NCBI GenBank assembly: GCA_020072805.1 | Contig: JAIQGC010000032.1 | Span: 1 to 64,000 of the forward strand | Source of the DNA: Terriglobia bacterium | Lineage (GTDB): Bacteria; Acidobacteriota; Terriglobia; Acidiferrales; UBA7541 | Direction: 5' to 3' | Length of the DNA: 64,000 bases | Shown here: piece by piece, positions 1-64,000 of the stretch | How positions within the stretch are numbered: the first letter of the stretch is position 1 | Layout of the letters: each line of letters begins with the position of its first letter | Program-made: the position numbers and the translations under genes | The notes under the pieces: model-generated | Told to the model about the DNA's origin: nothing | Seen by the model: only the letters and a program-made list of their open reading frames with translations | Database searches by the model: none

Positions 1-171
1 CATGTGCCCGATGTGCAGTGAACCGGTGACGTTGGGGGGAGGAATGACGATGGAAAAAACCGGTCCCGGAGCCGCGGCGTCCGCGCGGAACAGGGCGTCC
101 TGAATCCAGTATTCCGCCCAACGCGGCTCGATCTGCTGCGGTTCATATGCTTTTGCGATTTCGCGCGCCAT
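1..171 (-). CDS. valS: Valyl-tRNA synthetase, N-terminal fragment
   Basis: The gene runs off the left edge, so only the first 57 codons are present. They read from ATG at 171 (MAREIAKAYEPQQIEPRW) to the class I HIGH region with the valyl-type signature PPPNVTGSLHIGHM at residues 44-57. ValS charges tRNA-Val in the cytoplasm, and this piece contains the ATP-binding HIGH motif but none of the editing or anticodon-binding domains. The spacing from the start to the HIGH motif is normal for ValS. The family assignment is secure because PPPNVTG before HIGH is characteristic of ValS. Confidence 0.95.
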   Translation of the reverse strand, partial: MAREIAKAYEPQQIEPRWAEYWIQDALFRADAAAPGPVFSIVIPPPNVTGSLHIGHM

Positions 172-300
172 GCGTGGTCCTGACCTGCCTTTTCCCGAGC
201 CCGCGGCACACCCGCGGGAATGAGGTGTGGAAACGAAAACTTCACTATACGGGCGAGTGCGCAGGCGCGTCAATGCGCTGCAGGGGATGCCGGGGAAAGG

Positions 301-1737
301 TTACTTCTTTTTGTCCAGTTCTTCCTTGACCAGCGCCTGGATGACCGGCTTGAGCAGTTCGCGGGTCACGGTCTGCAGCATTTCCGGAGACATCTTCTCG
401 AGGATACGCGCCACCGTGGCATCGGCATCCGCACTGGATGCCGCCGGTACAGGTTGCGCGGCGGGCGTGGCCGGTGCCGTGCTGGCAACGGGCGCGCTCA
501 CTGCGGGTTCCGTGAAGGACAAGGGAGCGTCTACGGGGGAAGTCTCCGGCTCCAGTTCAGGCTCCGGCGCCGGATCCATGTCCCAGGCCGCCTCCTGCGT
601 CGCGGCGGGATCACCCCAGGGGGTGCTGGGCTGTGCTTCGGTGGCCCATCCTGCCGGACTTTCTTCGGAAGATGCCTCCGCGGCAGGTTCCTCGACGATC
701 CCAAGATCGGCGCCATGCGCGGACGCGTTGACCGCGGCGGCGATTTCCGGAGACGGCGGGGCCATGAATTCGTATGCCGCACCCAACTCCTCCTGGGGGG
801 CTCCGTAATTGCTGCTGCTCGCCTGCGCTTCCAGGGCAAAATCTTCTTCCGTTTCCACTTCAACCGGCGGCGGAGCCACGGGAGGCGGCGCTGGCGCTGG
901 CGGAGCCGCGGCCTGATTCTGGAACGTATCGAGTTCAAATCCCGACGACTCGTAGGCAGGAGAGGCGGAAACCTCGCCGTGTGGAAGAGCGCTTTCCTCT
1001 TCCGGAACCCATCCGCCCGTTCCGACGGTGTCCTGCTCGGGTTCGGCCTCGGCTGGCGCTTCCGCACTGGGCGGAGCCCCCGCGGGCACTCCCCAGTTGC
1101 GCTGGTTTTCCAGGCCAGGATTGCGCGCCACGAGGAAACTATTGTCTTCCTCCGCGGCCGCAGGTGCGGTGGCAGGCGATTCCTCGGCTACATCGAGAAG
1201 GCTGCCGAAAGCCATGGCCTGCGAACCTTCCGGAACTTCCACCTGTTGCGGTGCGCCCGCAAAAATATCCGGAAGCTCGGTGTGCTCGGGAGTGGGCAGA
1301 AGCACCGTGGGTGCAGGCTCGGGCGCGGCCACGGGTGCGGGAGGCGGCGGAGGCGGCGCAGCCGCAGCCGCGCGCGCCAGAGCCGATTTCACCATGGAGA
1401 TGAGGGGGTCTGGCGGAACAAAGGGTTTCTTCAGGACTCCGTCGGCGCCCACGCGCTGCGCTTCCTGTTCATCGAGCGGATCGAATGCCCCTACCAGCAA
1501 AATGACCGGAATGTGCGCGAGGGAAGCATCCCCTTTGATGTAAGAGCAGACTTCGTACCCGTTGCGTACGGGCATAAACACGTCGGCAAGCACCAGATCC
1601 GGACGCATTTCGGTGGCCTTGCGCACGGCGGCTTCGCCATTGCCCACGCCAACGACCTCAATGCCCTGATCCTTCAGGGCCAGGCCCACCATCTTCTGAA
1701 TGTTGCTGTTGTCGTCAGCGACCAGAATCTTGGTCAC
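301..1737 (-). CDS. Response regulator with long Pro/Ala-rich tail
   Basis: The first 120 residues are a CheY-like receiver domain: the acidic pair is in ILVADDN, the phospho-acceptor Asp is in LVLADVFMP (near residue 52), and the conserved Lys is in VLKKPF. There is no DNA-binding or enzymatic output domain. The receiver is followed by about 290 residues rich in Ala, Pro and Glu, then a short, probably helical C-terminal segment (ATVARILEKMSPEMLQTVTR) ending in a Lys cluster. The tail segment may be a docking helix for a partner. No histidine kinase gene lies nearby. The start is ATG at 1737, just before the hydrophobic first strand of the receiver. Its role is unknown beyond phosphorelay signalling. 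Confidence 0.85.
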   Translation of the reverse strand: MTKILVADDNSNIQKMVGLALKDQGIEVVGVGNGEAAVRKATEMRPDLVLADVFMPVRNGYEVCSYIKGDASLAHIPVILLVGAFDPLDEQEAQRVGADGVLKKPFVPPDPLISMVKSALARAAAAAPPPPPPAPVAAPEPAPTVLLPTPEHTELPDIFAGAPQQVEVPEGSQAMAFGSLLDVAEESPATAPAAAEEDNSFLVARNPGLENQRNWGVPAGAPPSAEAPAEAEPEQDTVGTGGWVPEEESALPHGEVSASPAYESSGFELDTFQNQAAAPPAPAPPPVAPPPVEVETEEDFALEAQASSSNYGAPQEELGAAYEFMAPPSPEIAAAVNASAHGADLGIVEEPAAEASSEESPAGWATEAQPSTPWGDPAATQEAAWDMDPAPEPELEPETSPVDAPLSFTEPAVSAPVASTAPATPAAQPVPAASSADADATVARILEKMSPEMLQTVTRELLKPVIQALVKEELDKKK

Positions 1738-1900
1738 GGCGGCCCCTCCAGGTCACCCAACTACCACTCACAAACGTACGCCAAAACCAATTGGACCATT
1801 GGTGCCAAAAAGCGTCAATGCAAAGATATAGCCGTGTGTCTGAAGAAGTTACGCTGTACCAACGTCCAGCTTTTGGCCGGCTCCTGGGGGGATGCTCGGA

Positions 1901-3298
1901 CTAGAAGGGAATGATCTTGCGCAGACCTTTTTTCTTCTTGCTGCTGGATTCTTTTTGGTTTTTCTTCTCCCCGGGCTTTGCGTCGCCCGGCGTTGCGGTT
2001 TCCGCCGGGGCATTCGCCGCCGCGGCGCTCTTCTCTGCGGGTGCCGCCGCGGAGTCTGTCTGCACGGGAGCAGCCGAAGTTTCTGCCGCAGGTTCTGCCG
2101 AGGTCGCCGGTGGATCGCCGGCGGGTTTGTTTGCCGGTGGTTCGGCCGCCGGAGCAGGCGGCGGTTCGGTGGCCGCGCCGGAATCGCTATCGGCGTTCTT
2201 GGTCGTGGTTGCGCCGGGCGTGACCGTAGCCACCACGGCATTGGTCGCCCCTCCAGGTCCTCCCACGCTCTGGGTTCCGCCGGGAGTCAGGATATCCGTG
2301 CCCGGCGAAACCGATTCCGGTTCGAGATTAGGCTTGCCTACGCGCGCGGCCATCTGCACGTCCGGTCCCGTGCGAAACAGGCCGGTGGACTTGTGCAGCA
2401 TTCCCGGCTTCTTGCGCGGAATCGCCTGATCCTGCTGCATGCGCGCCAGGGCCACCGGGTCGGGCTGCGGTATGGGAACGCGCAGCGCCGTGAGTTTCTT
2501 CTTGGCTTCCGGGGACATCGGAGAAAGAGGGTAATTGCGCACGATGCGCGCGTAGAAGGCTCCGGCCAAGTCCTTGCGCTCGCCTTGCTCGAAAATGGTT
2601 CCCAGCATCCACAGGGCGTGATCGGAATGGCTGTAGAGGGGATAGCGGTTGGTGAGCGCCATCAGCCGCGCCGCCGCCGCGCGGTAAGCGAATTTGCCCT
2701 TCACGTAGTAAAAATAGCCGATGCGGTAATCGCCTTCCGCCAGCACTTCCTGGACTTCCCGCAGGCGCTGTTCGGCCTGAGCCGCCAGCGGATCGTCGGG
2801 ATACTTTTGCAGGAACTCCTGCAACTCGGCTTCCGCCGCCTTGGCATGAGTGCGGTCGCGGTCCGGCTTGTCCAGTTGCTTGTAGTGCACCATGGCCACC
2901 TGCAACTGCGCGTAGGAGGCTTCCTGCAGGAAGGGGAAGAAAACAATGAAATCCTTGTAGCCGGAAGCGGCCTGGGTCAGGTTGGCGCTTCCGCCTTCCT
3001 TGAAGAAGGAATCGGCAATGGCCAGTTTGGCCTTGGCCAGATACTCGCTGTCCGGGTAGGTGTTGATAAGCGTCTGCAGAGTCAGCCGGGCCATCTCATG
3101 ATGCCCCTTCTTGGAGGCTTTCTCGGCCCGGTCGAAGAGAACCTTGTCCGGCGCGGATGCCGAGGGGTCCGCTTGTTCCGCCGCGGCTCTGGCTTTCTGA
3201 GAAACTTTGCCCTTCTTGCGGGCGAACGCTCCGCCCGGCAACGTCATCAAAATCAGGATCAGCAGCGCGCTGAGTGTTGCCCTGGATACAAAACGCAA
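1901..3298 (-). CDS. bamD: BamD-like outer-membrane assembly TPR protein
   Basis: The protein is 465 residues. An N-terminal signal peptide (LSALLILILMTLPGGAFA) is followed by TPR-like helices at about residues 50-270 of the BamD/YfiO type (for example ARLTLQTLINTYPDSEYLAKA, then LQEFLQKYPDDPLAAQAE). BamD is the periplasmic scaffold of the Bam complex that inserts beta-barrels in the outer membrane. I see no lipobox Cys after the signal, which is unusual for BamD. The last 190 residues are Ala/Pro/Thr-rich and end in a Lys-rich patch (SSSKKKKGLRKIIPF), so the protein is much longer than the usual 240-280 residues. It lies downstream of rpe on the same strand. Confidence 0.8.
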   Translation of the reverse strand: MRFVSRATLSALLILILMTLPGGAFARKKGKVSQKARAAAEQADPSASAPDKVLFDRAEKASKKGHHEMARLTLQTLINTYPDSEYLAKAKLAIADSFFKEGGSANLTQAASGYKDFIVFFPFLQEASYAQLQVAMVHYKQLDKPDRDRTHAKAAEAELQEFLQKYPDDPLAAQAEQRLREVQEVLAEGDYRIGYFYYVKGKFAYRAAAARLMALTNRYPLYSHSDHALWMLGTIFEQGERKDLAGAFYARIVRNYPLSPMSPEAKKKLTALRVPIPQPDPVALARMQQDQAIPRKKPGMLHKSTGLFRTGPDVQMAARVGKPNLEPESVSPGTDILTPGGTQSVGGPGGATNAVVATVTPGATTTKNADSDSGAATEPPPAPAAEPPANKPAGDPPATSAEPAAETSAAPVQTDSAAAPAEKSAAAANAPAETATPGDAKPGEKKNQKESSSKKKKGLRKIIPF

Positions 3299-3358
3299 AC
3301 TTGCACCTCTCGCTTTTTTCTCGGTCTCCCGCCTTCGCGGGTTGCTTCCGCCCGGCCC

Positions 3359-4051
3359 TCAGGCCCGCTGCAGTAACGCTTCCCCTGCCAGCCGCTGCAG
3401 CTCCTGTACGGCTGCCGCGGGGTCCTGCTTGTGAAATACCGACGTGCCCGCCACCAGTATATCGGCTCCCGAGCGGACCACCGGGGCAATTGTCTCCGCC
3501 GTGATTCCGCCGTCCACTTCGATCAGGAACTTCAGGCCGCCGCGCATGCGCAGCTCGCGCAGTTCCGCGATCTTACGCTCCGCGCCAGGCCAGAAACTTT
3601 GCCCGCCAAATCCCGGATTCACCGACATCACCAGCACTAGATCCACATCCTGGAGCACTTCACCCAGCGTGCTCACCGGCGTCCCCGGATTGATGGCCCC
3701 TCCCGCCCGGCATCCCTGCTCGCGAATCTGCGCAATGGCCCGGTTCAAATGCGCCGTGGCCTCCTGGTGGACCGTGATCCAGTTGGCGCCTGCCTGGGCA
3801 AACGCCCCGATGTAGCGCTCGGGGCTCTCAATCATAAGATGCACATCCAGGTCCAGGCGGGTTGCCTTGCGCAGCGAAGCCACCACCGGCACGCCGATGG
3901 AAATGTTGGGCACGAAGTGCCCGTCCATCACATCCACATGGATCAAACGCACGCCGGTGCGTTCGACGGAGCGCACGGCCTCACCGAGCGCCGCGAAATC
4001 CGCCGCCAGTATGGACGGTGCGATTTCTAATTGGGGATGAGTTGCCATCAC
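3359..4051 (-). CDS. rpe: Ribulose-phosphate 3-epimerase
   Basis: This 230-residue TIM barrel interconverts ribulose 5-phosphate and xylulose 5-phosphate in the pentose phosphate pathway. Family motifs are present in order: IAPSILAADF at the N-terminus, the metal-binding HVDVMDGHFVPN, the LDVHLMIE strand, the MSVNPGFGGQ loop and the phosphate-binding EVDGGI and GADILVAGTSVF. The length is normal for the family. The start is ATG at 4051; a second ATG immediately follows at 4048 and cannot be excluded. It lies between the PASTA protein and bamD on the minus strand, and the gaps (59-65 bases) allow cotranscription. Confidence 0.96.
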   Translation of the reverse strand: MMATHPQLEIAPSILAADFAALGEAVRSVERTGVRLIHVDVMDGHFVPNISIGVPVVASLRKATRLDLDVHLMIESPERYIGAFAQAGANWITVHQEATAHLNRAIAQIREQGCRAGGAINPGTPVSTLGEVLQDVDLVLVMSVNPGFGGQSFWPGAERKIAELRELRMRGGLKFLIEVDGGITAETIAPVVRSGADILVAGTSVFHKQDPAAAVQELQRLAGEALLQRA

Positions 4052-4116
4052 GCCGCGATTCTAGCACATTCAGAGGGGTTTGCAGGCGTCCGCCAGCTGG
4101 CGCAGGCTCGCGGCTT

Positions 4117-4950
4117 TCAGTTCGCGACGACCAGTTCGACGATTTGCAAAGCCCCCAGCCGGCTGCCCGCCGCCGGGGTCTGGTCAATGACCGCTCCGTG
4201 GGGCCACTGCGCGGCGTTCACATAGTTGCTTTTGTGCCGCACCGCCACCTGGTCCAGCCGCCGCCCCGCTTCCGCTTCGCTCAATCCGGCCAACAACGGC
4301 GTTACATAGGCTGCTTCGTGCACGGGTTGCGCAATCAGCAGATTTACCCGCGGCGTTGCCGCACCCTCTCCCGGCCGCGGATTTTGCACCAGGATCGTCT
4401 CGGGCACGGCTTCGGCCGTGGCCAGGCCGGAGAGTTCACCCGCCTGCAACCCCGCGCGCAGCAATTCGATCCGCGCCACACGCAGGGATTTCCCCTGCAA
4501 CGCCGGGATGCTCAACTGCCTCTGCCCCAGGCTCAGGACCACATGGGCCTGCTGCGATACCTTCATCAGCATGCCCGGCGGAGGAGTCTGCCGTACAACC
4601 GTGTTGAGAGGAAATTCGCTGTACACCTGATCGGCCACGTGCAGGACCAGCCCCTGCGAATTCAGCATCTGGCTGGCCTGCGCGACAGTCTTTCCCGTCA
4701 GGTTGGGCATGGACACTTCGCGCCCCTGGATGGCGATGCGCATGGTGGTGATCGCGCTCAGAAACGCCGCCGACGCCAGGATAAACAATAGCAAGGCCAC
4801 GCGGCTCAGGTGCCGCAGGCGCATGCTCAGCGTCTTGCGCGCCACCGCAGGCGCCGCGGATTCCTGCTCCAGCGGCTCCGCCGGCTGTTCCGAGAAAGCG
4901 GGCTCCTGCTCCGGCTCTCCGTTCAGTTCGTGTTCGTCACTTGGATTCAT
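4117..4950 (-). CDS. Membrane-anchored protein with three PASTA domains
   Basis: The 277-residue protein has an acidic cytoplasmic N-terminus of about 50 residues, one membrane helix (VALLLFILASAAFLSAITTM, about residues 51-70) and three consecutive PASTA domains outside (starting at MPNLTGKTVAQASQ, IPALQGKSLRVARIE and TPLLAGLSEAEAGRR). PASTA domains bind peptidoglycan fragments or beta-lactams in Ser/Thr kinases and penicillin-binding proteins. No kinase or transpeptidase domain is attached, so it is a stand-alone PASTA protein. The start overlaps the stop of the upstream tldD-like gene by 14 bases, suggesting translational coupling. A PASTA gene between fmt/def and rpe is a common arrangement in this type of cluster. 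Confidence 0.85.
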   Translation of the reverse strand: MNPSDEHELNGEPEQEPAFSEQPAEPLEQESAAPAVARKTLSMRLRHLSRVALLLFILASAAFLSAITTMRIAIQGREVSMPNLTGKTVAQASQMLNSQGLVLHVADQVYSEFPLNTVVRQTPPPGMLMKVSQQAHVVLSLGQRQLSIPALQGKSLRVARIELLRAGLQAGELSGLATAEAVPETILVQNPRPGEGAATPRVNLLIAQPVHEAAYVTPLLAGLSEAEAGRRLDQVAVRHKSNYVNAAQWPHGAVIDQTPAAGSRLGALQIVELVVAN

Positions 4951-6655
4951 GCTTGCTGTTCGCTCCGGCGGCCGCCAGCGGCGGCGCAGGATATTCCGGC
5001 AGCTTGTCCTTGCTGGTGTCCGCGCGCTTGATCTCCAGCTCGTCCAGCAAAATCGAGGGGCTTACCACCGTCGTCGGCGTTCCCCCGGGGCGGTTGCTCA
5101 CCAGCGGGTCGTCCCCGGCGGCGATCAGATTGTTGCGCAGCGTGCGCACGTCCAGTTCGCTGAAGACCGCGCCGCGCACCAGTTCCTCGTGCCCGTCCTT
5201 GGCGTAGATGCGGTAGAGCAGCCGCGGGGAATTACCCGCACCGAGCGTCTCCACCCGGTACCCGTACGGTTTCTGCTGCTCACGCAGCATCCCCAGCATT
5301 TGCTGGCGCATCTCCGCCGCGGGCTTAGGCTCGGTCGTTCGTATAAAGAGGCTTCCGATGCTAGGCTGCGGAAATCCGCCCGGCGCCGAGCGCCCGTGGC
5401 CGTTCGAGGCAGGGAAGTCGCGGATGGGCTGGCGTCCCACCAGGTAACTGGTGAGCGTCCCCTTGTCCACGGCCACCACCGCCTGCGCCCGCACGCCTTC
5501 GCTGTCCACGTCGTAACTGCCCAGCAGGCTCTTGCCCTGAAATTGCTTGACCGAGGGATCGTCGACGATTGTCAGGAAGGCCGGCAACACACGGCTCTTG
5601 AAACTCGTGGCGAAGAGTCCCGTGGTGCGGTTGGGGCGCCCCGGCTGCGGTTTGTGTCCCAGCACGTTGTTGCCGATCAGGCTGGCGAAGATGTCGTTGG
5701 CCGCATCGGCGGAGAACAGCACCGGCCCGCGGTATTCCTCTTCGGCGATGGGGGCTTCGCGCAGGGCCACCAGCGAATCCAGGGCCTTGCGGATCTCCCC
5801 CAGCAGAGCCGCTCGCGCGGGCATCTCCTCAATCCGCGCCACGTTCCAGTCCGGATTGCGGAACAGGCGCATCCCGTCGGCCGCCTGAGTTATCGCGTTC
5901 AGCACCAGCGAATAGCTGGCGCGCCCGCCGCGCGTCACGCTGCCCTCGGAATTCACGAAATATTCATTGATGGTCATGAAGCGCAGCGACGCGGAGAGCG
6001 ACTGCACCGCGGGATACTGCCGGTAAAGATCGGTGGCTTCCACCAACAGGCTTTTCCAGGCCGGCTCGTCCGCGCGCAGATGCGCCAGCTCTCCCACGGT
6101 GTCCACCGGCGTGGCCCGCGCAAAATCGTCCACCGGGGCGGGGTCCGCGGCAAACTGTTTCATGTACGCCTGCTTCTGCGTCAGCGCTTCGGTGGCGTTC
6201 TTGTAAGCCTCGTCGGTGGCCAGCCAGATCTGCCGCCGCAAGGCGATGGGATCGTTGTCAAGCGGAAGATATTCCGTCTCCCCGGCGCCCTGTCCGAAAT
6301 AGCTGTCCTGCTTGTAGTCTCCCACGCGCACCACGGCGCGCAGCACGCGCCCGCGCGAATGGCGCTCTTCGCGCACCGCGCCAAAGGCCGCATCCGCGTT
6401 GTAGGCTTCGATTTCATGCACGCGGTATTCGATGTAGTACGGCGCGGGCACTCCCTCCATTTTCAATTGCGCCTTGGATCTCTCCAGTTCGATCAGCAGC
6501 ACCGAAAGGATGGGGTCTCCCGCGGCCGTCGCGCGCGCTTGGGCCGCGGCTTCTGCATTCGGGCCGTCATCGGCGGCCGCTCGAGGCGCCAGTGCACCAC
6601 AGCAGAATCCCAGCAGGAACATTCCCGTGATTGCAATTCGCAGATTCGTCTTCAC
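4937..6655 (-). CDS. Exported TldD/PmbA-like protein lacking the zinc motif
   Basis: This 572-residue protein has a signal peptide (residues 1-28, ending APRAAADD) followed by a TldD/PmbA-type fold. It is clearly paralogous to the gene upstream: both share RRQIWLATDEAYK-like, SYDVDSEGVRAQAV-like and SNGHGRSAPGGFPQP-like segments in the same order. Where the paralog has the metal-binding FFHEVLGH, this protein has LIGNNVLGH, so the His-Glu of the HExxxH motif is gone and it should not bind catalytic zinc. In TldD/TldE pairs one subunit is likewise catalytically silent, so I infer a heterodimer with the next gene. It overlaps that gene by 4 bases (ATGA). Its substrate is unknown. Confidence 0.8.
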   Translation of the reverse strand: MKTNLRIAITGMFLLGFCCGALAPRAAADDGPNAEAAAQARATAAGDPILSVLLIELERSKAQLKMEGVPAPYYIEYRVHEIEAYNADAAFGAVREERHSRGRVLRAVVRVGDYKQDSYFGQGAGETEYLPLDNDPIALRRQIWLATDEAYKNATEALTQKQAYMKQFAADPAPVDDFARATPVDTVGELAHLRADEPAWKSLLVEATDLYRQYPAVQSLSASLRFMTINEYFVNSEGSVTRGGRASYSLVLNAITQAADGMRLFRNPDWNVARIEEMPARAALLGEIRKALDSLVALREAPIAEEEYRGPVLFSADAANDIFASLIGNNVLGHKPQPGRPNRTTGLFATSFKSRVLPAFLTIVDDPSVKQFQGKSLLGSYDVDSEGVRAQAVVAVDKGTLTSYLVGRQPIRDFPASNGHGRSAPGGFPQPSIGSLFIRTTEPKPAAEMRQQMLGMLREQQKPYGYRVETLGAGNSPRLLYRIYAKDGHEELVRGAVFSELDVRTLRNNLIAAGDDPLVSNRPGGTPTTVVSPSILLDELEIKRADTSKDKLPEYPAPPLAAAGANSKHESK

Positions 6656-8442
6656 GGCTTCACCCCTTGCTTCGGCGCGGCGTTCTTGTCGTCAGGCGGC
6701 GTCTCAAATCCCGGCGGCGGCAAGATCGGCGGCCGCGAGTGCGAATGCGCCCTCTTCTGCACTTCCATTTCGCTGAAGAGCATCGCCGGAGCCACCGCCG
6801 CTACCGGCACGCTGCCCGACTCCGCTCCGCAAACTCCGTTGAAGACTTGCGGCGAATCTCCCGTCACCATGATGCGTGTCAGCGCCGCCAGCGGCGTTCC
6901 CACGATGTCCACTCCGCGCACCAGTTCGTCCGGCCGCCCGTCCGCGTACACCCGGTAGACCATCACCGGCAGCACCTGAAAGGCCTGCGGCAGCGAGCGC
7001 GTGGTCAGCGTGAAGCCTCCCTGCACGTCGTCGAAAAACAGCCCGTAGGGCTTTTTCTGTTTTTTCACTTCCTCGAGCAGCCGCTTGCGCAATTCCGCAT
7101 CCGGCACCGTATTCGTCGAACTCACCAGCAAATTGCCCTGCCGCCCCGTGGGCATGGAGCCCGGCTGGTTGCGCCCGTGCCCGTTGGACTTCAGGAAATT
7201 CTTGATGGGCATGCGCGAGGTCAGAAAATTCTTCAGCACCCCGTTCTGAATCACTTCCACGCGCTGCGCCGGCTGCCCTTCATCGTCATAACTGTAACTA
7301 CCCGCCAGCTTCACCGAACCGTACTGCCGCAGGGTGGGATCGTCGGCCACGCTCAGAAACTTCGGCAGGACTTCCTCGCCCACCTTCTTCGTGAACGTCT
7401 GTCCCTCTTCTTCATCCCGCTGGCGGTGTCCTTCCAGGCGGTGCCCCAGCACTTCGTGGAAAAATACCGCCGCGGCCCTTCCCGAAAGCATGGCCGGCCC
7501 GTCAAAGGGCTCGGCCACGGGCGCTTTGCGCAGCGCCTGCAGGTCCCGGGCCACGATTTCGATCTTGCCCAGCAGTTCCTCTTCGCCGGGGAGTTCATCC
7601 GGCGTCGGCGCCTGAAATGTTTCCACGCGCAGCAGTTCCATGCCGTCGTCGGCGCGCGTCTGCGCTTCGATCAGCAAGCGCGCCGAGGCTCCCGGCGTGG
7701 TGATTTCCGTTCCTTCGCTGCTGACCATGCGCGACGTGGCCGACTGCACCTGCAGGACCACCACCGCCGAATACACCTCGGCATATTTCCGGAAGGCTCC
7801 GGACAGCCGCCGCAGCCGCTCCTCCCACGCCGGATGATCGAACTTCGGCGCCGCCGCCGTGGCGCTCTCGTTCACCCGCGGCGCTTCCATGGAAAAATCC
7901 GGCGATTTGTCTTCTTCTTCCGCGCGCACCGCCGTATTCGTCTTTACGTTCAAATACGCCGGAGCCGCCTGCTTGTATTCCCGGTCGGTCAGTTCCCAGA
8001 GAGTCCACGCGATGGCGTCGGCGTTGTTTTCGATGGGCAGGGAGCCGGAGGTCATCCCCGATTCGCGGCTTTGGTTGTGGGTATTGTCCAGCGCCGGCGA
8101 ACCCACGCGCATCACCACGTCCGCGTGGCGCCGCTTCATGCCGGTGTTGTTCACCAGGCCCCCGAAGGAGGCCACCAGCACTTCGATATTCTGATCGTAG
8201 ACCGTGTAGCTGATGAAATACGGCGCTGGTTCGGCCTTGGCCAGTTCCTTGGTGGCCCGCGCCAGTTCGCCCTTCATCGTGGCCATCAACGGGTCCGCGG
8301 CTTTCGCTGCGGGTTTCTCTCCGGCGAGGCCCGCGGGCGCGCCGGAAAGCTGCAAGACCAGCGCCGCCGCGAGAGCCATGCGCCCGCAGGAGGTCATGCC
8401 TTGCTGCATCGTCTTGCCCGGGGTCGAACGAAAAAAGTCCAT
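6652..8442 (-). CDS. Exported TldD-like metalloprotease, motif intact
   Basis: The 596-residue protein has a signal peptide (AALVLQLSGAPAGLAGE, cleavage near residue 40) and a TldD/PmbA fold. The HExxxH zinc motif is intact at HEVLGHRLEGH, about residues 340-350. The segment SYSYDDEGQPAQRVEVI and the SNGHGRNQPG motif downstream are family hallmarks. TldD proteases usually act in the cytoplasm, for example in microcin processing and CcdA turnover, so a signal peptide on both partners is unusual and points to a periplasmic peptide-degrading role. The gene begins 98 bases after fmt and overlaps the inactive paralog at its 3' end, so the two should be made in fixed ratio. Confidence 0.85.
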   Translation of the reverse strand: MDFFRSTPGKTMQQGMTSCGRMALAAALVLQLSGAPAGLAGEKPAAKAADPLMATMKGELARATKELAKAEPAPYFISYTVYDQNIEVLVASFGGLVNNTGMKRRHADVVMRVGSPALDNTHNQSRESGMTSGSLPIENNADAIAWTLWELTDREYKQAAPAYLNVKTNTAVRAEEEDKSPDFSMEAPRVNESATAAAPKFDHPAWEERLRRLSGAFRKYAEVYSAVVVLQVQSATSRMVSSEGTEITTPGASARLLIEAQTRADDGMELLRVETFQAPTPDELPGEEELLGKIEIVARDLQALRKAPVAEPFDGPAMLSGRAAAVFFHEVLGHRLEGHRQRDEEEGQTFTKKVGEEVLPKFLSVADDPTLRQYGSVKLAGSYSYDDEGQPAQRVEVIQNGVLKNFLTSRMPIKNFLKSNGHGRNQPGSMPTGRQGNLLVSSTNTVPDAELRKRLLEEVKKQKKPYGLFFDDVQGGFTLTTRSLPQAFQVLPVMVYRVYADGRPDELVRGVDIVGTPLAALTRIMVTGDSPQVFNGVCGAESGSVPVAAVAPAMLFSEMEVQKRAHSHSRPPILPPPGFETPPDDKNAAPKQGVKP

Positions 8443-8540
8443 TCACTTAGCTCCGGTTTTAGTGGATTTTCAAGTAAAGCCGAGTATGCCCCAGCGCCCG
8501 GCGCCGTGCAATTCGCCGCTCTGCACGCTGTGCCGTAAGC

Positions 8541-9482
8541 CTACTCGCCAAATTTTTCTCCGCCCGCCAGGCGCATTCCGCTGGCGAACTCCTGCGCCGA
8601 AATGCGTTTGCGCCCTTCCAGTTTGACGCCGCTCAGCTGCAAAAGTGTCCCGCCGCCGCACACTACCCGCAATTCCGCGTTGCTTCCCAGTATCCGCCCC
8701 GGGCCTTCTCCCGCCGGCGCCAGCGCGTCGCTCAGCGGCGCGCCCCATACATGGCAAATCTGCCCGCGAAACGTGGTGAACGCCCCCGGCCACGGGGCCA
8801 GCCCGCGCATGCGGTTGAAAATCTCCCGCGCGCCCATCTCCCAGCGGATTCGCCCTTCCTCGCGCCGCAGCAGCGGCGCATTCGTCGCCGTGCCCGCATC
8901 TTGCGCCCGCGGCACGATCCGCCCGTCGCGCAGGCCCCGCAGCGTCTCCGCCATCAGCGTCTTTCCCGCCTCGGCCATGCGCGCGGCCAGTTCCGGCGCC
9001 GTTTCCTCCGGGCCGATCTCCATCTCCTGCCGCAAGAGCATTTCGCCGGTGTCCATGCCGGCGTCAATGCGCATCGTGGTCAGACCTGTACGGGTTTCGC
9101 CGTTCAGGATGGCGCGGTTGATCGGCGCCGCGCCGCGGTATTTCGGCAGCAGGGAGGCGTGCAGATTGATCCATCCGTGCCGCGGGATGCGCAGCAGTTC
9201 CTCGGGAATAATCTGCCCGTAGGCGATGATCGCCACAACGTCCGGCGCAATTTGTTCGAGGAATTCGCGCGCCTCCGGCCGGCGGATTTTTTCCGGCTGG
9301 TAGACAGGAATCCCCGCCGCGAGCGCCGCCTCTTTTACTGGAGAGAAGGAAATCTCCTGGCCGCGCCCGCGGGGGCGGTCGGGCTGGGTGATGACCGCGG
9401 CAATTTCGAATTCGGGAAGGGAATGAAGGTATTGCAGTGCGGGAACGGCGAACTGCGGAGTGCCGCAGAAAACGATGCGCAT
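8541..9482 (-). CDS. fmt: Methionyl-tRNA formyltransferase
   Basis: Fmt formylates Met-tRNA-fMet with 10-formyl-THF. From ATG at 9482 the protein is 313 residues and begins directly with the family sequence MRIVFCGTPQFAVPAL. An open frame continues 17 codons upstream, but the family N-terminus argues against using it. The formyl-THF site is seen in AYGQIIPEELL and the catalytic Asn-His-Asp region in GWINLHASLLPKYRGAAPI with MRIDAGMDTGEMLL. The C-terminal tRNA-binding domain follows from about residue 205. It lies 44 bases downstream of def, its functional partner, and the substrate initiator tRNA gene is in this same window at 59.0 kb. Confidence 0.97.
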   Translation of the reverse strand: MRIVFCGTPQFAVPALQYLHSLPEFEIAAVITQPDRPRGRGQEISFSPVKEAALAAGIPVYQPEKIRRPEAREFLEQIAPDVVAIIAYGQIIPEELLRIPRHGWINLHASLLPKYRGAAPINRAILNGETRTGLTTMRIDAGMDTGEMLLRQEMEIGPEETAPELAARMAEAGKTLMAETLRGLRDGRIVPRAQDAGTATNAPLLRREEGRIRWEMGAREIFNRMRGLAPWPGAFTTFRGQICHVWGAPLSDALAPAGEGPGRILGSNAELRVVCGGGTLLQLSGVKLEGRKRISAQEFASGMRLAGGEKFGE

Positions 9483-9526
9483 GGGGCCTGACCCGGCCCT
9501 GCCGGGATTCTCGCTGCGCCCGGCGC

Positions 9527-10090
9527 TCACCACTCCCCTTGTTTGCGAAGTTTCTTGATTTTGCGGCGGATCAGGTCGCGCTTGAGCATGCTCAGGTGCT
9601 GCAAAAACAGAATCCCGTTCAAGTGGTCGATTTCGTGGCAGAACGCCCGTGCCAGCAGGTCTTCGCCGCGCATCTCGAAAAACTCTCCGCGCGCGTCCTG
9701 CGCCCGCACCGTCACGAATTGCGGCCGGATCACGTAGCCGCGGAAGCCGGGAATCGAAAGGCAGCCTTCCTCCTCCCGCTTTTCCCCTTCCGCGTGAATG
9801 ATCTCCGGATTGGCCAGCACGATGCGCGCTTCCGGATTTTTTCCGCCGGTCACGTCCACCACCGCCAGGCGTATGCTCTTGCCGATCTGCGGCGCCGCTA
9901 GCCCCACGCCCTGCGCCTGATACATCGAGGCAAACATGTCCTCGCAGAGGTCCGCGAACTCCGCGTCAAAGCGCTCCACCGGCGCCGCGCTCTTCTCCAG
10001 CACCGCGTCGCCGTACTTCACGATGGAATAAATCTTCGGCTGCCGCTGCGCCATTTCCCGAATCTCAGTATTCGTCAAGTTGCCGTCCAT
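9527..10090 (-). CDS. def: Peptide deformylase
   Basis: Def removes the N-formyl group from nascent proteins. The three motifs are complete: GVGLAAPQIG (motif 1), EEGCLSIPGF with the metal Cys (motif 2) and the HEIDHLNG zinc motif (motif 3). I chose ATG at 10090 because GGAGGA lies about 12 bases upstream. It makes def overlap the end of aroC by 26 bases. ATG at 10054, ten bases after the aroC stop, is the main alternative and would remove 12 residues. The protein has about 187 residues with the first start, typical for type I deformylases. It is probably cotranscribed with aroC and fmt. Confidence 0.95.
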   Translation of the reverse strand: MDGNLTNTEIREMAQRQPKIYSIVKYGDAVLEKSAAPVERFDAEFADLCEDMFASMYQAQGVGLAAPQIGKSIRLAVVDVTGGKNPEARIVLANPEIIHAEGEKREEEGCLSIPGFRGYVIRPQFVTVRAQDARGEFFEMRGEDLLARAFCHEIDHLNGILFLQHLSMLKRDLIRRKIKKLRKQGEW

Positions 10091-11231
10091 AGCCTTCGAA
10101 ATTCCTCCGTGTCTCTCCCAGCGAATCCCCTCCAAATTTTTGCAGAAAAGCATCCGCCAGGACAAGCGCCACCATGGCCTCTGCCACCACTCCCGCCGCC
10201 GGCACCACGCAGATGTCCGAGCGCTCGTAGGCCGCCTTCACCGCTTCCTTGCTGTTTACGTCCGCCGTTCCCAGGGGCGTGCGCAGCGTGGAAATCGGCT
10301 TCAAGTGCCCGCGCACCACCACGTCTTCGCCGTTGGTGATTCCGCCTTCCAGGCCGCCCGCGCGGTTCGTTGGCCTGCGAAAGCGCCGCGCACCGGGGTC
10401 ATAGCGAATTTCGTCCTGCACCGCCGAGCCGTAGCTGGCCGCGCCCGCGACCCCCGCGCCGATTTCCACTCCCTTGACAGCCTGAATGGACATCACCGCC
10501 TGGGCCAGCCGCCCGTCCAGCTTTTCGTCCCACTGCGCGTGGCTGCCCAGCCCTACCGGCACATTGCGCGCCACCACTTCAAAAACTCCGCCCACCGTAT
10601 CGCCCTTGCGCAGCGACTGGTCCACTTCCGCCTTCATGCGCTCTTCCGTCGCCGGGTCCACGCAGCGCAGCGGCGAATCCAGCTTTGCGCACACCGCCTG
10701 AATCTCCTCCCAGCTTGCCGCGCGCTCCATCCGCACCGGTCCCACCGCCGTGACGTGGCTAGCCAGTTCGATGCCGAACTCCCGCAACAGCAATTTTCCC
10801 AAAGCGCCTGCCGCTACCCGCGCCGCCGTCTCCCGCGCGGAAGAACGTTCCAGAATGTAGCGCGCGTCATGCAGGTTGAATTTCAGTCCCCCGGCCAGAT
10901 CGGCGTGTCCCGGACGCGGCGCCGTCAACCGGCGTTCGTCGGTGGCCTCCCCACCTTCCACCGGAAGGGCCTTTTCCCAATTGGCCCAGTCGCGATTCTC
11001 GATGCGCAGCGCGATGGGCGCGCCAATGGTCTTCCCGTGGCGCACCCCGGCGAAAAACTCCGCGCGGTCCTTCTCAATCTTTTGCCGTCCACCTCGCCCG
11101 AACCCCAATTGCCGCCGGTGCAGCTCGTGGTTCACGTAGGCCACTTCCACCGGCAGCGAGGCCGGCAGCCCGGAAACCCACGCCAGCAGCGCCTGTCCGT
11201 GCGATTCTCCCGCCGTGTAAAAACGCAGCAT
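10065..11231 (-). CDS. aroC: Chorismate synthase
   Basis: The 388-residue protein catalyses the last step of the shikimate pathway, anti-1,4-elimination of phosphate from EPSP, using reduced FMN. Signatures include the N-terminal FYTAGESHGQALLAWVSGLP, the RPGHADLAG motif, RSSARETAARVAAGALGK, and the C-terminal SDICVVPAAGVVAEAM. The N-terminus starts one residue after Met with the conserved aromatic/Thr-ALA-GESH type arrangement, which supports ATG at 11231. The length is within the 360-400 residue family range. It is the first gene of the minus-strand run toward def and fmt and is divergent from mlaE. Confidence 0.96.
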   Translation of the reverse strand: MLRFYTAGESHGQALLAWVSGLPASLPVEVAYVNHELHRRQLGFGRGGRQKIEKDRAEFFAGVRHGKTIGAPIALRIENRDWANWEKALPVEGGEATDERRLTAPRPGHADLAGGLKFNLHDARYILERSSARETAARVAAGALGKLLLREFGIELASHVTAVGPVRMERAASWEEIQAVCAKLDSPLRCVDPATEERMKAEVDQSLRKGDTVGGVFEVVARNVPVGLGSHAQWDEKLDGRLAQAVMSIQAVKGVEIGAGVAGAASYGSAVQDEIRYDPGARRFRRPTNRAGGLEGGITNGEDVVVRGHLKPISTLRTPLGTADVNSKEAVKAAYERSDICVVPAAGVVAEAMVALVLADAFLQKFGGDSLGETRRNFEGYGRQLDEY

Positions 11232-11404
11232 CTACCGGGCTCTCCTTTGATGGACCGCTCTCGTTCGCTTCGTTTCTGTATTTAGTGTAGCCGCAGCCGC
11301 GCGCACCGTCCAGCGCGGGTTGCACCGCGCTTCGCGGCCCCACTTGCACTTGACGGGATGCAGCGCCAACGATACGCTTCCCGCACGGACGCTTAGGACG
11401 TTCG

Positions 11405-12253
11405 ATGGCCGTGGCCGATTCACCATTCCAAATTGCCGCGCAGGAGAGCAAGGAACCCGCGCCTCCTACTGTATTCGAGCAGTTGAGTGCCGCGGCCAAG
11501 CGCACTATCTTCGCCGTTCAGGAGTATTCCCGCCTTTCCTTCCGCTCCCTCGCCAACCTCGTCGGCGGTCCCTATTACATTCAAGACCTCCTCGAACAGA
11601 TGGATTTGATCGGCGTCGGCTCGCTGCCCATCGTTCTGCTGACCGGATTTTTCATCGGCGCCGTCATGGTTCTGCAGACCGGTTCGCAGTTCACGCGCTT
11701 CGGGCAAACCGCCCTCACCGGCGATGTCGTGGCCATCGCCCTCGTCCGCGAATTGGGCCCGACTATCACTGGCCTGCTCGTGGCCGGACGCTGCGCTTCG
11801 GGCATTGCCTCCGAACTCGGCTCCATGCTGGTCACCGAACAAGTGGACGCCATGCGCGCCATGGGCACCGACCCCAGCCGCAAACTGGTCACTCCCCGCG
11901 TCATCGCCTCCTTCTTGATGCTCCCCCTGCTCGCCTCCCTGGCCGATTTTGTCGGCTTGGTCGGCGGATCGGTCATTTCTGTTTTGTCCCTCCGTCTCGA
12001 CGTCACCCAATTCTGGACCCGCGCCATTGATGCCCTCGAATTCAGCGACGTCATGCAGGGCCTCGGCAAATCCTTCGTTTTCGGTTTCATTCTGGCCACC
12101 GTGGGCTGCTACAAGGGTCTCTCCGTTCGCGGCGGCACCCAGGGCGTCGGCCGCGCCACCACCGCCGCTGTCGTCGTTTCCTCGGTGCTCATCATCGCCG
12201 CTGATTTCTTCCTCTCCAAAATCGCCCTCTTCCTCTCCGGCAAGGTTTTTTAG
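11405..12253 (+). CDS. mlaE: MlaE-type phospholipid transport permease
   Basis: The 282-residue inner-membrane permease belongs to the MlaE/YrbE family, which forms the ABC core for lipid trafficking between the inner and outer membranes. After a soluble N-terminus it has hydrophobic segments at about 75-98 (SLPIVLLTGFFIGAVMVLQ), 175-205 and 225-280. The family coupling region ALVRELGPTITGLLVAGRCA-type and the loop MRAMGTDPSRKLVTPR are clear. It is the first gene of an mlaE-mlaF-mlaD set on the plus strand, with no mlaB or mlaC nearby. Third codon positions are strongly C-rich, in contrast to plus-strand genes beyond 28 kb. Confidence 0.93.
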   Translation: MAVADSPFQIAAQESKEPAPPTVFEQLSAAAKRTIFAVQEYSRLSFRSLANLVGGPYYIQDLLEQMDLIGVGSLPIVLLTGFFIGAVMVLQTGSQFTRFGQTALTGDVVAIALVRELGPTITGLLVAGRCASGIASELGSMLVTEQVDAMRAMGTDPSRKLVTPRVIASFLMLPLLASLADFVGLVGGSVISVLSLRLDVTQFWTRAIDALEFSDVMQGLGKSFVFGFILATVGCYKGLSVRGGTQGVGRATTAAVVVSSVLIIAADFFLSKIALFLSGKVF

Positions 12254-12431
12254 CCGCATTTCTCCGGCAGGGGCACGGCATGCCGTGCCCCTGCCAGCGT
12301 CAGCACTATCTTCTCGTCTCGTCGTGAGAATTCCCGTTCTGGCACTCGCTCATTCACAGCCGGCCGTGGCGATTCCGGCCTGCGCAAACTCTTCTTCTTG
12401 TTATTTCATCCCCAAGGGCAATTTCTTTATC

Positions 12432-12437
12432 TATAAT
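12432..12437 (+). promoter_or_regulatory. Possible -10 element (TATAAT) before mlaF
   Basis: A perfect TATAAT lies 12 bases before the mlaF ATG, inside the 196-base gap after mlaE. No convincing -35 hexamer is found 16-18 bases upstream. If used, the transcript would have a leader of only a few bases. It may give mlaF-mlaD their own promoter, but this is tentative. Confidence 0.3.
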
Positions 12438-12449
12438 CAAGGCGCTCCC

Positions 12450-13253
12450 ATGAACTCCTCACGCCCCGCCGATGCCGTCGTCTCCATCGAGAACGTCCGT
12501 CTCGGCTTCGAAGAAGGCGATGTCCTGCGCCAGGTTTCCTTCGCAGTGCAGCAGCGCGAGACCCTTGTGCTCCTCGGCGAAACCGGCTCCGGCAAGACTC
12601 TTACTCTCAAACTCGCCGCCGGCTTGCTCCGCCCCGATTCCGGCCGCGTCTCTGTCCTGGGTCAAACCGTCTCGGAGATGAGCGAGGACGACCTGCTCGA
12701 TTTCCGCCGGAAAATCGGCTTCGTGTTTCAGGAGGGCGCCCTGTTCGATTCCCTCACTGTCGCCGACAACGTCGCCTATCGTCTGCGGGAAGACCGCATG
12801 GATGAGCAGGAAATCGAATCTCGCGTCAGCGAAATTCTGCGCTTCGTCGAACTCGAACACACCTCCGATCTCCTCCCCTCCGAACTCTCCGGAGGCATGC
12901 GCCGCCGCGTCTCCATCGCCCGCGCCCTCATCAACCGTCCTCCCGTGGTCCTTTACGATTCCCCCACCGCTGGCCTCGATCCTGTCACCTCCCAAACCAT
13001 CATTACCCTCATCCTGCGCCTCCGCGATCTCTATGGCGTCACCGCTCTCCTGGCCACGCACCGCCTCCAGGACGGCTTCGCCCTGGCCAATTTTCGCTTC
13101 GACCCCGAGTCCAACCGCGTCCTTCCCGCCCGCGATTCCGCCGCGCAAGGCACGCGCTTCCTGGTCTATCGCGACGGGGAGGTTTATTTTGAAGGCAGCC
13201 CGGAACTTTTGGCCGCTACAAGCGATCCCTACTTGCGCAAATTTCTGGTTTAG
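12450..13253 (+). CDS. mlaF: MlaF-type ABC transporter ATPase with altered Walker B
   Basis: From ATG at 12450 the protein has 267 residues; the longer open frame upstream is noncoding. It has Walker A GETGSGKT (about residues 41-48), the Q-loop FVFQEGALFDSL, the signature LSGGMRRR, and a D-loop AGLDP. MlaF powers the MlaE permease. The Walker B region reads VVLYDSPTAGLDP: the usual catalytic Glu after the Asp is Ser. H-loop His is present in LLATHRLQD. The C-terminal 50 residues include an insertion rich in Arg and Pro before VYRDGEVYFEGSPE. The gene is 44 bases upstream of mlaD and clearly in the same operon. Confidence 0.9.
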   Translation: MNSSRPADAVVSIENVRLGFEEGDVLRQVSFAVQQRETLVLLGETGSGKTLTLKLAAGLLRPDSGRVSVLGQTVSEMSEDDLLDFRRKIGFVFQEGALFDSLTVADNVAYRLREDRMDEQEIESRVSEILRFVELEHTSDLLPSELSGGMRRRVSIARALINRPPVVLYDSPTAGLDPVTSQTIITLILRLRDLYGVTALLATHRLQDGFALANFRFDPESNRVLPARDSAAQGTRFLVYRDGEVYFEGSPELLAATSDPYLRKFLV

Positions 13254-13297
13254 GCAATAAACGTATCCAGGGAACGGGCCGAAGAGGAGAAGCACTG

Positions 13298-14383
13298 ATG
13301 GCACAGCGAAAACAATTGTCCTGGACCGAACTTCGCGTCGGCCTTTTTGTGCTCGTGGGCCTCGCCGTTCTTGCCGCAGGCATCTTCTATGTCACAGGCG
13401 CGGGCGTGCTCGGCCCCAAATATCGCCTCAAGACTTATCTTCCCGAGGTCGCCGGCCTCACCACCGGCGCCCCTGTCAGCCTCGACGGCGTCGAAGTGGG
13501 CAACGTGGAATCCATTCGCGTCAAGCCCCGCGTCCACGGCCAGCCTCCCGATAAGCTTCACAATATTGAAGTCGTCATGCGCATCGACCGCCGCTCGCAG
13601 GACGATATCCTCACCGACTCCAGCGCCAGCCTGGTCACCGAAGGCCTCCTCGGCAACCGCTACGTCAACATCACCCGCGGCCTCACCGGCATCCCCCTCA
13701 AGGAAGGCCAGGAAATGAAAGGCGTCGAGGAAAAAGCCATGAAGGAAGTGGTGCAGCGCAGCGCCGACCTCCTCGGCAACCTCAACGCACTTTCCCAGGA
13801 CGTCCGCGACCTCATCAAGGGCGTTCAGCAGGGCCGCGGCTCGCTCGGCAAGATCCTCACCGACGACAAAGCCTATACTCGCCTCAACAGCATTCTCACC
13901 AAAGCCGATCAGATGGTCGGCAATATTCAAGCCGGCCAGGGCACTCTCGGCAAACTCGTCGCTTCCGATGAACTCTACCAGCGCGCCAACAGCGCCGTCG
14001 GCCGCGTGGACACCATGCTCGGCGACATCCAGGGACAGAAGGGAACTCTCGGCAAACTCATCTACGACCCCAGCCTTTATAACAACGCCAAGGAATCTCT
14101 CGAAAAAAGCAACGCCCTGCTCACCGACGTCCGCGCCGGCAAAGGCACCCTCGGCAAACTGGCCACCGACGACACTCTCTTCATCAGCCTCCGCGACACT
14201 TCCAAAAATCTGGCCTCCGCCACCGCCAAGCTCAACGACAACACCACCACCGCCGGCAAAATGTTCAGCGACCCCAAACTCTATGACAACCTCTCCGGCC
14301 TCACCGGCGACCTCCGACTCCTCGTCGGCGACATCCGCCAGAACCCCAAGAAATTCCTGCGCATCAAACTGGGGCTCTTCTAG
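13298..14383 (+). CDS. mlaD: MlaD-type MCE domain lipid-binding protein
   Basis: The 361-residue protein has an N-terminal membrane anchor (LRVGLFVLVGLAVLAAGIFY, about residues 11-30), one MCE domain (YLPEVAGLTTGAPVSLDGVE... IGNV-type motif seen as VEVGNVESIRV) at about 45-145, and a long C-terminal region. The C-terminus contains a repeated motif of the form GxGTLGKLxxDxxLYxxxN occurring at least five times (for example QGRGSLGKILTDDKAYTRLN and QAGQGTLGKLVASDELYQRA). Such repeats are common in MCE proteins and are likely helical, possibly building a tunnel. It is a periplasmic component working with MlaE/MlaF. The gene converges on a lysophospholipid transporter. Confidence 0.92.
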   Translation: MAQRKQLSWTELRVGLFVLVGLAVLAAGIFYVTGAGVLGPKYRLKTYLPEVAGLTTGAPVSLDGVEVGNVESIRVKPRVHGQPPDKLHNIEVVMRIDRRSQDDILTDSSASLVTEGLLGNRYVNITRGLTGIPLKEGQEMKGVEEKAMKEVVQRSADLLGNLNALSQDVRDLIKGVQQGRGSLGKILTDDKAYTRLNSILTKADQMVGNIQAGQGTLGKLVASDELYQRANSAVGRVDTMLGDIQGQKGTLGKLIYDPSLYNNAKESLEKSNALLTDVRAGKGTLGKLATDDTLFISLRDTSKNLASATAKLNDNTTTAGKMFSDPKLYDNLSGLTGDLRLLVGDIRQNPKKFLRIKLGLF

Positions 14384-14447
14384 CGCTTTGCCCAACTTCT
14401 GGCCGAAACAGGAATGCTCTTAACTGAAAACTGACGACTGAAAACTC

Positions 14448-15710
14448 TTACCTTCCCAGTTCCGGCAACATACCCCAAAGCACCCCGGCCATCACCACCG
14501 TAATCCCCGCCGCAATCACAAACACATGCCCCGGGGCCGGATGTCCCAGCCGAAGCATCCCGTACTGCGCCACCGGCTGCAGGGCGATGCCCACGAACGA
14601 CAGCAGATTCGCCGCCGCGATCATGCGCCCTTTTTCTTCCCGCGCCGGCCGCGCCTGAATCAGCGCATTCACCGGCACCGCGAAAAAGCCCGCGCTGACG
14701 CCCAGCGCCACCAGCAGCCACAGCACCGCCGCGAATCCCAGCCCCGGCCACGCCAGGAGCAGCGACAACCCGCTGATCGCCATCATCGCTGGCAGAATCA
14801 TCCCGTGCGCGATCCTCTCCCTGGCCGCATAGCCCGCCGCGAAGCTCCCCACGCCGATCCCCAAACTCAAGCCCGCCAGCAGGTAGCTGCTGTGCACCTC
14901 GTCCACGCGCAGCACGTCCGTGCTGAACAGGACGATATTCAGCAGCAGCAGGGAAGCCAGAAACCAGAAAAACGTGTTGGCCGTCACCGCCGTGATCAGA
15001 AAGCGGTCCCGCCCCATCGCCCGCACCACCCGCAACAGGTTCCCCGCCCAGTTCCACGAAAATTCCCGGTAGGGGTCCGCCGCGCGCAGCCGCGGTATCC
15101 CCAGGCTGCTGGCAATTCCCGCCACGGACAGCGCGATCAGCAGCATCCCCGAATACAACTGCCGCCCCGCAAAATGATGCGCCAGCAGTCCGCCCGCCAG
15201 TGTTCCCAATATCGCCGCAAGAAACGTGGTCAGCTCGATGATGCCGTTGCCCCAGGAAAGCCGGCGCAGCGGCAGCAGCTCCGGCAGCAATCCATACTTG
15301 GTTGGTCCAAAAATCGCCGCCTGCGAACACACCAGGAACAGCGCCACTCCCGCGTAGATCAGATGCCCGCCGGCCAGCGCCCACGCCGCATAACCCATGA
15401 TCCCCAGTTCCAGAAATTTCGTCCGTACCGTGATCGTGCGCTTGCTGTGCCGGTCCGCGAAATATCCTCCCGGAATCGAAAAGAAAATAAAGGGCAGCGA
15501 AAACAGCAGCGGCACCACCAGCACGAACAGAAAATCCCGCCGCTCCCGCGGCAAGCCCGCCTGCAGCACCAGGAACCCGATCAGCCAGCGCAGAGCGTTG
15601 TCGCTGAACGCCCCTTGAAACTGGGTGATCGTCAGCATCCAGAACCCGCGCAGCGAACGCTGCCCGGACAAGGAACTGTCTTCGCCGGAATTCACCGCCG
15701 TCCTGTCCAT
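14448..15710 (-). CDS. MFS transporter of the LplT lysophospholipid type
   Basis: The 420-residue polytopic protein has about 12 hydrophobic segments. The N-terminal half (FWMLTITQFQGAFSDNALRW, then GGYFADRHSKR in the MFS loop 2-3 and FGPTKYGLLPELLP) resembles LplT and the membrane part of Aas fusions, which flip lysophospholipids inward for re-acylation. No acyltransferase domain is attached. Its 3' end faces mlaD 64 bases away, so lysophospholipid recycling and Mla transport are genetic neighbours here. The start is ATG at 15710; a later start is unlikely because the charged N-terminus precedes the first helix as in the family. Confidence 0.82.
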   Translation of the reverse strand: MDRTAVNSGEDSSLSGQRSLRGFWMLTITQFQGAFSDNALRWLIGFLVLQAGLPRERRDFLFVLVVPLLFSLPFIFFSIPGGYFADRHSKRTITVRTKFLELGIMGYAAWALAGGHLIYAGVALFLVCSQAAIFGPTKYGLLPELLPLRRLSWGNGIIELTTFLAAILGTLAGGLLAHHFAGRQLYSGMLLIALSVAGIASSLGIPRLRAADPYREFSWNWAGNLLRVVRAMGRDRFLITAVTANTFFWFLASLLLLNIVLFSTDVLRVDEVHSSYLLAGLSLGIGVGSFAAGYAARERIAHGMILPAMMAISGLSLLLAWPGLGFAAVLWLLVALGVSAGFFAVPVNALIQARPAREEKGRMIAAANLLSFVGIALQPVAQYGMLRLGHPAPGHVFVIAAGITVVMAGVLWGMLPELGR

Positions 15711-15948
15711 AAGTCCGCCGAGTCTATCCGCACAGAATCAATGGAGCAAGCGGCAACAAAATCGCCCCCAATCGGGCCACCCGGTGCTAGAATCCGCTCC
15801 AGCGGCGTCCGGGTTTTATGCTGCAACTGTAACCACCGGACGAAAATGCCGCGCTGCGTGGTGGCACGGCGGATGCGCAAACCGTGATCGCAAAAAGTAA
15901 ATTGCCCATCCCGGGTCTGCTGTTCCGCTCAGGGAATGGACGGAGGCC

Positions 15949-16296
15949 ATGATGTGGAAACTGTTTGCCGCTTGCGGATTGCTCCTGGTGATTCTCTTGC
16001 CTGTTCGCGCTGCCGACGACGCGCAAGCGCTCTTCAATGCCAAATGTTCGCCCTGCCACGGAGTGAGCGGAGACGGCAAGGGTCACGCAGGCCTCAAAAT
16101 CAAACCGGCGGACCTACGCTCCGACGCTGTGCAGAAACTCACCGATGAAGAACTTTTCAAGACCATCGCCTACGGCGTGGGCCACAAAGAATATCCCCAC
16201 GGCTTCATCGAGCGCGGCTTGAACGCCGAACAGATTTCCGGCTTGGTCGTCTACCTGCGAAAATTCGCCAGACCTACGAAAAAAGCGGGAAAGTAA
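15949..16296 (+). CDS. Small exported monoheme cytochrome c
   Basis: The 115-residue protein has a signal peptide (LFAACGLLLVILLPVRAADD) and one heme-binding motif, CSPCH, at about residues 34-38, followed by GVSGDGKGHAG as in class I cytochromes c. The C-terminal helix GLVVYLRKFAR is also typical. The mature sequence contains no Met at all, so the usual sixth ligand is missing; the place where it would be reads YGVGHKEYPHGF, and a His could take the role. The start may be ATG 15949 or 15952, which makes no difference to the signal. It is a single gene followed by a strong terminator. Confidence 0.85.
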   Translation: MMWKLFAACGLLLVILLPVRAADDAQALFNAKCSPCHGVSGDGKGHAGLKIKPADLRSDAVQKLTDEELFKTIAYGVGHKEYPHGFIERGLNAEQISGLVVYLRKFARPTKKAGK

Positions 16297-16351
16297 CCAG
16301 TTCGCGCGCACTCTTCCGCATTTCCGTGCGCGGCCGCACGCCGCAAACGAA

Positions 16352-16390
16352 AAACCCCGCTTCTTAGAAAGAAGAAGCGGGGTTTCTTTT
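16352..16390. terminator. Bidirectional intrinsic terminator
   Basis: A perfect 14-base-pair stem (16352-16365 with 16372-16385) around a 6-base loop has a T-run on the plus strand and an A-run on its left flank. It lies between the convergent cytochrome c and ligM genes and can end transcription from both. Confidence 0.9.
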
Positions 16391-16411
16391 TGTTCCATTC
16401 GCGGCTGTTGC

Positions 16412-18331
<1,920 letters not shown>

Positions 18332-18335
<4 letters not shown>

Positions 18336-18634
18336 GAGCCCGCTTGCTCCTCGCCCTCGTAGGGAAATTCCCGGATCATCCGCACGCAATCCCCCAGCGC
18401 AAGATACATTGCCGTCCCCCATCCGCACGGCACGAACGCGGCCGTCTTCTGGTTCACGGCCTTGTCCGCCTCCGCATAAAAGCGCATGCGTTGCCCCGGC
18501 GGAGGCACCGCAAACTCTTTCACGGTAATCCCGAATGTCACGCTGCCCCCCGCCTGCTTTTTCACAATCGAAAAATGATGCAGCTGCAGCAACTCCTCCG
18601 CCGCATCCGACTGTATATATTCCCAATTCTCCAT
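18332..18634 (-). CDS. Conserved-looking 100-residue protein upstream of STAS gene
   Basis: I do not recognise the family. The protein starts MENWEYIQSDAAEELLQLHH, has a middle segment of beta-like sequence (AGGSVTFGITVKEFAVPP) and then FYAEADKAVNQKTAAFVPCG, with no signal peptide or membrane helix. It has one Cys pair (PCGWGTAMYLALGDCVRMI). Its stop overlaps the GTG start of the STAS gene, so the two are coupled and probably work in one signalling switch. The start ATG at 18634 is the first in frame. Confidence 0.65.
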
Positions 18635-18717
18635 CTAGCATCTCCCGCCGTCTCAGCCTTGTCCGTTGCGCATACTAGGCCACCACCCCACTCAAGTCAA
18701 CCGCTCCGCCTCCTTCT

Positions 18718-18767
18718 TATGTAGCGCCACCTGGAAATTATCCTGACTCGGTCGGGAGGTGGCATCT
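18718..18767 (-). repeat. Dispersed palindromic element
   Basis: Read on the minus strand the ends are AAGATGCCACC and GGTGGCGCTACATA, identical to the copy at 44080-44110 but with a different, longer middle. It lies in the intergenic region between the STAS pair and the DinB gene. Confidence 0.7.
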
Positions 18768-18849
18768 TGCTCTTTTTCTCCATAACCAAGTATCCCGGCC
18801 GGAAAACCAGCATCCCCCATCTTCCTTTCAACTTCCCCCCGCCCCATAT

Positions 18850-18878
18850 TTCCAACGCCCCGGCTCAACTGGTATACT
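18850..18878 (+). promoter_or_regulatory. Possible promoter of the DinB gene
   Basis: An extended -10 (TGG then TATACT at 18873-18878) is preceded after 17 bases by a weak -35 (TTCCAA at 18850-18855). It sits 43 bases before the DinB-protein ATG. The -10 is good and the -35 poor. Confidence 0.4.
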
Positions 18879-18921
18879 CCGCCAGCCAGTAGCCAAATCA
18901 ACCCAAGAAAGCGAGCCTTCC

Positions 18922-19419
18922 ATGGACTCCAAAGCAGCCAAAACCATCGCCGATTTCCTCATCGCCGATTTCCAGAATGAAATGCAGACGACTCTGCGCG
19001 TGATCGAAGCCGTTCCCACCACCCATCTCAACTACACTCCCGACGCCAAATCCAAAAACGCCCTGGCCCTCGTCCGCCACATCGTCCTCGAAGACGAATG
19101 GATCCTCAACTGCGTCGCCAATGGCCAGTTTTCTGCTCTGCCCGACGATTCCGACGCTTGCGGCATCATGAATCCCGCCGGCGCCATCGCCCAGTACAAA
19201 GCCAAAGTCCCCGCCGCTCTCGACCGCGTTCGCGCCCTTTCCGGCGAAAAACTGACCGCCATCATCGACCTCTTCGGCATGGTCCAGGCTCCCGCGGTCA
19301 ATTTCCTCGCCTTGGCCCTCAAGCATTCCGTCCACCACCGCGGTCAGCTCAGCACGTACCTCCGTCCCATGGGCGCCAAAGTTCCCGGCATCTACGGCCC
19401 CACCGCCGACACCAAGTAG
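18922..19419 (+). CDS. DinB-family metal-binding protein
   Basis: The 165-residue protein has the DinB/YfiT four-helix-bundle pattern with three metal-binding His: one in LVRHIVLEDEW (about residue 54) and two in the C-terminal HSVHHRGQLSTYLRPMG. DinB-like proteins include thiol-dependent transferases (bacillithiol and mycothiol systems) and many of unknown substrate. The gene is monocistronic, with its own candidate promoter upstream and a strong terminator downstream. The start ATG at 18922 gives the normal family N-terminus. Confidence 0.85.
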   Translation: MDSKAAKTIADFLIADFQNEMQTTLRVIEAVPTTHLNYTPDAKSKNALALVRHIVLEDEWILNCVANGQFSALPDDSDACGIMNPAGAIAQYKAKVPAALDRVRALSGEKLTAIIDLFGMVQAPAVNFLALALKHSVHHRGQLSTYLRPMGAKVPGIYGPTADTK

Positions 19420-19449
19420 CCCCATTCCACTCCCCGCTCCATCCGGGGC

Positions 19450-19493
19450 GCCGCATCCTTCACGTCTTCCGTGAAGGATGCGGCTTTTTCTTT
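19450..19493 (+). terminator. Intrinsic terminator after DinB gene
   Basis: A perfect 14-base-pair stem (19450-19463 with 19471-19484, loop GTCTTCC) is followed by TTTTTCTTT. It ends the DinB transcript 30 bases after the stop codon. Confidence 0.92.
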
Positions 19494-19509
19494 CCCCGAC
19501 AGGGGTGCT

Positions 19510-19532
19510 CCAGCCTCGATTCTTGAGGCTGG
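19510..19532. repeat. Short intergenic hairpin
   Basis: CCAGCCTC and GAGGCTGG form an 8-base-pair stem around GATTCTT. It has no T-run and lies just past the terminator; it may be a second type of palindromic repeat. Only one copy was noticed in the window. Confidence 0.35.
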
Positions 19533-19710
19533 GCTCATCCGCTTTCATCCTTTCTACAGCCGCGTGATCAGCAACTGCTGCAGATTTGGCAGATAGCTTG
19601 ACACCACCAAACAGGAGCAAATATAAGAAGGGCTATCTCGCGGGAATCCCTTTTTCTGACCGGCTGCACAATTGCCGTGGCCCTCAGAGAAGAGGGGGAA
19701 GGGGTGTCTT

Positions 19711-20838
19711 ATGGATGCGACCCGACGGGGCTTTTTGACCACTGCGGTAAGCGCTGTGGGTGCAGCAGCAACGCACAATCTTGCCCACCCCGGCGACGAG
19801 CAACACGATCGCAACCACCAAGCGATCCGTTCGGAGGAAGCGATGATTAGCACACGTCTCACGGAGCGCTTTGGCATTCAGCACCCGATCATCTGTGCGC
19901 CCATGGCCTATGTCACCGGCGGAGCGCTCGCGGCCTCGGTTTCTCGCGCGGGTGGGCTGGGAATCGTTGGTGGGGGCTATGCAGGAACGGTAGGCGGAGA
20001 ACCTGATTTGGAAACTGAACTGACTCGGGCGAAACCCGGCAAATTCGGCGTTGGATTCATTACCTGGGCTCTGGAGCGTGCGCCAAAGATGCTGACGAAA
20101 GCCCTGCAACACTCCCCAAGCTGCGTTTTCCTCTCCTTTGGCGACCCTCGCCCGTTTGCGGCAGAGGTCCGTGACGCGGGCGCCGCGCTCATCTGCCAGG
20201 TGCAGTTCTTGTCGCAAATAGACATCGCTCTTGAGGCTGGTGCCGCGGCCATTGTGGTGCAGGGCAGCGAAGCAGGGGGACACGGAGCGACTCGTTCAAC
20301 GTTTCCGTTTGTGCCAGAAGCTGCCGATTACTTGAAGCGGCGTTCGCCCGGTACTCTACTGATTGCCGCCGGGGGCGTAGCGGACGGGAGAGGATTGGCC
20401 GCAGCCCTGATGCTGGGTGCGGACGGAGTGGTAGTCGGCACACGCCTTTGGGCCTCGGCGGAAGCGCTCACCCCCAAGGCTCACACGGACAAGGCCATCG
20501 GCAAGACAGGCGATTCGACCATTCGCATGAAAACGCTGGATGCGTTGCGCGGTGTTCCTTGGCCACGGGAATACTCCTTTCGCTGCCTGAAGAACAAGCT
20601 GACCGACGAATGGAGTGACCGGGAAGCAGAGGCGTTCCGCGCGTTCGGCAAGTTGTCTGCGAAATACGCCCAGGCACGAGCGCAGAACGATTTGGATATG
20701 GTCGCAGTTGTTTGCGGAGAGGCTGTGGGTTTGCTCCGGGACCGCCCCAGCGCTGAATCAATCGTGAATTCGATAGCGGCGCAGGCTGCCATTCTCCTCC
20801 GTGGTGGCGGCACGCTCAAGTTCACGCCGCAATCGTGA
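19711..20838 (+). CDS. Nitronate monooxygenase-like FMN protein with Tat leader
   Basis: The core belongs to the NMO/FabK-like flavin barrel: TERFGIQHPIICAPMA near the start, GGLGIVGGGYAG, the catalytic-His segment GSEAGGHGATR, and the phosphate loops AAGGVADGRG and GADGVVVGTRL. Such enzymes oxidise alkyl nitronates with FMN. From ATG 19711 a twin-arginine-like leader precedes the core (TRRGFLTTAVSAVGAAA). A second ATG at 19843 has a much better ribosome site (GGAGG six bases upstream) and starts exactly at the usual family N-terminus (MISTRLTERFG). Both forms may be made. G+C content and codon use are less biased than in neighbouring genes, which suggests acquisition from elsewhere. Confidence 0.82.
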   Translation: MDATRRGFLTTAVSAVGAAATHNLAHPGDEQHDRNHQAIRSEEAMISTRLTERFGIQHPIICAPMAYVTGGALAASVSRAGGLGIVGGGYAGTVGGEPDLETELTRAKPGKFGVGFITWALERAPKMLTKALQHSPSCVFLSFGDPRPFAAEVRDAGAALICQVQFLSQIDIALEAGAAAIVVQGSEAGGHGATRSTFPFVPEAADYLKRRSPGTLLIAAGGVADGRGLAAALMLGADGVVVGTRLWASAEALTPKAHTDKAIGKTGDSTIRMKTLDALRGVPWPREYSFRCLKNKLTDEWSDREAEAFRAFGKLSAKYAQARAQNDLDMVAVVCGEAVGLLRDRPSAESIVNSIAAQAAILLRGGGTLKFTPQS

Positions 20839-20930
20839 GGGTTGTGCCACGGATGCTCTCGGCAAACCTTCCTTATCCGTGAATGGGCCATTCGGCCTCG
20901 CGGTCAATTGGCGGTTCGCCTGCTCACTCG

Positions 20931-22025
20931 CTATTTAGGCAGTTGGAAATCGCCCTGGGGTGGCGCGGTCGGCTTGTGCGCCCAGTAGGCGATCCAGGTG
21001 ACCAACTGCGCGTTGAACTGCTCGGGGTGCTCGCGGTACATGAAGTGTCCGCTGTTGTTGAAGACGATCATCTGCACCTTCGTGTTCTTTGCGGCGATCA
21101 CGTCGAACAAGGCCAACTCGCCGGCAAGTTTCGCCGTCGCGTCGTTTTCGCCCCAATCGAGCACGTCGTTTTTCCCGGCCACCAGCAGCACGGGCATCTG
21201 TAGCATGCCTTCTTTTTCCACACGATCCAGCATCTGCTGCCGGAAGGCGGGGAACTCCTTCGCGCGCAGGGGTTCGCCTGCGCCGGCGGCCAGCTTTGCC
21301 TGGGCTTCCTTCGACTTCGGCAGATTCGCCATGTAGCGGTCCGCTCTCCAGTACTCGTCCTCGAAGGTGGTCGGCAGCCAAGCCAGCTCATACACCCGGC
21401 AACGCAATCCTTCGTACTGCGACTGATCGGGACACTTCTTCAGCATGTTGACCAGCTTGCTCGGGCCCTGCGGCGGATTCTCCGGGCCGATGGCCAGGAT
21501 GGTAAGCGTCTTCACGATTTCCGGATGCTGAATCGCCAGGTAAAACGCGATCCCGCCTCCGGCGGAGTGGCCTACCAGGTGGACCTGTCCGAGGTTCAGC
21601 GTTTGGATGAAGTTGTAAATGAATTTGACGTCGCCCTGGTAATTGAAATCGCTGTCATTCAGGGGATTGCCGGACATGCCGCTGCCTTGCCGGTCCACGG
21701 CGTAGACATGGAAGTGTTTGGCGAGGCCGGGAATGTTCCGTGAAAAAACATTGGCAGTCGAGGAGCCCGCTGTGAATCCGCCATGGATCATCACCATGGG
21801 TTCGCCCGAACCGGCTTCGTAGTAGCGCGCCCGGACGCCCTGGACGTCCACAAACTTGGACTTGAGCCCGCCGATCTCCGACTGCGGATCGGGCGTGTCC
21901 GCCGCGGATGCGGCCACCCCGCCGCCGGCGAGCAGGAACAACAAGGACGCGCCCAGCACTTTGCCTCTCCACCAGCCGTGCTGGCGCAATGCCGTCACTC
22001 TAAAACGTTCCTCTGCGATCCACAT
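20931..22025 (-). CDS. Exported alpha/beta hydrolase
   Basis: The 364-residue protein has a signal peptide (VLGASLLFLLAGGGVAASAAD) and an alpha/beta hydrolase fold: oxyanion-hole segment MVMIHGGFTAGS, nucleophile elbow GHSAGGG, catalytic Asp in AGKNDVLDWG and catalytic His in NNSGHFMYREHPEQFN. It resembles the MhpC/epoxide-hydrolase branch, but the substrate cannot be told. I placed the start at 22025 because GGGAGG lies eight bases upstream of that ATG; an ATG at 22061 in frame lacks such a site. Being exported is unusual for MhpC-like enzymes. It converges with the monooxygenase gene and has no obvious partner. Confidence 0.82.
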   Translation of the reverse strand: MWIAEERFRVTALRQHGWWRGKVLGASLLFLLAGGGVAASAADTPDPQSEIGGLKSKFVDVQGVRARYYEAGSGEPMVMIHGGFTAGSSTANVFSRNIPGLAKHFHVYAVDRQGSGMSGNPLNDSDFNYQGDVKFIYNFIQTLNLGQVHLVGHSAGGGIAFYLAIQHPEIVKTLTILAIGPENPPQGPSKLVNMLKKCPDQSQYEGLRCRVYELAWLPTTFEDEYWRADRYMANLPKSKEAQAKLAAGAGEPLRAKEFPAFRQQMLDRVEKEGMLQMPVLLVAGKNDVLDWGENDATAKLAGELALFDVIAAKNTKVQMIVFNNSGHFMYREHPEQFNAQLVTWIAYWAHKPTAPPQGDFQLPK

Positions 22026-22476
22026 GTGTTGTTCCTCCCGTTTCTCCCAGCTGGTCTTCATTTGCTAGCGGCGCGCGGCGACGCCATAAAGAGCAGGCAC
22101 GCTCGTCTCATTCCGCCGGCAGAGGCCATAGCAGAGGTATACTCCGCTCTTGCCTCGCCCTCAAGACTGAAATCCGGAAGCTATCTGTGGGCGACCAGCG
22201 GCGGCTCCTGTGGCCGCGCAGGACACTTCGTTTCGAGCCACTTCACCTCGCAGACTCAAACCGCACTCTTTACGCTCTTCCAAGAACAGGGGCGATTTAC
22301 AACTCTCCTTCAATCAATGGGCCAAAAGGCAATCTAAAGTGTTACTTGAAGTTTTCCGCCGCCCAGACTCTTTGCCACCTGCCGAACTGCGTTTTCCCAG
22401 CACGCAAGTCACGCGACTGGACACTCCCGCAAGCCGGTGCTACCGTGAAAAAACAAATTTTCATTGAGGTGCACCC
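22026..22476. other. Intergenic region, no gene recognised
   Basis: About 450 bases separate the divergent hydrolase and alcohol dehydrogenase genes. Open frames here are short and have no family features. A TATACT at 22138-22143 could be a -10 element for a plus-strand transcript, but it lies far from the next start. Otherwise I see nothing. Confidence 0.5.
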
Positions 22477-23505
22477 ATGAAAGCGATTGTGATGCGCGAG
22501 CACGGCGGGCCGGAAGTCCTGAAGTACATGGATGCCGCCGACCCCGTCGCCCGCGCCGGCGAAATTGTCGTGCGTGTGCGCGCCTGCGCGCTGAACCACC
22601 TCGACCTGTGGGTTCGCCGCGGGCTCCCCGGTCTGGCCTTTCCCATGCCGCATATTCCCGGCAGCGACATCGCCGGAGAGATCGCCAGCGTCGGGGAAGG
22701 CGTTAAGAGCGTAAAGCCCGGCCAGAAAGTGTTGCTGGCCCCGGGCGTCACCTGTGGTAAATGTCTCGCTTGCCTTTCCGGCAATGACAACAAGTGCCGC
22801 GAATTCACCAATCTCGGCTACATGATTGACGGCGGCTGCGCCGAATTCGTCCGCTGCCCCGAAGTCAACTGCCTCCCCTATCCCGAAAATCTTTCCTTCG
22901 AGCAAGCTGCCGCCGTCCCGCTCGTTTTTCAAACTGCCTGGCACATGCTCGTCGCCCGCGCGCAACTCCAGCCCGGCGAACAGGTGCTCGTCCTCGGCGC
23001 GGGCAGCGGCGTGGGCAGCGCGGCCATCCAGATCGCCAAATTCTTCGGCGCGCGCGTCATCGCCACCGCCGGCACCGACGAAAAACTCGCCAGAGCGAAG
23101 GAACTGGGCGCCGACGAAGTCATCAACCACCACACCCAAAAAATCGCCGCCGAAGTTCGCCGCCTCACCGCCAAGCGCGGCGTGGACGTGGTCTTTGAGC
23201 ACGTTGGCACGGCCACCTGGGAAGACAGTTTTAACAGCCTGGCCGTCGGCGGGCGCCTGGTCACATGCGGCAGCACCACCGGCTTCGACGCCAAAGTGGA
23301 CCTGCGCTTCCTCTTCGCCAAGCAGCTTTCTCTGCTCGGGTCGTACATGGGCACAAAAACCGAACTGCACACGGTCCTGAAACTGGTCGCCCAAGGCCGC
23401 CTAAAGCCCGTCGTGGACAAAGTGATGCCCCTGGCCGAATGTTCCGCGGCCCATGCCTATCTCGAAGCAGGGAAGCAGTTTGGGAAAGTGGTTTTGTCGG
23501 TTTAG
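22477..23505 (+). CDS. Zinc-containing alcohol dehydrogenase / quinone oxidoreductase (MDR family)
   Basis: The 342-residue medium-chain dehydrogenase has the GroES-like domain ([21 protein letters not shown]), a structural zinc loop with four Cys ([15 protein letters not shown], about residues 89-103) and a Rossmann domain with [12 protein letters not shown]. The catalytic zinc Cys seen in classic ADHs is replaced here ([11 protein letters not shown] has Asn-His after Leu), as in quinone oxidoreductase-like members, so the enzyme could be an NADPH-dependent enone or quinone reductase. The start ATG at 22477 follows a GAGG site. It precedes nuoB by 80 bases on the same strand. Confidence 0.87.
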
Positions 23506-23585
23506 CAAGATTGTCCTCGCAGCGGCAGTTGGCGCGATATGCCACCCTGTGCGAGAATTGGAGCAGACGAGGTACCGAGGATCCG

Positions 23586-24125
23586 ATGAGCGTATCGCTG
23601 GGAAAACACGTCACGCTGACCAAGCCGGAAGATTTCGGCAATCTCCTGCAGGACGAAGGCATCATCTTCACGCAGCTCGACAAGGTCGTGAACTGGGCGC
23701 GGAGAAGCTCCGTCTGGCCCCTGGGCTTCGGCCTGGCCTGCTGCGCCATCGAAATGATGTCCATGGCCGCTTCGCGCTTCGACGTGGCGCGCTTCGGCGC
23801 GGAAGTTTTTCGTCCCTCGCCGCGCCAGGCCGACCTGATGATCGTTGCCGGGCGGCTCTCGCAGAAAATGGCTCCCATCGTGCGCCAGCTCTATAGCCAG
23901 ATGCCCGAACCCAAGTGGGTGATTTCCATGGGCGCCTGCGCCACCTCCGGCGGCGTCTTCAATAACTACGCCATCGTGCAGGGCTGCAACCAGGTTCTTC
24001 CGGTGGATGTGTACGTTCCCGGCTGCCCGCCGCGCCCGGAAGCGCTGCTTTACGCCATTATGCAACTGCAGAAGAAAATCGATAGCGAACGCGGCTCTTT
24101 CAAGCGCGCCCTCAACATCGCTTAA
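23586..24125 (+). CDS. nuoB: NADH-quinone oxidoreductase subunit B
   Basis: The 179-residue protein carries the four Cys ligands of cluster N2: the tandem pair in [11 protein letters not shown], then [10 protein letters not shown] and [12 protein letters not shown]. NuoB is the peripheral-arm subunit that passes electrons to quinone in complex I. The true start is ATG at 23586, not the longer open frame. No nuoA, nuoC or nuoD is adjacent: upstream is the alcohol dehydrogenase and downstream a decayed gene. It therefore is either an isolated paralog or separated from the main nuo operon. All ligands and length look normal, so it should be functional. Confidence 0.95.
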
Positions 24126-24134
24126 TTTACTGCC

Positions 24135-24493
24135 ATGAACGCCATTCCCGATCCCGCCCGCGAACTGCTGCGGCATACACTGGCCACGGTCGCCTACCGC
24201 GGCGGAAAAGCGCTGCGCGGCGCGCCGGATTCGTTCGCGGAATCCGCGGCGGGCGGCGCGGCGCGGACTCCGGCGAAAATTCTCGCGCACATTGGGGATC
24301 TGTTCGATTGGGCGCTATCCATCGCGCAGGGATTTTTCAGGGGCCGGTGGCGGACGCCTTGAATCACGTGGGGCAACTGGCCATGCTGCGGCGCCTGGCG
24401 GGATGCCCGATGAAGGGCGAAAATTATTACAAGGCGGAAATGGCCACGGGCCGCGTGGGGCCGGAGCAGGCTGCGCCGAAGCGCGAATTCTAA
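24135..24493 (+). pseudogene. DinB-like gene broken by internal deletion and frameshift
   Basis: Two fragments in different frames look like the two ends of one protein. The N-terminal part (24135-24362) reads MNAIPDPARELLRHTLATVA and ILAHIGDLFDWALSIAQG, then leaves the family sequence. The C-terminal part, in the frame ending at 24493, reads IFQGPVADALNHVGQLAMLR and GENYYKAEMATGRVGPEQAA. I recall intact homologs of about 160 residues with about 40 further residues between these parts; the junction lies near 24325-24340. The gene is probably dead, unless the assembly is wrong. Confidence 0.75.
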
Positions 24494-24521
24494 TAGAACG
24501 CAGCGAGGCCGCCGGAAAAAG

Positions 24522-24560
24522 AAAACGCCGCGGGGGCAAGAGCCCTTCGCGGCGTTTTTG
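24522..24560. terminator. Bidirectional intrinsic terminator
   Basis: AAAACGCCGCG (24522-24532) pairs with CGCGGCGTTTT (24548-24558), with a GGGC/GCCC inner extension, and has T-rich flanks on either strand. It serves the decayed gene and the convergent small basic protein. Confidence 0.88.
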
Positions 24561-24574
24561 TTTTCGAAAGTTCG

Positions 24575-24772
24575 CTACCCTACAATTTCATCGGGCATGT
24601 CGCGTTCGCCGAAGTCCTCGATTTCCAGGGCTTCGATTGGCGGACCGGAACCGGTTTTATCCTTGTCCATTAGTTTTTTCTGCGCGCGGCGCTCGACCTT
24701 CATGCGCTGCTTTTCCTGGCGCTTCATTTCCTTCTGGCGTTTCTGAAATGTCGCTTTCGATTTTGTAGCCAT
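24575..24772 (-). CDS. Small Lys/Arg-rich protein
   Basis: The 65-residue protein is very basic in its first half (KSKATFQKRQKEMKRQEKQR) and acidic in its second (ALEIEDFGERDMPDEIVG), and is probably a single helix followed by a disordered tail. AGGAG lies five bases before ATG 24772. The pattern is like small proteins found in other soil bacteria, but I do not know a function. An RNA- or ribosome-associated role would suit its charge and the RRM gene next door, which is inference only. Confidence 0.65.
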   Translation of the reverse strand: MATKSKATFQKRQKEMKRQEKQRMKVERRAQKKLMDKDKTGSGPPIEALEIEDFGERDMPDEIVG

Positions 24773-24838
24773 ATTATTCTCCTGGGCGGCGCGTTGGTTC
24801 GCTGAGCTTGCCGCGAGCGGGAAAGGCGTTGCTAGGGT

Positions 24839-25231
24839 TTACCAGCGCGGTTCGCGCGGCTGTCTGGCCGATTCCCGGTAATCTTCATTCGAAAACTTGC
24901 TGTTGCGGCCGCCACGGCCGCCTCCGCCGCCTTTGTCGCCGTAGCCGCGCGGGCCACCGGGGCCGCGGCCACTGCCGCCGCCTTCGCCCTTGGGACGCGC
25001 TTCGTTGACCTTGAGGTTGCGGCCGCCGACTTCCTTGCCGTCGAGACCGGCGATGGCTTTGGCGGCTTCGTCGTCGTTATTCATTTCGACGAAGGCAAAG
25101 CCGCGGGCGCGGCCTGTTTCGCGGTCCATGGCAATGTGCACGCGGGTGATCTGGCCGAAGGGTTCGAACAGCGCGCGCAATTCGGCTTCCGAGGTCTGAA
25201 AGCTCATGTTGCCTACAAACAGATTCTTCAT
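24839..25231 (-). CDS. RRM-type RNA-binding protein
   Basis: The 130-residue protein has one RNA recognition motif: RNP2 LFVGNMSF at residues 4-11 and RNP1 RGFAFVEM at about 43-50. A Gly/Arg-rich tail follows (GGGSGRGPGGPRGYGDKGGG). This organisation is that of the bacterial glycine-rich RNA-binding proteins found in cyanobacteria and others, often cold-induced. It would act in the cytoplasm on single-stranded RNA. The start ATG at 25231 has GGAGCA upstream. It lies 66 bases upstream of the small basic protein and is possibly cotranscribed with it. Confidence 0.93.
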   Translation of the reverse strand: MKNLFVGNMSFQTSEAELRALFEPFGQITRVHIAMDRETGRARGFAFVEMNNDDEAAKAIAGLDGKEVGGRNLKVNEARPKGEGGGSGRGPGGPRGYGDKGGGGGRGGRNSKFSNEDYRESARQPREPRW

Positions 25232-25435
25232 GTGCTGCTCCTTATTTCACTGCCGTGCCAGTGCCAAATCGTGCAAACGCCCGCGAAATACAAAAACACC
25301 GTGTTGCGCCGATGAAGGGTGGATGAAGTCAACAGGGGCAGGCCGCTTACCACGACCCGGTTGGTGGAGAGGTCATCGAACTTCGTACAAGCGCACCCTA
25401 AGAATAGCACGGTTGCGGAGAAAATGCCCCGGCAA

Positions 25436-26560
25436 TCACGGCTGGGCCGGAGAGGGCAGGGGCAGGGCGATCACTTCGGCGGGGTGGCCTGCGCAATCGA
25501 GGAGGGCGCCGGGAGTGCTGTGTTCGCGGCGAAGATAACCCATGCCGATGATGCAGTTGGCCAGGGGAGAAAACGCGGCGCTGGTGACGTGGCCCGTCTC
25601 CTTGCCGGAGACGGAGAGCGGCGTGCCGGGGGGTGGCGGAGCAGCGACGGAGAAGCGCAGGCCCACGCGGAGGCGGTTGACCTGACCGCGGGAACGAACG
25701 CGCTCGACGATTTCCTGGCCGGTGTAGCAGCCTTTCGAATAGCTGATGTGGGTGTCCTGCAAACCGGCTTCGTGGGGGATTTGCTTTTCGCCGAAGTCGT
25801 AGCTGAACCAAGGAACGCCCTGTTCGAGGCGCAAGGCATTGAGGGCGGTGTAGCCTGCGGGGCCGCCGCCGTGAGCACGGACGGCTTTTTCGAGGGAGAG
25901 CCAGCAGGATTCGGCGTGTTCGCGGGGGACGAGGAATTCGGCGGAGGGGAGGGCGGCGTTGGAACGGCGCAGGAGGCGGCAGGGGAAGGGAAGTTTGGCG
26001 GGAGGGATTTCTACGTGGGCGAGATCGGGGAGGGCGGCGATGTCGCAGGCGGTGAGTTCGCGGATGATTTCGGCGGCGCGGGGGCCGGCGATTTCAAAGG
26101 AGGCGTAGGCGGTGGTTTCGTCGGCGAGGGTGACGTCGTCCATGATGATGAATTTTTCGAAGGTGGCGAGGAGTTGTTCGCGGACTACGGCGTGAGAGAG
26201 GGCGAGGATGCGGTCGGGGAGGGCTAGCGTTTTGATTTCGGCGAGGATGTGGCCCAGGGGATTGAGGAGGAGCGAGGCGATGCCCTGGCCGGGTTGGAGG
26301 TCGCGGACATTGTTGGTGAGCAGGGCATTGAGGTAGCGGACGCGGTCGGCGCCGGTGAAGGAGAGGACGGCGCGGTAATTCTTATCGAGGAGGGCGGCGG
26401 AGTTGCGGAGGAAAGAATATTCGGAGAGCCAGTCGGTGAAGTGGTCGGGGAGGGAGGAGGAGAACCAGGTGCCCATTGCGGCGCCGTGCGCACGGTGCCG
26501 AGCGGCGAGCGGGGTTTCGATCGCGACTTGGGGAGCGGCTTGGGGCATGGGGGATTCCAC
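25436..26560 (-). CDS. ygfZ: Folate-binding protein YgfZ
   Basis: The 374-residue protein is a GcvT-like fold with the YgfZ hallmark KGCYTGQEIVERVRSRG (about residues 278-294), whose Cys is required in the family. YgfZ uses folate to help assemble or repair some Fe-S enzymes. The N-terminal part contains ALLDKNYRAVLSFTGADRVRYL as in the aminomethyltransferase family. The start may be ATG at 26560 or 26548. There are several Fe-S proteins in the window (NuoB, AmrS, the ferredoxin fusion) that could be clients. It is a single gene on the minus strand. Confidence 0.88.
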   Translation of the reverse strand: MESPMPQAAPQVAIETPLAARHRAHGAAMGTWFSSSLPDHFTDWLSEYSFLRNSAALLDKNYRAVLSFTGADRVRYLNALLTNNVRDLQPGQGIASLLLNPLGHILAEIKTLALPDRILALSHAVVREQLLATFEKFIIMDDVTLADETTAYASFEIAGPRAAEIIRELTACDIAALPDLAHVEIPPAKLPFPCRLLRRSNAALPSAEFLVPREHAESCWLSLEKAVRAHGGGPAGYTALNALRLEQGVPWFSYDFGEKQIPHEAGLQDTHISYSKGCYTGQEIVERVRSRGQVNRLRVGLRFSVAAPPPPGTPLSVSGKETGHVTSAAFSPLANCIIGMGYLRREHSTPGALLDCAGHPAEVIALPLPSPAQP

Positions 26561-26912
26561 TAAGAAATCTTAACAGAGACCATGGCTGCGCATGTGGCCT
26601 GCATTTGCAATAAATGTCGCGAGCTTTCAGTCAGAGGGAGTTCGACCAATTCACACGAAACCCAGGCAACTTCAAAGACCCCACATGCAAAAACGGCAAA
26701 TGGGGCACCCCAAGTTATTTTCCCACTCCGCGTCCGGGCCGCCCGGTCATTTTATTGCGTCGAACAGGCCCTCTCTTTCCAGCGGTCTCTGGTCAGCTGC
26801 TGTTGTATGTTAAGTATAAGAATGAAAATTAAGTACCCGAGTATTATGGTTAGGCCCCTCCGACAATGGAAACATGGAGAGTAAATGAAACAATTTGTTT
26901 AAAGGAGTGAAA
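26561..26912. other. Intergenic region, AT-rich on its right side
   Basis: No gene is recognised in these 350 bases. The last 100 bases are AT-rich (for example ATGTTAAGTATAAGAATG) and probably hold the promoter of the secreted protein, though I cannot pick a clear -35/-10 pair. A search by eye for TTATCCACA boxes found none. Confidence 0.5.
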
Positions 26913-27563
26913 ATGAAAATCATCGCACGAATTGTCGCATCACAAGCCGTTGCCCTATTGTTGGGCTTGGAAGTATTTGCGCAAACTCCGGCAGCACCGC
27001 CTCCGCTAGCACCCTGTCTTATTGTCACCAGCGCGGAAGGCCATCGTGCCAGGAACGCAATTCTCTTGGGCGTCTTCACGGGCGGCATCGGTCTGGCTGC
27101 GGGTGCGATTGCCAGCGGCGGGCGTTACGAATACCGCGATTCAATCAATCTCCCTCCCTCTGATGTGAAAATGAAGTACAAAGGGGATGAGGTTATTAAG
27201 ATACAAAAAAGAGGGATACATGTCGTTGTCGTCCGCAAGAATGATAAAGCGGGCGAGGCAGCTGCGATCAAGGATGCCAGAGCCTCTTGTGTGGATGTTC
27301 CTGCACCGGTTGCCGCAATCACTCCCCAGACGCAACCCCAAATGCAAGTTCAGTCGCAGGCTCAGCCACAGCCGGTTAACGGCCAGCCAGTATTGCAAAC
27401 TGCCTCAGCTACTCCTGCTCCCGCTGCGAATCAAACTCCCCAACTTGTGGTTATTCAAGGTGATGAGAGTTTGGGTGATGTAGCGAGACGCACTAAACTG
27501 GCAAAACAGCACTCCGACTGCCTGAAACTCGCGGCAGACAATCCAAGCATCGCCTGCAAATGA
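26913..27563 (+). CDS. Secreted protein of unknown function
   Basis: I do not recognise the family. The 216-residue protein starts at ATG 26913, seven bases after an AAAGGAG site, with a signal peptide (QAVALLLGLEVFAQTPAAPP). Residues about 25-120 contain a Cys (APCLIVTSAEGH), a hydrophobic Gly-rich stretch (AILLGVFTGGIGLAAGAIAS) that could be a membrane or glycine-zipper segment, and a beta-like segment (IKIQKRGIHVVVVRKND). A Gln/Pro/Ala linker follows, then a C-terminal segment (LVVIQGDESLGDVARRTKLA) that resembles a LysM-like or scaffold domain only weakly. Its base composition is clearly less GC-rich than neighbouring genes. Confidence 0.7.
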   Translation: MKIIARIVASQAVALLLGLEVFAQTPAAPPPLAPCLIVTSAEGHRARNAILLGVFTGGIGLAAGAIASGGRYEYRDSINLPPSDVKMKYKGDEVIKIQKRGIHVVVVRKNDKAGEAAAIKDARASCVDVPAPVAAITPQTQPQMQVQSQAQPQPVNGQPVLQTASATPAPAANQTPQLVVIQGDESLGDVARRTKLAKQHSDCLKLAADNPSIACK

Positions 27564-28219
27564 TTTCTGCCCCCTGCGCTTCGATGAGTGTGGATGATGC
27601 GAATCCGATGAACAAGAGATGTTTGCGACAGTCAAAATCGCTGTTGGTCTGGGCAAGACCGCTGCGATAGGCACAGGCCGATGCGGTACTTTGGCTGGTG
27701 TCTGCGAAACAATTCCTGGCTAAATGTAAAAATGGCCGAGAAGGAGAATGCCTAGTGAACTTGCCAACAAAAGTTCAAGGTTTACCGGAATCCGTTTTTG
27801 TCGACGCAGGTCTCTCGTGGTTGGAGATCGGTTCGTTCTGGAAGAAAGGGCTTGGACAGTATTGGAAGTAAAGGAAGATGGAATCGAATGTAGGGTCGAT
27901 TCTGCATTTTTTTCTATCGCTAGTACATTCGGGGGATGAGTCCAACTCCGCTGCCTTCTCCAAGGCTTACACAGGCGCATTCCGATTTCCAGCCGCGTCA
28001 GTTGCACCTGCCCCCGACTCAGAATTAAGGCCAATCTTACCCAGGACCGATCTTTCAATAAGGTGCCGCGGAACGCAAGCCACCAATGTTCTGTAAATTC
28101 GAGATTTGCCTCCCACGATAACGAAAACACTGCCCGCGGCCTTACATGGTGGGGAACTAGCATTCCGAATAGGATTGCCCGTCGGAGCGAGGGCGCGGGG
28201 CAATGTTATACTTTCGCGC
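27564..28219. other. Intergenic region with lower GC and one possible tiny gene
   Basis: These 650 bases have no recognised gene. One open frame at 27748-27939 (+) would make a 63-residue protein (GDRFVLEERAWTVLEVKEDG in its middle) and has AAGGAG two bases before its ATG; the spacing is poor. The region looks like a remnant or a spacer next to the unknown secreted protein. Confidence 0.35.
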
Positions 28220-28930
28220 ATGAGCGGGGAGAAAACATTGGTGCATGCTTCGGGCGGGGAATTGATTCACGAGGTGATTCCGGTGGGGTGGTTGCAGTGC
28301 AACTGCTCGATTATCGGCGATCCCGTGACGCGGGAGGCGCTGGTGCTGGATCCCGGGGACGACGTGGCGCGGATTGCGGAGATTTTGGCGCGGCACAAGC
28401 TGCACGTGAAGGCGATTGTGAGCACGCATGCGCACATTGACCACGTGGGCGGGCTGAAGAAGCTGCACGAGCTGACCGGGGCGCCGGTGATGATGCATCA
28501 CGGGGATCTGGAACTGTATCAGGCGATGGAGATGCAGGCGGCGTTTATCGGGATGAAGCCGCCGGAGTTGAGCGAAGTGCACCAGCTTTTGAAGGAGGGG
28601 GACGCGCTGCATTGGGGGCCGTTCGAGGCGCAGGTGTTGCATACGCCGGGGCATACGCCGGGGAGCGTGTGTTTGTACCTGCCGCGGGAGGCGGGGAAGA
28701 TTATCTTGAAAGTGCCGCATCTATTTGCGGGAGATACGCTGTTCGCGGGAAGCATTGGGCGGACGGATTTGTGGGGCGGGTCGTTCGAGGAGATTATGCG
28801 GTCGCTGCGGGGAAAATTGCTGGCGCTGCCGGAGGAGACGGTGGTGTATCCGGGGCATGGAGAGGCGACGAGCATTGGGGCGGAGCGGGAGGGGAATCCG
28901 TTTTTACAGGGGAAACTGCGGCTGGGCTGA
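28220..28930 (+). CDS. Metallo-beta-lactamase-fold hydrolase (glyoxalase II-like)
   Basis: From ATG 28220 the protein has 236 residues. It has the complete binuclear metal site: THAHIDHVGG (about residues 75-84), HTPGHTPGS, the bridging Asp in FAGDTLFAGSIGRTD, and PGHGEAT. The order and the segment GWLQCNCSIIGDP match the YcbL/glyoxalase II branch that hydrolyses thioesters such as S-lactoylglutathione. An open frame continues upstream to 28106 but lies in noncoding-looking sequence. The gene is alone between the AT-rich region and otsB, with which it converges. Confidence 0.9.
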   Translation: MSGEKTLVHASGGELIHEVIPVGWLQCNCSIIGDPVTREALVLDPGDDVARIAEILARHKLHVKAIVSTHAHIDHVGGLKKLHELTGAPVMMHHGDLELYQAMEMQAAFIGMKPPELSEVHQLLKEGDALHWGPFEAQVLHTPGHTPGSVCLYLPREAGKIILKVPHLFAGDTLFAGSIGRTDLWGGSFEEIMRSLRGKLLALPEETVVYPGHGEATSIGAEREGNPFLQGKLRLG

Positions 28931-28949
28931 GACGGCAAACCGGCAAAGC

Positions 28950-29714
28950 TTAACGGGAAGCAAGCCCGGCCGAAGCAGAACGCAGTTCGACAAGCCGGCG
29001 AATCAGGCGGTCGATTTCGCCCTGACTTCGAATGTAATACCTGGCGAGCGAGCCGCGACTTCTTCCCACACGGATAGTCAGGAAACGCCCGCGACTGGGA
29101 AGCGCGAAGACGTCTTCATCGGTATCATCATCGCCGATGTAAATGGCCTTGGTGCAGCGCAGTTTGAGCAGCGCCCGTTCGAGGGCGAGGCCCTTGTGCG
29201 GCGCCCCGGCGGGAAGGATGTTGAGGACTTGCTTGCCGCCGACAAGACGCACCGCGCCCAATTCGCGGGCTGCGGCTGCAATCGCAGCGCGCACCTGTTG
29301 CTTGCGGGGCTCGTCGCGGTAGTGAATGGCCACGGAGAATCTCTTGTTTTCGATTGCGGCATGGCGAAGCTGCCGCAGCTTGTCCTGGAGCAATGGAACC
29401 CAGCGTCGTACAGCGATTTCCATGGCTTGGCTGGCGCTCCAGGGTTCTATGCCGTGGTTTCCGACGATTTCCTTGATTTTGATTCCCCCTAGCCGGCGCC
29501 GCACGTCTTTGCGCGACCGGCCGGAGATGACCACGCAGGGATAGAGCTTTGCGAGGATTGTAAGAAGGTTCCTAGTGGATTGCGGGATCGCCGCCCGTTT
29601 GCGATCGCGGACGATCGGAGCGAGCGTGCCGTCGAAGTCAAGAGCCACGAGCGTGTTCGACGATGCAAACGTCCCGAGTACTTGCCGATGTTGCGATGAA
29701 AGGATGTACTGCAT
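28950..29714 (-). CDS. otsB: Trehalose-6-phosphate phosphatase
   Basis: The 254-residue HAD-family protein has the nucleophile motif DFDGTLAPI (about residues 26-34), motif II SGRSRKDVRRRL, the OtsB signature VGNHGIEPW, and the Mg-binding GDDDTDEDVFA. It dephosphorylates trehalose 6-phosphate to trehalose. The ATG shares one base with the otsA stop (TGATG), so translation is coupled to that of otsA. The length is normal. Function is well supported by both motifs and neighbourhood. Confidence 0.95.
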   Translation of the reverse strand: MQYILSSQHRQVLGTFASSNTLVALDFDGTLAPIVRDRKRAAIPQSTRNLLTILAKLYPCVVISGRSRKDVRRRLGGIKIKEIVGNHGIEPWSASQAMEIAVRRWVPLLQDKLRQLRHAAIENKRFSVAIHYRDEPRKQQVRAAIAAAARELGAVRLVGGKQVLNILPAGAPHKGLALERALLKLRCTKAIYIGDDDTDEDVFALPSRGRFLTIRVGRSRGSLARYYIRSQGEIDRLIRRLVELRSASAGLASR

Positions 29715-31963
29715 CAGGAGGAAGAGCTTTCCACCAGGTGTACGGCAAGGCGGCCAGTCAGCCGCTCCCGGCGGCGCAGCCGCGCCGCATCGACGAGCAT
29801 GCGTCCTGCCCAGCGATAGACGTTGAATTCCGCGAGGAACACGCGCATCGAACGCAAGCGCTCGCGTTGCTCATCGGGGGACATATTCAGGGCCGTGGCC
29901 AGCGCCGAACTGGCCTCTTCGATGTCGTAGGGATTGACAATCAAAGCTTCCGTAAGCTCACGAGCAGCCCCGGTGAACTGGCTCAGCACGAGTACGCCAT
30001 GTTCATCATCGCGAGCCGCCACAAACTCCTTGGCCACGAGATTCATTCCGTCGTGGAGGCTGGAGACATAGCACACGTCCGCGGCGCGGTAGTAACGGAA
30101 GACAGTCGGAGGCTCGTGATGGGACCGCAGGAGAATGATTGGCCGGTAGGTATCCTTAGCAAATCGTTCGTTAATGCGGGTGGCCAGTTGCTCGACGCTC
30201 TCGTTCAACTGGTGGTAGCGCTCAATCAGCGTGCGGCTGGGGGCGGCAAGCTGAACGAAGGTGAAACGCCCGCGAAATTCGGGATGCCGATCAAGGAGGC
30301 TTTCCACGGCGAGGAAGCGCTCCTCGATTCCCTTGGTGTAGTCGAGCCGGTCCACCCCGACGCCGAGCAGCGCGTCCGGCTTGAGTCCAAGTTCCGCAAG
30401 GACGCCTGCGCGGCACGCTTCGGGCGATGGGGCTGTCTTGAGCCAATGGACGGGCCATTCCAGCGAAATGGGATAAGGCCGAACCAGGGTGGACCGCCCA
30501 CCCTGAACAACTGCATTCTGCTCCCGGTCAATCCGCGCCTCTAGAAATCTGTCCACGGAATCAATGAAATTATTGCAATGGGACTGGGTGTGAAAACCGA
30601 TAATGCTGCTACCCAACATGCCTTCCAGGAGTTCTTTTCGCCACGGGCAGATTCCCAGCCGTTCCGAGTTCGGCCAGGGAATGTGCCAGAACATGATGAC
30701 CGTGGCACGGGGCAATCGTTCACGAATTAAGCGGGGCGCTAGCGCGAAGTGGTAGTCTTGAACCAGAATGATGGGATCAGCGGAATCTACTTCTTCACAC
30801 ACGGAATTGGCAAATTTCTGGTTCACTGCCTGATAGTAGCGCCAGTCCTCGCTCCGAAAGACGGGGCGCGCATGCGCAATGTGGCAGAGGGGCCACAATC
30901 CCTCGTTGGAGAAGCCGTAGTAGTAGCCCTGTTCCTCCTCCTTGGACAGCCAGACGCGCCGGACAAGGTAGGATTCTTCTCCCGGGGGAACGCGAATGCG
31001 GCCATTCTTGTCCGCAGTTTCCCGGTCGGCGGAGCCGCCGCCATGCGCGATCCAAACACCGGAGCACGCTTGCACGACCGGTTCAAGCGCGGTGACCAGT
31101 CCGCTCGCAGGATGGAGGACCTTAATACTCCCGTCTCTCTGCGTTTCGTGAATATAGGGCTCGCGGTTCGCGACGATGACGACTCTTTCGCCTTGCAGAT
31201 GGCGTTTCAGGGTCAGCTTGAGCCGCTGCGGAGTCCAAGCGCCTCCTTCCATCTCGGTTTCCCGTTCCACCATAAGCCGATCGACCAATTCCCGAACATC
31301 GCGAAGAATCGGCCGGAATTCCGCCTGTTTGGGTGCCTCGCCGCGCGCCAGCCGGCGGAGCTCATCACTCCAGCTTCGCCATGAGAGCCGTCCGGCAAGC
31401 AGAGTAACCGCAGAAGCGGCAACAGCCAGGAAACCAAACGCAAGCAGAACGAATTGCTGCGTTCTAGCCTCGCGATGCTCGGCATAACTCAGGTCGTGCA
31501 CGAGGACCAGAAAGCCGAGGGGCCGGTCGCCGTCGAAAACAGGGATCGCGCTGACATGCACGGAACCGCCGGGAAGAGAGTCCGGCTGATCCCATGCCGA
31601 CCACATGTCTTTGGGGGCATCGGTGAAAGGGCGCACATGATCGGAAAGTTCGGCGCAGGAGAATTTTGAAGGAAAGTCCTTCGTGCTGGCCAGCAGGGAT
31701 GTATCGGCGTTGCAGGCAGCGACGGCCATGATGCGGTCGTCGCGGGCGATTTCAGTGAGCGTATTACGCAGCTCATTACTTTGGTCCTTGCGCCAGTGAT
31801 CGGCCAGGACTTGCCGCGCTCCGTTTACAACCAGTTGCGCTCTGAGGTGCACATCGTTCACGGCCCACCTGCGCGTGGTTTTTTGCACAAGAATAGTAGT
31901 GATCCAAGTGAGCAAGGCGAGACCCAGAACAAGACCAACAACGAAACGGAGGGCTTGACGCAT
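29714..31963 (-). CDS. otsA: Trehalose-6-phosphate synthase with membrane sensor-like N-terminus
   Basis: The protein has 749 residues, about 270 more than classical OtsA. Residues 7-26 are a membrane helix, 28-170 are a predicted periplasmic domain (two Cys, at CNADTS and FSCAEL), 171-193 a second helix, and about 194-235 a HAMP-like linker. The GT20 domain starts at [10 protein letters not shown] (261) and contains [41 protein letters not shown] and [13 protein letters not shown], so the UDP-glucose and glucose-6-phosphate sites look intact. It makes trehalose 6-phosphate for OtsB. The layout suggests synthesis is controlled by an outside or membrane signal. No good ribosome site precedes ATG 31963. 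Confidence 0.93.
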
Positions 31964-31972
31964 GACAGAGCA

Positions 31973-32001
31973 ATGGTAACGAAATGCTGTTCTTGAACCA
32001 A
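31973..32001 (-). promoter_or_regulatory. Possible otsA promoter
   Basis: On the minus strand TTGGTT (32001-31996) and TACCAT (31978-31973) are separated by 17 bases. Start of transcription would fall about three bases before the otsA ATG at 31963, so the message would be almost leaderless. Confidence 0.35.
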
Positions 32002-32024
32002 CCTGAATTTGCTATTCTTGATTC

Positions 32025-33791
32025 ATGCTTCTCGAAGAGCTCGGACTCATCGGAAATTGCCAGTTTTCCGCTCTGGTGGGACGCAGCGGTGAAGTCGTAT
32101 GGTGTTGCCTGCCGCGATTCGATTCGGAACCCGTATTTTCCACATTGCTCGATGCTCAGAATGGAGGAAGGTTTTCTATTGGGCCAGCGGAAGGAGGGCC
32201 GGGAGAGTCGACCTACGTCGAAAACACAAACATTCTGGAGACCACGTTTAAAACCGGCAGCGGTTCTTTTCGAGTTTTGGACTTCGCTCCACGTTTTGTC
32301 CAACACGACCGGATGTTCCGTCCCACGCAGCTCTATCGCATCGTGGAGCCACTCGATGGAACGCCGCGGGTGCGAGTGGTTTGTGAACCGCGCCTCGGCT
32401 GGTCCAAAGCAGCGCCGATCCGCCAGAATGGATCCAATCACGTCCAGTTCGAAGGCTATGAAAGCCAGCTTCGGCTTACCAGTGATATCCCTGTTTCCTT
32501 TCTGTGTGGACAGCCCTTCACTCTGACCGAGAGACGGCACCTTGTTCTGACCTGGGGTGCTCCGGTGGAGGAACCTCTGAGAAGTCTTTCGGAGCGTTTC
32601 CTGAGCGAGACGCAACGGTACTGGCAGCGATGGGTTAAGGGGTGCAACATACCGCCGCTCTACCAAGCTGCGGTCATCCGCTCCGGACTAGCTCTAAAGC
32701 TGCACTGCTTCGAAGATACGGGCGCAATCGTGGCGGCGATGACCACTTCGATCCCCGAAGCTCCCGGAAGCGGGCGGACATGGGATTATCGCTACTGCTG
32801 GCTGCGCGACGCGTACTATTCTCTGGGGGCTTTCCGAATTCTTGGACATTTTGATGAACTTGAGAGCTTTCTTCACTATTTAATGAATGTGGCTGGGGGC
32901 GCGCAGGACATGGAACTTTCCCCCTTGTATGCCATCGACGGCAGCCGGGCCCCGGAGGAACGCATTCTTGAAAACTGGCCGGGCTATGGCGGAAATGGGC
33001 CGGTGCGTGTGGGCAACGCCGCCGGAGCACATACGCAAAACGACGTTTTCGGGGAGATGGTTCTCGCCCTAGTGCCAGTATTTCTCGATGAGCGCTTCAG
33101 GGGCGACCGCTCCAAGGCGACCCTCAAACTCATCGAGCGCCTCGCGCGGAAAGCCATTTCCGTGGCCGGTAAGCCCGACGCTGGGATTTGGGAATACCGG
33201 ACCGAATGGAAGCCGCAGACTTTCTCAAGCCTCATGTGCTGGGCCGCCGCAGACCGCATGGCGAGAGTGGCATCCGTGCACGCACCGAATCTGGAGCAGG
33301 AGTTTCGCCACGGAGCAGAGCAAATTCGAGAAAAGATTATAGCGAATGCGTGGTCCGCGGAAATGAACAGTTTCGCAGGATCATTCGGCGGGCGCGATCT
33401 TGACGCGTCCCTGTTGCAAATGGCATACCTTCGCTTTCTTCCCCTTGGCGATGAAAGGCTCCACAAGACCATTGACGCGATTCATCATGGGTTGTCAATG
33501 GATGGATGGCTGTATCGCTACCGCTTGGACGATGGCTTCGGGTCCCCGATAGTCGCTTTCATCATCTGCAACTTCTGGCTGGTGGAAGCGCTCTCAGACC
33601 TGGGGCGGAAGGCGGAGGCCAAGGAAATCATGGACCACTCGCATGCTGCGCTTTCCGCTCTCGGCCTGCTCTCTGAAGACTATGAAACTGCAAATCGGAG
33701 AATGTGGGGCAATTTTCCCCAAGCCTATTCCCACGTTGGACTCATCCACGCTGCATTTGCAGCTTCACCAAGATGGCCGGATGTTCTTTGA
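32025..33791 (+). CDS. Glycoside hydrolase family 15 (trehalase/glucoamylase type)
   Basis: The 588-residue protein has the GH15 bacterial layout: an N-terminal beta domain (LGLIGNCQFSALVGRSGEVV, VVWCCLPRFDSEPVF) and an (alpha/alpha)6 barrel with GRTWDYRYCWLRDAYYSL, ENWPGYGGNGPVRVGNAA and GIWEYRTEWKPQTFSS. Acidic residues in these motifs are the likely catalytic ones. Bacterial GH15 members of this length hydrolyse alpha-glucosides, and several are trehalases. Its divergent placement 61 bases from otsA argues for trehalose as substrate. No ribosome site is visible; TGCTATTCT, an extended -10, lies six bases before the ATG, so the transcript may be leaderless. Confidence 0.88.
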   Translation: MLLEELGLIGNCQFSALVGRSGEVVWCCLPRFDSEPVFSTLLDAQNGGRFSIGPAEGGPGESTYVENTNILETTFKTGSGSFRVLDFAPRFVQHDRMFRPTQLYRIVEPLDGTPRVRVVCEPRLGWSKAAPIRQNGSNHVQFEGYESQLRLTSDIPVSFLCGQPFTLTERRHLVLTWGAPVEEPLRSLSERFLSETQRYWQRWVKGCNIPPLYQAAVIRSGLALKLHCFEDTGAIVAAMTTSIPEAPGSGRTWDYRYCWLRDAYYSLGAFRILGHFDELESFLHYLMNVAGGAQDMELSPLYAIDGSRAPEERILENWPGYGGNGPVRVGNAAGAHTQNDVFGEMVLALVPVFLDERFRGDRSKATLKLIERLARKAISVAGKPDAGIWEYRTEWKPQTFSSLMCWAAADRMARVASVHAPNLEQEFRHGAEQIREKIIANAWSAEMNSFAGSFGGRDLDASLLQMAYLRFLPLGDERLHKTIDAIHHGLSMDGWLYRYRLDDGFGSPIVAFIICNFWLVEALSDLGRKAEAKEIMDHSHAALSALGLLSEDYETANRRMWGNFPQAYSHVGLIHAAFAASPRWPDVL

Positions 33792-33822
33792 AGGAGGCAA
33801 ATGGGGTGCAAGTACCGCCAGA

Positions 33823-34095
33823 TCAAGCTTGCTGAATTTCCTCGCGGCGTTTGCGCAGTTCTTCCATAACGGATTGGATGAGTTCCTTGGCGTGGGCCAG
33901 TTCCTGGTTGATGAGGCGGATGTCCAGGGCGGGCTGGGCGGGATTGCGCTGGGAGTGGCAATAGACGGCGTGCTGGCCGACGAGGACGAGGGCGTTGGTG
34001 AGGCGGTCGAGGGAGACGGCGAGGCGGCCGCGTTCGGGGCCGAACATTTGTTCGTAGTGGTCGAGTTCTTCGCGGTGTTCGTCAAAAGCGGTCAT
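33823..34095 (-). CDS. Small helical protein of unknown function
   Basis: From ATG at 34095 the protein has 90 residues: MTAFDEHREELDHYEQMFGP, then LAVSLDRLTNALVLVGQHAV and a C-terminal helix (ELIQSVMEELRKRREEIQQA). It is probably all-alpha and cytoplasmic. I do not recognise a family. The open frame extends to 34305 upstream but crosses a palindromic repeat (34179-34203), which makes the longer form unlikely. No strong ribosome site is visible. It converges with the GH15 gene. Confidence 0.6.
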   Translation of the reverse strand: MTAFDEHREELDHYEQMFGPERGRLAVSLDRLTNALVLVGQHAVYCHSQRNPAQPALDIRLINQELAHAKELIQSVMEELRKRREEIQQA

Positions 34096-34178
34096 AGGAA
34101 CATTGTCCGGGCGTTCGAGCGTTTGTGGCAACCCGAAAATCACTTTTTCGGCGGGTGAGGCTGTATGGGAGAGAAAGA

Positions 34179-34203
34179 GCCGGGCTGAAGCCCGGCCTCT
34201 ACA
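34179..34203. repeat. Dispersed palindromic element
   Basis: The 9-base arms GCCGGGCTG/AAGCCCGGC are followed by CTCTACA. It belongs to the same type as the elements at 35149, 36865, 38543, 43899 and 44080. Confidence 0.75.
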
Positions 34204-34428
34204 AAATTGAGAGAGGTGCGCCCGGGCGAGTACGCGTACTGGGACGTTGCACTCTAAGCACAAGGCCCGCGTGGGTAACTTTACCGTACCCTGCGCGGGG
34301 AACATAATTTGAGTGTCAGGCAGGCGCCCCCGGACAGGCCGGCGAGCAGGGTGGGCAAGAGAGCCACCGCGGGGGAGAGAAGCCCAAGCGCCAATTCGCT
34401 GCCTGGCAGGCGGCGGAGCAAGGAACCC

Positions 34429-34995
34429 ATGAGACGCTCAGATCTGGTGCAGCATTCGGAGGCGGCGAAAGAGCCGCTGGTGCGGACATCGCAAATCGTA
34501 TTTGGAGAACGGCAACACCTCTTACGCGTGCTCGATTCCATGGAAGGTTCGGACCTGGCCATCGGGAGGCAGCAGCAGGAGCGGCGGCTGCTGGAGGAGT
34601 TGATCCACGCGCGGACGCGCGAATTGAACCTGATCAATACGGCGTGGGACGAGAAGATCGGGCTGGTGCTGAGCGCGGAAGCCAAACCGGAAATGCTGGA
34701 GAAGCTGGTGAAGCAGGCGCCGGCGACGGATTTTTATCTGCTGCGGCTGATCAGCGAGCATCCGCGGGCCAACGCCAAGACGCTGAGCAAGCTGGCGCGG
34801 CATACCTATGGAGCGATCCGCGAAAACGTGGCGCGGCATCCCAACGCGGACGCGCAGACGCTGACGTGGCTGAGCAAGGACAAGAGCCAGCCGCTGTGGT
34901 ATCTGGTGGCGTTCAATCCGAATACGCCGTCGGTGTTGCAGAGGAGATTGCGGGACCGGCTGAAGAGGCTGGGGGAATCGCAGGCGTCGAAATAG
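34429..34995 (+). CDS. Protein with variant leucine-rich/HEAT-like repeats
   Basis: From ATG 34429, preceded by AAGGAA, the protein has 188 residues. The N-terminal half looks helical and polar (RLLEELIHARTRELNLINTA). The C-terminal half has repeats of the form EHPRANAKTLSKLARHTYGA, RHPNADAQTLTWLSKDKSQP and FNPNTPSVLQRRL, with an N-x-x-T/S-L core at about 23-25 residue spacing, like variant leucine-rich repeat (LRV) proteins of nitrogen-fixing and soil bacteria. Such repeats bind other proteins. A longer frame from a TTG at 34309 exists but lacks support. I cannot assign a role. Confidence 0.65.
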   Translation: MRRSDLVQHSEAAKEPLVRTSQIVFGERQHLLRVLDSMEGSDLAIGRQQQERRLLEELIHARTRELNLINTAWDEKIGLVLSAEAKPEMLEKLVKQAPATDFYLLRLISEHPRANAKTLSKLARHTYGAIRENVARHPNADAQTLTWLSKDKSQPLWYLVAFNPNTPSVLQRRLRDRLKRLGESQASK

Positions 34996-35148
34996 GGTTG
35001 CGACTGGTGACTAGCTCCGGGCATGGGTTATTAGAGCGGCGGTGAGGTTGCAACGTAGAGTGAATTAGTTGTATTCCCCGATGGTTTCTTGCTCACGATA
35101 AAAATTCCTTCCTATTGTCAGGTTGCGGAAAAAAGATTGAAAACAAGA

Positions 35149-35173
35149 GCCGGGCTAAAGCCCGGCCACTACA
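35149..35173. repeat. Dispersed palindromic element
   Basis: GCCGGGCTAAAGCCCGGC followed by CACTACA; differs from the copy at 34179 at only two positions over 25 bases. It lies upstream of the CoA ligase gene. Confidence 0.75.
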
Positions 35174-35253
35174 AAAGCAGGAGAAGGAAGAGTTTTTCCG
35201 CAGCCTGTTTGCCCAAAGTGGGTACAATGGCCGGGCGAAGGGGTGTCTGAGCC

Positions 35254-36837
35254 ATGGATTTTCCCGAAGAGTTCAATATTGCGGAGCATTTGGTGGATGG
35301 GCCTGCGCGCGAGCATCCCGCACGGGTGGCCATCGCGGGAGAGCCACGGGCGGTAACTTACGGGGAATTGGCGGAGTTGGTGAACCGTGCGGGGAACGCG
35401 CTGCGGGCGATGGGAGTGCAGCGCGGGGAGCGCGTGCTGATTGTGCTACCGGACTCGGTGGAGTTTTTTGCGGCGTTTTTTGGGGCGGCGAAGATCGGGG
35501 CGGTGGCGGTGCCGGTGAATCCGTTTGCGCGGGCGGCGGATTATGCGCATTACGCGGGGGATTGCCAGCCGCGCGTGGCGGTTATTCATTCGGAGGCGCT
35601 GGGGGAATTTTTAAGCGCTTCCGGGCAGCGCGCGCAGATGCCCATCGTGTTTGCCGGGGAGGAGAGCGCGGAGACGGGCGGGGTGCGGTGCTTGCGGTGG
35701 AGCGAGTGGATTGCAGCGGCCGGGGAAGAGTTGGAAGCGGAGCATACGGGGCCGCGGGACAGCGCGTTTTTTCTGTACACGTCGGGGAGCGGGGGGAAGC
35801 CGAAGGCGGCGGTGCATCAGCATAAGGACATGCTGCTGACGAGCCGGAATTATGCGCAGGGAGTGTTGGGGTTGCGCGCGGATGACGTGATTTTTTCGGT
35901 TTCGAAACTATTCTTTGCGTATGGGATGGGCAACGGGATGACGTTTCCGCTGGCGGCGGGGGCGCGGGTAGTGCTGAATCCGGCGCGGACAAAGGTGGAG
36001 GACATACTGGAGCTGGTGCGCAGACACAGGCCGACGGTGTTTTTTGCAGTGCCTTCGGTGTATGCGGGGATTTTGGCGGCGGCGGAAAAGGAAGAGGGGA
36101 TTGCGGACTTTGGCTCGGTGCGGCTGGCGGTTTCTGCGGGAGAAAGTCTTCCCGCGGAAATTTTCGAGCGGTTCCGGGAGCGGTTTGGCGTGGAGATATT
36201 GGATGGGATCGGATCGACGGAGATGCTGCACGTTTTTCTTTCGAGCCGGGCGGGGAAGGCGGTGGCGGGAAGCTGCGGGACGGCGGTGCCGGGGTACGAG
36301 GCGCGGATTGTGGACGAGGACGGGCGGGCGGTGGGCGCGGGGGAAATCGGCAATCTATGGGTGCGCGGGGAGAGCGCGTTCGCGGAGTATTGGGGAATTG
36401 CGGAGCTGACGGCGCGAGCCAAGCGGGAAGCGGCGGGAGATTTTGGTGGGGAGAAATGGGTGGTTACGGGAGACAAATTTACGTGCGACGCTGGGGGAAA
36501 TTATTTCTACTGCGGGCGCGCGGACGACATGCTGAAGGTGGCGGGGATGTGGGTTTCGCCGACGGAGGTGGAAAATGCGCTGCTGGGGCACCCGGAAGTG
36601 GCGGAAGCGGCGGTGGTGGCAGCGGGGGACGCGCAGGGATTGACGTATGCGCTGGCGTACGTGGTGCTGCGGGATGCGGGGAAGGCCAGCGGGCATCTGG
36701 CGGAGGAGATACGCGGGCATGCGCGGGCGCGGCTGGTGAGTTACAAGACGCCGAGGGAAATACGTTTTGTAGGGGAACTGCCGAAGACGGCGACGGGGAA
36801 GATTCAGAGGTACAAGTTGCGGGGGTTGGCGGGGTAG
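35254..36837 (+). CDS. Benzoate-CoA ligase-like acyl-CoA synthetase
   Basis: The 527-residue ANL-family enzyme activates a carboxylic acid with ATP and CoA. Motifs are in order: the P-loop-like FLYTSGSGGKPKAAVHQHK, the acyl-binding SKLFFAYGMGNGMTFPL typical of benzoate-CoA ligases, GIGSTEMLHVFLS, the core VVTGDKFTCDAGG, the hinge GRADDMLKVAGMWVSP, and the catalytic Lys in PKTATGKIQRYKLR. Benzoate or a related aryl acid is the best guess, given ligM elsewhere in the window. No ring reductase or box genes are adjacent. The start ATG at 35254 fits the family N-terminus (FNIAEHLVD). Confidence 0.87.
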   Translation: MDFPEEFNIAEHLVDGPAREHPARVAIAGEPRAVTYGELAELVNRAGNALRAMGVQRGERVLIVLPDSVEFFAAFFGAAKIGAVAVPVNPFARAADYAHYAGDCQPRVAVIHSEALGEFLSASGQRAQMPIVFAGEESAETGGVRCLRWSEWIAAAGEELEAEHTGPRDSAFFLYTSGSGGKPKAAVHQHKDMLLTSRNYAQGVLGLRADDVIFSVSKLFFAYGMGNGMTFPLAAGARVVLNPARTKVEDILELVRRHRPTVFFAVPSVYAGILAAAEKEEGIADFGSVRLAVSAGESLPAEIFERFRERFGVEILDGIGSTEMLHVFLSSRAGKAVAGSCGTAVPGYEARIVDEDGRAVGAGEIGNLWVRGESAFAEYWGIAELTARAKREAAGDFGGEKWVVTGDKFTCDAGGNYFYCGRADDMLKVAGMWVSPTEVENALLGHPEVAEAAVVAAGDAQGLTYALAYVVLRDAGKASGHLAEEIRGHARARLVSYKTPREIRFVGELPKTATGKIQRYKLRGLAG

Positions 36838-36864
36838 GAAGGGACAGGATAGGGATGGGAAGGC

Positions 36865-36889
36865 CCGCTCTCTAAAGAGAGCGGCTACA
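36865..36889. repeat. Dispersed palindromic element
   Basis: CCGCTCTCTAAAGAGAGCGG followed by CTACA; the arms differ from the other copies but the central CTAAAG and the trailing CTACA are kept, as if arms mutate in pairs. Confidence 0.7.
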
Positions 36890-36959
36890 GGGTGGGAAAA
36901 GACAAATTGGCTCTTGATGGGGGCCAATATCGTGTAAAATTGTCTCGAAGGGAGAGACA

Positions 36960-38504
36960 ATGCTTCCTCTACAACTGCAGCCGGAAAGTCACGTTCCTCT
37001 TTACATTCAATTGCGGGACCAATTGCGCGCGCTGGTGCATGGGGGCGATTTGCGCACGGGCGATCGCATACCGGCGAGCCGCGAGCTGGCGGTGCAGCTG
37101 GGCGTACACCGCACAACCGTAGCCAATGCCTATGCCGAACTGGAATCGGAAGGGCTGATCCAGGGGCATGTGGGGCGCGGGACATTCATCAGCGGCAACG
37201 GCAAAGGGTTGAAGATCACGCCGCCGGCGCCGCCGGTGCTCAACGGGAATGCAGGGATACGGTGGGAACTGCTCTTTGCGGACGAGCGGGGCGAGGAAGC
37301 GCTGGCGCGGCTGACGGCGGCGGCGCCGGAGAATGCCATCTCGTTTGTGATGGCGCGTCCGGCGGAAGAACTTTTTCCGGTTGAGGATTTGCAGGTGTGC
37401 GTGAACGCGGTGCTGCGGCGGGAAGCGCGGGAAGTGCTGACGCTGGGGCCGTCGGACGGCTACGGGCCGCTGAAGGAAGCGCTGCTGGCCATGCTGCGTC
37501 AGGAGGGACTTGCCGCCAAGGACGAGAATCTGCTGATCACCGACGGTTGCCAGCAGTCGCTGGATCTGATCTGCAAGGCGTTTGTGCGGCCGGGCGACAC
37601 GGTAATTCTGGAGAACCCCACGTATCCGGGGGCGCTGGCGATTTTTAACGGGTCGCGGGCGCATTGCCTGGGGGTGCCCATGCGCACGCAGGCGGAGCCG
37701 GGAACGGCGCTGGGGCTGGACATGGAGTCGCTGGAAGCGACGCTGGCGGCGAACCGGGTGAAGCTGATGGTGCTGACGCCGGATTTTCAGAATCCCACGG
37801 GGACGTCGATGCCGCTGGCCTCGAGGCGCAAGCTGCTGGAGATGTGCGCGCGGCATCAGGTGCCCATCGTGGAAGATCACGTGTATGCGCGGCTGAACGC
37901 GCACGAGGAGAGGATTCCGTCGCTCAAGCAACTGGACCGGAACAATCTGGTGATTCACATTGACAGTTTTGCGAAGGTGGCCTTTCCGGGGCTGCGGGTA
38001 GGATGGATGGTGGCGCCGGCGCCGGCGATCGAGCGGCTGCGGTTGGTGAAGCAGATGACTGACCTGCATACGGACCAGCTGGCGCAGGCGACGCTGGCGG
38101 AATTTTTGCGGCGGGGAATGTTTGCCCGGCACCTGGCGCGGATGCGCAAGGTGTATGCGGCGCGGCTGGCGGTGCTGGACGAAGCGCTGCGCAAGCGGAT
38201 GCCCGAAGGGGTGCGCTGGACAAAGCCGCAGGGCGGGATGTGCGTGTGGCTGGAACTGCCGGCGGGATTCGACGCGAATGAACTGCTCATCCATGTGAAG
38301 GAGCGGGGGGTGCTGTTCGCGCCGGGACGTTATTTTTATGCCCAGGCGCCGCAGCCGAATACGCTGCGGCTGGGATTCGCGGGGGTGGAGCCGGAGCAGA
38401 TTGTGCGCGGGGTGCAGATTCTGGGAGAAATGCTGCGGATCGAGATGCGCAAGAGACAGCGCGGAGTGCGGCGGGCGGAGCGCAGCCGAGTGGCGCTGGT
38501 GTGA
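36960..38504 (+). CDS. pdxR: MocR/PdxR-type regulator (GntR HTH fused to aminotransferase fold)
   Basis: The 514-residue protein starts with a GntR winged helix (PLYIQLRDQLRALVHGG, ELAVQLGVHRTTVANAYAEL, GHVGRGTFIS; residues 12-80) and continues with a type I aminotransferase fold (about 110-490). The PLP-binding Lys is in HIDSFAKVAFPGLRVGW and the Asp/Asn contacts in FQNPTGTSMP. PdxR proteins sense PLP and control pdxST, and pdxS and pdxT lie 0.7 and 1.7 kb downstream on the same strand, which supports the name. A hotdog thioesterase gene lies between. The last 20 residues are Arg-rich. Confidence 0.85.
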   Translation: MLPLQLQPESHVPLYIQLRDQLRALVHGGDLRTGDRIPASRELAVQLGVHRTTVANAYAELESEGLIQGHVGRGTFISGNGKGLKITPPAPPVLNGNAGIRWELLFADERGEEALARLTAAAPENAISFVMARPAEELFPVEDLQVCVNAVLRREAREVLTLGPSDGYGPLKEALLAMLRQEGLAAKDENLLITDGCQQSLDLICKAFVRPGDTVILENPTYPGALAIFNGSRAHCLGVPMRTQAEPGTALGLDMESLEATLAANRVKLMVLTPDFQNPTGTSMPLASRRKLLEMCARHQVPIVEDHVYARLNAHEERIPSLKQLDRNNLVIHIDSFAKVAFPGLRVGWMVAPAPAIERLRLVKQMTDLHTDQLAQATLAEFLRRGMFARHLARMRKVYAARLAVLDEALRKRMPEGVRWTKPQGGMCVWLELPAGFDANELLIHVKERGVLFAPGRYFYAQAPQPNTLRLGFAGVEPEQIVRGVQILGEMLRIEMRKRQRGVRRAERSRVALV

Positions 38505-38542
38505 GGAGTGTTTAGCAGGTTGCTGAAACGGGGGGAATACAA

Positions 38543-38606
38543 TTCCTCAGGGGCTAAAGCCCGACTGAGGGCAAGGGGTTTATGTCGGAGCTGAAGCTCC
38601 GACCCC
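38543..38606. repeat. Composite palindromic element
   Basis: TTCCTCAG, GGGCTAAAGCCC, then a spacer and TGTCGGAGCTGAAGCTCCGACCCC. The same two-hairpin composite recurs at 43899-43962 with different first-hairpin arms. It overlaps an open frame start at 38582 that I reject as the thioesterase start. Confidence 0.8.
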
Positions 38607-38677
38607 TGTCCAAGGGGACTATTTCGGTAACCTGTCAGGGAGTGGAAAAGTTTGGCAGCGAGGCAAGGGGAGGAACA

Positions 38678-39115
38678 GTGGGCGAACTGGTGATGCTGGA
38701 ACCGAGGGCGGAGAATCTATGCTTCGGCTGCGGCGGGGGAAATGACGGCGGGATGCGGCTGACGTTCGGCGAAGATAGCCAACAGCAGAGGATTCGCGGG
38801 CGGTTCACGCTGGGGCCGCGGTATCAGGGCGGCGGAGGGATGGCGCATGGAGGGATTATTGCGCTGCTGCTGGATGAAGTGATGGGGAAAGTGTGCAAGT
38901 TCAGCGAAGTGCGGGCGGTGACGGCGGAGCTGGATGTGAAGTTCCTGAAGCCGGTGCCGGTGGACGCGGAAATTATCGTGGAGGGGTGGCAGGAGGAAGT
39001 GAAAGGGCGCAACCTGTTTCTCGTGGCGGAAATTCGCAACGGTGAAGGCGGAGTGCTGGCGCGGGGACGGGGACGGTTCGTGATCGTGGCGCCGCGGGAA
39101 GCGAAAGCGGAATAG
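38678..39115 (+). CDS. Hotdog-fold thioesterase (PaaI type)
   Basis: From GTG at 38678, directly after an AGGGGAGGAACA ribosome site, the protein has 145 residues. It has the hotdog signature with [20 protein letters not shown] as the central helix, and [20 protein letters not shown] as the following strands. The N-terminal [17 protein letters not shown] is common to a subgroup of PaaI-like thioesterases. The probable activity is hydrolysis of acyl- or aryl-CoA; it may serve the CoA ligase two genes upstream. An upstream ATG at 38582 lies in a repeat and is not used here. Confidence 0.85.
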
Positions 39116-39183
39116 TTTTTTTGAGGGGCTGGAATAGAAGACTTTGTGGATTTGAATTTTACAGATCACGAGGAGAGAAAGTC

Positions 39184-40098
39184 ATGACAACGAAGGGTGC
39201 GAACGGAAGCGAAAAGAACGTGACCAACGACTGGCGGGTGAAGGTCGGACTGGCGGAAATGCTCAAGGGCGGCGTGATCATGGACGTGACGGACGCCAAG
39301 CAGGCGGTAATCGCGGAGAAGGCCGGGGCGTGCGCGGTGATGGCGCTGGAGCGGGTGCCTTCGGACATTCGCAAGGAGGGCGGAGTGGCGCGCATGGCGT
39401 CGATCAAGATTATCCGGGAAATCATGGGAGCGGTGAGCATTCCGGTGATGGCCAAGGTGCGTATCGGACACTTCGCGGAAGCGGAGATTTTGCAGGCGCT
39501 GGAAGTGGATTTCATAGATGAAAGCGAAGTGCTGACGCCGGCGGACGAGGAAAATCACATCTGGAAGCACGACTTCCGCATTCCGTTTGTGTGCGGGGCG
39601 CGGAACCTGGGCGAAGCGCTGCGGCGGATCGCCGAAGGCGCGGCGATGATCCGCACGAAGGGCGAGGCGGGCTCGGGCAACGTGGTGGAGGCGGTGCGGC
39701 ACATGCGCACGATTGTGAGCCAGATGCGCAAGCTGACGACGCTGCGCGAGGACGAACTGATGAAGGAAGCGAAGGAACTGGGCGCGCCGCTGGACTTAAT
39801 CCGGCAGGTGGCCAAGACAGGGAAATTGCCGGTGCCGAATTTTTCGGCGGGCGGGATTGCCACGCCGGCGGACGCGGCGCTGGTGCGGCGGCTGGGCGCG
39901 GAGGCGGTGTTCGTGGGTAGCGGCATTTTCAAGTCGAGCGACCCGGAAGTGCGCGCGAAGGCGGTGGTGAAGGCCAACACGCACTTTGAAGACCCCAAAG
40001 CGATCCTGGAAGCGCACGAGGAGTTGGGCGAAGCCATGCGCGGGCTGGACATCCGGCAGATCGACGAGAAGGACCTGCTGCAGACGCGCGGCTGGTAG
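39184..40098 (+). CDS. pdxS: Pyridoxal 5'-phosphate synthase lyase subunit
   Basis: PdxS makes PLP from ribose 5-phosphate, glyceraldehyde 3-phosphate and ammonia supplied by PdxT. From ATG 39184 (GGAGAGAAAG just before) the protein has 304 residues. Motifs include [20 protein letters not shown], the second-site and catalytic Lys regions [15 protein letters not shown] and [19 protein letters not shown], and [15 protein letters not shown] with [11 protein letters not shown]. Length and order are standard. It is followed after 109 bases by pdxT. Confidence 0.97.
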
Positions 40099-40207
40099 AG
40101 GGATGGGCGTTGAAGGGAGCGGCGAGCGGAGGAGCGGAAATTGTTCCTACGGCTCGCCGCATTTCTTGGTTGAAAAGGGCGATTTTGAAAATTACGGCGA
40201 GGGACGA

Positions 40208-40810
40208 GTGAAGATCGGGATATTGGCGGTACAGGGCGACTACGAAGCGCACGCGGCAATGCTGGAGAGGCTGGATGCCGCGAGTGTGCTCGTTCGTGTG
40301 CCGGGAGATGTGGAGGGCTGCGCGGGGCTGATTCTGCCGGGCGGGGAGAGCACGACGCAGATGCAGTTTTTGCGCGAAGAGGGATTGCAGGAGCGCATCC
40401 GCGAGTTTGCGGCCGCGGGCGGGGCGATCTTCGGGACGTGCGCGGGGGCGATTCTGCTGGCGCAGGAAGTGAAGAATCCGCGGCAGGATTCGCTGGGGTT
40501 GCTGGACGCGACGGTTTTGCGCAACGGCTACGGGCGGCAGATATGGAGCGCGGTGGTGAGCGGGCACTGCGTATGGAAGAGCGAGCCGCTGGAGATGGTT
40601 TTTATTCGCGGGCCCGTTTTCGAGAGAATCGGGCCGGGAGTCGAGGTGCTTGCCGAATATGACGGCAAGCCGGTGTTGGTGCGGCAGGGGAAAATCCTGG
40701 CGGCGAGTTTTCATCCCGAACTCACCGCGGACACTTCTGTTCACGAACGGTTTCTTCAATTGGCGGGCTTTCCGGCGGCGGCGGAAACCGCCGCCGCGCA
40801 GCGTCAATAA
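40208..40810 (+). CDS. pdxT: Pyridoxal 5'-phosphate synthase glutaminase subunit
   Basis: From GTG 40208 the protein has 200 residues and starts KIGILAVQGDYEAHAAML as in the family. The glutaminase triad is visible: nucleophile Cys in GTCAGAILLA, His and Glu in SFHPELT; the substrate loop GGEST is present. PdxT hydrolyses glutamine and channels ammonia to PdxS. The long open frame that starts at 39986 inside pdxS is not real. The short C-terminal extension (PAAAETAAAQRQ) is probably disordered. Confidence 0.96.
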   Translation: MKIGILAVQGDYEAHAAMLERLDAASVLVRVPGDVEGCAGLILPGGESTTQMQFLREEGLQERIREFAAAGGAIFGTCAGAILLAQEVKNPRQDSLGLLDATVLRNGYGRQIWSAVVSGHCVWKSEPLEMVFIRGPVFERIGPGVEVLAEYDGKPVLVRQGKILAASFHPELTADTSVHERFLQLAGFPAAAETAAAQRQ

Positions 40811-40896
40811 TCGCCCGCAGTGCGCGTATCTATCCTGCTGCAAATTCGATATAGTCGCCCGAGCGGAAGTTTCGGAATCTCGAGGAGCATATTTCC

Positions 40897-41298
40897 GTGA
40901 GAGTGCTATTTCTATGCGTGGGCAATGCCTGCCGCAGTCCGATGGCGGAGGCAATTGCGCGGCGCGATGCCGCGGACGTGATGGAGGCGTCAAGCGCGGG
41001 GCTGGCGCCGATGGGCGCGGTGATGCTGCTCACGCGAAAAACACTGGAAGTCAACGGGTATTCGATCGCAGGGCTTTCTTCGAAAGGCATCAGCAAGGAA
41101 TTGTGGGCAGAGGCCGAATTGGTGATCAATATGAGCGGGCGGTCGCGCGAAATGCTGTTTGCCGACTGGGAAAAGGTGGAAGATTGGAAAGTGGAAGATC
41201 CCTATGGCGCGGACCCGGCCGTCTATCAGAGAATCTTCGAGGAAATCGAGGGGCGGGTGGGAGAACTGGCGAAGCGGCTGCGGGAGCGCGGGGAGTGA
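40897..41298 (+). CDS. Low-molecular-weight phosphatase / ArsC-like protein
   Basis: The 133-residue protein (GTG start at 40897) has the P-loop LFLCVGNACRSPMAEA with the CX5R active site and the general acid Asp in VEDPYGADPAVY. These define the LMW protein-tyrosine phosphatase fold, which includes phosphotyrosine phosphatases and thioredoxin-coupled arsenate reductases. The additional Cys residues needed by the arsenate reductase branch are absent apart from Cys 7 and Cys 12, so phosphatase activity is more likely. It overlaps the next gene by four bases (GTGA). Confidence 0.87.
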   Translation: MRVLFLCVGNACRSPMAEAIARRDAADVMEASSAGLAPMGAVMLLTRKTLEVNGYSIAGLSSKGISKELWAEAELVINMSGRSREMLFADWEKVEDWKVEDPYGADPAVYQRIFEEIEGRVGELAKRLRERGE

Positions 41299-41969
41299 CG
41301 AAATTGCGGCGGGAAAAGACCAGCGTATCGCAGGAAGATTATCTCAAGGCCATCTGGGAGATGCTCGAAGAGGAGCAGACGCCGATCAGCGCGCGGCTGG
41401 CGGAGGAGCTGAAGGTGACGCCGCCGGCGGTGACGGCGGCGCTGAAGCGCATGACGCGCGACGGATTTCTGCGCGTGGAGCGCAGCGGGCGGATTGATCT
41501 GACGCGCAAGGGCCGGCAGGTGGCCGAGCGGCTGGCGCTGCGGCATCAGTTGGCGGAGATGCTGCTGACGGAAGTGATCGGGCTGTCCTGGGCGCGGGCG
41601 CACGACGAAGCCGAGCGCATGGAGCACGCCATTTCCGACGAGGTGGAAGCCTTGCTGCTGAAGCGCTTTTCCGGGCATACCGCGTGCCCACACGGGCTGC
41701 CGCTGCGCGGCGGGTACGCGCGGCTGCGCAAGCAGGGAGCGGTGCTGCTGGCGGATCTGGCGGCCGGGGAATCGGCGGAGATTGTGTGCGTGCACGAGAA
41801 GGATGGAAAATTTCTGGAATTCATGGACGGGCTGCAATTGCGGCCGGCGACGCGGATTGAAGTGCGCAAGCGGGAATACGACGAGACCATGACGCTGCGC
41901 GCGGCCGGACACACCATTCATCTTGGGAAACCGGCGACCTCGCGCATCTGGGTGCGGCGGGGCGCCTGA
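41295..41969 (+). CDS. DtxR/MntR-family metal-dependent repressor
   Basis: The 224-residue protein starts at GTG 41295 overlapping the phosphatase stop. The winged helix reads SQEDYLKAIWEMLEEEQTPI and RLAEELKVTPPAVTAALKRM; the dimerisation and metal-binding part has HQLAEMLLTEVIGLSWARAH, DEAERMEHAISDEVE and CPHGLPL, which carry the usual His, Glu and Cys ligands. The C-terminus is a FeoA/SH3-like domain (GAVLLADLAAGESAEIVCVH). Such proteins repress iron- or manganese-uptake genes when metal-bound. No metal transporter is adjacent; its targets are elsewhere. Confidence 0.92.
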   Translation: MTKLRREKTSVSQEDYLKAIWEMLEEEQTPISARLAEELKVTPPAVTAALKRMTRDGFLRVERSGRIDLTRKGRQVAERLALRHQLAEMLLTEVIGLSWARAHDEAERMEHAISDEVEALLLKRFSGHTACPHGLPLRGGYARLRKQGAVLLADLAAGESAEIVCVHEKDGKFLEFMDGLQLRPATRIEVRKREYDETMTLRAAGHTIHLGKPATSRIWVRRGA

Positions 41970-41976
41970 GCACACC

Positions 41977-42201
41977 ATGCTGAGCGCGCTGAAATTCTAC
42001 TGGAAGACGGCGCAAGGCTACCGGCTGCGGCCGTGGAAGAGCCCGTATCTGCGCTGGCGCCTGGAGACGTATTTGGGCGCGCCCGCGGCGAATTTGAGCG
42101 CGGGAGATTTTTTCCGCATTCTGTGGCGCTATCGTGCGGAGATGGGCCGCTTTCTCGATTGGGCGGAGGAACGCCGGCGCGAGCAGCGAAAAAGGGGCTG
42201 A
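41977..42201 (+). CDS. Small basic protein between dtxR-like and lactate permease genes
   Basis: The 74-residue protein (ATG 41977) reads MLSALKFYWKTAQGYRLRPW, then LRWRLETYLGAPAANLSAGD and a basic C-terminal helix (FLDWAEERRREQRKRG). It has many aromatic and Arg residues, no signal, and no family I recognise. It lies seven bases after the DtxR-type gene and four before the permease gene, so it is very likely translated in the same operon. A role in permease regulation or membrane association is possible but not shown. Confidence 0.65.
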   Translation: MLSALKFYWKTAQGYRLRPWKSPYLRWRLETYLGAPAANLSAGDFFRILWRYRAEMGRFLDWAEERRREQRKRG

Positions 42202-42205
42202 ACCC

Positions 42206-43834
42206 ATGTGGGAGCAGAACTACACGCCGGTGGCGCATAGCTTGTGGATGTCGTCGCTGGCGGCGGCGCTGCCGCTGTTCGTCGTGCTCTATTTGCTGGG
42301 TCTGCGGCGCAGGCCGGCGTGGGTGGCGGCGCTGGCTGGTCTGGGTACCGCCGCGGCCGTGGGCGTCGGCGTTTATCACATGCCGCTGGGAGCGATGCTC
42401 AGCGCGACGGCGTATGGCGCGGCGTTTGGACTGTTTCCGATTGGCTGGGTGGTCTTTACGGCGATTCTGCTGTTTCGCATGACCGAAGCCGCGGGGCAGT
42501 TTGAGATTTTGAAGGATTCCGTGGGCGGGCTGGCGCGCGACCGGCGATTGCAGGCGCTGCTGATTGCTTTCGCTTTCGGAGCGTTCATCGAAGGCGCGGC
42601 GGGATTTGGCACGCCGGTGGCGGTGGCCGCGGCGATGATGGTGGGGCTGGGATTTTCTCCATTTTATGCGACGGCGCTGTGCCTGCTGGCCAATACGGCT
42701 CCGGTGGCGTTCGGATCGATTGCCACGCCGGTGCTGACGCTGGCGGCGACGACGGGCTTGCCGCTGGATAAATTGAGCGCGGCGGTGGGGCACATCTGCG
42801 CGCCCATTTCGCTGATTCTTCCCGCGTATCTGATTCTGGTGATGGGCGGATGGAAGGCGCTGCGCGGGGTGTGGCCCGCGGCGGCGCTCTGTGGCGTGGT
42901 TTTTGCGGGGACGCAATTCGCGATTTCCAATTACGTGGGCGCGCAACTGACCGACATTCTCAGCTCGCTAGCGACGATAGCGGCGCTGGTGATTCTGCTG
43001 CGCGTGTGGCATCCCCGGGATTCGTTTCTGCTGGAAGGTGATTCGCCGCATGATCAGGCGCCGCCGCGACGGCCTTTGCGGGAAGTTCTGCGCGCGTGGG
43101 GGCCGTACGGGCTGCTGGTGATTTTCGTGCTGCTGTGGGGATGGGACGCGGTGAAGGTCAAGCTGAGCGCGTGGAATATCGTGTTTGGGTGGCCGGGGCT
43201 GCAGAACCATGTTCAGCGCATGCCGCCGGTGGTGGCGCATGCGGCGCCGTATGCGGCGACGTATACGTTCAATTGGCTGGCCGCGCCGGGGACGGCGTGT
43301 CTGCTGGCGGCCGTGGCTGCCGGGGTGTTTTTTCTGCGGCTCAGTCCTCGCGATTTGGGGCAGGTGTTTCGCGGAACGGCGAAGAGTCTGGCGTTTGCGG
43401 AGCTGACCATCGCGGCGGTGCTGGCGCTGGCTTTCGTGATGAACTATTCCGGAGCGACGGCTACGCTGGGTCTGGCGCTGGCCGCGACAGGGAGATATTT
43501 TCCGTTTTTCAGCGCGCTGCTGGGCTGGCTGGGAGTGTTTCTGACCGGGTCGGACACTTCGGCCAACGCGCTGTTCGGGAATTTGCAGGTGGTTACCGCG
43601 CAGCAGTTGCACCTGGGGCCGGTGCTGATGGCAGCGTCGAATTCGAGCGGCGGGGTGATGGGCAAGATGATCAGTCTGCAGAGCATCGCGGTGGCTGCCG
43701 CGGCGACGCAGTTGCGGAGCGCGGACGAGGGGCGGCTGTTCCGGTTTGTGCTGCGGCATAGCGTGCTGCTGGCGGGGCTGATTGGGTTGATTGTGGCGGC
43801 GTATGCGCGTTGGGGCGGGGCGTGGACGAGGTGA
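42206..43834 (+). CDS. L-lactate permease family transporter
   Basis: The 542-residue protein has about 13 hydrophobic segments. Family features of LldP/GlcA are clear: FGAFIEGAAGFGTPVAVAAA (about residue 130-150), LCLLANTAPVAFGSIATPVL and the C-terminal GVFLTGSDTSANALFGNLQ, with SSGGVMGKMISLQSIAVA. These proteins import lactate or glycolate by proton symport. The start ATG 42206 follows the small upstream gene by four bases; the open frame to 42134 is out of place. It closes the operon, before a repeat-containing spacer. Confidence 0.93.
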   Translation: MWEQNYTPVAHSLWMSSLAAALPLFVVLYLLGLRRRPAWVAALAGLGTAAAVGVGVYHMPLGAMLSATAYGAAFGLFPIGWVVFTAILLFRMTEAAGQFEILKDSVGGLARDRRLQALLIAFAFGAFIEGAAGFGTPVAVAAAMMVGLGFSPFYATALCLLANTAPVAFGSIATPVLTLAATTGLPLDKLSAAVGHICAPISLILPAYLILVMGGWKALRGVWPAAALCGVVFAGTQFAISNYVGAQLTDILSSLATIAALVILLRVWHPRDSFLLEGDSPHDQAPPRRPLREVLRAWGPYGLLVIFVLLWGWDAVKVKLSAWNIVFGWPGLQNHVQRMPPVVAHAAPYAATYTFNWLAAPGTACLLAAVAAGVFFLRLSPRDLGQVFRGTAKSLAFAELTIAAVLALAFVMNYSGATATLGLALAATGRYFPFFSALLGWLGVFLTGSDTSANALFGNLQVVTAQQLHLGPVLMAASNSSGGVMGKMISLQSIAVAAAATQLRSADEGRLFRFVLRHSVLLAGLIGLIVAAYARWGGAWTR

Positions 43835-43898
43835 GGAGCAGGCAGTAAGACTTTGTAGGGGCCGGACTTCAGAGCCTGTGTGGCAACCGCAAGATCAG

Positions 43899-43962
43899 TT
43901 CCTCAGCGGCTAAAGCCGCATTGAAAGGAAAGCATTTTTGTCGGAGCTAAAGCTCCGACCCC
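43899..43962. repeat. Composite palindromic element
   Basis: TTCCTCAG, then GCGGCTAAAGCCGC, a spacer, and TGTCGGAGCTAAAGCTCCGACCCC. The second hairpin and the leading TTCCTCAG match the copy at 38543-38606. Confidence 0.8.
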
Positions 43963-44079
43963 CTATAAAACAGGAGTTACCACACACACTCTTCAGGCCG
44001 GCTTTTTGTTTTTTATTTTCTGCCTTGGCGCGCTTGCGTTGTGGATTGTTTATCGTTGCGCCTGCAGAAAATCAAAAAC

Positions 44080-44110
44080 AAGATGCCACCCTGAAGGGTG
44101 GCGCTACATA
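44080..44110. repeat. Dispersed palindromic element
   Basis: AAGATGCCACCCTGAAGGGTGGCGCTACATA; arms GCCACCCT/AGGGTGGC. Its ends match the element at 18718-18767 read on the other strand. Confidence 0.75.
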
Positions 44111-44247
44111 ACCAGGGAAAAACAATAGTCATTCAACGGCGTTCTCAATCGCCTTCGCCGGGCCGGCACACGAGTGCCTGGACGCACCGTCCTGCGGCGG
44201 ATGTATACTCGCCAATGGAGAAGGTCTGTGGGGGAGAGGGAGGATAT

Positions 44248-45372
44248 ATGTTGGAAATGAAAATCCTCCGGAAGACGGAAGAGTTGCATGAAGCGCGGTG
44301 GTGGTCGGCGGAGGCGGACGGGCGGGTGCATTGTTATCTTTGCCCGCGGCACTGCCATATTCATCCGGGGCAGGCGGGATTTTGCTTTATTCGGGTGAAT
44401 GAGGGCGGAAAACTCTACAGCCTGGGTTACGCCGCGCCCGCGGCGTTGCAGGTAGATCCCATTGAAAAGAAGCCGCTGAATCATTTTCTGCCGGGGACAA
44501 AGATTTTCTCCCTGGGGACGGCGGGATGCAATATGGGCTGTTTTTTCTGCCAGAACTGGAGCATATCGAAATCGAAGAGCGACCAATCGCGCGCGCAGCA
44601 TCTTTCGCCGGAAGAAGTGGTGCGTCTGGCGCGTGAGCATGGCTGCCCTTCGATTGCGTTTACGTACAATGAGCCGACGATCTGGGGCGAGTACGTGGTG
44701 GATATCTGCCACGCGGCCAAGGAGCAGGGGATTAACACGGTGATGGTGACCAACGGCTACATCACCTATGAGGCGTTCCATGACATTTACGATCATGTGG
44801 ACGCGGCCAATGTGGACTTGAAGGGGTTTACGGAGGGGTTTTACGGGAAGGTGACTTTGTCGCATTTGCAGCCGGTGCTGGAGACGCTGGAGCACTTGAA
44901 GAAGGAGACCAGCGTGTGGCTGGAGATCACCAACCTGATCATTCCGACGCTGAATGACGATCCGGCGGAAACGCGCAAACTGGCAGAATGGATTGTGGAG
45001 CATCTGGGAACAGAGGTGCCACTGCACTTCACGGCGTTCCATCCGGACTTCAAGCTGCAGAAGATTCCGCCGACGCCGCCGCAGACGCTGGACCGGGCGC
45101 GGAAGATCGCGCGGGAGGCCGGGGTGCGATACGTGTACGAAGGGAATATTCGGAGCGAGGGAGCGCATACGTACTGCCCGAAGTGCGGGGAGGTAGTGAT
45201 CCGGAGGTCATGGCACGAAGTGATGGAGAATCGGATAAAGGATGGGGCGTGCGGGACGTGTGGGTTCGAGATTCCGGGGCGGTGGGAGAATCCGAAGGGG
45301 AAAACGCCGGTTGGAGCGGGACGCGGAGGAGTTTCCGGAGACTACCGGACGGCCGGAGGGGCCGCCCGGTAG
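44248..45372 (+). CDS. amrS: AmmeMemoRadiSam-type radical SAM enzyme
   Basis: The 374-residue protein (ATG 44248 after GGGAGGA) has a pyruvate-formate-lyase-activase-like N-terminus with extra Cys (CYLCPRHCHIHPGQAGFCFI), then the radical SAM cluster motif CNMGCFFC (about residues 92-99) and the SAM-binding FTYNEPTIWGEYV. A C-terminal CPKCGE...CGTCGF pair probably binds zinc. This order fits AmrS of the AmmeMemoRadiSam group, whose substrate is unknown. The partner genes (AMMECR1 and MEMO families) are not in this window. The last ten codons are made of the hairpin that also serves the convergent barrel gene. Confidence 0.87.
   Translation: MLEMKILRKTEELHEARWWSAEADGRVHCYLCPRHCHIHPGQAGFCFIRVNEGGKLYSLGYAAPAALQVDPIEKKPLNHFLPGTKIFSLGTAGCNMGCFFCQNWSISKSKSDQSRAQHLSPEEVVRLAREHGCPSIAFTYNEPTIWGEYVVDICHAAKEQGINTVMVTNGYITYEAFHDIYDHVDAANVDLKGFTEGFYGKVTLSHLQPVLETLEHLKKETSVWLEITNLIIPTLNDDPAETRKLAEWIVEHLGTEVPLHFTAFHPDFKLQKIPPTPPQTLDRARKIAREAGVRYVYEGNIRSEGAHTYCPKCGEVVIRRSWHEVMENRIKDGACGTCGFEIPGRWENPKGKTPVGAGRGGVSGDYRTAGGAAR
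45342..45372 (-). terminator. Hairpin downstream of first barrel gene
   Basis: CTACCGGACGGCC (45342-45354) pairs with GGCCGCCCGGTAG (45360-45372) with one mismatch. It lies 16 bases past the barrel stop and has no T-run. A matching hairpin follows the paralogous gene (46417-46447). On the plus strand it forms the last codons and the stop of amrS. Confidence 0.55.
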
Positions 45373-45387
45373 GGCCGGAGGTTGCGG

Positions 45388-46176
45388 TTAGAAGCGGTAG
45401 TTGATGCCGCCGCGTATGATGTTGGCGTTCAGATTGGCGGTGTGGGTGAAGACGTTGGTCGGAAAGGCGAGGGCCGGGTTGAAGGCCATCAGGTTGGTGC
45501 TGGTGGCCGAGACGGTTCCGAAGCGGGCATAAAGGTATTCGCCCTTGAACGACAACTTGGACCCGATCTTATGTTCAAGGCCGGCGCCAGCTGCGAAGCC
45601 GGTCTGCTTCTTGGTGACGCCGCCATTTTCCGCAGCCGTCGCGAAGGTGTCGGTGAAGGTGGCCTGGTAGTCAAGATTGGTTACGGCCAGACCCGCGGTG
45701 CCGTAGATCAGGAGTCCGCCGGCGGCATAGCCGAAGCGGGGGCGGGCAGTCATGAGCCAGCTGGTCTTCATGGTCTGGGTAACCGTGAAGGCTGTGGGAG
45801 CGCAGCAGGGATAGAGCGCCGTGGTGGAGACGGAGTTGTTGAGGTTCATGCCGCCGAAATCAAATTCGGCGCCGACGACCAAGTGGCCGCTCTGGTGGTT
45901 GTAGCCGACTCCACCACCGCCGGAAAAGCCGCGGGGCTTGATGCTCTGGGTGCCGGCGGTGGCGATGGCTGCCGGGCTGGTGGTGGCGAAATAGCCGGTT
46001 GCACTGAAAACGGTGGTGGTTGTTGCGTCGGAACTGCCGAAAGCGCCGCCGACGTTGCCGCCGAGGTAGAAACCCTTCCAGTCCTTATCCTGTGCGGAGC
46101 TCGCCGGTGCGAGGACGAACAGGGCTGCTGCCAGGGCCAAGCCCAGCACGCAGAACTTCACGAAAGAACAATTCAT
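45388..46176 (-). CDS. Outer-membrane beta-barrel protein A
   Basis: The 262-residue protein has a signal peptide (LALAAALFVLAPASSAQD) and an 8-strand-type barrel of the OmpA/porin-like superfamily: GFYLGGNVGGAFG at the start, GHLVVGAEFDFGG, LSFKGEYLYARFG, and a C-terminal strand ending ANIIRGGINYRF with the aromatic residue Bam recognises. The two Cys in LYPCCAP are unusual and could pair in a loop. It is about 50 percent similar by eye to the next barrel gene. These proteins are common in rhizobia and Acidobacteria, with no firm function; a structural or adhesion role is possible. Confidence 0.85.
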   Translation of the reverse strand: MNCSFVKFCVLGLALAAALFVLAPASSAQDKDWKGFYLGGNVGGAFGSSDATTTTVFSATGYFATTSPAAIATAGTQSIKPRGFSGGGGVGYNHQSGHLVVGAEFDFGGMNLNNSVSTTALYPCCAPTAFTVTQTMKTSWLMTARPRFGYAAGGLLIYGTAGLAVTNLDYQATFTDTFATAAENGGVTKKQTGFAAGAGLEHKIGSKLSFKGEYLYARFGTVSATSTNLMAFNPALAFPTNVFTHTANLNANIIRGGINYRF

Positions 46177-46416
46177 GTATATCTCCCTTTAAATGTGATA
46201 ATTACGCGGTGGGCCAGACTTCGGGATGCGACAGCCCTTGGATCTTACTCTTTAGGGTGCGATCACTGCTCCGTCGAATTGCCGCTACCGTATAGCTGAT
46301 TATCCCGGTCTGGGGGCGAGGGTCAATCAGAAGTACCAGTACCCGTTCCAGAATAGAACATCCTGTAATTGTCGGCTTAAATGAGAAACACGGCACGGGG
46401 GGTGGCTACTCGGCGG

Positions 46417-46447
46417 CTACCGGTCGGCCGATGAGGCCGGCCGGTAG
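46417..46447 (-). terminator. Hairpin downstream of second barrel gene
   Basis: CTACCGGTCGGCC (46417-46429) pairs with GGCCGGCCGGTAG (46435-46447) with one mismatch. Both sequence and distance from the stop match the hairpin after the first barrel gene. Confidence 0.55.
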
Positions 46448-46462
46448 GGGCGGGGTTGAAGA

Positions 46463-47305
46463 TTAGAAGCGGTAGTTGAATCCGATGCGGGCGATATTGG
46501 CGTGGAGGGTGGCGGTGTGGGTGAAGACGTTGGTGGGCCAGGGGAGGGTCGTGGCGGGAACGGTGGGGCGGATGACGGGAGTGGCCAGATTGGTGCTGGT
46601 GGCCGAGACAGAGCCGAATTTAGCGTAGAGGTATTCGGCTTTGACCGACAAACGGTCACCCATGCGATGCTCGATGCCGCCGCCGGCAACGAGGCCGGAA
46701 GCGGTCTTGGCAATGCCGCCATTTTCCGTGGCATAGATGGAAGAAACGAGGAGGTAATTGTCGGCAAAAGAGGCCTGATAGTTGAGGTGGGTGGCGGCGA
46801 GACCGGCGGTGGCGTAGACAAGAAGGCCTCCGGAAGCATAACCGATGCGGGGGCGGACGGTGAGAAGGCCGCCGGTTTTTACGGATTGATTGATGCGGAA
46901 GGAGTAGTTCAAGAGAGTGCAGCCGGGACAGGTGTAAGGGGCGGTGGCGGATACGGATTTATTGAAGCTGAGCTTGCCGAAATCGGCCTCGGCACCGACA
47001 ACGAGATGGCCGAGTTGGAGGTTGTAACCCGCTTGGCCGCCGGCGGAAAAAGCGCGCGGGGCGAGGTGCTGGGCGCCGACGGGGGCGATGTCGGTGACGC
47101 TGGAGGGGGCGAAATAGCCTCCGGCCGGGGCAATGGTGGTGGTGGCGACGTCGGAAGTGCCGAGGGCTTCGCCGAGGTTGAAGCCGAAATAGGAGCCCTT
47201 CCAATTTTTATCGGTCTTCTGCGCCAAGCCAGCGGGAGCGAGGGTCAAGAGGGCGGCAGCGAAGACGAGAGCCAGGGCACAAAACTTCACGAAGAATCCG
47301 TTCAT
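46463..47305 (-). CDS. Outer-membrane beta-barrel protein B
   Basis: From ATG at 47305 (AAGGAG upstream) the protein has 280 residues and is a paralog of the neighbouring barrel: signal LALVFAAALLTLAPAGLAQ, SYFGFNLGEALGTSDVATTT, GHLVVGAEADFGKL, LSVKAEYLYAKFGSVSATST and the C-terminal ANIARIGFNYRF all correspond. It differs by a longer external loop around TAPYTCPGCTLLNYSFRI and near VIRPTVPATTLPWPT. The frame extends to 47398 but lacks a signal there. Both paralogs keep a loop Cys pair, which may be a disulfide. The duplication includes the 3' hairpin. Confidence 0.85.
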   Translation of the reverse strand: MNGFFVKFCALALVFAAALLTLAPAGLAQKTDKNWKGSYFGFNLGEALGTSDVATTTIAPAGGYFAPSSVTDIAPVGAQHLAPRAFSAGGQAGYNLQLGHLVVGAEADFGKLSFNKSVSATAPYTCPGCTLLNYSFRINQSVKTGGLLTVRPRIGYASGGLLVYATAGLAATHLNYQASFADNYLLVSSIYATENGGIAKTASGLVAGGGIEHRMGDRLSVKAEYLYAKFGSVSATSTNLATPVIRPTVPATTLPWPTNVFTHTATLHANIARIGFNYRF

Positions 47306-47614
47306 CCAAATCTCCTTAACGGCGCGGGGTACAGGGTAAACAAATACGCAAACGGTGGTGGCCAGGGCGTTTTGGAAGATACCGCCGGCACCAATCATCG
47401 CAACCGCTGTGCCCTGCTGTCAATAATCCGGATGCAGTTCGGAAAGAAGATACGCAAGAACCGAGATTGGCTTCTTCCCTCGCGACGCGGCGGCCAAACG
47501 TGAAGTTGGATGGGCAGGGGGAAGGCGGAGTTGCCCGGCGGGGGAAAGAATGGGCGGATGAAGTACAGGCGGGCTGGAATCGGTGTGCTAGAATTTGCGA
47601 CGGAGGCTCCAGCC
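47306..47614. other. Intergenic region, divergent promoters expected
   Basis: These 309 bases separate the divergent barrel B and flavoprotein genes. I see no gene and no clear promoter pair. Confidence 0.5.
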
Positions 47615-49570
47615 ATGACGACGCCGAAAGATCGCGAGATTGGGATGTACGGAAATATAACGCGGCGGGATTTTTTGAACGGGATGGCGGTGACGGCGGG
47701 AGCGGCGCTGGTGCCGGGGGCGCTGGCGGGGGTGCTGGAGACGGAAGCGCAGGCGATGGATTCGAAAGGGGCCTATCCGCCGGGGCTGACGGGGATGCGA
47801 GGGGATCATGCGGGGTCGTTTGACGCGGCGCACAGCCTGCGGGACGGCACGTTTTGGGAAAAGGCGGGGGCGCCGCGGGAGACCGGCGAGCGCTACGACC
47901 TGGTGATCGTGGGCGCGGGGATCAGCGGGCTGGCCGCGGCGCATTATTACCGCAAGGCGGCCGGGGCGGGAGCGAAGATTCTGATCCTGGATAATCACGA
48001 TGATTTCGGAGGCCATGCCAAGCGCAACGAATTCAAGGACGGGAAATATTTTCGCCTGGGATTCGGGGGAACGTATTCGATCGAAAGTCCTGCGCCGTAC
48101 AGCAAAGTGGCCAAGGGGCTGGTGGAAGAGCTGGGGATCGACGTGCCGGGATATTCGAAAGTGCTTCACCCGGAGATTTACAGTTCGCGGGGGATGGGCA
48201 GCGGGGTGTTTTTTGACCGCGAGACGTTTGGAGCGGATTACTTGGCGCGGATGCACGATGGGCGCACAGGAGCGCACGGCGAGATGTTCGCGGCGATGAC
48301 CTCGGCGGAGTTTCAGAGGAACGCGCCGCTAACGGAGACGGTGAAGAAGGATCTGGCGCGCTTGCTGACGGAAAAGAAGGATTATTTGCCAGGGCTGACG
48401 TCGGCGGAGAAGAAGGCGCGGCTGGCGCGGATGAGTTACGCGGAGTTTCTGACGCGGGTGGCGGGAGTGGATGCGGGTGTGGTGAAGATTTTCCAGAAGC
48501 TGCCGCACGGGCTTTACGGATACGGGATCGACGCGGTTCCGGCGCAGGATGCGTGGGGATTCAGCTATCCGGGATTCGCGGGGATGAATCTGGACGAGGC
48601 GCCGGGCAAGGGGATGAACCGCGACTCGATTCCTAGCGAGGAGGCGGAGAAATACTTCTTTCATTTTCCGGACGGGAACGCGACCATCACGCGGCTGCTG
48701 GTGCGGCGGCTGATTCCAAGAGCGATACCGGGAACGACGCTGGAGGACGTGATTCGGGCGCGGGCGGAGTATGGGCGGCTGGACGAGGCGTCTTCGGCGG
48801 TGCGCATACGGCTGAACAGCACGGCGGTGAGGGTGAAGCATGTGGGCGAAGCGAGCGGAGCGAAGGAAGTGGAGGTGGCTTACGCGCGGGGTGGCAAGGT
48901 GGAAACGGTGCGCGGGGCCAACTGCATCCTGGCGTGCTGGCACGTGGTGATTCCGCACATCTGCGAGGAGTTGCCGGAGAAGCAGAAAGAGGCGATGTCC
49001 AGCGCGGCCAAGGTGCCGATTGTGTACACGAACGTGCTGCTGAAGAATTGGAAAGCGTTCGAAAAGGAGAAAATTTCCTCGGTGTACGCGCCGGGGGGAT
49101 ACTTCAGCAATTTCATGCTGGATCATCCGGTGAGCATGGGAGGTTACCAATGCGCGCAGACGCCGGAGGAGCCGATTGTGGTGCATATGATGAGGACGCC
49201 GTGCCGGCCGGGGCTGCCGAGCCGGCAGCAGCATGTGGCCGGGCGGATGGAGTTGTTCGTGACGGAGTTCGAGAAGTTTGAACGGGAGATTCGGGAGGAG
49301 CTGGGAAGATCGCTGGCGGGCGGAGGATTCGATGCGGCGCGGGACATTGCGGCAATTACGGTGAACCGCTGGCCGCACGGGTATGCGTATCAATACAATT
49401 CGATTTACGACGCGTTCTGGATGGACGGCGGGGAACTGCCGTGCGAAGTGGCGCGCAAGCCCTTCGGGCGGATCGCCATTGCCAATGCGGACGCGGACGC
49501 CTATGCCTATACGGATTGCGCGATTGACCAGGGCTATCGCGCGGTACAGGAATTGCGCTCGAGTAGCTAG
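47615..49570 (+). CDS. Tat-exported FAD oxidoreductase, spermidine dehydrogenase-like
   Basis: The 651-residue protein has a twin-arginine signal (ITRRDFLNGMAVTAGAALVP, about residues 15-34) and a Rossmann FAD site (YDLVIVGAGISGLAAAHYYR) with DNHDDFGGHAKRN as the second flavin contact. Segments EEAEKYFFHFPDGNATITRL and CILACWHVVIPHICEELP remind me of the SpdH spermidine dehydrogenase family, which is exported and binds heme b, but the substrate is not proven. A folded, cofactor-loaded protein explains the Tat signal. It ends 80 bases before the first multiheme gene, so its electrons might go to those cytochromes. Confidence 0.8.
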   Translation: MTTPKDREIGMYGNITRRDFLNGMAVTAGAALVPGALAGVLETEAQAMDSKGAYPPGLTGMRGDHAGSFDAAHSLRDGTFWEKAGAPRETGERYDLVIVGAGISGLAAAHYYRKAAGAGAKILILDNHDDFGGHAKRNEFKDGKYFRLGFGGTYSIESPAPYSKVAKGLVEELGIDVPGYSKVLHPEIYSSRGMGSGVFFDRETFGADYLARMHDGRTGAHGEMFAAMTSAEFQRNAPLTETVKKDLARLLTEKKDYLPGLTSAEKKARLARMSYAEFLTRVAGVDAGVVKIFQKLPHGLYGYGIDAVPAQDAWGFSYPGFAGMNLDEAPGKGMNRDSIPSEEAEKYFFHFPDGNATITRLLVRRLIPRAIPGTTLEDVIRARAEYGRLDEASSAVRIRLNSTAVRVKHVGEASGAKEVEVAYARGGKVETVRGANCILACWHVVIPHICEELPEKQKEAMSSAAKVPIVYTNVLLKNWKAFEKEKISSVYAPGGYFSNFMLDHPVSMGGYQCAQTPEEPIVVHMMRTPCRPGLPSRQQHVAGRMELFVTEFEKFEREIREELGRSLAGGGFDAARDIAAITVNRWPHGYAYQYNSIYDAFWMDGGELPCEVARKPFGRIAIANADADAYAYTDCAIDQGYRAVQELRSSS

Positions 49571-49650
49571 CGGGGACAGGGCCCGGACGGCCAGTTAACA
49601 GGGCATGGAAGTCATGCTAGCCTCGGGGTCAGAAGGCGGGCGGATGGCTC

Positions 49651-51603
49651 ATGGCGGGTGAGAAAGCGGGCGGGAAGAGAGTTTTCTGTCCATCGAGTGC
49701 GGCGGCGGCCTGTTTGGGCGCGCTGCTGTTTTTCTTTGCTGGCGCCGCGCGGGCGCAGATTTCTCCCGGTCCCCTTTCGAAAGCGCATCAATCGCTCAGT
49801 GGCGCGACGCAATGTTCGAGCTGCCATACCTTGCGCGCCGGCTCCCCGGAAATGAAGTGCCTGGATTGCCACACGGAGATCGCGCGACGGCTGCGGGAGC
49901 GCCGTGGTCTGCACGCGGCGCTGGTGCAGGGAGCCGAACCGGGGAAGGACTGCGCGCGGTGCCATTCCGAACATAATGGGGAAGAGTTTCAGATGATCCA
50001 CTGGGACGCGCCGGTGGCTTCGTTTGACCACCGCAAAACGGGGTATGCGCTGGAAGGGAAGCACGCGGGGATCGAATGCACGCGCTGCCATACGGCGGCG
50101 CATATTTCGCCGGAAGAGCGCAAGGAGATACGCATTAAGGATGTGTCGAAAAGCTGGCTGGGACTGACGCGGGAGTGCGCCACCTGCCACAAGGATGCGC
50201 ACAACGGAAGATTCGGCGGGGAATGCCAGAAGTGCCACACGTTCGCGGACTGGCAGGTGGGGACGCGGTTCGACCATTCGAAAACGCGGTTTGCGCTGAC
50301 GGGATTGCACGCACAGGTGAGCTGCGGAAAATGCCATTTGGCCGGAGCGGACGGCAAGCCCAAGTACGCGGGTGTGGCGTTCCAGTCGTGCGCGGACTGC
50401 CACAAGGACCCGCACCGCGGGGCATTTAAGCAGGAGTGCGGAAGCTGCCATACGGCTGCGGGATGGAAGACGGTGCGGATGGCGGAGACGTTCGACCATT
50501 CGAAAACGGCCTATCCGCTGGCGGGGAAGCACCTGGAAGTGGGCTGCGTGAAGTGCCACGCGGGAAGCGACTTCAAGAAAAAGATCGCGCACGAGAAATG
50601 CGCGGATTGCCACAAAACCGATGTGCATCGCGGGCAGTTCCGCGAGCGGGCGGATCGCGGGGAGTGCGGGGCATGCCACACGGTCAGCGGATTCAAGCCT
50701 TCCACATTTGATGGGAAGAGGCATGGAGAAACCAAGTATCCGCTGGAGGGAAAGCATGCGGAGCTGGCCTGCGGGAAATGCCACAAGGCGGAGGGCGCCG
50801 CGACGGTGTACAAGGTGAAATTCGCGCGCTGCCTGGATTGTCATGCGGACGCGCATCGCGGGCAATTTTCCGGCGCGCCGTATGCGGGCAAGTGCGAACG
50901 CTGCCATACGGTGGCGGGATTCCGTCCGGCGAAGTACTCGCTGGCGCAGCACGCGCAGTCGCGATTTCCGCTGGAGGAGGGACACGCGGCGACTCCCTGC
51001 AAGGACTGCCACAAGGAGGCGGAGATTGGCGGCGGGCGCGCGGTGCGCTACCGCTTCGAGGACCGCACGTGCACGGCGTGCCATAAGGATCCGCACAAGG
51101 GAAATTTCCGCGCGTGGATGGAGCGCAAACGCGAGGATGGCCAGCCGGCGGGCTGCCTGGCATGCCATTCGGTAAAGAGCTGGCGGGTGACCACGGGGTT
51201 CGATCACACGAAGACGAAATTTGCGCTGACGGGCGCGCATCGCGCGGTGAGTTGCGCGGGGTGCCACAACCCCTCATCGGAGAAGAAGCGGCCGGAGGAG
51301 ATTTCCTTCCAGGTGCCTTCGGCGGCCTGCGCGGAATGCCATGCGGATGCGCATGCGGGGCAGTTCGCGCGGGGAGGGAAGGCGGCGGACTGCGCGACGT
51401 GTCACACGACGGCGAAATGGCGGCCGTCCACATTTGATCACGAGCGCGGCGCGTCGTTTTCCCTGAAGGGGGCGCATGAGCGCGTGGCCTGTGCGGCTTG
51501 CCATCAGCTTACCCGTGAGGTGAATGGAAAGCTGGTGCTCTTCTTCAAGCCCACCACGAAAGTCTGCGGGGATTGCCACGGCAATCGACTGCTGCCCAAC
51601 TGA
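49651..51603 (+). CDS. Exported multiheme cytochrome c, about 23 hemes
   Basis: The 650-residue protein has a signal peptide (AAAACLGALLFFFAGAARAQ) and, by my count, 23 CXXCH heme c motifs, from CSSCH near residue 55 to CGDCH near 640, one per 27 residues. The protein is built from repeats with FDHSKTRFALTGLHAQVSCG, followed by a CXXCH-x-DxHxGxF segment and a third CXXCH before an aromatic residue, so heme wires of three per unit are likely. Extra His residues (LxGxH, DxHxG) could be the sixth ligands. It has no lipobox and no membrane helix after the signal. It should be periplasmic or surface exposed. Confidence 0.93.
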   Translation: MAGEKAGGKRVFCPSSAAAACLGALLFFFAGAARAQISPGPLSKAHQSLSGATQCSSCHTLRAGSPEMKCLDCHTEIARRLRERRGLHAALVQGAEPGKDCARCHSEHNGEEFQMIHWDAPVASFDHRKTGYALEGKHAGIECTRCHTAAHISPEERKEIRIKDVSKSWLGLTRECATCHKDAHNGRFGGECQKCHTFADWQVGTRFDHSKTRFALTGLHAQVSCGKCHLAGADGKPKYAGVAFQSCADCHKDPHRGAFKQECGSCHTAAGWKTVRMAETFDHSKTAYPLAGKHLEVGCVKCHAGSDFKKKIAHEKCADCHKTDVHRGQFRERADRGECGACHTVSGFKPSTFDGKRHGETKYPLEGKHAELACGKCHKAEGAATVYKVKFARCLDCHADAHRGQFSGAPYAGKCERCHTVAGFRPAKYSLAQHAQSRFPLEEGHAATPCKDCHKEAEIGGGRAVRYRFEDRTCTACHKDPHKGNFRAWMERKREDGQPAGCLACHSVKSWRVTTGFDHTKTKFALTGAHRAVSCAGCHNPSSEKKRPEEISFQVPSAACAECHADAHAGQFARGGKAADCATCHTTAKWRPSTFDHERGASFSLKGAHERVACAACHQLTREVNGKLVLFFKPTTKVCGDCHGNRLLPN

Positions 51604-51983
51604 AATTGGTGATTTGCAACGGGCAGAGAGCCAACAGGAAAAATCTACCCAAGGAAAGTAAAAGATATTCCGACCTGAAAGATTGCTATTTGGACAACAT
51701 TGGTCGCACATGGCTAAGTGCTTGATTTAATGGGGCTGGAAATACATTGGTACTACCGTATTACGCTAATTTGCGGGCAACTTATGGCTAGGCGATTGCA
51801 ACCAACCAACTAATCGAAATGGTGGTACTCAGGGCTGCAGGAAGTTCAGTTGGTGCGCAGGCTAAGTGAGCTGAACGAATACTGTTCTCCAGAGCAGTTA
51901 CGCGGGAGGGACAGGACGCGTAGCCTACATTGGGGGCAGTGTGGTTGTACTGCTGCGATTGAGGCGCGAGGTGCCCTGGTTTG
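51604..51983. other. Intergenic region between the two multiheme genes
   Basis: These 380 bases are noticeably AT-richer than the genes and hold no recognised gene. A promoter for the second cytochrome is likely here, but I cannot define it. There is no strong terminator for the first. Confidence 0.5.
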
Positions 51984-53864
51984 ATGAAGAGTCCACTTCT
52001 TTTACTGACAGCACTGGCATTTCTGACTTCCACGGCCGGAGCGCAAGCGCGGCCGGATGCGGCGCAGGCCGCCACGCGGAATCCGCACGGAGCGCTGACG
52101 GTGCCCTGCGACAGCTGCCACACCTTCACCAGTTGGAAACCGATCCGCAGCAAGCCTGATTTCGATCATGCGAAAACCAGATTTCCGCTGCGCGGGATGC
52201 ACGAGAGCGCCAAATGCGCACAGTGCCATGTGGTGGCGGAGTTCAAGAATGCCGGGTCGCGCTGCGCGGACTGCCATGCGGACCTGCACCGGGGGCAATT
52301 CGGAGGGCGTTGCGAGCAGTGCCATAGCGTGAAGGGCTGGACGTTGGTGAAATCCCTGCAACAGCATCAGAACCGGTTTCCGCTGCTAGGAGCCCACGCC
52401 ACGGTGGATTGCGAAAGCTGCCACAAGAATGGAGCTTCGGGGCAGTTCACGGGAATGCCCACGGACTGCATTTACTGCCACAGCAAGGAATACCAGAGCG
52501 TGCAAGATCCGGACCACCAGGCTCTGGCTTTCCCGTCCACCTGCCAGGACTGCCACACGGTGAACAGCTGGTTCGGAGCAAAATTTGATCATTTGCGATT
52601 TGCGCACTACGCGCTGACCGGAGCGCACGCGGCGCTGCCGTGCTCGGCATGCCATCCCGGGGGGCAGTACAAAGGGACGCAAGTGACCTGCTTCGCGTGC
52701 CATCAGAAGGATTACAATGCGACGAGCAGCCCAAACCACGCACAGGCCAGCTTTCCGACGGATTGCTCGCTCTGCCATTCGACGGCGACCTGGGCAGGTG
52801 CGACCTTCGACCACAACCAAACCCTATTCCCGCTGACCGGCGCGCACACCAGCGTGGCATGCGCGACGTGCCATGTGAATGGCGTGTACAAGGGGCTGAG
52901 CACGGCGTGCGTCAGCTGCCACCTGAGCAATTACAACGGAGCGGCGAATCCGAATCACGTGCAGAGCGGGTTTCCGCAAACGTGCGAGGTGTGCCACAGC
53001 ACGACGGCATGGCAGCCGGCGACCTTCGATCACAGCAAGACCATTTTCCCGCTCACCGGGGCACACACCAGCGTGGCGTGCACGACGTGCCACGTGAACG
53101 GCGTCTACAAGGGTCTGAGCACGGCGTGCTCTTCCTGCCATCTAAAGGATTACAACGGCACGAACAATCCGAACCACGCACAGGCGGGATTCCCGACGGA
53201 TTGTTCAATTTGCCATTCGACGGCCAGCTGGGCGGGGGCGACCTTCGACCACAACCAAACCCTATTCCCGCTGACCGGCGCGCACACCAGCGTGGCCTGC
53301 GCGACCTGCCACGTGAACGGCGTGTACAAAGGGCTGAGCACGAATCCGAATCACGTGCAGGGCGGGTTTCCAACAACCTGCGAGGTGTGCCACAGCACGA
53401 CGGCGTGGCAGCCTGCTTCGTTTGACCACAGCAAGACGGCGTTTCCGCTGACCGGGGCGCATACCAGCGTTCCGTGCACGAGCTGTAACATCAGTGGGGT
53501 ATATGCCGGGACGCCGACGGACTGTTATTCCTGCCACAAGGCGGCCTATCAGGGAACGACGGACCCCAATCACGTGGCCGCGGCGTTTCCAACGACCTGC
53601 CAGACCTGCCATACCACGACGTCGTGGCTGGGAGCGACGGTCAATCACACCTGGTTCCCGATTTATTCGGGTACGCACCTGGGAAAATGGACGACGTGCG
53701 CGGACTGCCATGTCAATTCGTCGAACTACGCGGTCTTCTCCTGCATCACCTGCCATACGCACGATCAAGCCACTGTGGACCCCAAACATTCCGGGGTCAG
53801 CGGGTACAGCTACTCGGCGACCAGTTGTTATACGTGCCATCCATCAGGGGTTGCGGGGAACTGA
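51984..53864 (+). CDS. Second exported multiheme cytochrome c, modular repeats
   Basis: From ATG 51984 the protein has 626 residues with a signal peptide (LLLLTALAFLTSTAGAQA). I count 23 CXXCH motifs plus one degenerate CTSCN (bases 53475-53489), where AAC replaces the heme His codon. The central part is an array of 73-residue modules (FDHNQTLFPLTGAHTSVACA, CHVNGVYKGLSTACVSCH, NPNHVQSGFPQTCEVCHS). One module lacks 14 residues including a heme motif. The N-terminal third is more like the first cytochrome (DLHRGQFGGRCEQCH). The stop overlaps the barrel gene start by one base (TGATG). It is likely the outer or periplasmic electron carrier of the cluster. Confidence 0.93.
   Translation: MKSPLLLLTALAFLTSTAGAQARPDAAQAATRNPHGALTVPCDSCHTFTSWKPIRSKPDFDHAKTRFPLRGMHESAKCAQCHVVAEFKNAGSRCADCHADLHRGQFGGRCEQCHSVKGWTLVKSLQQHQNRFPLLGAHATVDCESCHKNGASGQFTGMPTDCIYCHSKEYQSVQDPDHQALAFPSTCQDCHTVNSWFGAKFDHLRFAHYALTGAHAALPCSACHPGGQYKGTQVTCFACHQKDYNATSSPNHAQASFPTDCSLCHSTATWAGATFDHNQTLFPLTGAHTSVACATCHVNGVYKGLSTACVSCHLSNYNGAANPNHVQSGFPQTCEVCHSTTAWQPATFDHSKTIFPLTGAHTSVACTTCHVNGVYKGLSTACSSCHLKDYNGTNNPNHAQAGFPTDCSICHSTASWAGATFDHNQTLFPLTGAHTSVACATCHVNGVYKGLSTNPNHVQGGFPTTCEVCHSTTAWQPASFDHSKTAFPLTGAHTSVPCTSCNISGVYAGTPTDCYSCHKAAYQGTTDPNHVAAAFPTTCQTCHTTTSWLGATVNHTWFPIYSGTHLGKWTTCADCHVNSSNYAVFSCITCHTHDQATVDPKHSGVSGYSYSATSCYTCHPSGVAGN
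52731..53500 (+). repeat. 219-base tandem module array inside the cytochrome gene
   Basis: The conserved FDH codons start at 52806, 53025, 53244 and 53421, i.e. spacings of 219, 219 and 177 bases. The sequences around 52731-52905 and 53169-53343, 438 bases apart, are nearly identical. The last spacing is short by exactly 42 bases at 53343/53344, an in-frame loss of one heme motif. Confidence 0.9.
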
Positions 53865-55579
53865 TGAGGAAGAGAACGGCTGCGGGGGCGGCGCTCTGGC
53901 TGGGGTTGTTTCTGGGGGGAGCGTCCGCGCAGCAGAACGACAAGGCCTCGCCGGTGTTCCGCATAAAATACGTCGCCGAGGGCGTGGTGTATCTGAATGC
54001 GGGGCGCAACGCGGGGCTGACGGAGCACGAGGTATTGAAGGTGGTGCCGCCGGAGACGGCGGAGGGAGCCAGCCGCGGGGAGCAGTTGAGCGCCGGAGAA
54101 ATCGCCAGCATCGAGGTGATCTCGCTGGCGGATGCTTCGGCGGTGTGCGAGGTGCGTTCTTCGACGCGCGCGTTAGTGGCGGGCGATGTGGTGCTTATTC
54201 CGGGCGGGGCGGAGCGGGCGGCGCCGGCGCCGGAAGCGGCGGACGCGCCGAGGCCGTATTTGCAGGTGATTTCGTTCACGACAGACGAAGATCCTCTGGA
54301 TGAGGAGATTCGCGACGCCATGCCGCATCCGCCACTGCCGGAAGTGAACCGGATGCGCGGGCGGATTGGGCTGGAGTACAACGCGGTGATGGGCCGGGGA
54401 GTGGTGGGGACGACGAATCAGGACGTGGGGCTGGTGCTGCGGGGAAACGCGACGCGCATCGGCGGGAGCTATTGGAATTTTTCGGGGTACTGGCGGGGTC
54501 GGCTGACGCAGAGGTCGGGCACGCAGCCGCAGACGATTTCCGATCTGATCAACCGCACGTACCAGATCAGCATGACCTACAACAATCCGTACTCGCCGAT
54601 GGTGGCCGGCGTGGGCAGGATGTATCTGCCATGGGCCAGCAGCCTGGATGCGATTGACGGCGGCTATGCGGGAGTGCGCAAGACGAGCGGGTTGGTTACC
54701 GGGATCTTCGCGGGAACGACGCCGGACCCGGCGTCGTGGGACTACAATCCGGACCGGCGCATCGCGGGCGCGTTCGTGAATGTGGAGCGGGGAAAATTCG
54801 ACCGCACGCACTTCACGGGAACCACGGGAGTGGCGATAGCGGCGATCGGGTGGAAGGCGGAGCGACAATTTCTGTTTTCGGAAACGACGATGACGGTGCG
54901 GCGCAAGGTTTCCCTGTATCACTCGATGCAGGTGGACGCGCCGCACACCTATCAGGCGCCGAATCCATTGAATCCGGCGGCACCGCTGGTGGCGCAATAC
55001 GGGGGACTGAACCGCAGCTACGCTTCACTGCGCTTGCAACCGGTGCAGCGGCTGAGCTTCGACCTCAGTCACAGCTATTTTAGCAGCCCGCCGACGGTGA
55101 ATCCGGTGCTGATCGGCAGCGGGCTGCTGGACCGGTATCTGTTCCAGGGGCTGAGCGGAGGGGTGCGGGCGGAAGTGCTGAAGCAGGTGACGCTGTACAC
55201 CAGCCTGGGCCGCAACAGCCGGAGCGGCGATACGGGCGCGTCGTGGAATCAGTTGTACGGAATCACCTTCGGGAATGTGCTGCGGACGGGATGGCGGACG
55301 GACCTGCGCTATACAAAATTCGACAGCGTCTTCGGGCAGGGAGAATACGAAGCGCTGTCCATATCCAAGCAGGTGCGGGAGTCGTTGCGACTGGAATTGC
55401 AGGGCGGGTTGCAGAGGCTGAATTCGCCGGTGAACGGGATGTCCAATTCGCATTTTGCGATTTCACAGGTGGAATGGTCGCCGGGGCGGCATCTTTTTAT
55501 GCAGAGCTCGTTCACCTGGCAGCGCGGGGGAATGATGAATTATGACCAAGTGTCGTTCGTGGTCGGGGAGCGCTTCTGA
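53864..55579 (+). CDS. Outer-membrane beta-barrel protein of the cytochrome cluster
   Basis: The 571-residue protein has a signal peptide (ALWLGLFLGGASAQ), an N-terminal beta-rich domain of about 110 residues (VVYLNAGRNAGLTEHEVLKV, DASAVCEVRSSTRALVAGDV) like FlgT-type domains, an acidic linker, and then about 400 residues of alternating strands (GNATRIGGSYWNFSGYWRGR, RIAGAFVNVERGKFDRTHFT, RLSFDLSHSYFSSPP) ending in QVSFVVGERF with the terminal Phe typical of barrels. Its one-base overlap with the cytochrome gene points to a common complex, analogous to the porin of porin-cytochrome conduits, though I cannot align it to MtrB. It has no heme motif. Confidence 0.8.
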   Translation: MRKRTAAGAALWLGLFLGGASAQQNDKASPVFRIKYVAEGVVYLNAGRNAGLTEHEVLKVVPPETAEGASRGEQLSAGEIASIEVISLADASAVCEVRSSTRALVAGDVVLIPGGAERAAPAPEAADAPRPYLQVISFTTDEDPLDEEIRDAMPHPPLPEVNRMRGRIGLEYNAVMGRGVVGTTNQDVGLVLRGNATRIGGSYWNFSGYWRGRLTQRSGTQPQTISDLINRTYQISMTYNNPYSPMVAGVGRMYLPWASSLDAIDGGYAGVRKTSGLVTGIFAGTTPDPASWDYNPDRRIAGAFVNVERGKFDRTHFTGTTGVAIAAIGWKAERQFLFSETTMTVRRKVSLYHSMQVDAPHTYQAPNPLNPAAPLVAQYGGLNRSYASLRLQPVQRLSFDLSHSYFSSPPTVNPVLIGSGLLDRYLFQGLSGGVRAEVLKQVTLYTSLGRNSRSGDTGASWNQLYGITFGNVLRTGWRTDLRYTKFDSVFGQGEYEALSISKQVRESLRLELQGGLQRLNSPVNGMSNSHFAISQVEWSPGRHLFMQSSFTWQRGGMMNYDQVSFVVGERF

Positions 55580-56400
55580 TGGGCGCGAGGAATTGGCTGC
55601 GGGCGATGTCGGCCGGAGGGCTGCTAGCGGCGTGGCTGCTGGCTGCGGGCGCGCGGGCGCAGACTCCGCCGCAGGCCGTGGAGAACGCGAAGCCTGATGC
55701 GGCGGTGGCGGAACTGGTGCGGCGGGCGGGAGTTGCCGCGGAGGAATTGACGGCGCATCTGGCCATGGTGCGGTATCAGGAGCACATTTCGCAGTACAAG
55801 ATCCGCGGCAATAACAAAGTGGAATACGAGCAGGAGGCATTTTACGATTCGCTGCTGCTGGTGCACGACAAGAACGGGCGGATGAGCGCGGAGGAGATGC
55901 TGGAGGAGGAGAAAGCTCCGGGGCGGTTCGAGCAGAGGCCGCTGCTGATGACGCGGGGATTTTCGACGATGGCCCTGATTGTGCATCCGTACTATGCGCG
56001 GAGCTTCCGGTTTGTGCAGGAAGAGGAGGAAGTCGCGGAAGGGCGGCAGCTGGTGCGGCTGCATTTTGAGCATATCAAGGGCGAGGATTCGCCGACGGTG
56101 CTGCGGCTGCGCGGGCGGAATTACGCGCTGGGAATGGCTGGAACGGTGTGGATCGACGCGGAGAGCGGAGCGGTGGCGCGGATTCGCGGGGAACTCTCCG
56201 AGCCGATGGAGGACATCGGACTGCACCGGCTGAATTGCGAAGTGCGCTATGCGCTGGTGGAGCTGGAGAAATCCGGGGATAAATACTGGCTGCCGGTGGT
56301 GGCGAATGTTGACTTGGAGACGCCCAAGCAGCACTGGCGCAACGTGCATGAATTCGCCAAATACAGGCGGTATGCGGTGAAGGTGAAGCTGGGGTCGTAA
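55579..56400 (+). CDS. Exported protein of unknown function in cytochrome cluster
   Basis: The 273-residue protein overlaps the barrel gene by one base (TGATG). It has a signal peptide (LLAAWLLAAGARAQTPP) and a soluble domain starting with a helix (AELVRRAGVAAEELTAHLAM). The beta-rich part (GTVWIDAESGAVARIRGELS, YWLPVVANVDLETPKQHWRN) recalls LolA/RseB-like folds that bind lipids or protein in the periplasm. I do not recognise the exact family. No Cys or heme motifs are seen. It could help barrel assembly or be a periplasmic clamp of the complex. Confidence 0.7.
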   Translation: MGARNWLRAMSAGGLLAAWLLAAGARAQTPPQAVENAKPDAAVAELVRRAGVAAEELTAHLAMVRYQEHISQYKIRGNNKVEYEQEAFYDSLLLVHDKNGRMSAEEMLEEEKAPGRFEQRPLLMTRGFSTMALIVHPYYARSFRFVQEEEEVAEGRQLVRLHFEHIKGEDSPTVLRLRGRNYALGMAGTVWIDAESGAVARIRGELSEPMEDIGLHRLNCEVRYALVELEKSGDKYWLPVVANVDLETPKQHWRNVHEFAKYRRYAVKVKLGS

Positions 56401-56492
56401 GGGTGTGTATTGTTGAAGCAATTTGGGCGGGGATGCCGCCGGGGATTCGCGGTAAGCGCATACCATAGAAAGAAGGGGATGGAGAGACCGTC

Positions 56493-57437
56493 GTGAGCAC
56501 GCTGACCACAGCCGCCGCAATTCCACAGAGCCGCCGCAGCGCCGCGGAAGTGTTTCATGCGCTGGCGCTGTGGGTGTGCGCACTGGGCGGGATGGGACTG
56601 ACGCTGGCGCTGACGGTGTACGGGTTCGGCTACTACACGCTGGGGCAGGCGCAGCGGGTCTATTCCCCGAAGCATATTCTGCTGAAGCCGAGCGGGGTGC
56701 TGGGGATCCGGCTGGGATTTCTGGGGCTGGCGTTTTTTCTGCTGCTGTTTCTTTACGCGATTCGCAAGAGCATGAAGAGTCTTTCGCGGATCGGGAATTC
56801 GCGGCGCTGGCTTAATTTTCACGTGATCCTGGGAATCATGGCGCCGGTGGTGATCACGTTCCATTCGTCGTTCAAATTCCGCGGGCTGGCGGGAATCGCC
56901 TACTGGATCATGATTGCGGTGGCGGTGAGCGGTGTCGTGGGGCGCTATATTTACGCGCAAATCCCGCGCAGCATTGGAGCAGCGGAGCTTTCGAAGAAAG
57001 AGTTGCGTGAGCAGAGCGAGCACCTGGCCGATAAGCTGAAATCGCAGGAGGTGCTGGCGCCCGGGGATTTTGCGGGCTTGTTGCGGCTGCCGGCGGCGGG
57101 CCAAGTCGAGTCCATGTCCGCGCTGACGGTGCTGGGCTACATGATGCGCTATGACGTGACGCGCTTCTGGCAGATCGCCGGGCTGCGGCGGAAGGCGCTG
57201 CGCTCGTTCCGGGGAAGGGCCTCGCTGTGGGGCATGGTGCGTTCGCATCACGCGCAGGTGGAAAGCGTGATTGACTGCCTGAAGGAAGAGGCGTTTCTGG
57301 AGAAGAAGATTCTGTTTCTCTCGAAGGCGCAGGAAATGTTCCAGCTGTGGCATGTGGTGCACCGGCCGTTCAGTTATTCGTTCGTGGTGCTGGCGGGAAT
57401 TCATATCGTGGTGGCGCTGCTGTTTGGCTATTTCTAA
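56493..57437 (+). CDS. Membrane cytochrome b-like protein
   Basis: The 314-residue protein starts at GTG 56493 and has five likely membrane helices: about 20-48, 68-90, 107-130 (LNFHVILGIMAPVVITFHSS), 135-155 and 290-312. Two His are spaced across the third helix and others are in LWHVVHRPFSYSF and AGIHIVVALLF, the spacing expected for b-type hemes as in cytochrome b561 or ferric-reductase-like proteins. Between helices 4 and 5 is a soluble segment of about 130 residues, unlike classic cytochrome b561. It probably links quinol or the next gene's product to periplasmic hemes. It ends 12 bases before that gene. Confidence 0.75.
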   Translation: MSTLTTAAAIPQSRRSAAEVFHALALWVCALGGMGLTLALTVYGFGYYTLGQAQRVYSPKHILLKPSGVLGIRLGFLGLAFFLLLFLYAIRKSMKSLSRIGNSRRWLNFHVILGIMAPVVITFHSSFKFRGLAGIAYWIMIAVAVSGVVGRYIYAQIPRSIGAAELSKKELREQSEHLADKLKSQEVLAPGDFAGLLRLPAAGQVESMSALTVLGYMMRYDVTRFWQIAGLRRKALRSFRGRASLWGMVRSHHAQVESVIDCLKEEAFLEKKILFLSKAQEMFQLWHVVHRPFSYSFVVLAGIHIVVALLFGYF

Positions 57438-57449
57438 GGAGGCGTGAAC

Positions 57450-58943
57450 ATGGAAACATTTCTAACCGTGTTGTTCGCCTCGGCGGTGACTTTTCTTTTC
57501 GTGCGCGGCTACCTGAAAAAGCTGACGGGAGCGAAGAAAGCGGCGCGGCCGGCGCCTGTTGCGGCGCCTGTTGCGGCGAGCTTCGCGGGAACGGGGAAGA
57601 TGCGGCCATGTCCGCGGTGCGCCAAGCCGATCGGGGAAGCGTCCGCGTTTTGTTCGCATTGCGGGGCGGCGCTGGCCATGTGGAGCGTGCACCGCGCGGC
57701 GGTCAACACGCCGGTGGCGGGCGCGGCGAAAGGGAAGCCCAAGCCGGTGATTAACGCGTCGTTGTGCATCGGGTGCGGCTCCTGCATCGAGGCCTGTCCG
57801 GAGACGGGCGCGCTGGAAATGGCCGGAGGCAAGGCGATTTTGAGCCATCCCGAGCGGTGCACGGGACACGCCAAATGCGCGGAGGTCTGCCCCACGCAGG
57901 GAATTCTCTATTCCTACGACGGAGCGCTGCAGACGGTGCGCGTGCCGATGGTCAAGGACAATTTCGAGACGAATGTGGCGGGACTGTTCATTGTCGGCGA
58001 ACTGGGCGGAATGGGGCTGATCAAGACGGCGGTGAACGAGGGCAAACTGGTGATGGACCACGTGAAGAAGCGCGTGGGAAGGGCGGAGCCCGCGGCGGCG
58101 GAGGGAAGCGATCCGGAGACGCTGCGCGACGTGCTGATTGTGGGCGCGGGGCCGGCGGGATTGAGCGCGGCGCTGACGGCGCACCAGTACGGGCTGGACT
58201 ACGTGGCCATCGAGCAGGGAGAGATCGCTTCGACGATCCGGCATTATCCGCGGCACAAGTTTCTGATGGCGGAGCCGCTGCAGATTCCGCTCTACGGGCC
58301 GCTGTACGTGAGCGACGGAACGAAAGAGGCGCTGCTGGCTGTTTGGGAGACGATCGTTTCCAATACGGGCGTGCGGGTGCGGACCAACGAGCGGGTGGAA
58401 AACGTGAAGCGCGACGGCAGCGGTTTCGTGGTGGCCACCTCGAAAGGAAATTACCGCGCGAAGAACGTGATCCTGGCGCTGGGGCGGAGGGGAACGCCGC
58501 GCATGCTGGGCGTGCCGGGAGAGGAATTGGGCAAGGTGGCGTATTCGCTGATCGAAGCGGAGAGTTATGCGGGTAAGAAGATTCTGGTCGTGGGAGGCGG
58601 AGATTCGGCGCTGGAAGCGGCCGTGGGGCTGAGCAAGCACAAGCGCAATCAGGTGACGCTGTCCTACCGCGGGGGAAGTTTTGAGCGGGCGCGGGAGCGC
58701 AACCGGAAATTTATTGCAGAGGCGGAAGCGCAGGGGCTGCTGACGGTGCGGAGAAATTCGCAGGTGAAAGAGATCCGGGCCGACGCGGTGGTGCTGGAAG
58801 CGGCGGGGCAGGCGATGGAAGTGCCCAATGATTACGTGTTTGCGCTGATCGGAGGAGTTTCGCCGGAAGAATTTTTGCAGAAGACGGGCGTGGAAATCGT
58901 GGAAAAGGCGCTGGCGATGGCCGGAGAACCGGCATTCAGCTGA
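57450..58943 (+). CDS. Membrane-anchored zinc-ribbon/ferredoxin/FAD reductase fusion
   Basis: The 497-residue protein starts at ATG 57450, seven bases after AAGGAGG; a GTG at 57444 is too close to that site. Parts in order: a membrane helix (FLTVLFASAVTFLFVRGYL), a zinc ribbon (CPRCAKPIGEASAFCSHCG, about 54-72), a 2[4Fe-4S] ferredoxin (CIGCGSCIEACP and CTGHAKCAEVCP), and a thioredoxin-reductase-like FAD/NAD(P) domain (VLIVGAGPAGLSAALTAHQY, then VVGGGDSALEAAVGL). There is no CXXC redox pair in the FAD part, so it is a ferredoxin-NAD(P) type reductase rather than a disulfide reductase. It could pass NAD(P)H electrons to the neighbouring cytochrome b. Confidence 0.87.
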   Translation: METFLTVLFASAVTFLFVRGYLKKLTGAKKAARPAPVAAPVAASFAGTGKMRPCPRCAKPIGEASAFCSHCGAALAMWSVHRAAVNTPVAGAAKGKPKPVINASLCIGCGSCIEACPETGALEMAGGKAILSHPERCTGHAKCAEVCPTQGILYSYDGALQTVRVPMVKDNFETNVAGLFIVGELGGMGLIKTAVNEGKLVMDHVKKRVGRAEPAAAEGSDPETLRDVLIVGAGPAGLSAALTAHQYGLDYVAIEQGEIASTIRHYPRHKFLMAEPLQIPLYGPLYVSDGTKEALLAVWETIVSNTGVRVRTNERVENVKRDGSGFVVATSKGNYRAKNVILALGRRGTPRMLGVPGEELGKVAYSLIEAESYAGKKILVVGGGDSALEAAVGLSKHKRNQVTLSYRGGSFERARERNRKFIAEAEAQGLLTVRRNSQVKEIRADAVVLEAAGQAMEVPNDYVFALIGGVSPEEFLQKTGVEIVEKALAMAGEPAFS

Positions 58944-58962
58944 AGAAAAACGGGGGGAGAAT

Positions 58963-58991
58963 TTGACGGGACCGCGACGCTCCGCTATAGT
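58963..58991 (+). promoter_or_regulatory. Sigma-70-type promoter of the initiator tRNA
   Basis: TTGACG (58963-58968) and TATAGT (58986-58991) are separated by exactly 17 bases. The expected transcription start, about seven bases past the -10, coincides with the first base of the mature tRNA (58997). Confidence 0.85.
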
Positions 58992-58996
58992 GATTA

Positions 58997-59073
<77 letters not shown>

Positions 59074-59092
59074 CTTAAGAGATTTTATGGCA

Positions 59093-59127
59093 AAGGCTTC
59101 CGAGGCTCCAACCGGAAGCCTTTTTTT
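59093..59127 (+). terminator. Intrinsic terminator after tRNA-fMet
   Basis: AAGGCTTCCG (59093-59102) pairs with CGGAAGCCTT (59113-59122), loop of 10 bases, followed by a run of T. It ends the tRNA transcript before the convergent pseudopilin gene. Confidence 0.92.
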
Positions 59128-59158
59128 CTTTCACCCGGTTTTTTTGCGCGGAATACGC

Positions 59159-59587
59159 CTACCAGGTGTTGTAAGGGGTGTTTTCGACGGAGGAAACGAG
59201 GGGAGAGTTGGAATGGACGTCGGTGAGGCCGGTGGAGTTTTGGTCGGCGCTGAGGAGGACGTCCTCGAACTTGAGCTGCCAGTCGCGTTGCTGGGTGATG
59301 GGGTCCACGGGAATTTCGCGCAGATATCCGGCGCTGACCAGGTCCTCGAGCGATTGCGGGGCGGCCTGCTTGTCCACGGTGTATTGCTCGATGGCCTGGC
59401 GCATGGTTTTCAGGTCGGACTTGAGCGTGGCTTCCTGGGCGCGCCGCACCGAGCGGTCATAGCGGCCGGCGGCGATGCCCACGAGGATGGCGATGATGGC
59501 GAGAACGACCATCATCTCGAGCAGGGTGAAGCCCGCGGCGGAGCGCAAGGCCCGGCGGGGAATTGGCGAAGTTTTACCAGTCAGCAT
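59159..59587 (-). CDS. gspG: GspG-like type II pseudopilin
   Basis: The 142-residue protein has a short basic leader, the prepilin peptidase motif GFTLLEMM with Glu at +5, a hydrophobic helix (MVVLAIIAILVGIAAGRY), and the GspG-type C-terminal core (SDLKTMRQAIEQYTVDKQ, SAGYLREIPVDPITQQRDWQ). Pseudopilins form a short periplasmic fibre in secretion. The start ATG 59587 overlaps the upstream pseudopilin gene by 14 bases; an ATG at 59599 is possible. It is the last gene of the secretin-pseudopilin set. Confidence 0.87.
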   Translation of the reverse strand: MLTGKTSPIPRRALRSAAGFTLLEMMVVLAIIAILVGIAAGRYDRSVRRAQEATLKSDLKTMRQAIEQYTVDKQAAPQSLEDLVSAGYLREIPVDPITQQRDWQLKFEDVLLSADQNSTGLTDVHSNSPLVSSVENTPYNTW

Positions 59588-60059
59588 AACGCGTCCCATC
59601 GAGCGCCGTTCCGGTGGCTCTGGAATAGACATCAAAAACGTTTTTGCCGCCCCAGGAGCGGGAATCGGGGTCGTCCTGGACGGCGCGGAGTCCCCATTCA
59701 GCGCTGCCAGTCATGGGGTCGACGGGAATCTGGCGAAGGAAGCGGACCTTGCGGTCGGCGGTGGCGCCGAGTTGAACGCCGCGAACCAGGGTTTCCAGGT
59801 CCGGGGGATAGCCTTCACTGCCGACTTCGACGCGAATGAGGTTGCGGTCGGCGGCGTCCTTGTAACGGTCGATGGCATCGCGGATTTCGCGGAGGTCGCG
59901 GCGCAGTTCAAGCTCGCGCTGGCGGACGATATTGTGGCGGGCGATGGGCACGGCGGCGGCGGAGAGAACGAGGAGAATCGAGCAGGCGATGATGAGTTCG
60001 AGCAGGGTCAGCCCCGCCTGGGAAGGAGTGCGCCGGACATTGCGATGCGGGCGTGGCAT
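59574..60059 (-). CDS. Second type II/IV pseudopilin
   Basis: The 161-residue protein has the prepilin motif AGLTLLELII (cleavage after Gly, Glu at +5) and a hydrophobic helix (LIIACSILLVLSAAAVPIAR). The core (LRRDLREIRDAIDRYKDAAD, FLRQIPVDPMTGSAEWGLRA) is like GspG, with a longer loop at DDPDSRSWGGKNVFDVYSRA. It is separated by 17 bases from the secretin gene upstream. With the GspG-like gene it suggests a small dedicated secretion or pilus system; ATPase and platform genes are not in this window. Confidence 0.84.
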   Translation of the reverse strand: MPRPHRNVRRTPSQAGLTLLELIIACSILLVLSAAAVPIARHNIVRQRELELRRDLREIRDAIDRYKDAADRNLIRVEVGSEGYPPDLETLVRGVQLGATADRKVRFLRQIPVDPMTGSAEWGLRAVQDDPDSRSWGGKNVFDVYSRATGTALDGTRYADW

Positions 60060-60076
60060 AGCGCTATTAATTAAGA

Positions 60077-62284
60077 TTACCGGACAACTTGAATCGTTGC
60101 CTCGCCGGTCAGCAGCGGGATGGTGGCCTGCTGGGAGTTCTTGGCGTTGACCTGAACGATGGAAAGCGAAGAGGAGCCGGGAGCGAGGGCGCGGATGACG
60201 ATGCCCATAAGCGTGCCGGAGCCGCTCACGCCAGCCGTATTGGGCTGACGCGTGGCGGAGATGATGGCCTGGCCGCGTTCCTTATCCACGCGCTGGACGA
60301 TGGCGATCTCCTGGGTGCCGCCGGAGAGGAAGCCGCCGTGGCGAACCTCCTCAACGCTGATGATGGCGGGATTGTACTGGAGCAGCATGGGAATGGAAAA
60401 GAGGTCCTGGACGTTGTCCACGACGACGCCCAGAGTGACGGTATCGCCGGGCTTGAGATTCTGGAGCTGCGGGTCAAAGTGCAGGCGCGGCCCCTGTGCG
60501 GCGGCGGGAGGAGGCTGGGGAACCGCGGGAGCGGGAACGGCGGAGGAAGGAGGAGGAGCGGGTTGGGGGAGTTCCTCGCGGCGGACCTGGATATTGGCAT
60601 CGGAGCCGGAACTGAGGGAACGGAGATTGTCGGGGGTGAGCGTGGGCAGGCGCACGATGCGGGGTATGAGCACAATGAGGACTTCGTTCTCCTGGTGATC
60701 GGTGGTCTGTTCGGAGAAGAGATAGTGAAGGAGGGGCAGTTTGGCGAGGCCGGGCCAGCCTTTGAGGGTTTTGCTGTCCACGCGCTCGATGAGGCCACCG
60801 AGGATATTGACTTCGCCTTCCTTCAGCCGGATTTCGTGGTCAATTTTGCGCTGGCTGATGATGGGCTGCTGGATGCCGCCGATGGTGCTGCTGCCGGTGA
60901 CGGAAGAGACTTCGATCTGGATTTTGAGGCTGACTTCACGGTTGGGATGGACGCGCGGAGTGACGTCCACATTGACGCCGACGTCCTGGTACTGAAATTG
61001 GGTGTTGACCAGCGGGTTGACGCCGCCGGTGCCGCCGATGCCCACGCCGGCCTGGAAGCTGCCGGTGGCCACGGGGATGCGGTCGCCGATGCGCAGCTTG
61101 GCGGGCTGGCCGTCCACGGAGCGGATTTCCGGGTTCTGAATGATTTTGGTGTTGTTGTCGGAGAGGATGGCCGTGGCGGTAGCGCCGGGCATGGCCAGGC
61201 TGTAGTCGCCGGAGGTGAGTTTCTTCAACTGGTTGATGGGCAGGGAAGAACTGCCGCTAGTGGCAGTGGGTGCGACGCCGCCGGGAGTGAAGGTTAACGT
61301 GGTGCTCTGTCCGGGGAGGATGCCGAGGTCGCGGAGGCGATCGATGCGGGCCTGGAGGACTTCCACCTGGATGACCACTTCGGGTTTGGCCTTGTCGATA
61401 TCGTTGATGAGTTTTTCGGCGAGGAGCAGCTTGTCCGGGGTGTCGCGAATGATGATGGCGTTCTGGGAATTGACCTGCTGGATGCGCTTGAGGTCGAGAA
61501 GCTGGCGGAGGCCCGTTACGACTTCGGTGAGGTCCTGGGGCTGCGTGACGTTGGAGAGGTAGAAGGTGCGGACCATCTGCTCTTCGTAGTCGCGGCGCTT
61601 CTGGGCCTGGTCGGAGACGACGAAGATGATGGAGGGCGTGACGGGCTTCCAGAAGGATTTGCTTTGCAGGGAGACGATATCGAGGGCCTGATCGAGGGTG
61701 ACATTATTGATTTCGGTGGTGATGCGCTTGCTCTGGAAATCAGGATCGAAGACGGCGGTGAGGCCGGCCATTTTGGCGATGGTTTCAAAGATGATGCGAG
61801 ACTCATTAACCATTTTCAAATTGATGGGATTGCGGGAAAGGGGCATGAGTTGGGGAGGACCTTCGGCGAGGGGTGCTTCGGCGGGCTTGGCGGGAGCGGC
61901 CGAGGGAGCGGGTTCCTCGTGCTTTCCATTGATGAGGTCGAGAGTGGCTTGCAGCTCCTGCGCGGCGATGGGGCTGGAGGGGTCGAGGTCCAGGGCCTTC
62001 TGGAATTCGGCGAGGGCGCGGGGCAGGTCGCCCTTTTCGCGCAAGAGCTGGCCTTGATGAACGTGAAACTGGCCGGCTTCGAAGCGGATTTGGTTGGCGT
62101 GGATCTTGTAGTTGGCGTTGAAAGGGTCTGCTTTCAGGGCTTTCTGGTAGTGCAGCAGAGCGCTATCGTAATCGCGCAGGGCTTCGGCGGAGCGTCCCTG
62201 TTTGTACTCGCCGCCACCTTTGGGGCAGCCAGCGGCGAACAGGGCGCAAGTCAGGGTAAGCAGGACAGCCTTGCAGCGGCTCAT
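60077..62284 (-). CDS. Lipoprotein secretin with TPR and cohesin-like domains
   Basis: From ATG 62284 (GGAGAG upstream) the protein has 735 residues. It has a lipoprotein signal (LTLTCALFAAGC), TPR helices (about 30-130: LLHYQKALKADPFNANYKIH, LAEFQKALDLDPSSPIAAQE), secretin N domains (about 175-330), the secretin core (VGVNVDVTPRVHPNREVSLK, ILGGLIERVDSKTLKGWPGL, about 340-560), a Pro-rich linker, and a C-terminal cohesin-like beta domain (LKPGDTVTLGVVVDNVQDLF). Secretins form the outer-membrane gate of type II and IV systems. Cohesin-like fusion is unusual and could bind the surface or a client protein. Confidence 0.88.
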   Translation of the reverse strand: MSRCKAVLLTLTCALFAAGCPKGGGEYKQGRSAEALRDYDSALLHYQKALKADPFNANYKIHANQIRFEAGQFHVHQGQLLREKGDLPRALAEFQKALDLDPSSPIAAQELQATLDLINGKHEEPAPSAAPAKPAEAPLAEGPPQLMPLSRNPINLKMVNESRIIFETIAKMAGLTAVFDPDFQSKRITTEINNVTLDQALDIVSLQSKSFWKPVTPSIIFVVSDQAQKRRDYEEQMVRTFYLSNVTQPQDLTEVVTGLRQLLDLKRIQQVNSQNAIIIRDTPDKLLLAEKLINDIDKAKPEVVIQVEVLQARIDRLRDLGILPGQSTTLTFTPGGVAPTATSGSSSLPINQLKKLTSGDYSLAMPGATATAILSDNNTKIIQNPEIRSVDGQPAKLRIGDRIPVATGSFQAGVGIGGTGGVNPLVNTQFQYQDVGVNVDVTPRVHPNREVSLKIQIEVSSVTGSSTIGGIQQPIISQRKIDHEIRLKEGEVNILGGLIERVDSKTLKGWPGLAKLPLLHYLFSEQTTDHQENEVLIVLIPRIVRLPTLTPDNLRSLSSGSDANIQVRREELPQPAPPPSSAVPAPAVPQPPPAAAQGPRLHFDPQLQNLKPGDTVTLGVVVDNVQDLFSIPMLLQYNPAIISVEEVRHGGFLSGGTQEIAIVQRVDKERGQAIISATRQPNTAGVSGSGTLMGIVIRALAPGSSSLSIVQVNAKNSQQATIPLLTGEATIQVVR

Positions 62285-62437
62285 CAACTCTCCAGGAACG
62301 TTCTTCCCACGGGACGAGGCCAGTCTAGCACTGGGTGGAAAGCCGGGCAAGCAAAGGAGGAGCCGGAGGGGTCAAAAAGGGACGCTTGGTGATTTGCGAG
62401 AGGTCGGCTAAAATACTGTATTCAAAGAAGAAATAGG

Positions 62438-64000
<1,563 letters not shown>

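Follow-up and report, generated by a model that had tools for sequence, protein, structure and literature searches.

Six co-directional genes were identified on the + strand of contig JAIQGC010000032.1 of a soil acidobacterium (Terriglobia bacterium). They occupy positions 49651-58943 of the 64-kb window, which is the whole stretch of DNA analyzed, and they lie side by side as reported in a preliminary description of this DNA. The following features were assigned.

49651..51603, + strand: MHC1, exported 23-heme cytochrome and proposed periplasmic wire (650 aa, 23 CXXCH, Cytochrome_C7 repeats)
51984..53864, + strand: MHC2, exported 23-heme cytochrome with triheme repeats, T/S/A-rich, proposed extracellular wire (626 aa, 23 CXXCH)
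52800..53342, + strand: tandem repeat within MHC2, unit 219 bp = 73 aa = three hemes (Tandem Repeats Finder, CXXCH spacing)
53864..55579, + strand: outer-membrane beta barrel, 22 predicted strands (571 aa; AlphaFold2 model, co-conservation)
55579..56400, + strand: exported protein of the LolA/RseB/DUF1329 superfold, possible assembly factor (273 aa; AlphaFold2, Foldseek)
56493..57437, + strand: IMP, five-helix membrane protein, proposed transmembrane diheme b (314 aa; two HX13H pairs)
57444..58943, + strand: membrane-anchored zinc-ribbon / 2x4Fe-4S / FAD-NAD(P) (YpdA/TrxR-like) reductase (499 aa; Pfam Pyr_redox_3 + Fer4)

The genes encoding MHC2, the barrel and the LolA-like protein are joined by one-base overlaps at positions 53864 and 55579, the overlaps between three genes mentioned earlier. 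Because gaps of 380 bp (between MHC1 and MHC2) and 92 bp (upstream of the IMP gene) are present, a single transcript for all six genes is only putative. When all six frames of the window were considered, 46 of 48 CXXCH motifs fell within MHC1 and MHC2, which together with the conserved homologs rules out chance motifs or a frame artefact; a chance origin is further excluded by the exact gene order kept across a class. This six-gene order recurs across Terriglobia in 39 of 95 distinct loci, and many of the remaining loci are interrupted by contig ends. Separation of the genes in other genomes had been named as an argument against a conduit, and the same order was found in other Terriglobia genomes. 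The set was present in 41 of the 396 sampled Acidobacteriota genomes (37 of 211 genera), and most of its parts also occur in a different arrangement in KSB1, Ignavibacteriae, Neomarinimicrobiota and Bacteroidota. Occallatibacter savannae and Emticicia oligotrophica are among the carriers in culture. None of the best 80 loci obtained by a scan of genome contigs was proteobacterial, the one titled Bordetella being acidobacterial.

Both cytochromes carry export signals, which argues against the cytoplasmic-side location previously raised as an objection, and each contains exactly 23 CXXCH motifs where about 23 had been counted, a number far beyond chance. MHC1 has 28.3 aa per heme; among 41 distinct copies from Terriglobia, 38 have exactly 23 hemes. 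No solved structural relatives of MHC1 were found. MHC2 has 27.2 aa per heme and, besides the 23 motifs, one decayed CTSCN. The repeat of MHC2 shows a CXXCH spacing of 32-16-25, and the protein contains 11.8% T, 8.8% S, 11.3% A and 7.2% G. The homologs of MHC2 carry 15-79 hemes and grow in triheme, 73-aa steps, providing a natural series for the effect of wire length. An inner cytochrome that is constant at 23 hemes, combined with an outer one that extends by triheme units, is new; from these sequences, a set span inside and a free span outside are proposed.

The barrel was modeled by AlphaFold2 with moderate confidence (pLDDT 73) and is predicted to have 22 strands and a small N-terminal beta domain, with the plug absent, in line with the outer-membrane barrel first described. 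Its structural matches are generic: 22-strand receptor barrels were recovered with Z about 17, and OprD-type barrels are equal in Z. An ordinary TonB receptor was rejected because no plug is predicted and, given the tie with OprD-type barrels, receptor likeness is no evidence of kinship. No curated Pfam match was found for the barrel, and no MtrB-type structures occur among the structural matches listed for it. An ordinary transporter had been considered as a reading that would weaken the conduit; the barrel is predicted to be plug-less and its matches are generic, so the fold alone is compatible with a transporter.

The AlphaFold2 model of the LolA-like protein has a pLDDT of 87. Its Foldseek matches are LolA3, the LolA superfamily, DUF1329 and RseB (E 2.9e-6 to 1e-3 across most of the chain, probability 0.96-1.00, TM-scores only 0.2-0.5), and the original label of LolA/RseB-like is borne out by the fold. 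In these loci the gene has been seen in Acidobacteriota only, and its product probably aids assembly of the outer-membrane part.

The IMP contains five hydrophobic segments and the residues W106-H110-H124, S146G147xxG150 and W286-H290-H304. The pairs H110/H124 and H290/H304 agree with its description as a cytochrome b-like membrane protein. The complete motif set (both HX13H pairs and SGxxG) is present in 92 of 95 distinct homologs; no solved structural relatives of the IMP profile were found. A ferric reductase-type membrane domain was matched below the Pfam threshold (17.8 vs 28 bits).

The last gene encodes the membrane-anchored ferredoxin/FAD reductase noted before, with Pfam matches to Pyr_redox_3 and Fer4. 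In every one of the 67 resolved homologs, the position of the second ligand in the second Fe-S motif is occupied by His. Identity with the YpdA bacillithiol disulfide reductase was rejected (TIGR04018, 180 bits vs a cut-off of 339.9; the anchor, the zinc ribbon and the Fe-S domain are additional), and the substrate could be another one, as for YpdA relatives. A homologous reductase lies near the IMP gene in 92 of 107 loci. In other acidobacterial lineages the same slot is filled by a non-homologous FAD_binding_6/NAD_binding_1/Fer2 reductase, and a reductase of either type adjoins the IMP gene in 97 of the 107 loci. The remaining 10 loci, three of them with full flanks, have no nearby reductase, so the enzyme is not obligatory; some are Bryobacterales, and a strong homolog was found elsewhere in two of the five such genomes examined. 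A near-constant reductase gene that is swapped elsewhere for an unrelated one with equivalent chemistry is a new feature of the set. The preliminary description had left the choice between NAD(P)H and quinol undecided; the exchange for a non-homologous FAD/NAD/2Fe-2S enzyme favors NAD(P)H as the electron source, and it suggests a testable electron source and direction for PCC3-type wires.

The set had been considered distinct from the described conduits, a view that comparison with PCC3 does not support. PCC3, named in 2017 and linked mainly to Fe(II) oxidation, is a predicted porin-cytochrome conduit of Proteobacteria represented by Slit_0867-0870 and Slit_1446-1449 of Sideroxydans lithotrophicus ES-1 (He et al. 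2017, PMC5566968). Its signature consists of a barrel, two very heme-rich cytochromes and an IMP of ~300 aa with SGXXG and two WX3HX13H motifs; the cytochromes have 22-39 residues per heme, the outer one being repetitive and T/S/A/G-rich, and the porins have many strands, up to 42 predicted (PMC5566968). A porin (22 strands in a moderate-confidence model), two heme-rich exported cytochromes and an IMP are all encoded here. The IMP has 314 aa, five helices and conserved SGXXG and WX3HX13H motifs, both cytochromes fall within the published range of residues per heme, and MHC2 is repetitive and T/S/A/G-rich; the outer heme count is variable and the inner one steadier, as in PCC3. The locus is thus PCC3-like by gene content, motifs and published description, and common descent with the Slit loci is putative. 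Heme count, barrel and reductase had all been said to differ from known conduits; the reductase is a real addition, whereas the other core parts fit PCC3. Further differences are that a LolA-fold gene also belongs to the set and that the host is an acidobacterium. Searches of plasmids for proteobacterial PCC3 loci yielded none, the matches being 7-heme trios. The PCC3 kind is new in Acidobacteriota: a literature search found no paper joining PCC3 with Acidobacteria, and the acidobacterial conduits described earlier, from Holophaga, belong to the MtrB and ExtB/E types (PMC7399161). The finding points to a wide distribution of such wires in this dominant soil phylum.

Several other systems resemble the locus in part. 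PCC4 and the MHC-IMP-redox trios (He et al. 2017) combine a flavo/Fe-S redox protein with a diheme-b IMP and a multiheme cytochrome, as here, and the Pyr_redox/Fer4 protein of a PCC4-like Sphingobium plasmid locus is 30% identical to the reductase over 289 residues. However, PCC4 has periplasmic cytochromes of 4, 5 and 10 hemes and no extracellular one, and the trios are without a porin; PCC4 membership is ruled out by the heme counts of 23 + 23. The MtrCAB and MtoAB systems likewise place a barrel between a multiheme cytochrome in the periplasm and a cytochrome outside, but have 10 hemes rather than 23, and the present set is without a NapC/CymA-type quinol dehydrogenase. The barrel has no MtrB_PioB (PF11854) match, whereas a second, true MtrAB-type conduit elsewhere in the same genome, serving as positive control, was matched at 4.7e-85. 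A decaheme MtrA/DmsE cytochrome was also rejected, since 23 hemes are present and the NCBIfam model TIGR03508 gave 61.1 bits vs a cut-off of 192.2. Ferric reductases and NADPH oxidases also have two HX13H pairs (TM3, TM5), b hemes and a pyridine-nucleotide flavoenzyme feeding them; here the chains are separate, an Fe-S relay is present, and the output would pass to a multiheme c-type wire.

A trans-envelope electron conduit, as first suggested, is still the best reading of the sequence, supported by joint conservation, export signals, the retained HX13H pairs and SGxxG of the IMP, the fixed MHC1 and quantised MHC2, and the 22-strand barrel. A conduit built like PCC3 and equipped with a cytoplasmic enzyme of its own for electron entry, with flow most likely outward, is considered somewhat probable. 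The membrane-tethered reductase would oxidize NAD(P)H (or ferredoxin) and pass the electrons via FAD and 4Fe-4S clusters to the IMP, whose two b hemes would form a stack through the inner membrane, the arrangement of ferric reductases and NADPH oxidases. The b hemes may then reduce MHC1, the fixed-length periplasmic wire, which would form a complex with the barrel and deliver electrons through it to the repeated triheme units of the extracellular MHC2 and on to an acceptor that may be a mineral, humic material or a cell. This reading is supported by the gene order kept exactly across Terriglobia, with core parts across phyla, by the frequent and exchangeable reductase beside the IMP, a pairing that also occurs with 7-heme cytochromes on plasmids, and by the genome itself, which encodes two heme-copper oxidases, the second conduit and no RuBisCO. 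Against it stand the reductase-free loci, the published PCC3 model, which leads inward to the quinone pool, the moderate confidence and generic matches of the barrel, and the possibility of another substrate for the reductase. More tentatively, and at somewhat less than an even chance, the system may be a self-contained oxidoreductase that passes electrons from NAD(P)H to extracellular acceptors independently of quinones. In it, a NOX-like inner-membrane module (exchangeable flavo-Fe-S reductase and diheme b) would directly feed the fixed 23-heme wire across the periplasm and an outer triheme wire of adjustable length; such systems would be common in soil acidobacteria and would occur in other phyla as well.

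The same conduit might run inward: electrons from an external donor, Fe(II), Mn(II) or some other, would reach the b hemes and the quinone pool, and the reductase would form a side branch or reduce NAD(P)+. PCC3 is found in Fe(II) oxidizers and modeled in this direction (PMC5566968), in Sideroxydans CL21 an inner-membrane component belonging to one of the PCC3 copies increases with iron oxidation (PMC12442390), and the host oxidases could terminate such a chain. This direction is nevertheless unlikely, since the PCC3 genes of ES-1 go down on Fe(II) (PMC8788666), the genome is without RuBisCO, electron transfer from Fe(II) to NAD(P)+ is uphill without a coupling machine, and the exchange of one pyridine-nucleotide reductase for another is not readily explained with the quinone pool as the only partner.

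A reversible or quinol-linked conduit, in which the IMP is a quinol dehydrogenase that the reductase merely tunes or primes, would suit the Bryobacterales loci without any nearby reductase and the published comparison of the PCC3 IMP with quinone-active cytochromes b (PMC5566968), but it is improbable given a reductase in nine of ten loci and a NapC-like quinol route already adjoining the MtrAB-type cluster of this genome. Electron storage or detoxification within the periplasm, with the barrel an unrelated transporter and no electrons crossing the outer membrane, is very improbable despite the transporters among the barrel matches and the porin-free reductase-IMP-cytochrome trios close to copper-resistance genes, because the barrel gene shares one base with MHC2 and holds the same position throughout a class and in other phyla, and because a periplasm of fixed width would hardly account for an MHC2 that varies in length by triheme units.

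The six-gene set claimed in the preliminary description was recovered in full on the forward strand (49651-58943), with every gene found as described. The genes encode two multiheme cytochromes, MHC1 (49651-51603) and MHC2 (51984-53864), an outer-membrane barrel, a LolA-like protein, an inner-membrane protein (IMP, 56493-57437) and a reductase (57444-58943). MHC1 and MHC2 each have an export signal at the N-terminus and exactly 23 CXXCH motifs; of the 48 such motifs across the six reading frames of the window, 46 lie in this pair of genes. The barrel start (ATG 53864) shares one base with the MHC2 stop, and the barrel end (55579) likewise shares one base with the LolA-like start. Because MHC1 and MHC2 are separated by 380 bp, the set may have two promoters. 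The set is real and conserved, and is best described from its sequence as a predicted conduit of the PCC3 type in Acidobacteriota, equipped with its own NAD(P)H-type entry enzyme.

PCC3, a predicted porin-cytochrome conduit of Proteobacteria, was published as a four-gene set with cytochromes of 22-39 residues per heme and an inner-membrane protein of about 300 residues. This protein has an SGXXG motif, two WX3HX13H motifs and five helices, and is proposed to bind two b hemes (He et al. 2017, PMC5566968). Barrel strand number aside, the window set agrees with PCC3 in all features tested; PCC3 porins are predicted to have up to 42 strands, and the 22 strands of the moderate-confidence barrel model speak neither for nor against PCC3. 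A reductase and a LolA-like gene are additional to the published four genes. MHC1 and MHC2 have 28.3 and 27.2 residues per heme, respectively, within the PCC3 range; both carry Cytochrome_C7/c3 repeats (Pfam), and T, S and A are abundant in MHC2. The IMP has five hydrophobic segments and the motifs W106-x3-H110-x13-H124, S146-G147-x2-G150 and W286-x3-H290-x13-H304. Ten homologs keep all four histidines and the SGxxG residues without exception, and the complete motif set occurs in 92 of 95 distinct homologs. The barrel, LolA-like protein and IMP gave no Pfam matches above the curated cut-off. The barrel model (pLDDT 73) shows 22 strands across residues 163-570 and a small N-terminal beta domain, lacks a plug and matches generic barrels, and the LolA-like model (pLDDT 87) matches structures of the LolA superfamily, DUF1329 and RseB. 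Judged on features and not on descent from the proteobacterial type loci, the set would operate as PCC3 does and probably belongs to that kind. PCC3 is already known but uncharacterised; the acidobacterial set with its dedicated entry enzyme is a new variation on it.

The set was found in two genomes of the same genus (approximately 56-78% identity per protein) and in other genomes of the family and class (approximately 33-63%). IMP relatives were collected by scanning one genome per species, the best 80 of 233 being retained. The exact order MHC1-MHC2-barrel-LolA-IMP-reductase occurs in 39 of 95 distinct loci, most of the others being interrupted by contig ends, and in 31 of the 49 loci with long flanks. 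In KSB1, Ignavibacteriae, Neomarinimicrobiota, Marinamargulisbacteria and a plasmid of Emticicia oligotrophica, the IMP, a reductase and MHC1 are encoded side by side but arranged differently, and MHC2 and a barrel are also present where the contig extends far enough. Identity between the Emticicia and window proteins is 35% for MHC1, 43% for MHC2 and 39% for the reductase. The LolA-like gene is limited to Acidobacteriota among the loci examined and is absent from some of these. A strong IMP match was detected in 41 of 396 genomes sampled across the phylum, a patchy spread as for an accessory respiratory trait. The acidobacterial cluster also occurs in a public record (CALQCC020000017.1; MAG HRS-HS12-bin-180) whose title, Bordetella parapertussis, looks like a mislabel.

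In the reductase, Pfam identifies a Pyr_redox_3 FAD/NAD(P) module and a pair of 4Fe-4S motifs. Histidine replaces the second cysteine of the second Fe-S motif in 67/67 resolved homologs, which may tune its potential. By the positive-inside rule, the reductase domains and the 145-residue TM4-TM5 loop of the IMP would be cytoplasmic. In 92 of 107 loci (not deduplicated), a gene for a flavo-iron-sulfur reductase is found no more than 6 kb from the IMP. In other acidobacterial lineages, the IMP neighbour at four loci (L127, L148, L151, L152) is a membrane-anchored FAD_binding_6/NAD_binding_1/Fer2-type protein; three of these were scanned and shared no Pfam family with the window reductase. A fifth locus (L147) matches the profile of this reductase type. 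That one pyridine-nucleotide reductase appears to have been swapped for a non-homologous one at this position is the best evidence obtained on what would feed the b hemes. Ten loci, seven with short flanks, have neither reductase type near the IMP, and a strong reductase homolog was found elsewhere in two of five such genomes tested; these ten loci count against a strict reductase requirement.

In Bacteroidota and in Alpha-, Beta- and Gammaproteobacteria, plasmids carry gene trios (L131-L137) in which a short IMP relative and a 7-heme cytochrome are preceded by a flavo-iron-sulfur oxidoreductase with a 2Fe-2S or FAD/NAD(P)-binding annotation. Copper-resistance genes often adjoin, and no obvious porin was seen in the trios.

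The two proposed wires vary differently in length. The heme number of MHC1, the proposed periplasmic wire, is exactly 23 in 38 of 41 distinct Terriglobia copies; copies from elsewhere have 20-24. MHC2, the proposed extracellular wire, ranges from 15 to 79 hemes and is built of a 73-residue, three-heme unit (CXXCH spacing 32-16-25), also seen in the DNA as a 219-bp tandem repeat. A 3n+1 heme number was found in 38 of 46 acidobacterial copies (nominal P = 2.5e-11, overstated because the copies are related) and in 42 of 55 in a wider deduplicated set. The window MHC2 departs from this rule (23 = 25 minus 2): one motif has decayed to CTSCN, and a short in-frame deletion has removed another, replacing the spacings 16+25 with 27. 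An inner wire of constant length and an outer one that grows in discrete steps would suit a periplasm whose width is given and an exterior without such a limit.

The set is flanked by the following genes:
45388-47398, reverse strand, two small proteins of 262 and 311 aa, adjacent paralogs with similar sequences that resemble outer-membrane beta barrels
47510-49570, forward strand, directly upstream of the set, Tat-signal flavoprotein closely related to spermidine dehydrogenase SpdH (PDB 7d9i, E 6.5e-146)
59159-62350, reverse strand, convergent and downstream of the set, resembling a type II secretion or pilus system: a secretin carrying TPR and cohesin domains, and two pseudopilin-like proteins

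The SpdH-like flavoprotein occupies the same place in just two other genomes of the genus, where it could feed electrons to the periplasmic wire.

NAD(P)H has a lower potential than the usual outside acceptors, which makes outward flow downhill, and an input of energy would be required for Fe(II) to reduce NAD(P)+ in the inward direction. The window's own genome encodes two heme-copper oxidases and a separate MtrA-MtrB-NapC-like cluster, and RuBisCO was not found in it. In Sideroxydans ES-1, PCC3 gene levels drop on Fe(II) (PMC8788666). Outward electron flow is therefore favoured with moderate confidence.

Cytochrome clusters other than the six-gene set were observed. The MtrA-MtrB-NapC-like cluster of the same genome, a second conduit of MtrAB type (L048; contig C89, approximately 31-45 kb), includes a 10-heme cytochrome and an MtrB_PioB barrel (PF11854, 4.7e-85), together with 9-heme, NapC-like 5-heme and 13-heme cytochromes and a fusion of a 19-heme cytochrome with a b561-like domain. 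A third cluster of this genome (L049; contig C103, approximately 5-13 kb) contains cytochromes with 11, 4 and 7 hemes, a probable barrel and two proteins with NHL repeats, and is reminiscent of the Uet set (PMC10734462). A different cluster found in many relatives (L045, L046 and L047) encodes large redox proteins, a 10-heme cytochrome and a divergent IMP homolog (22-24% identical), in the same order in three genomes.
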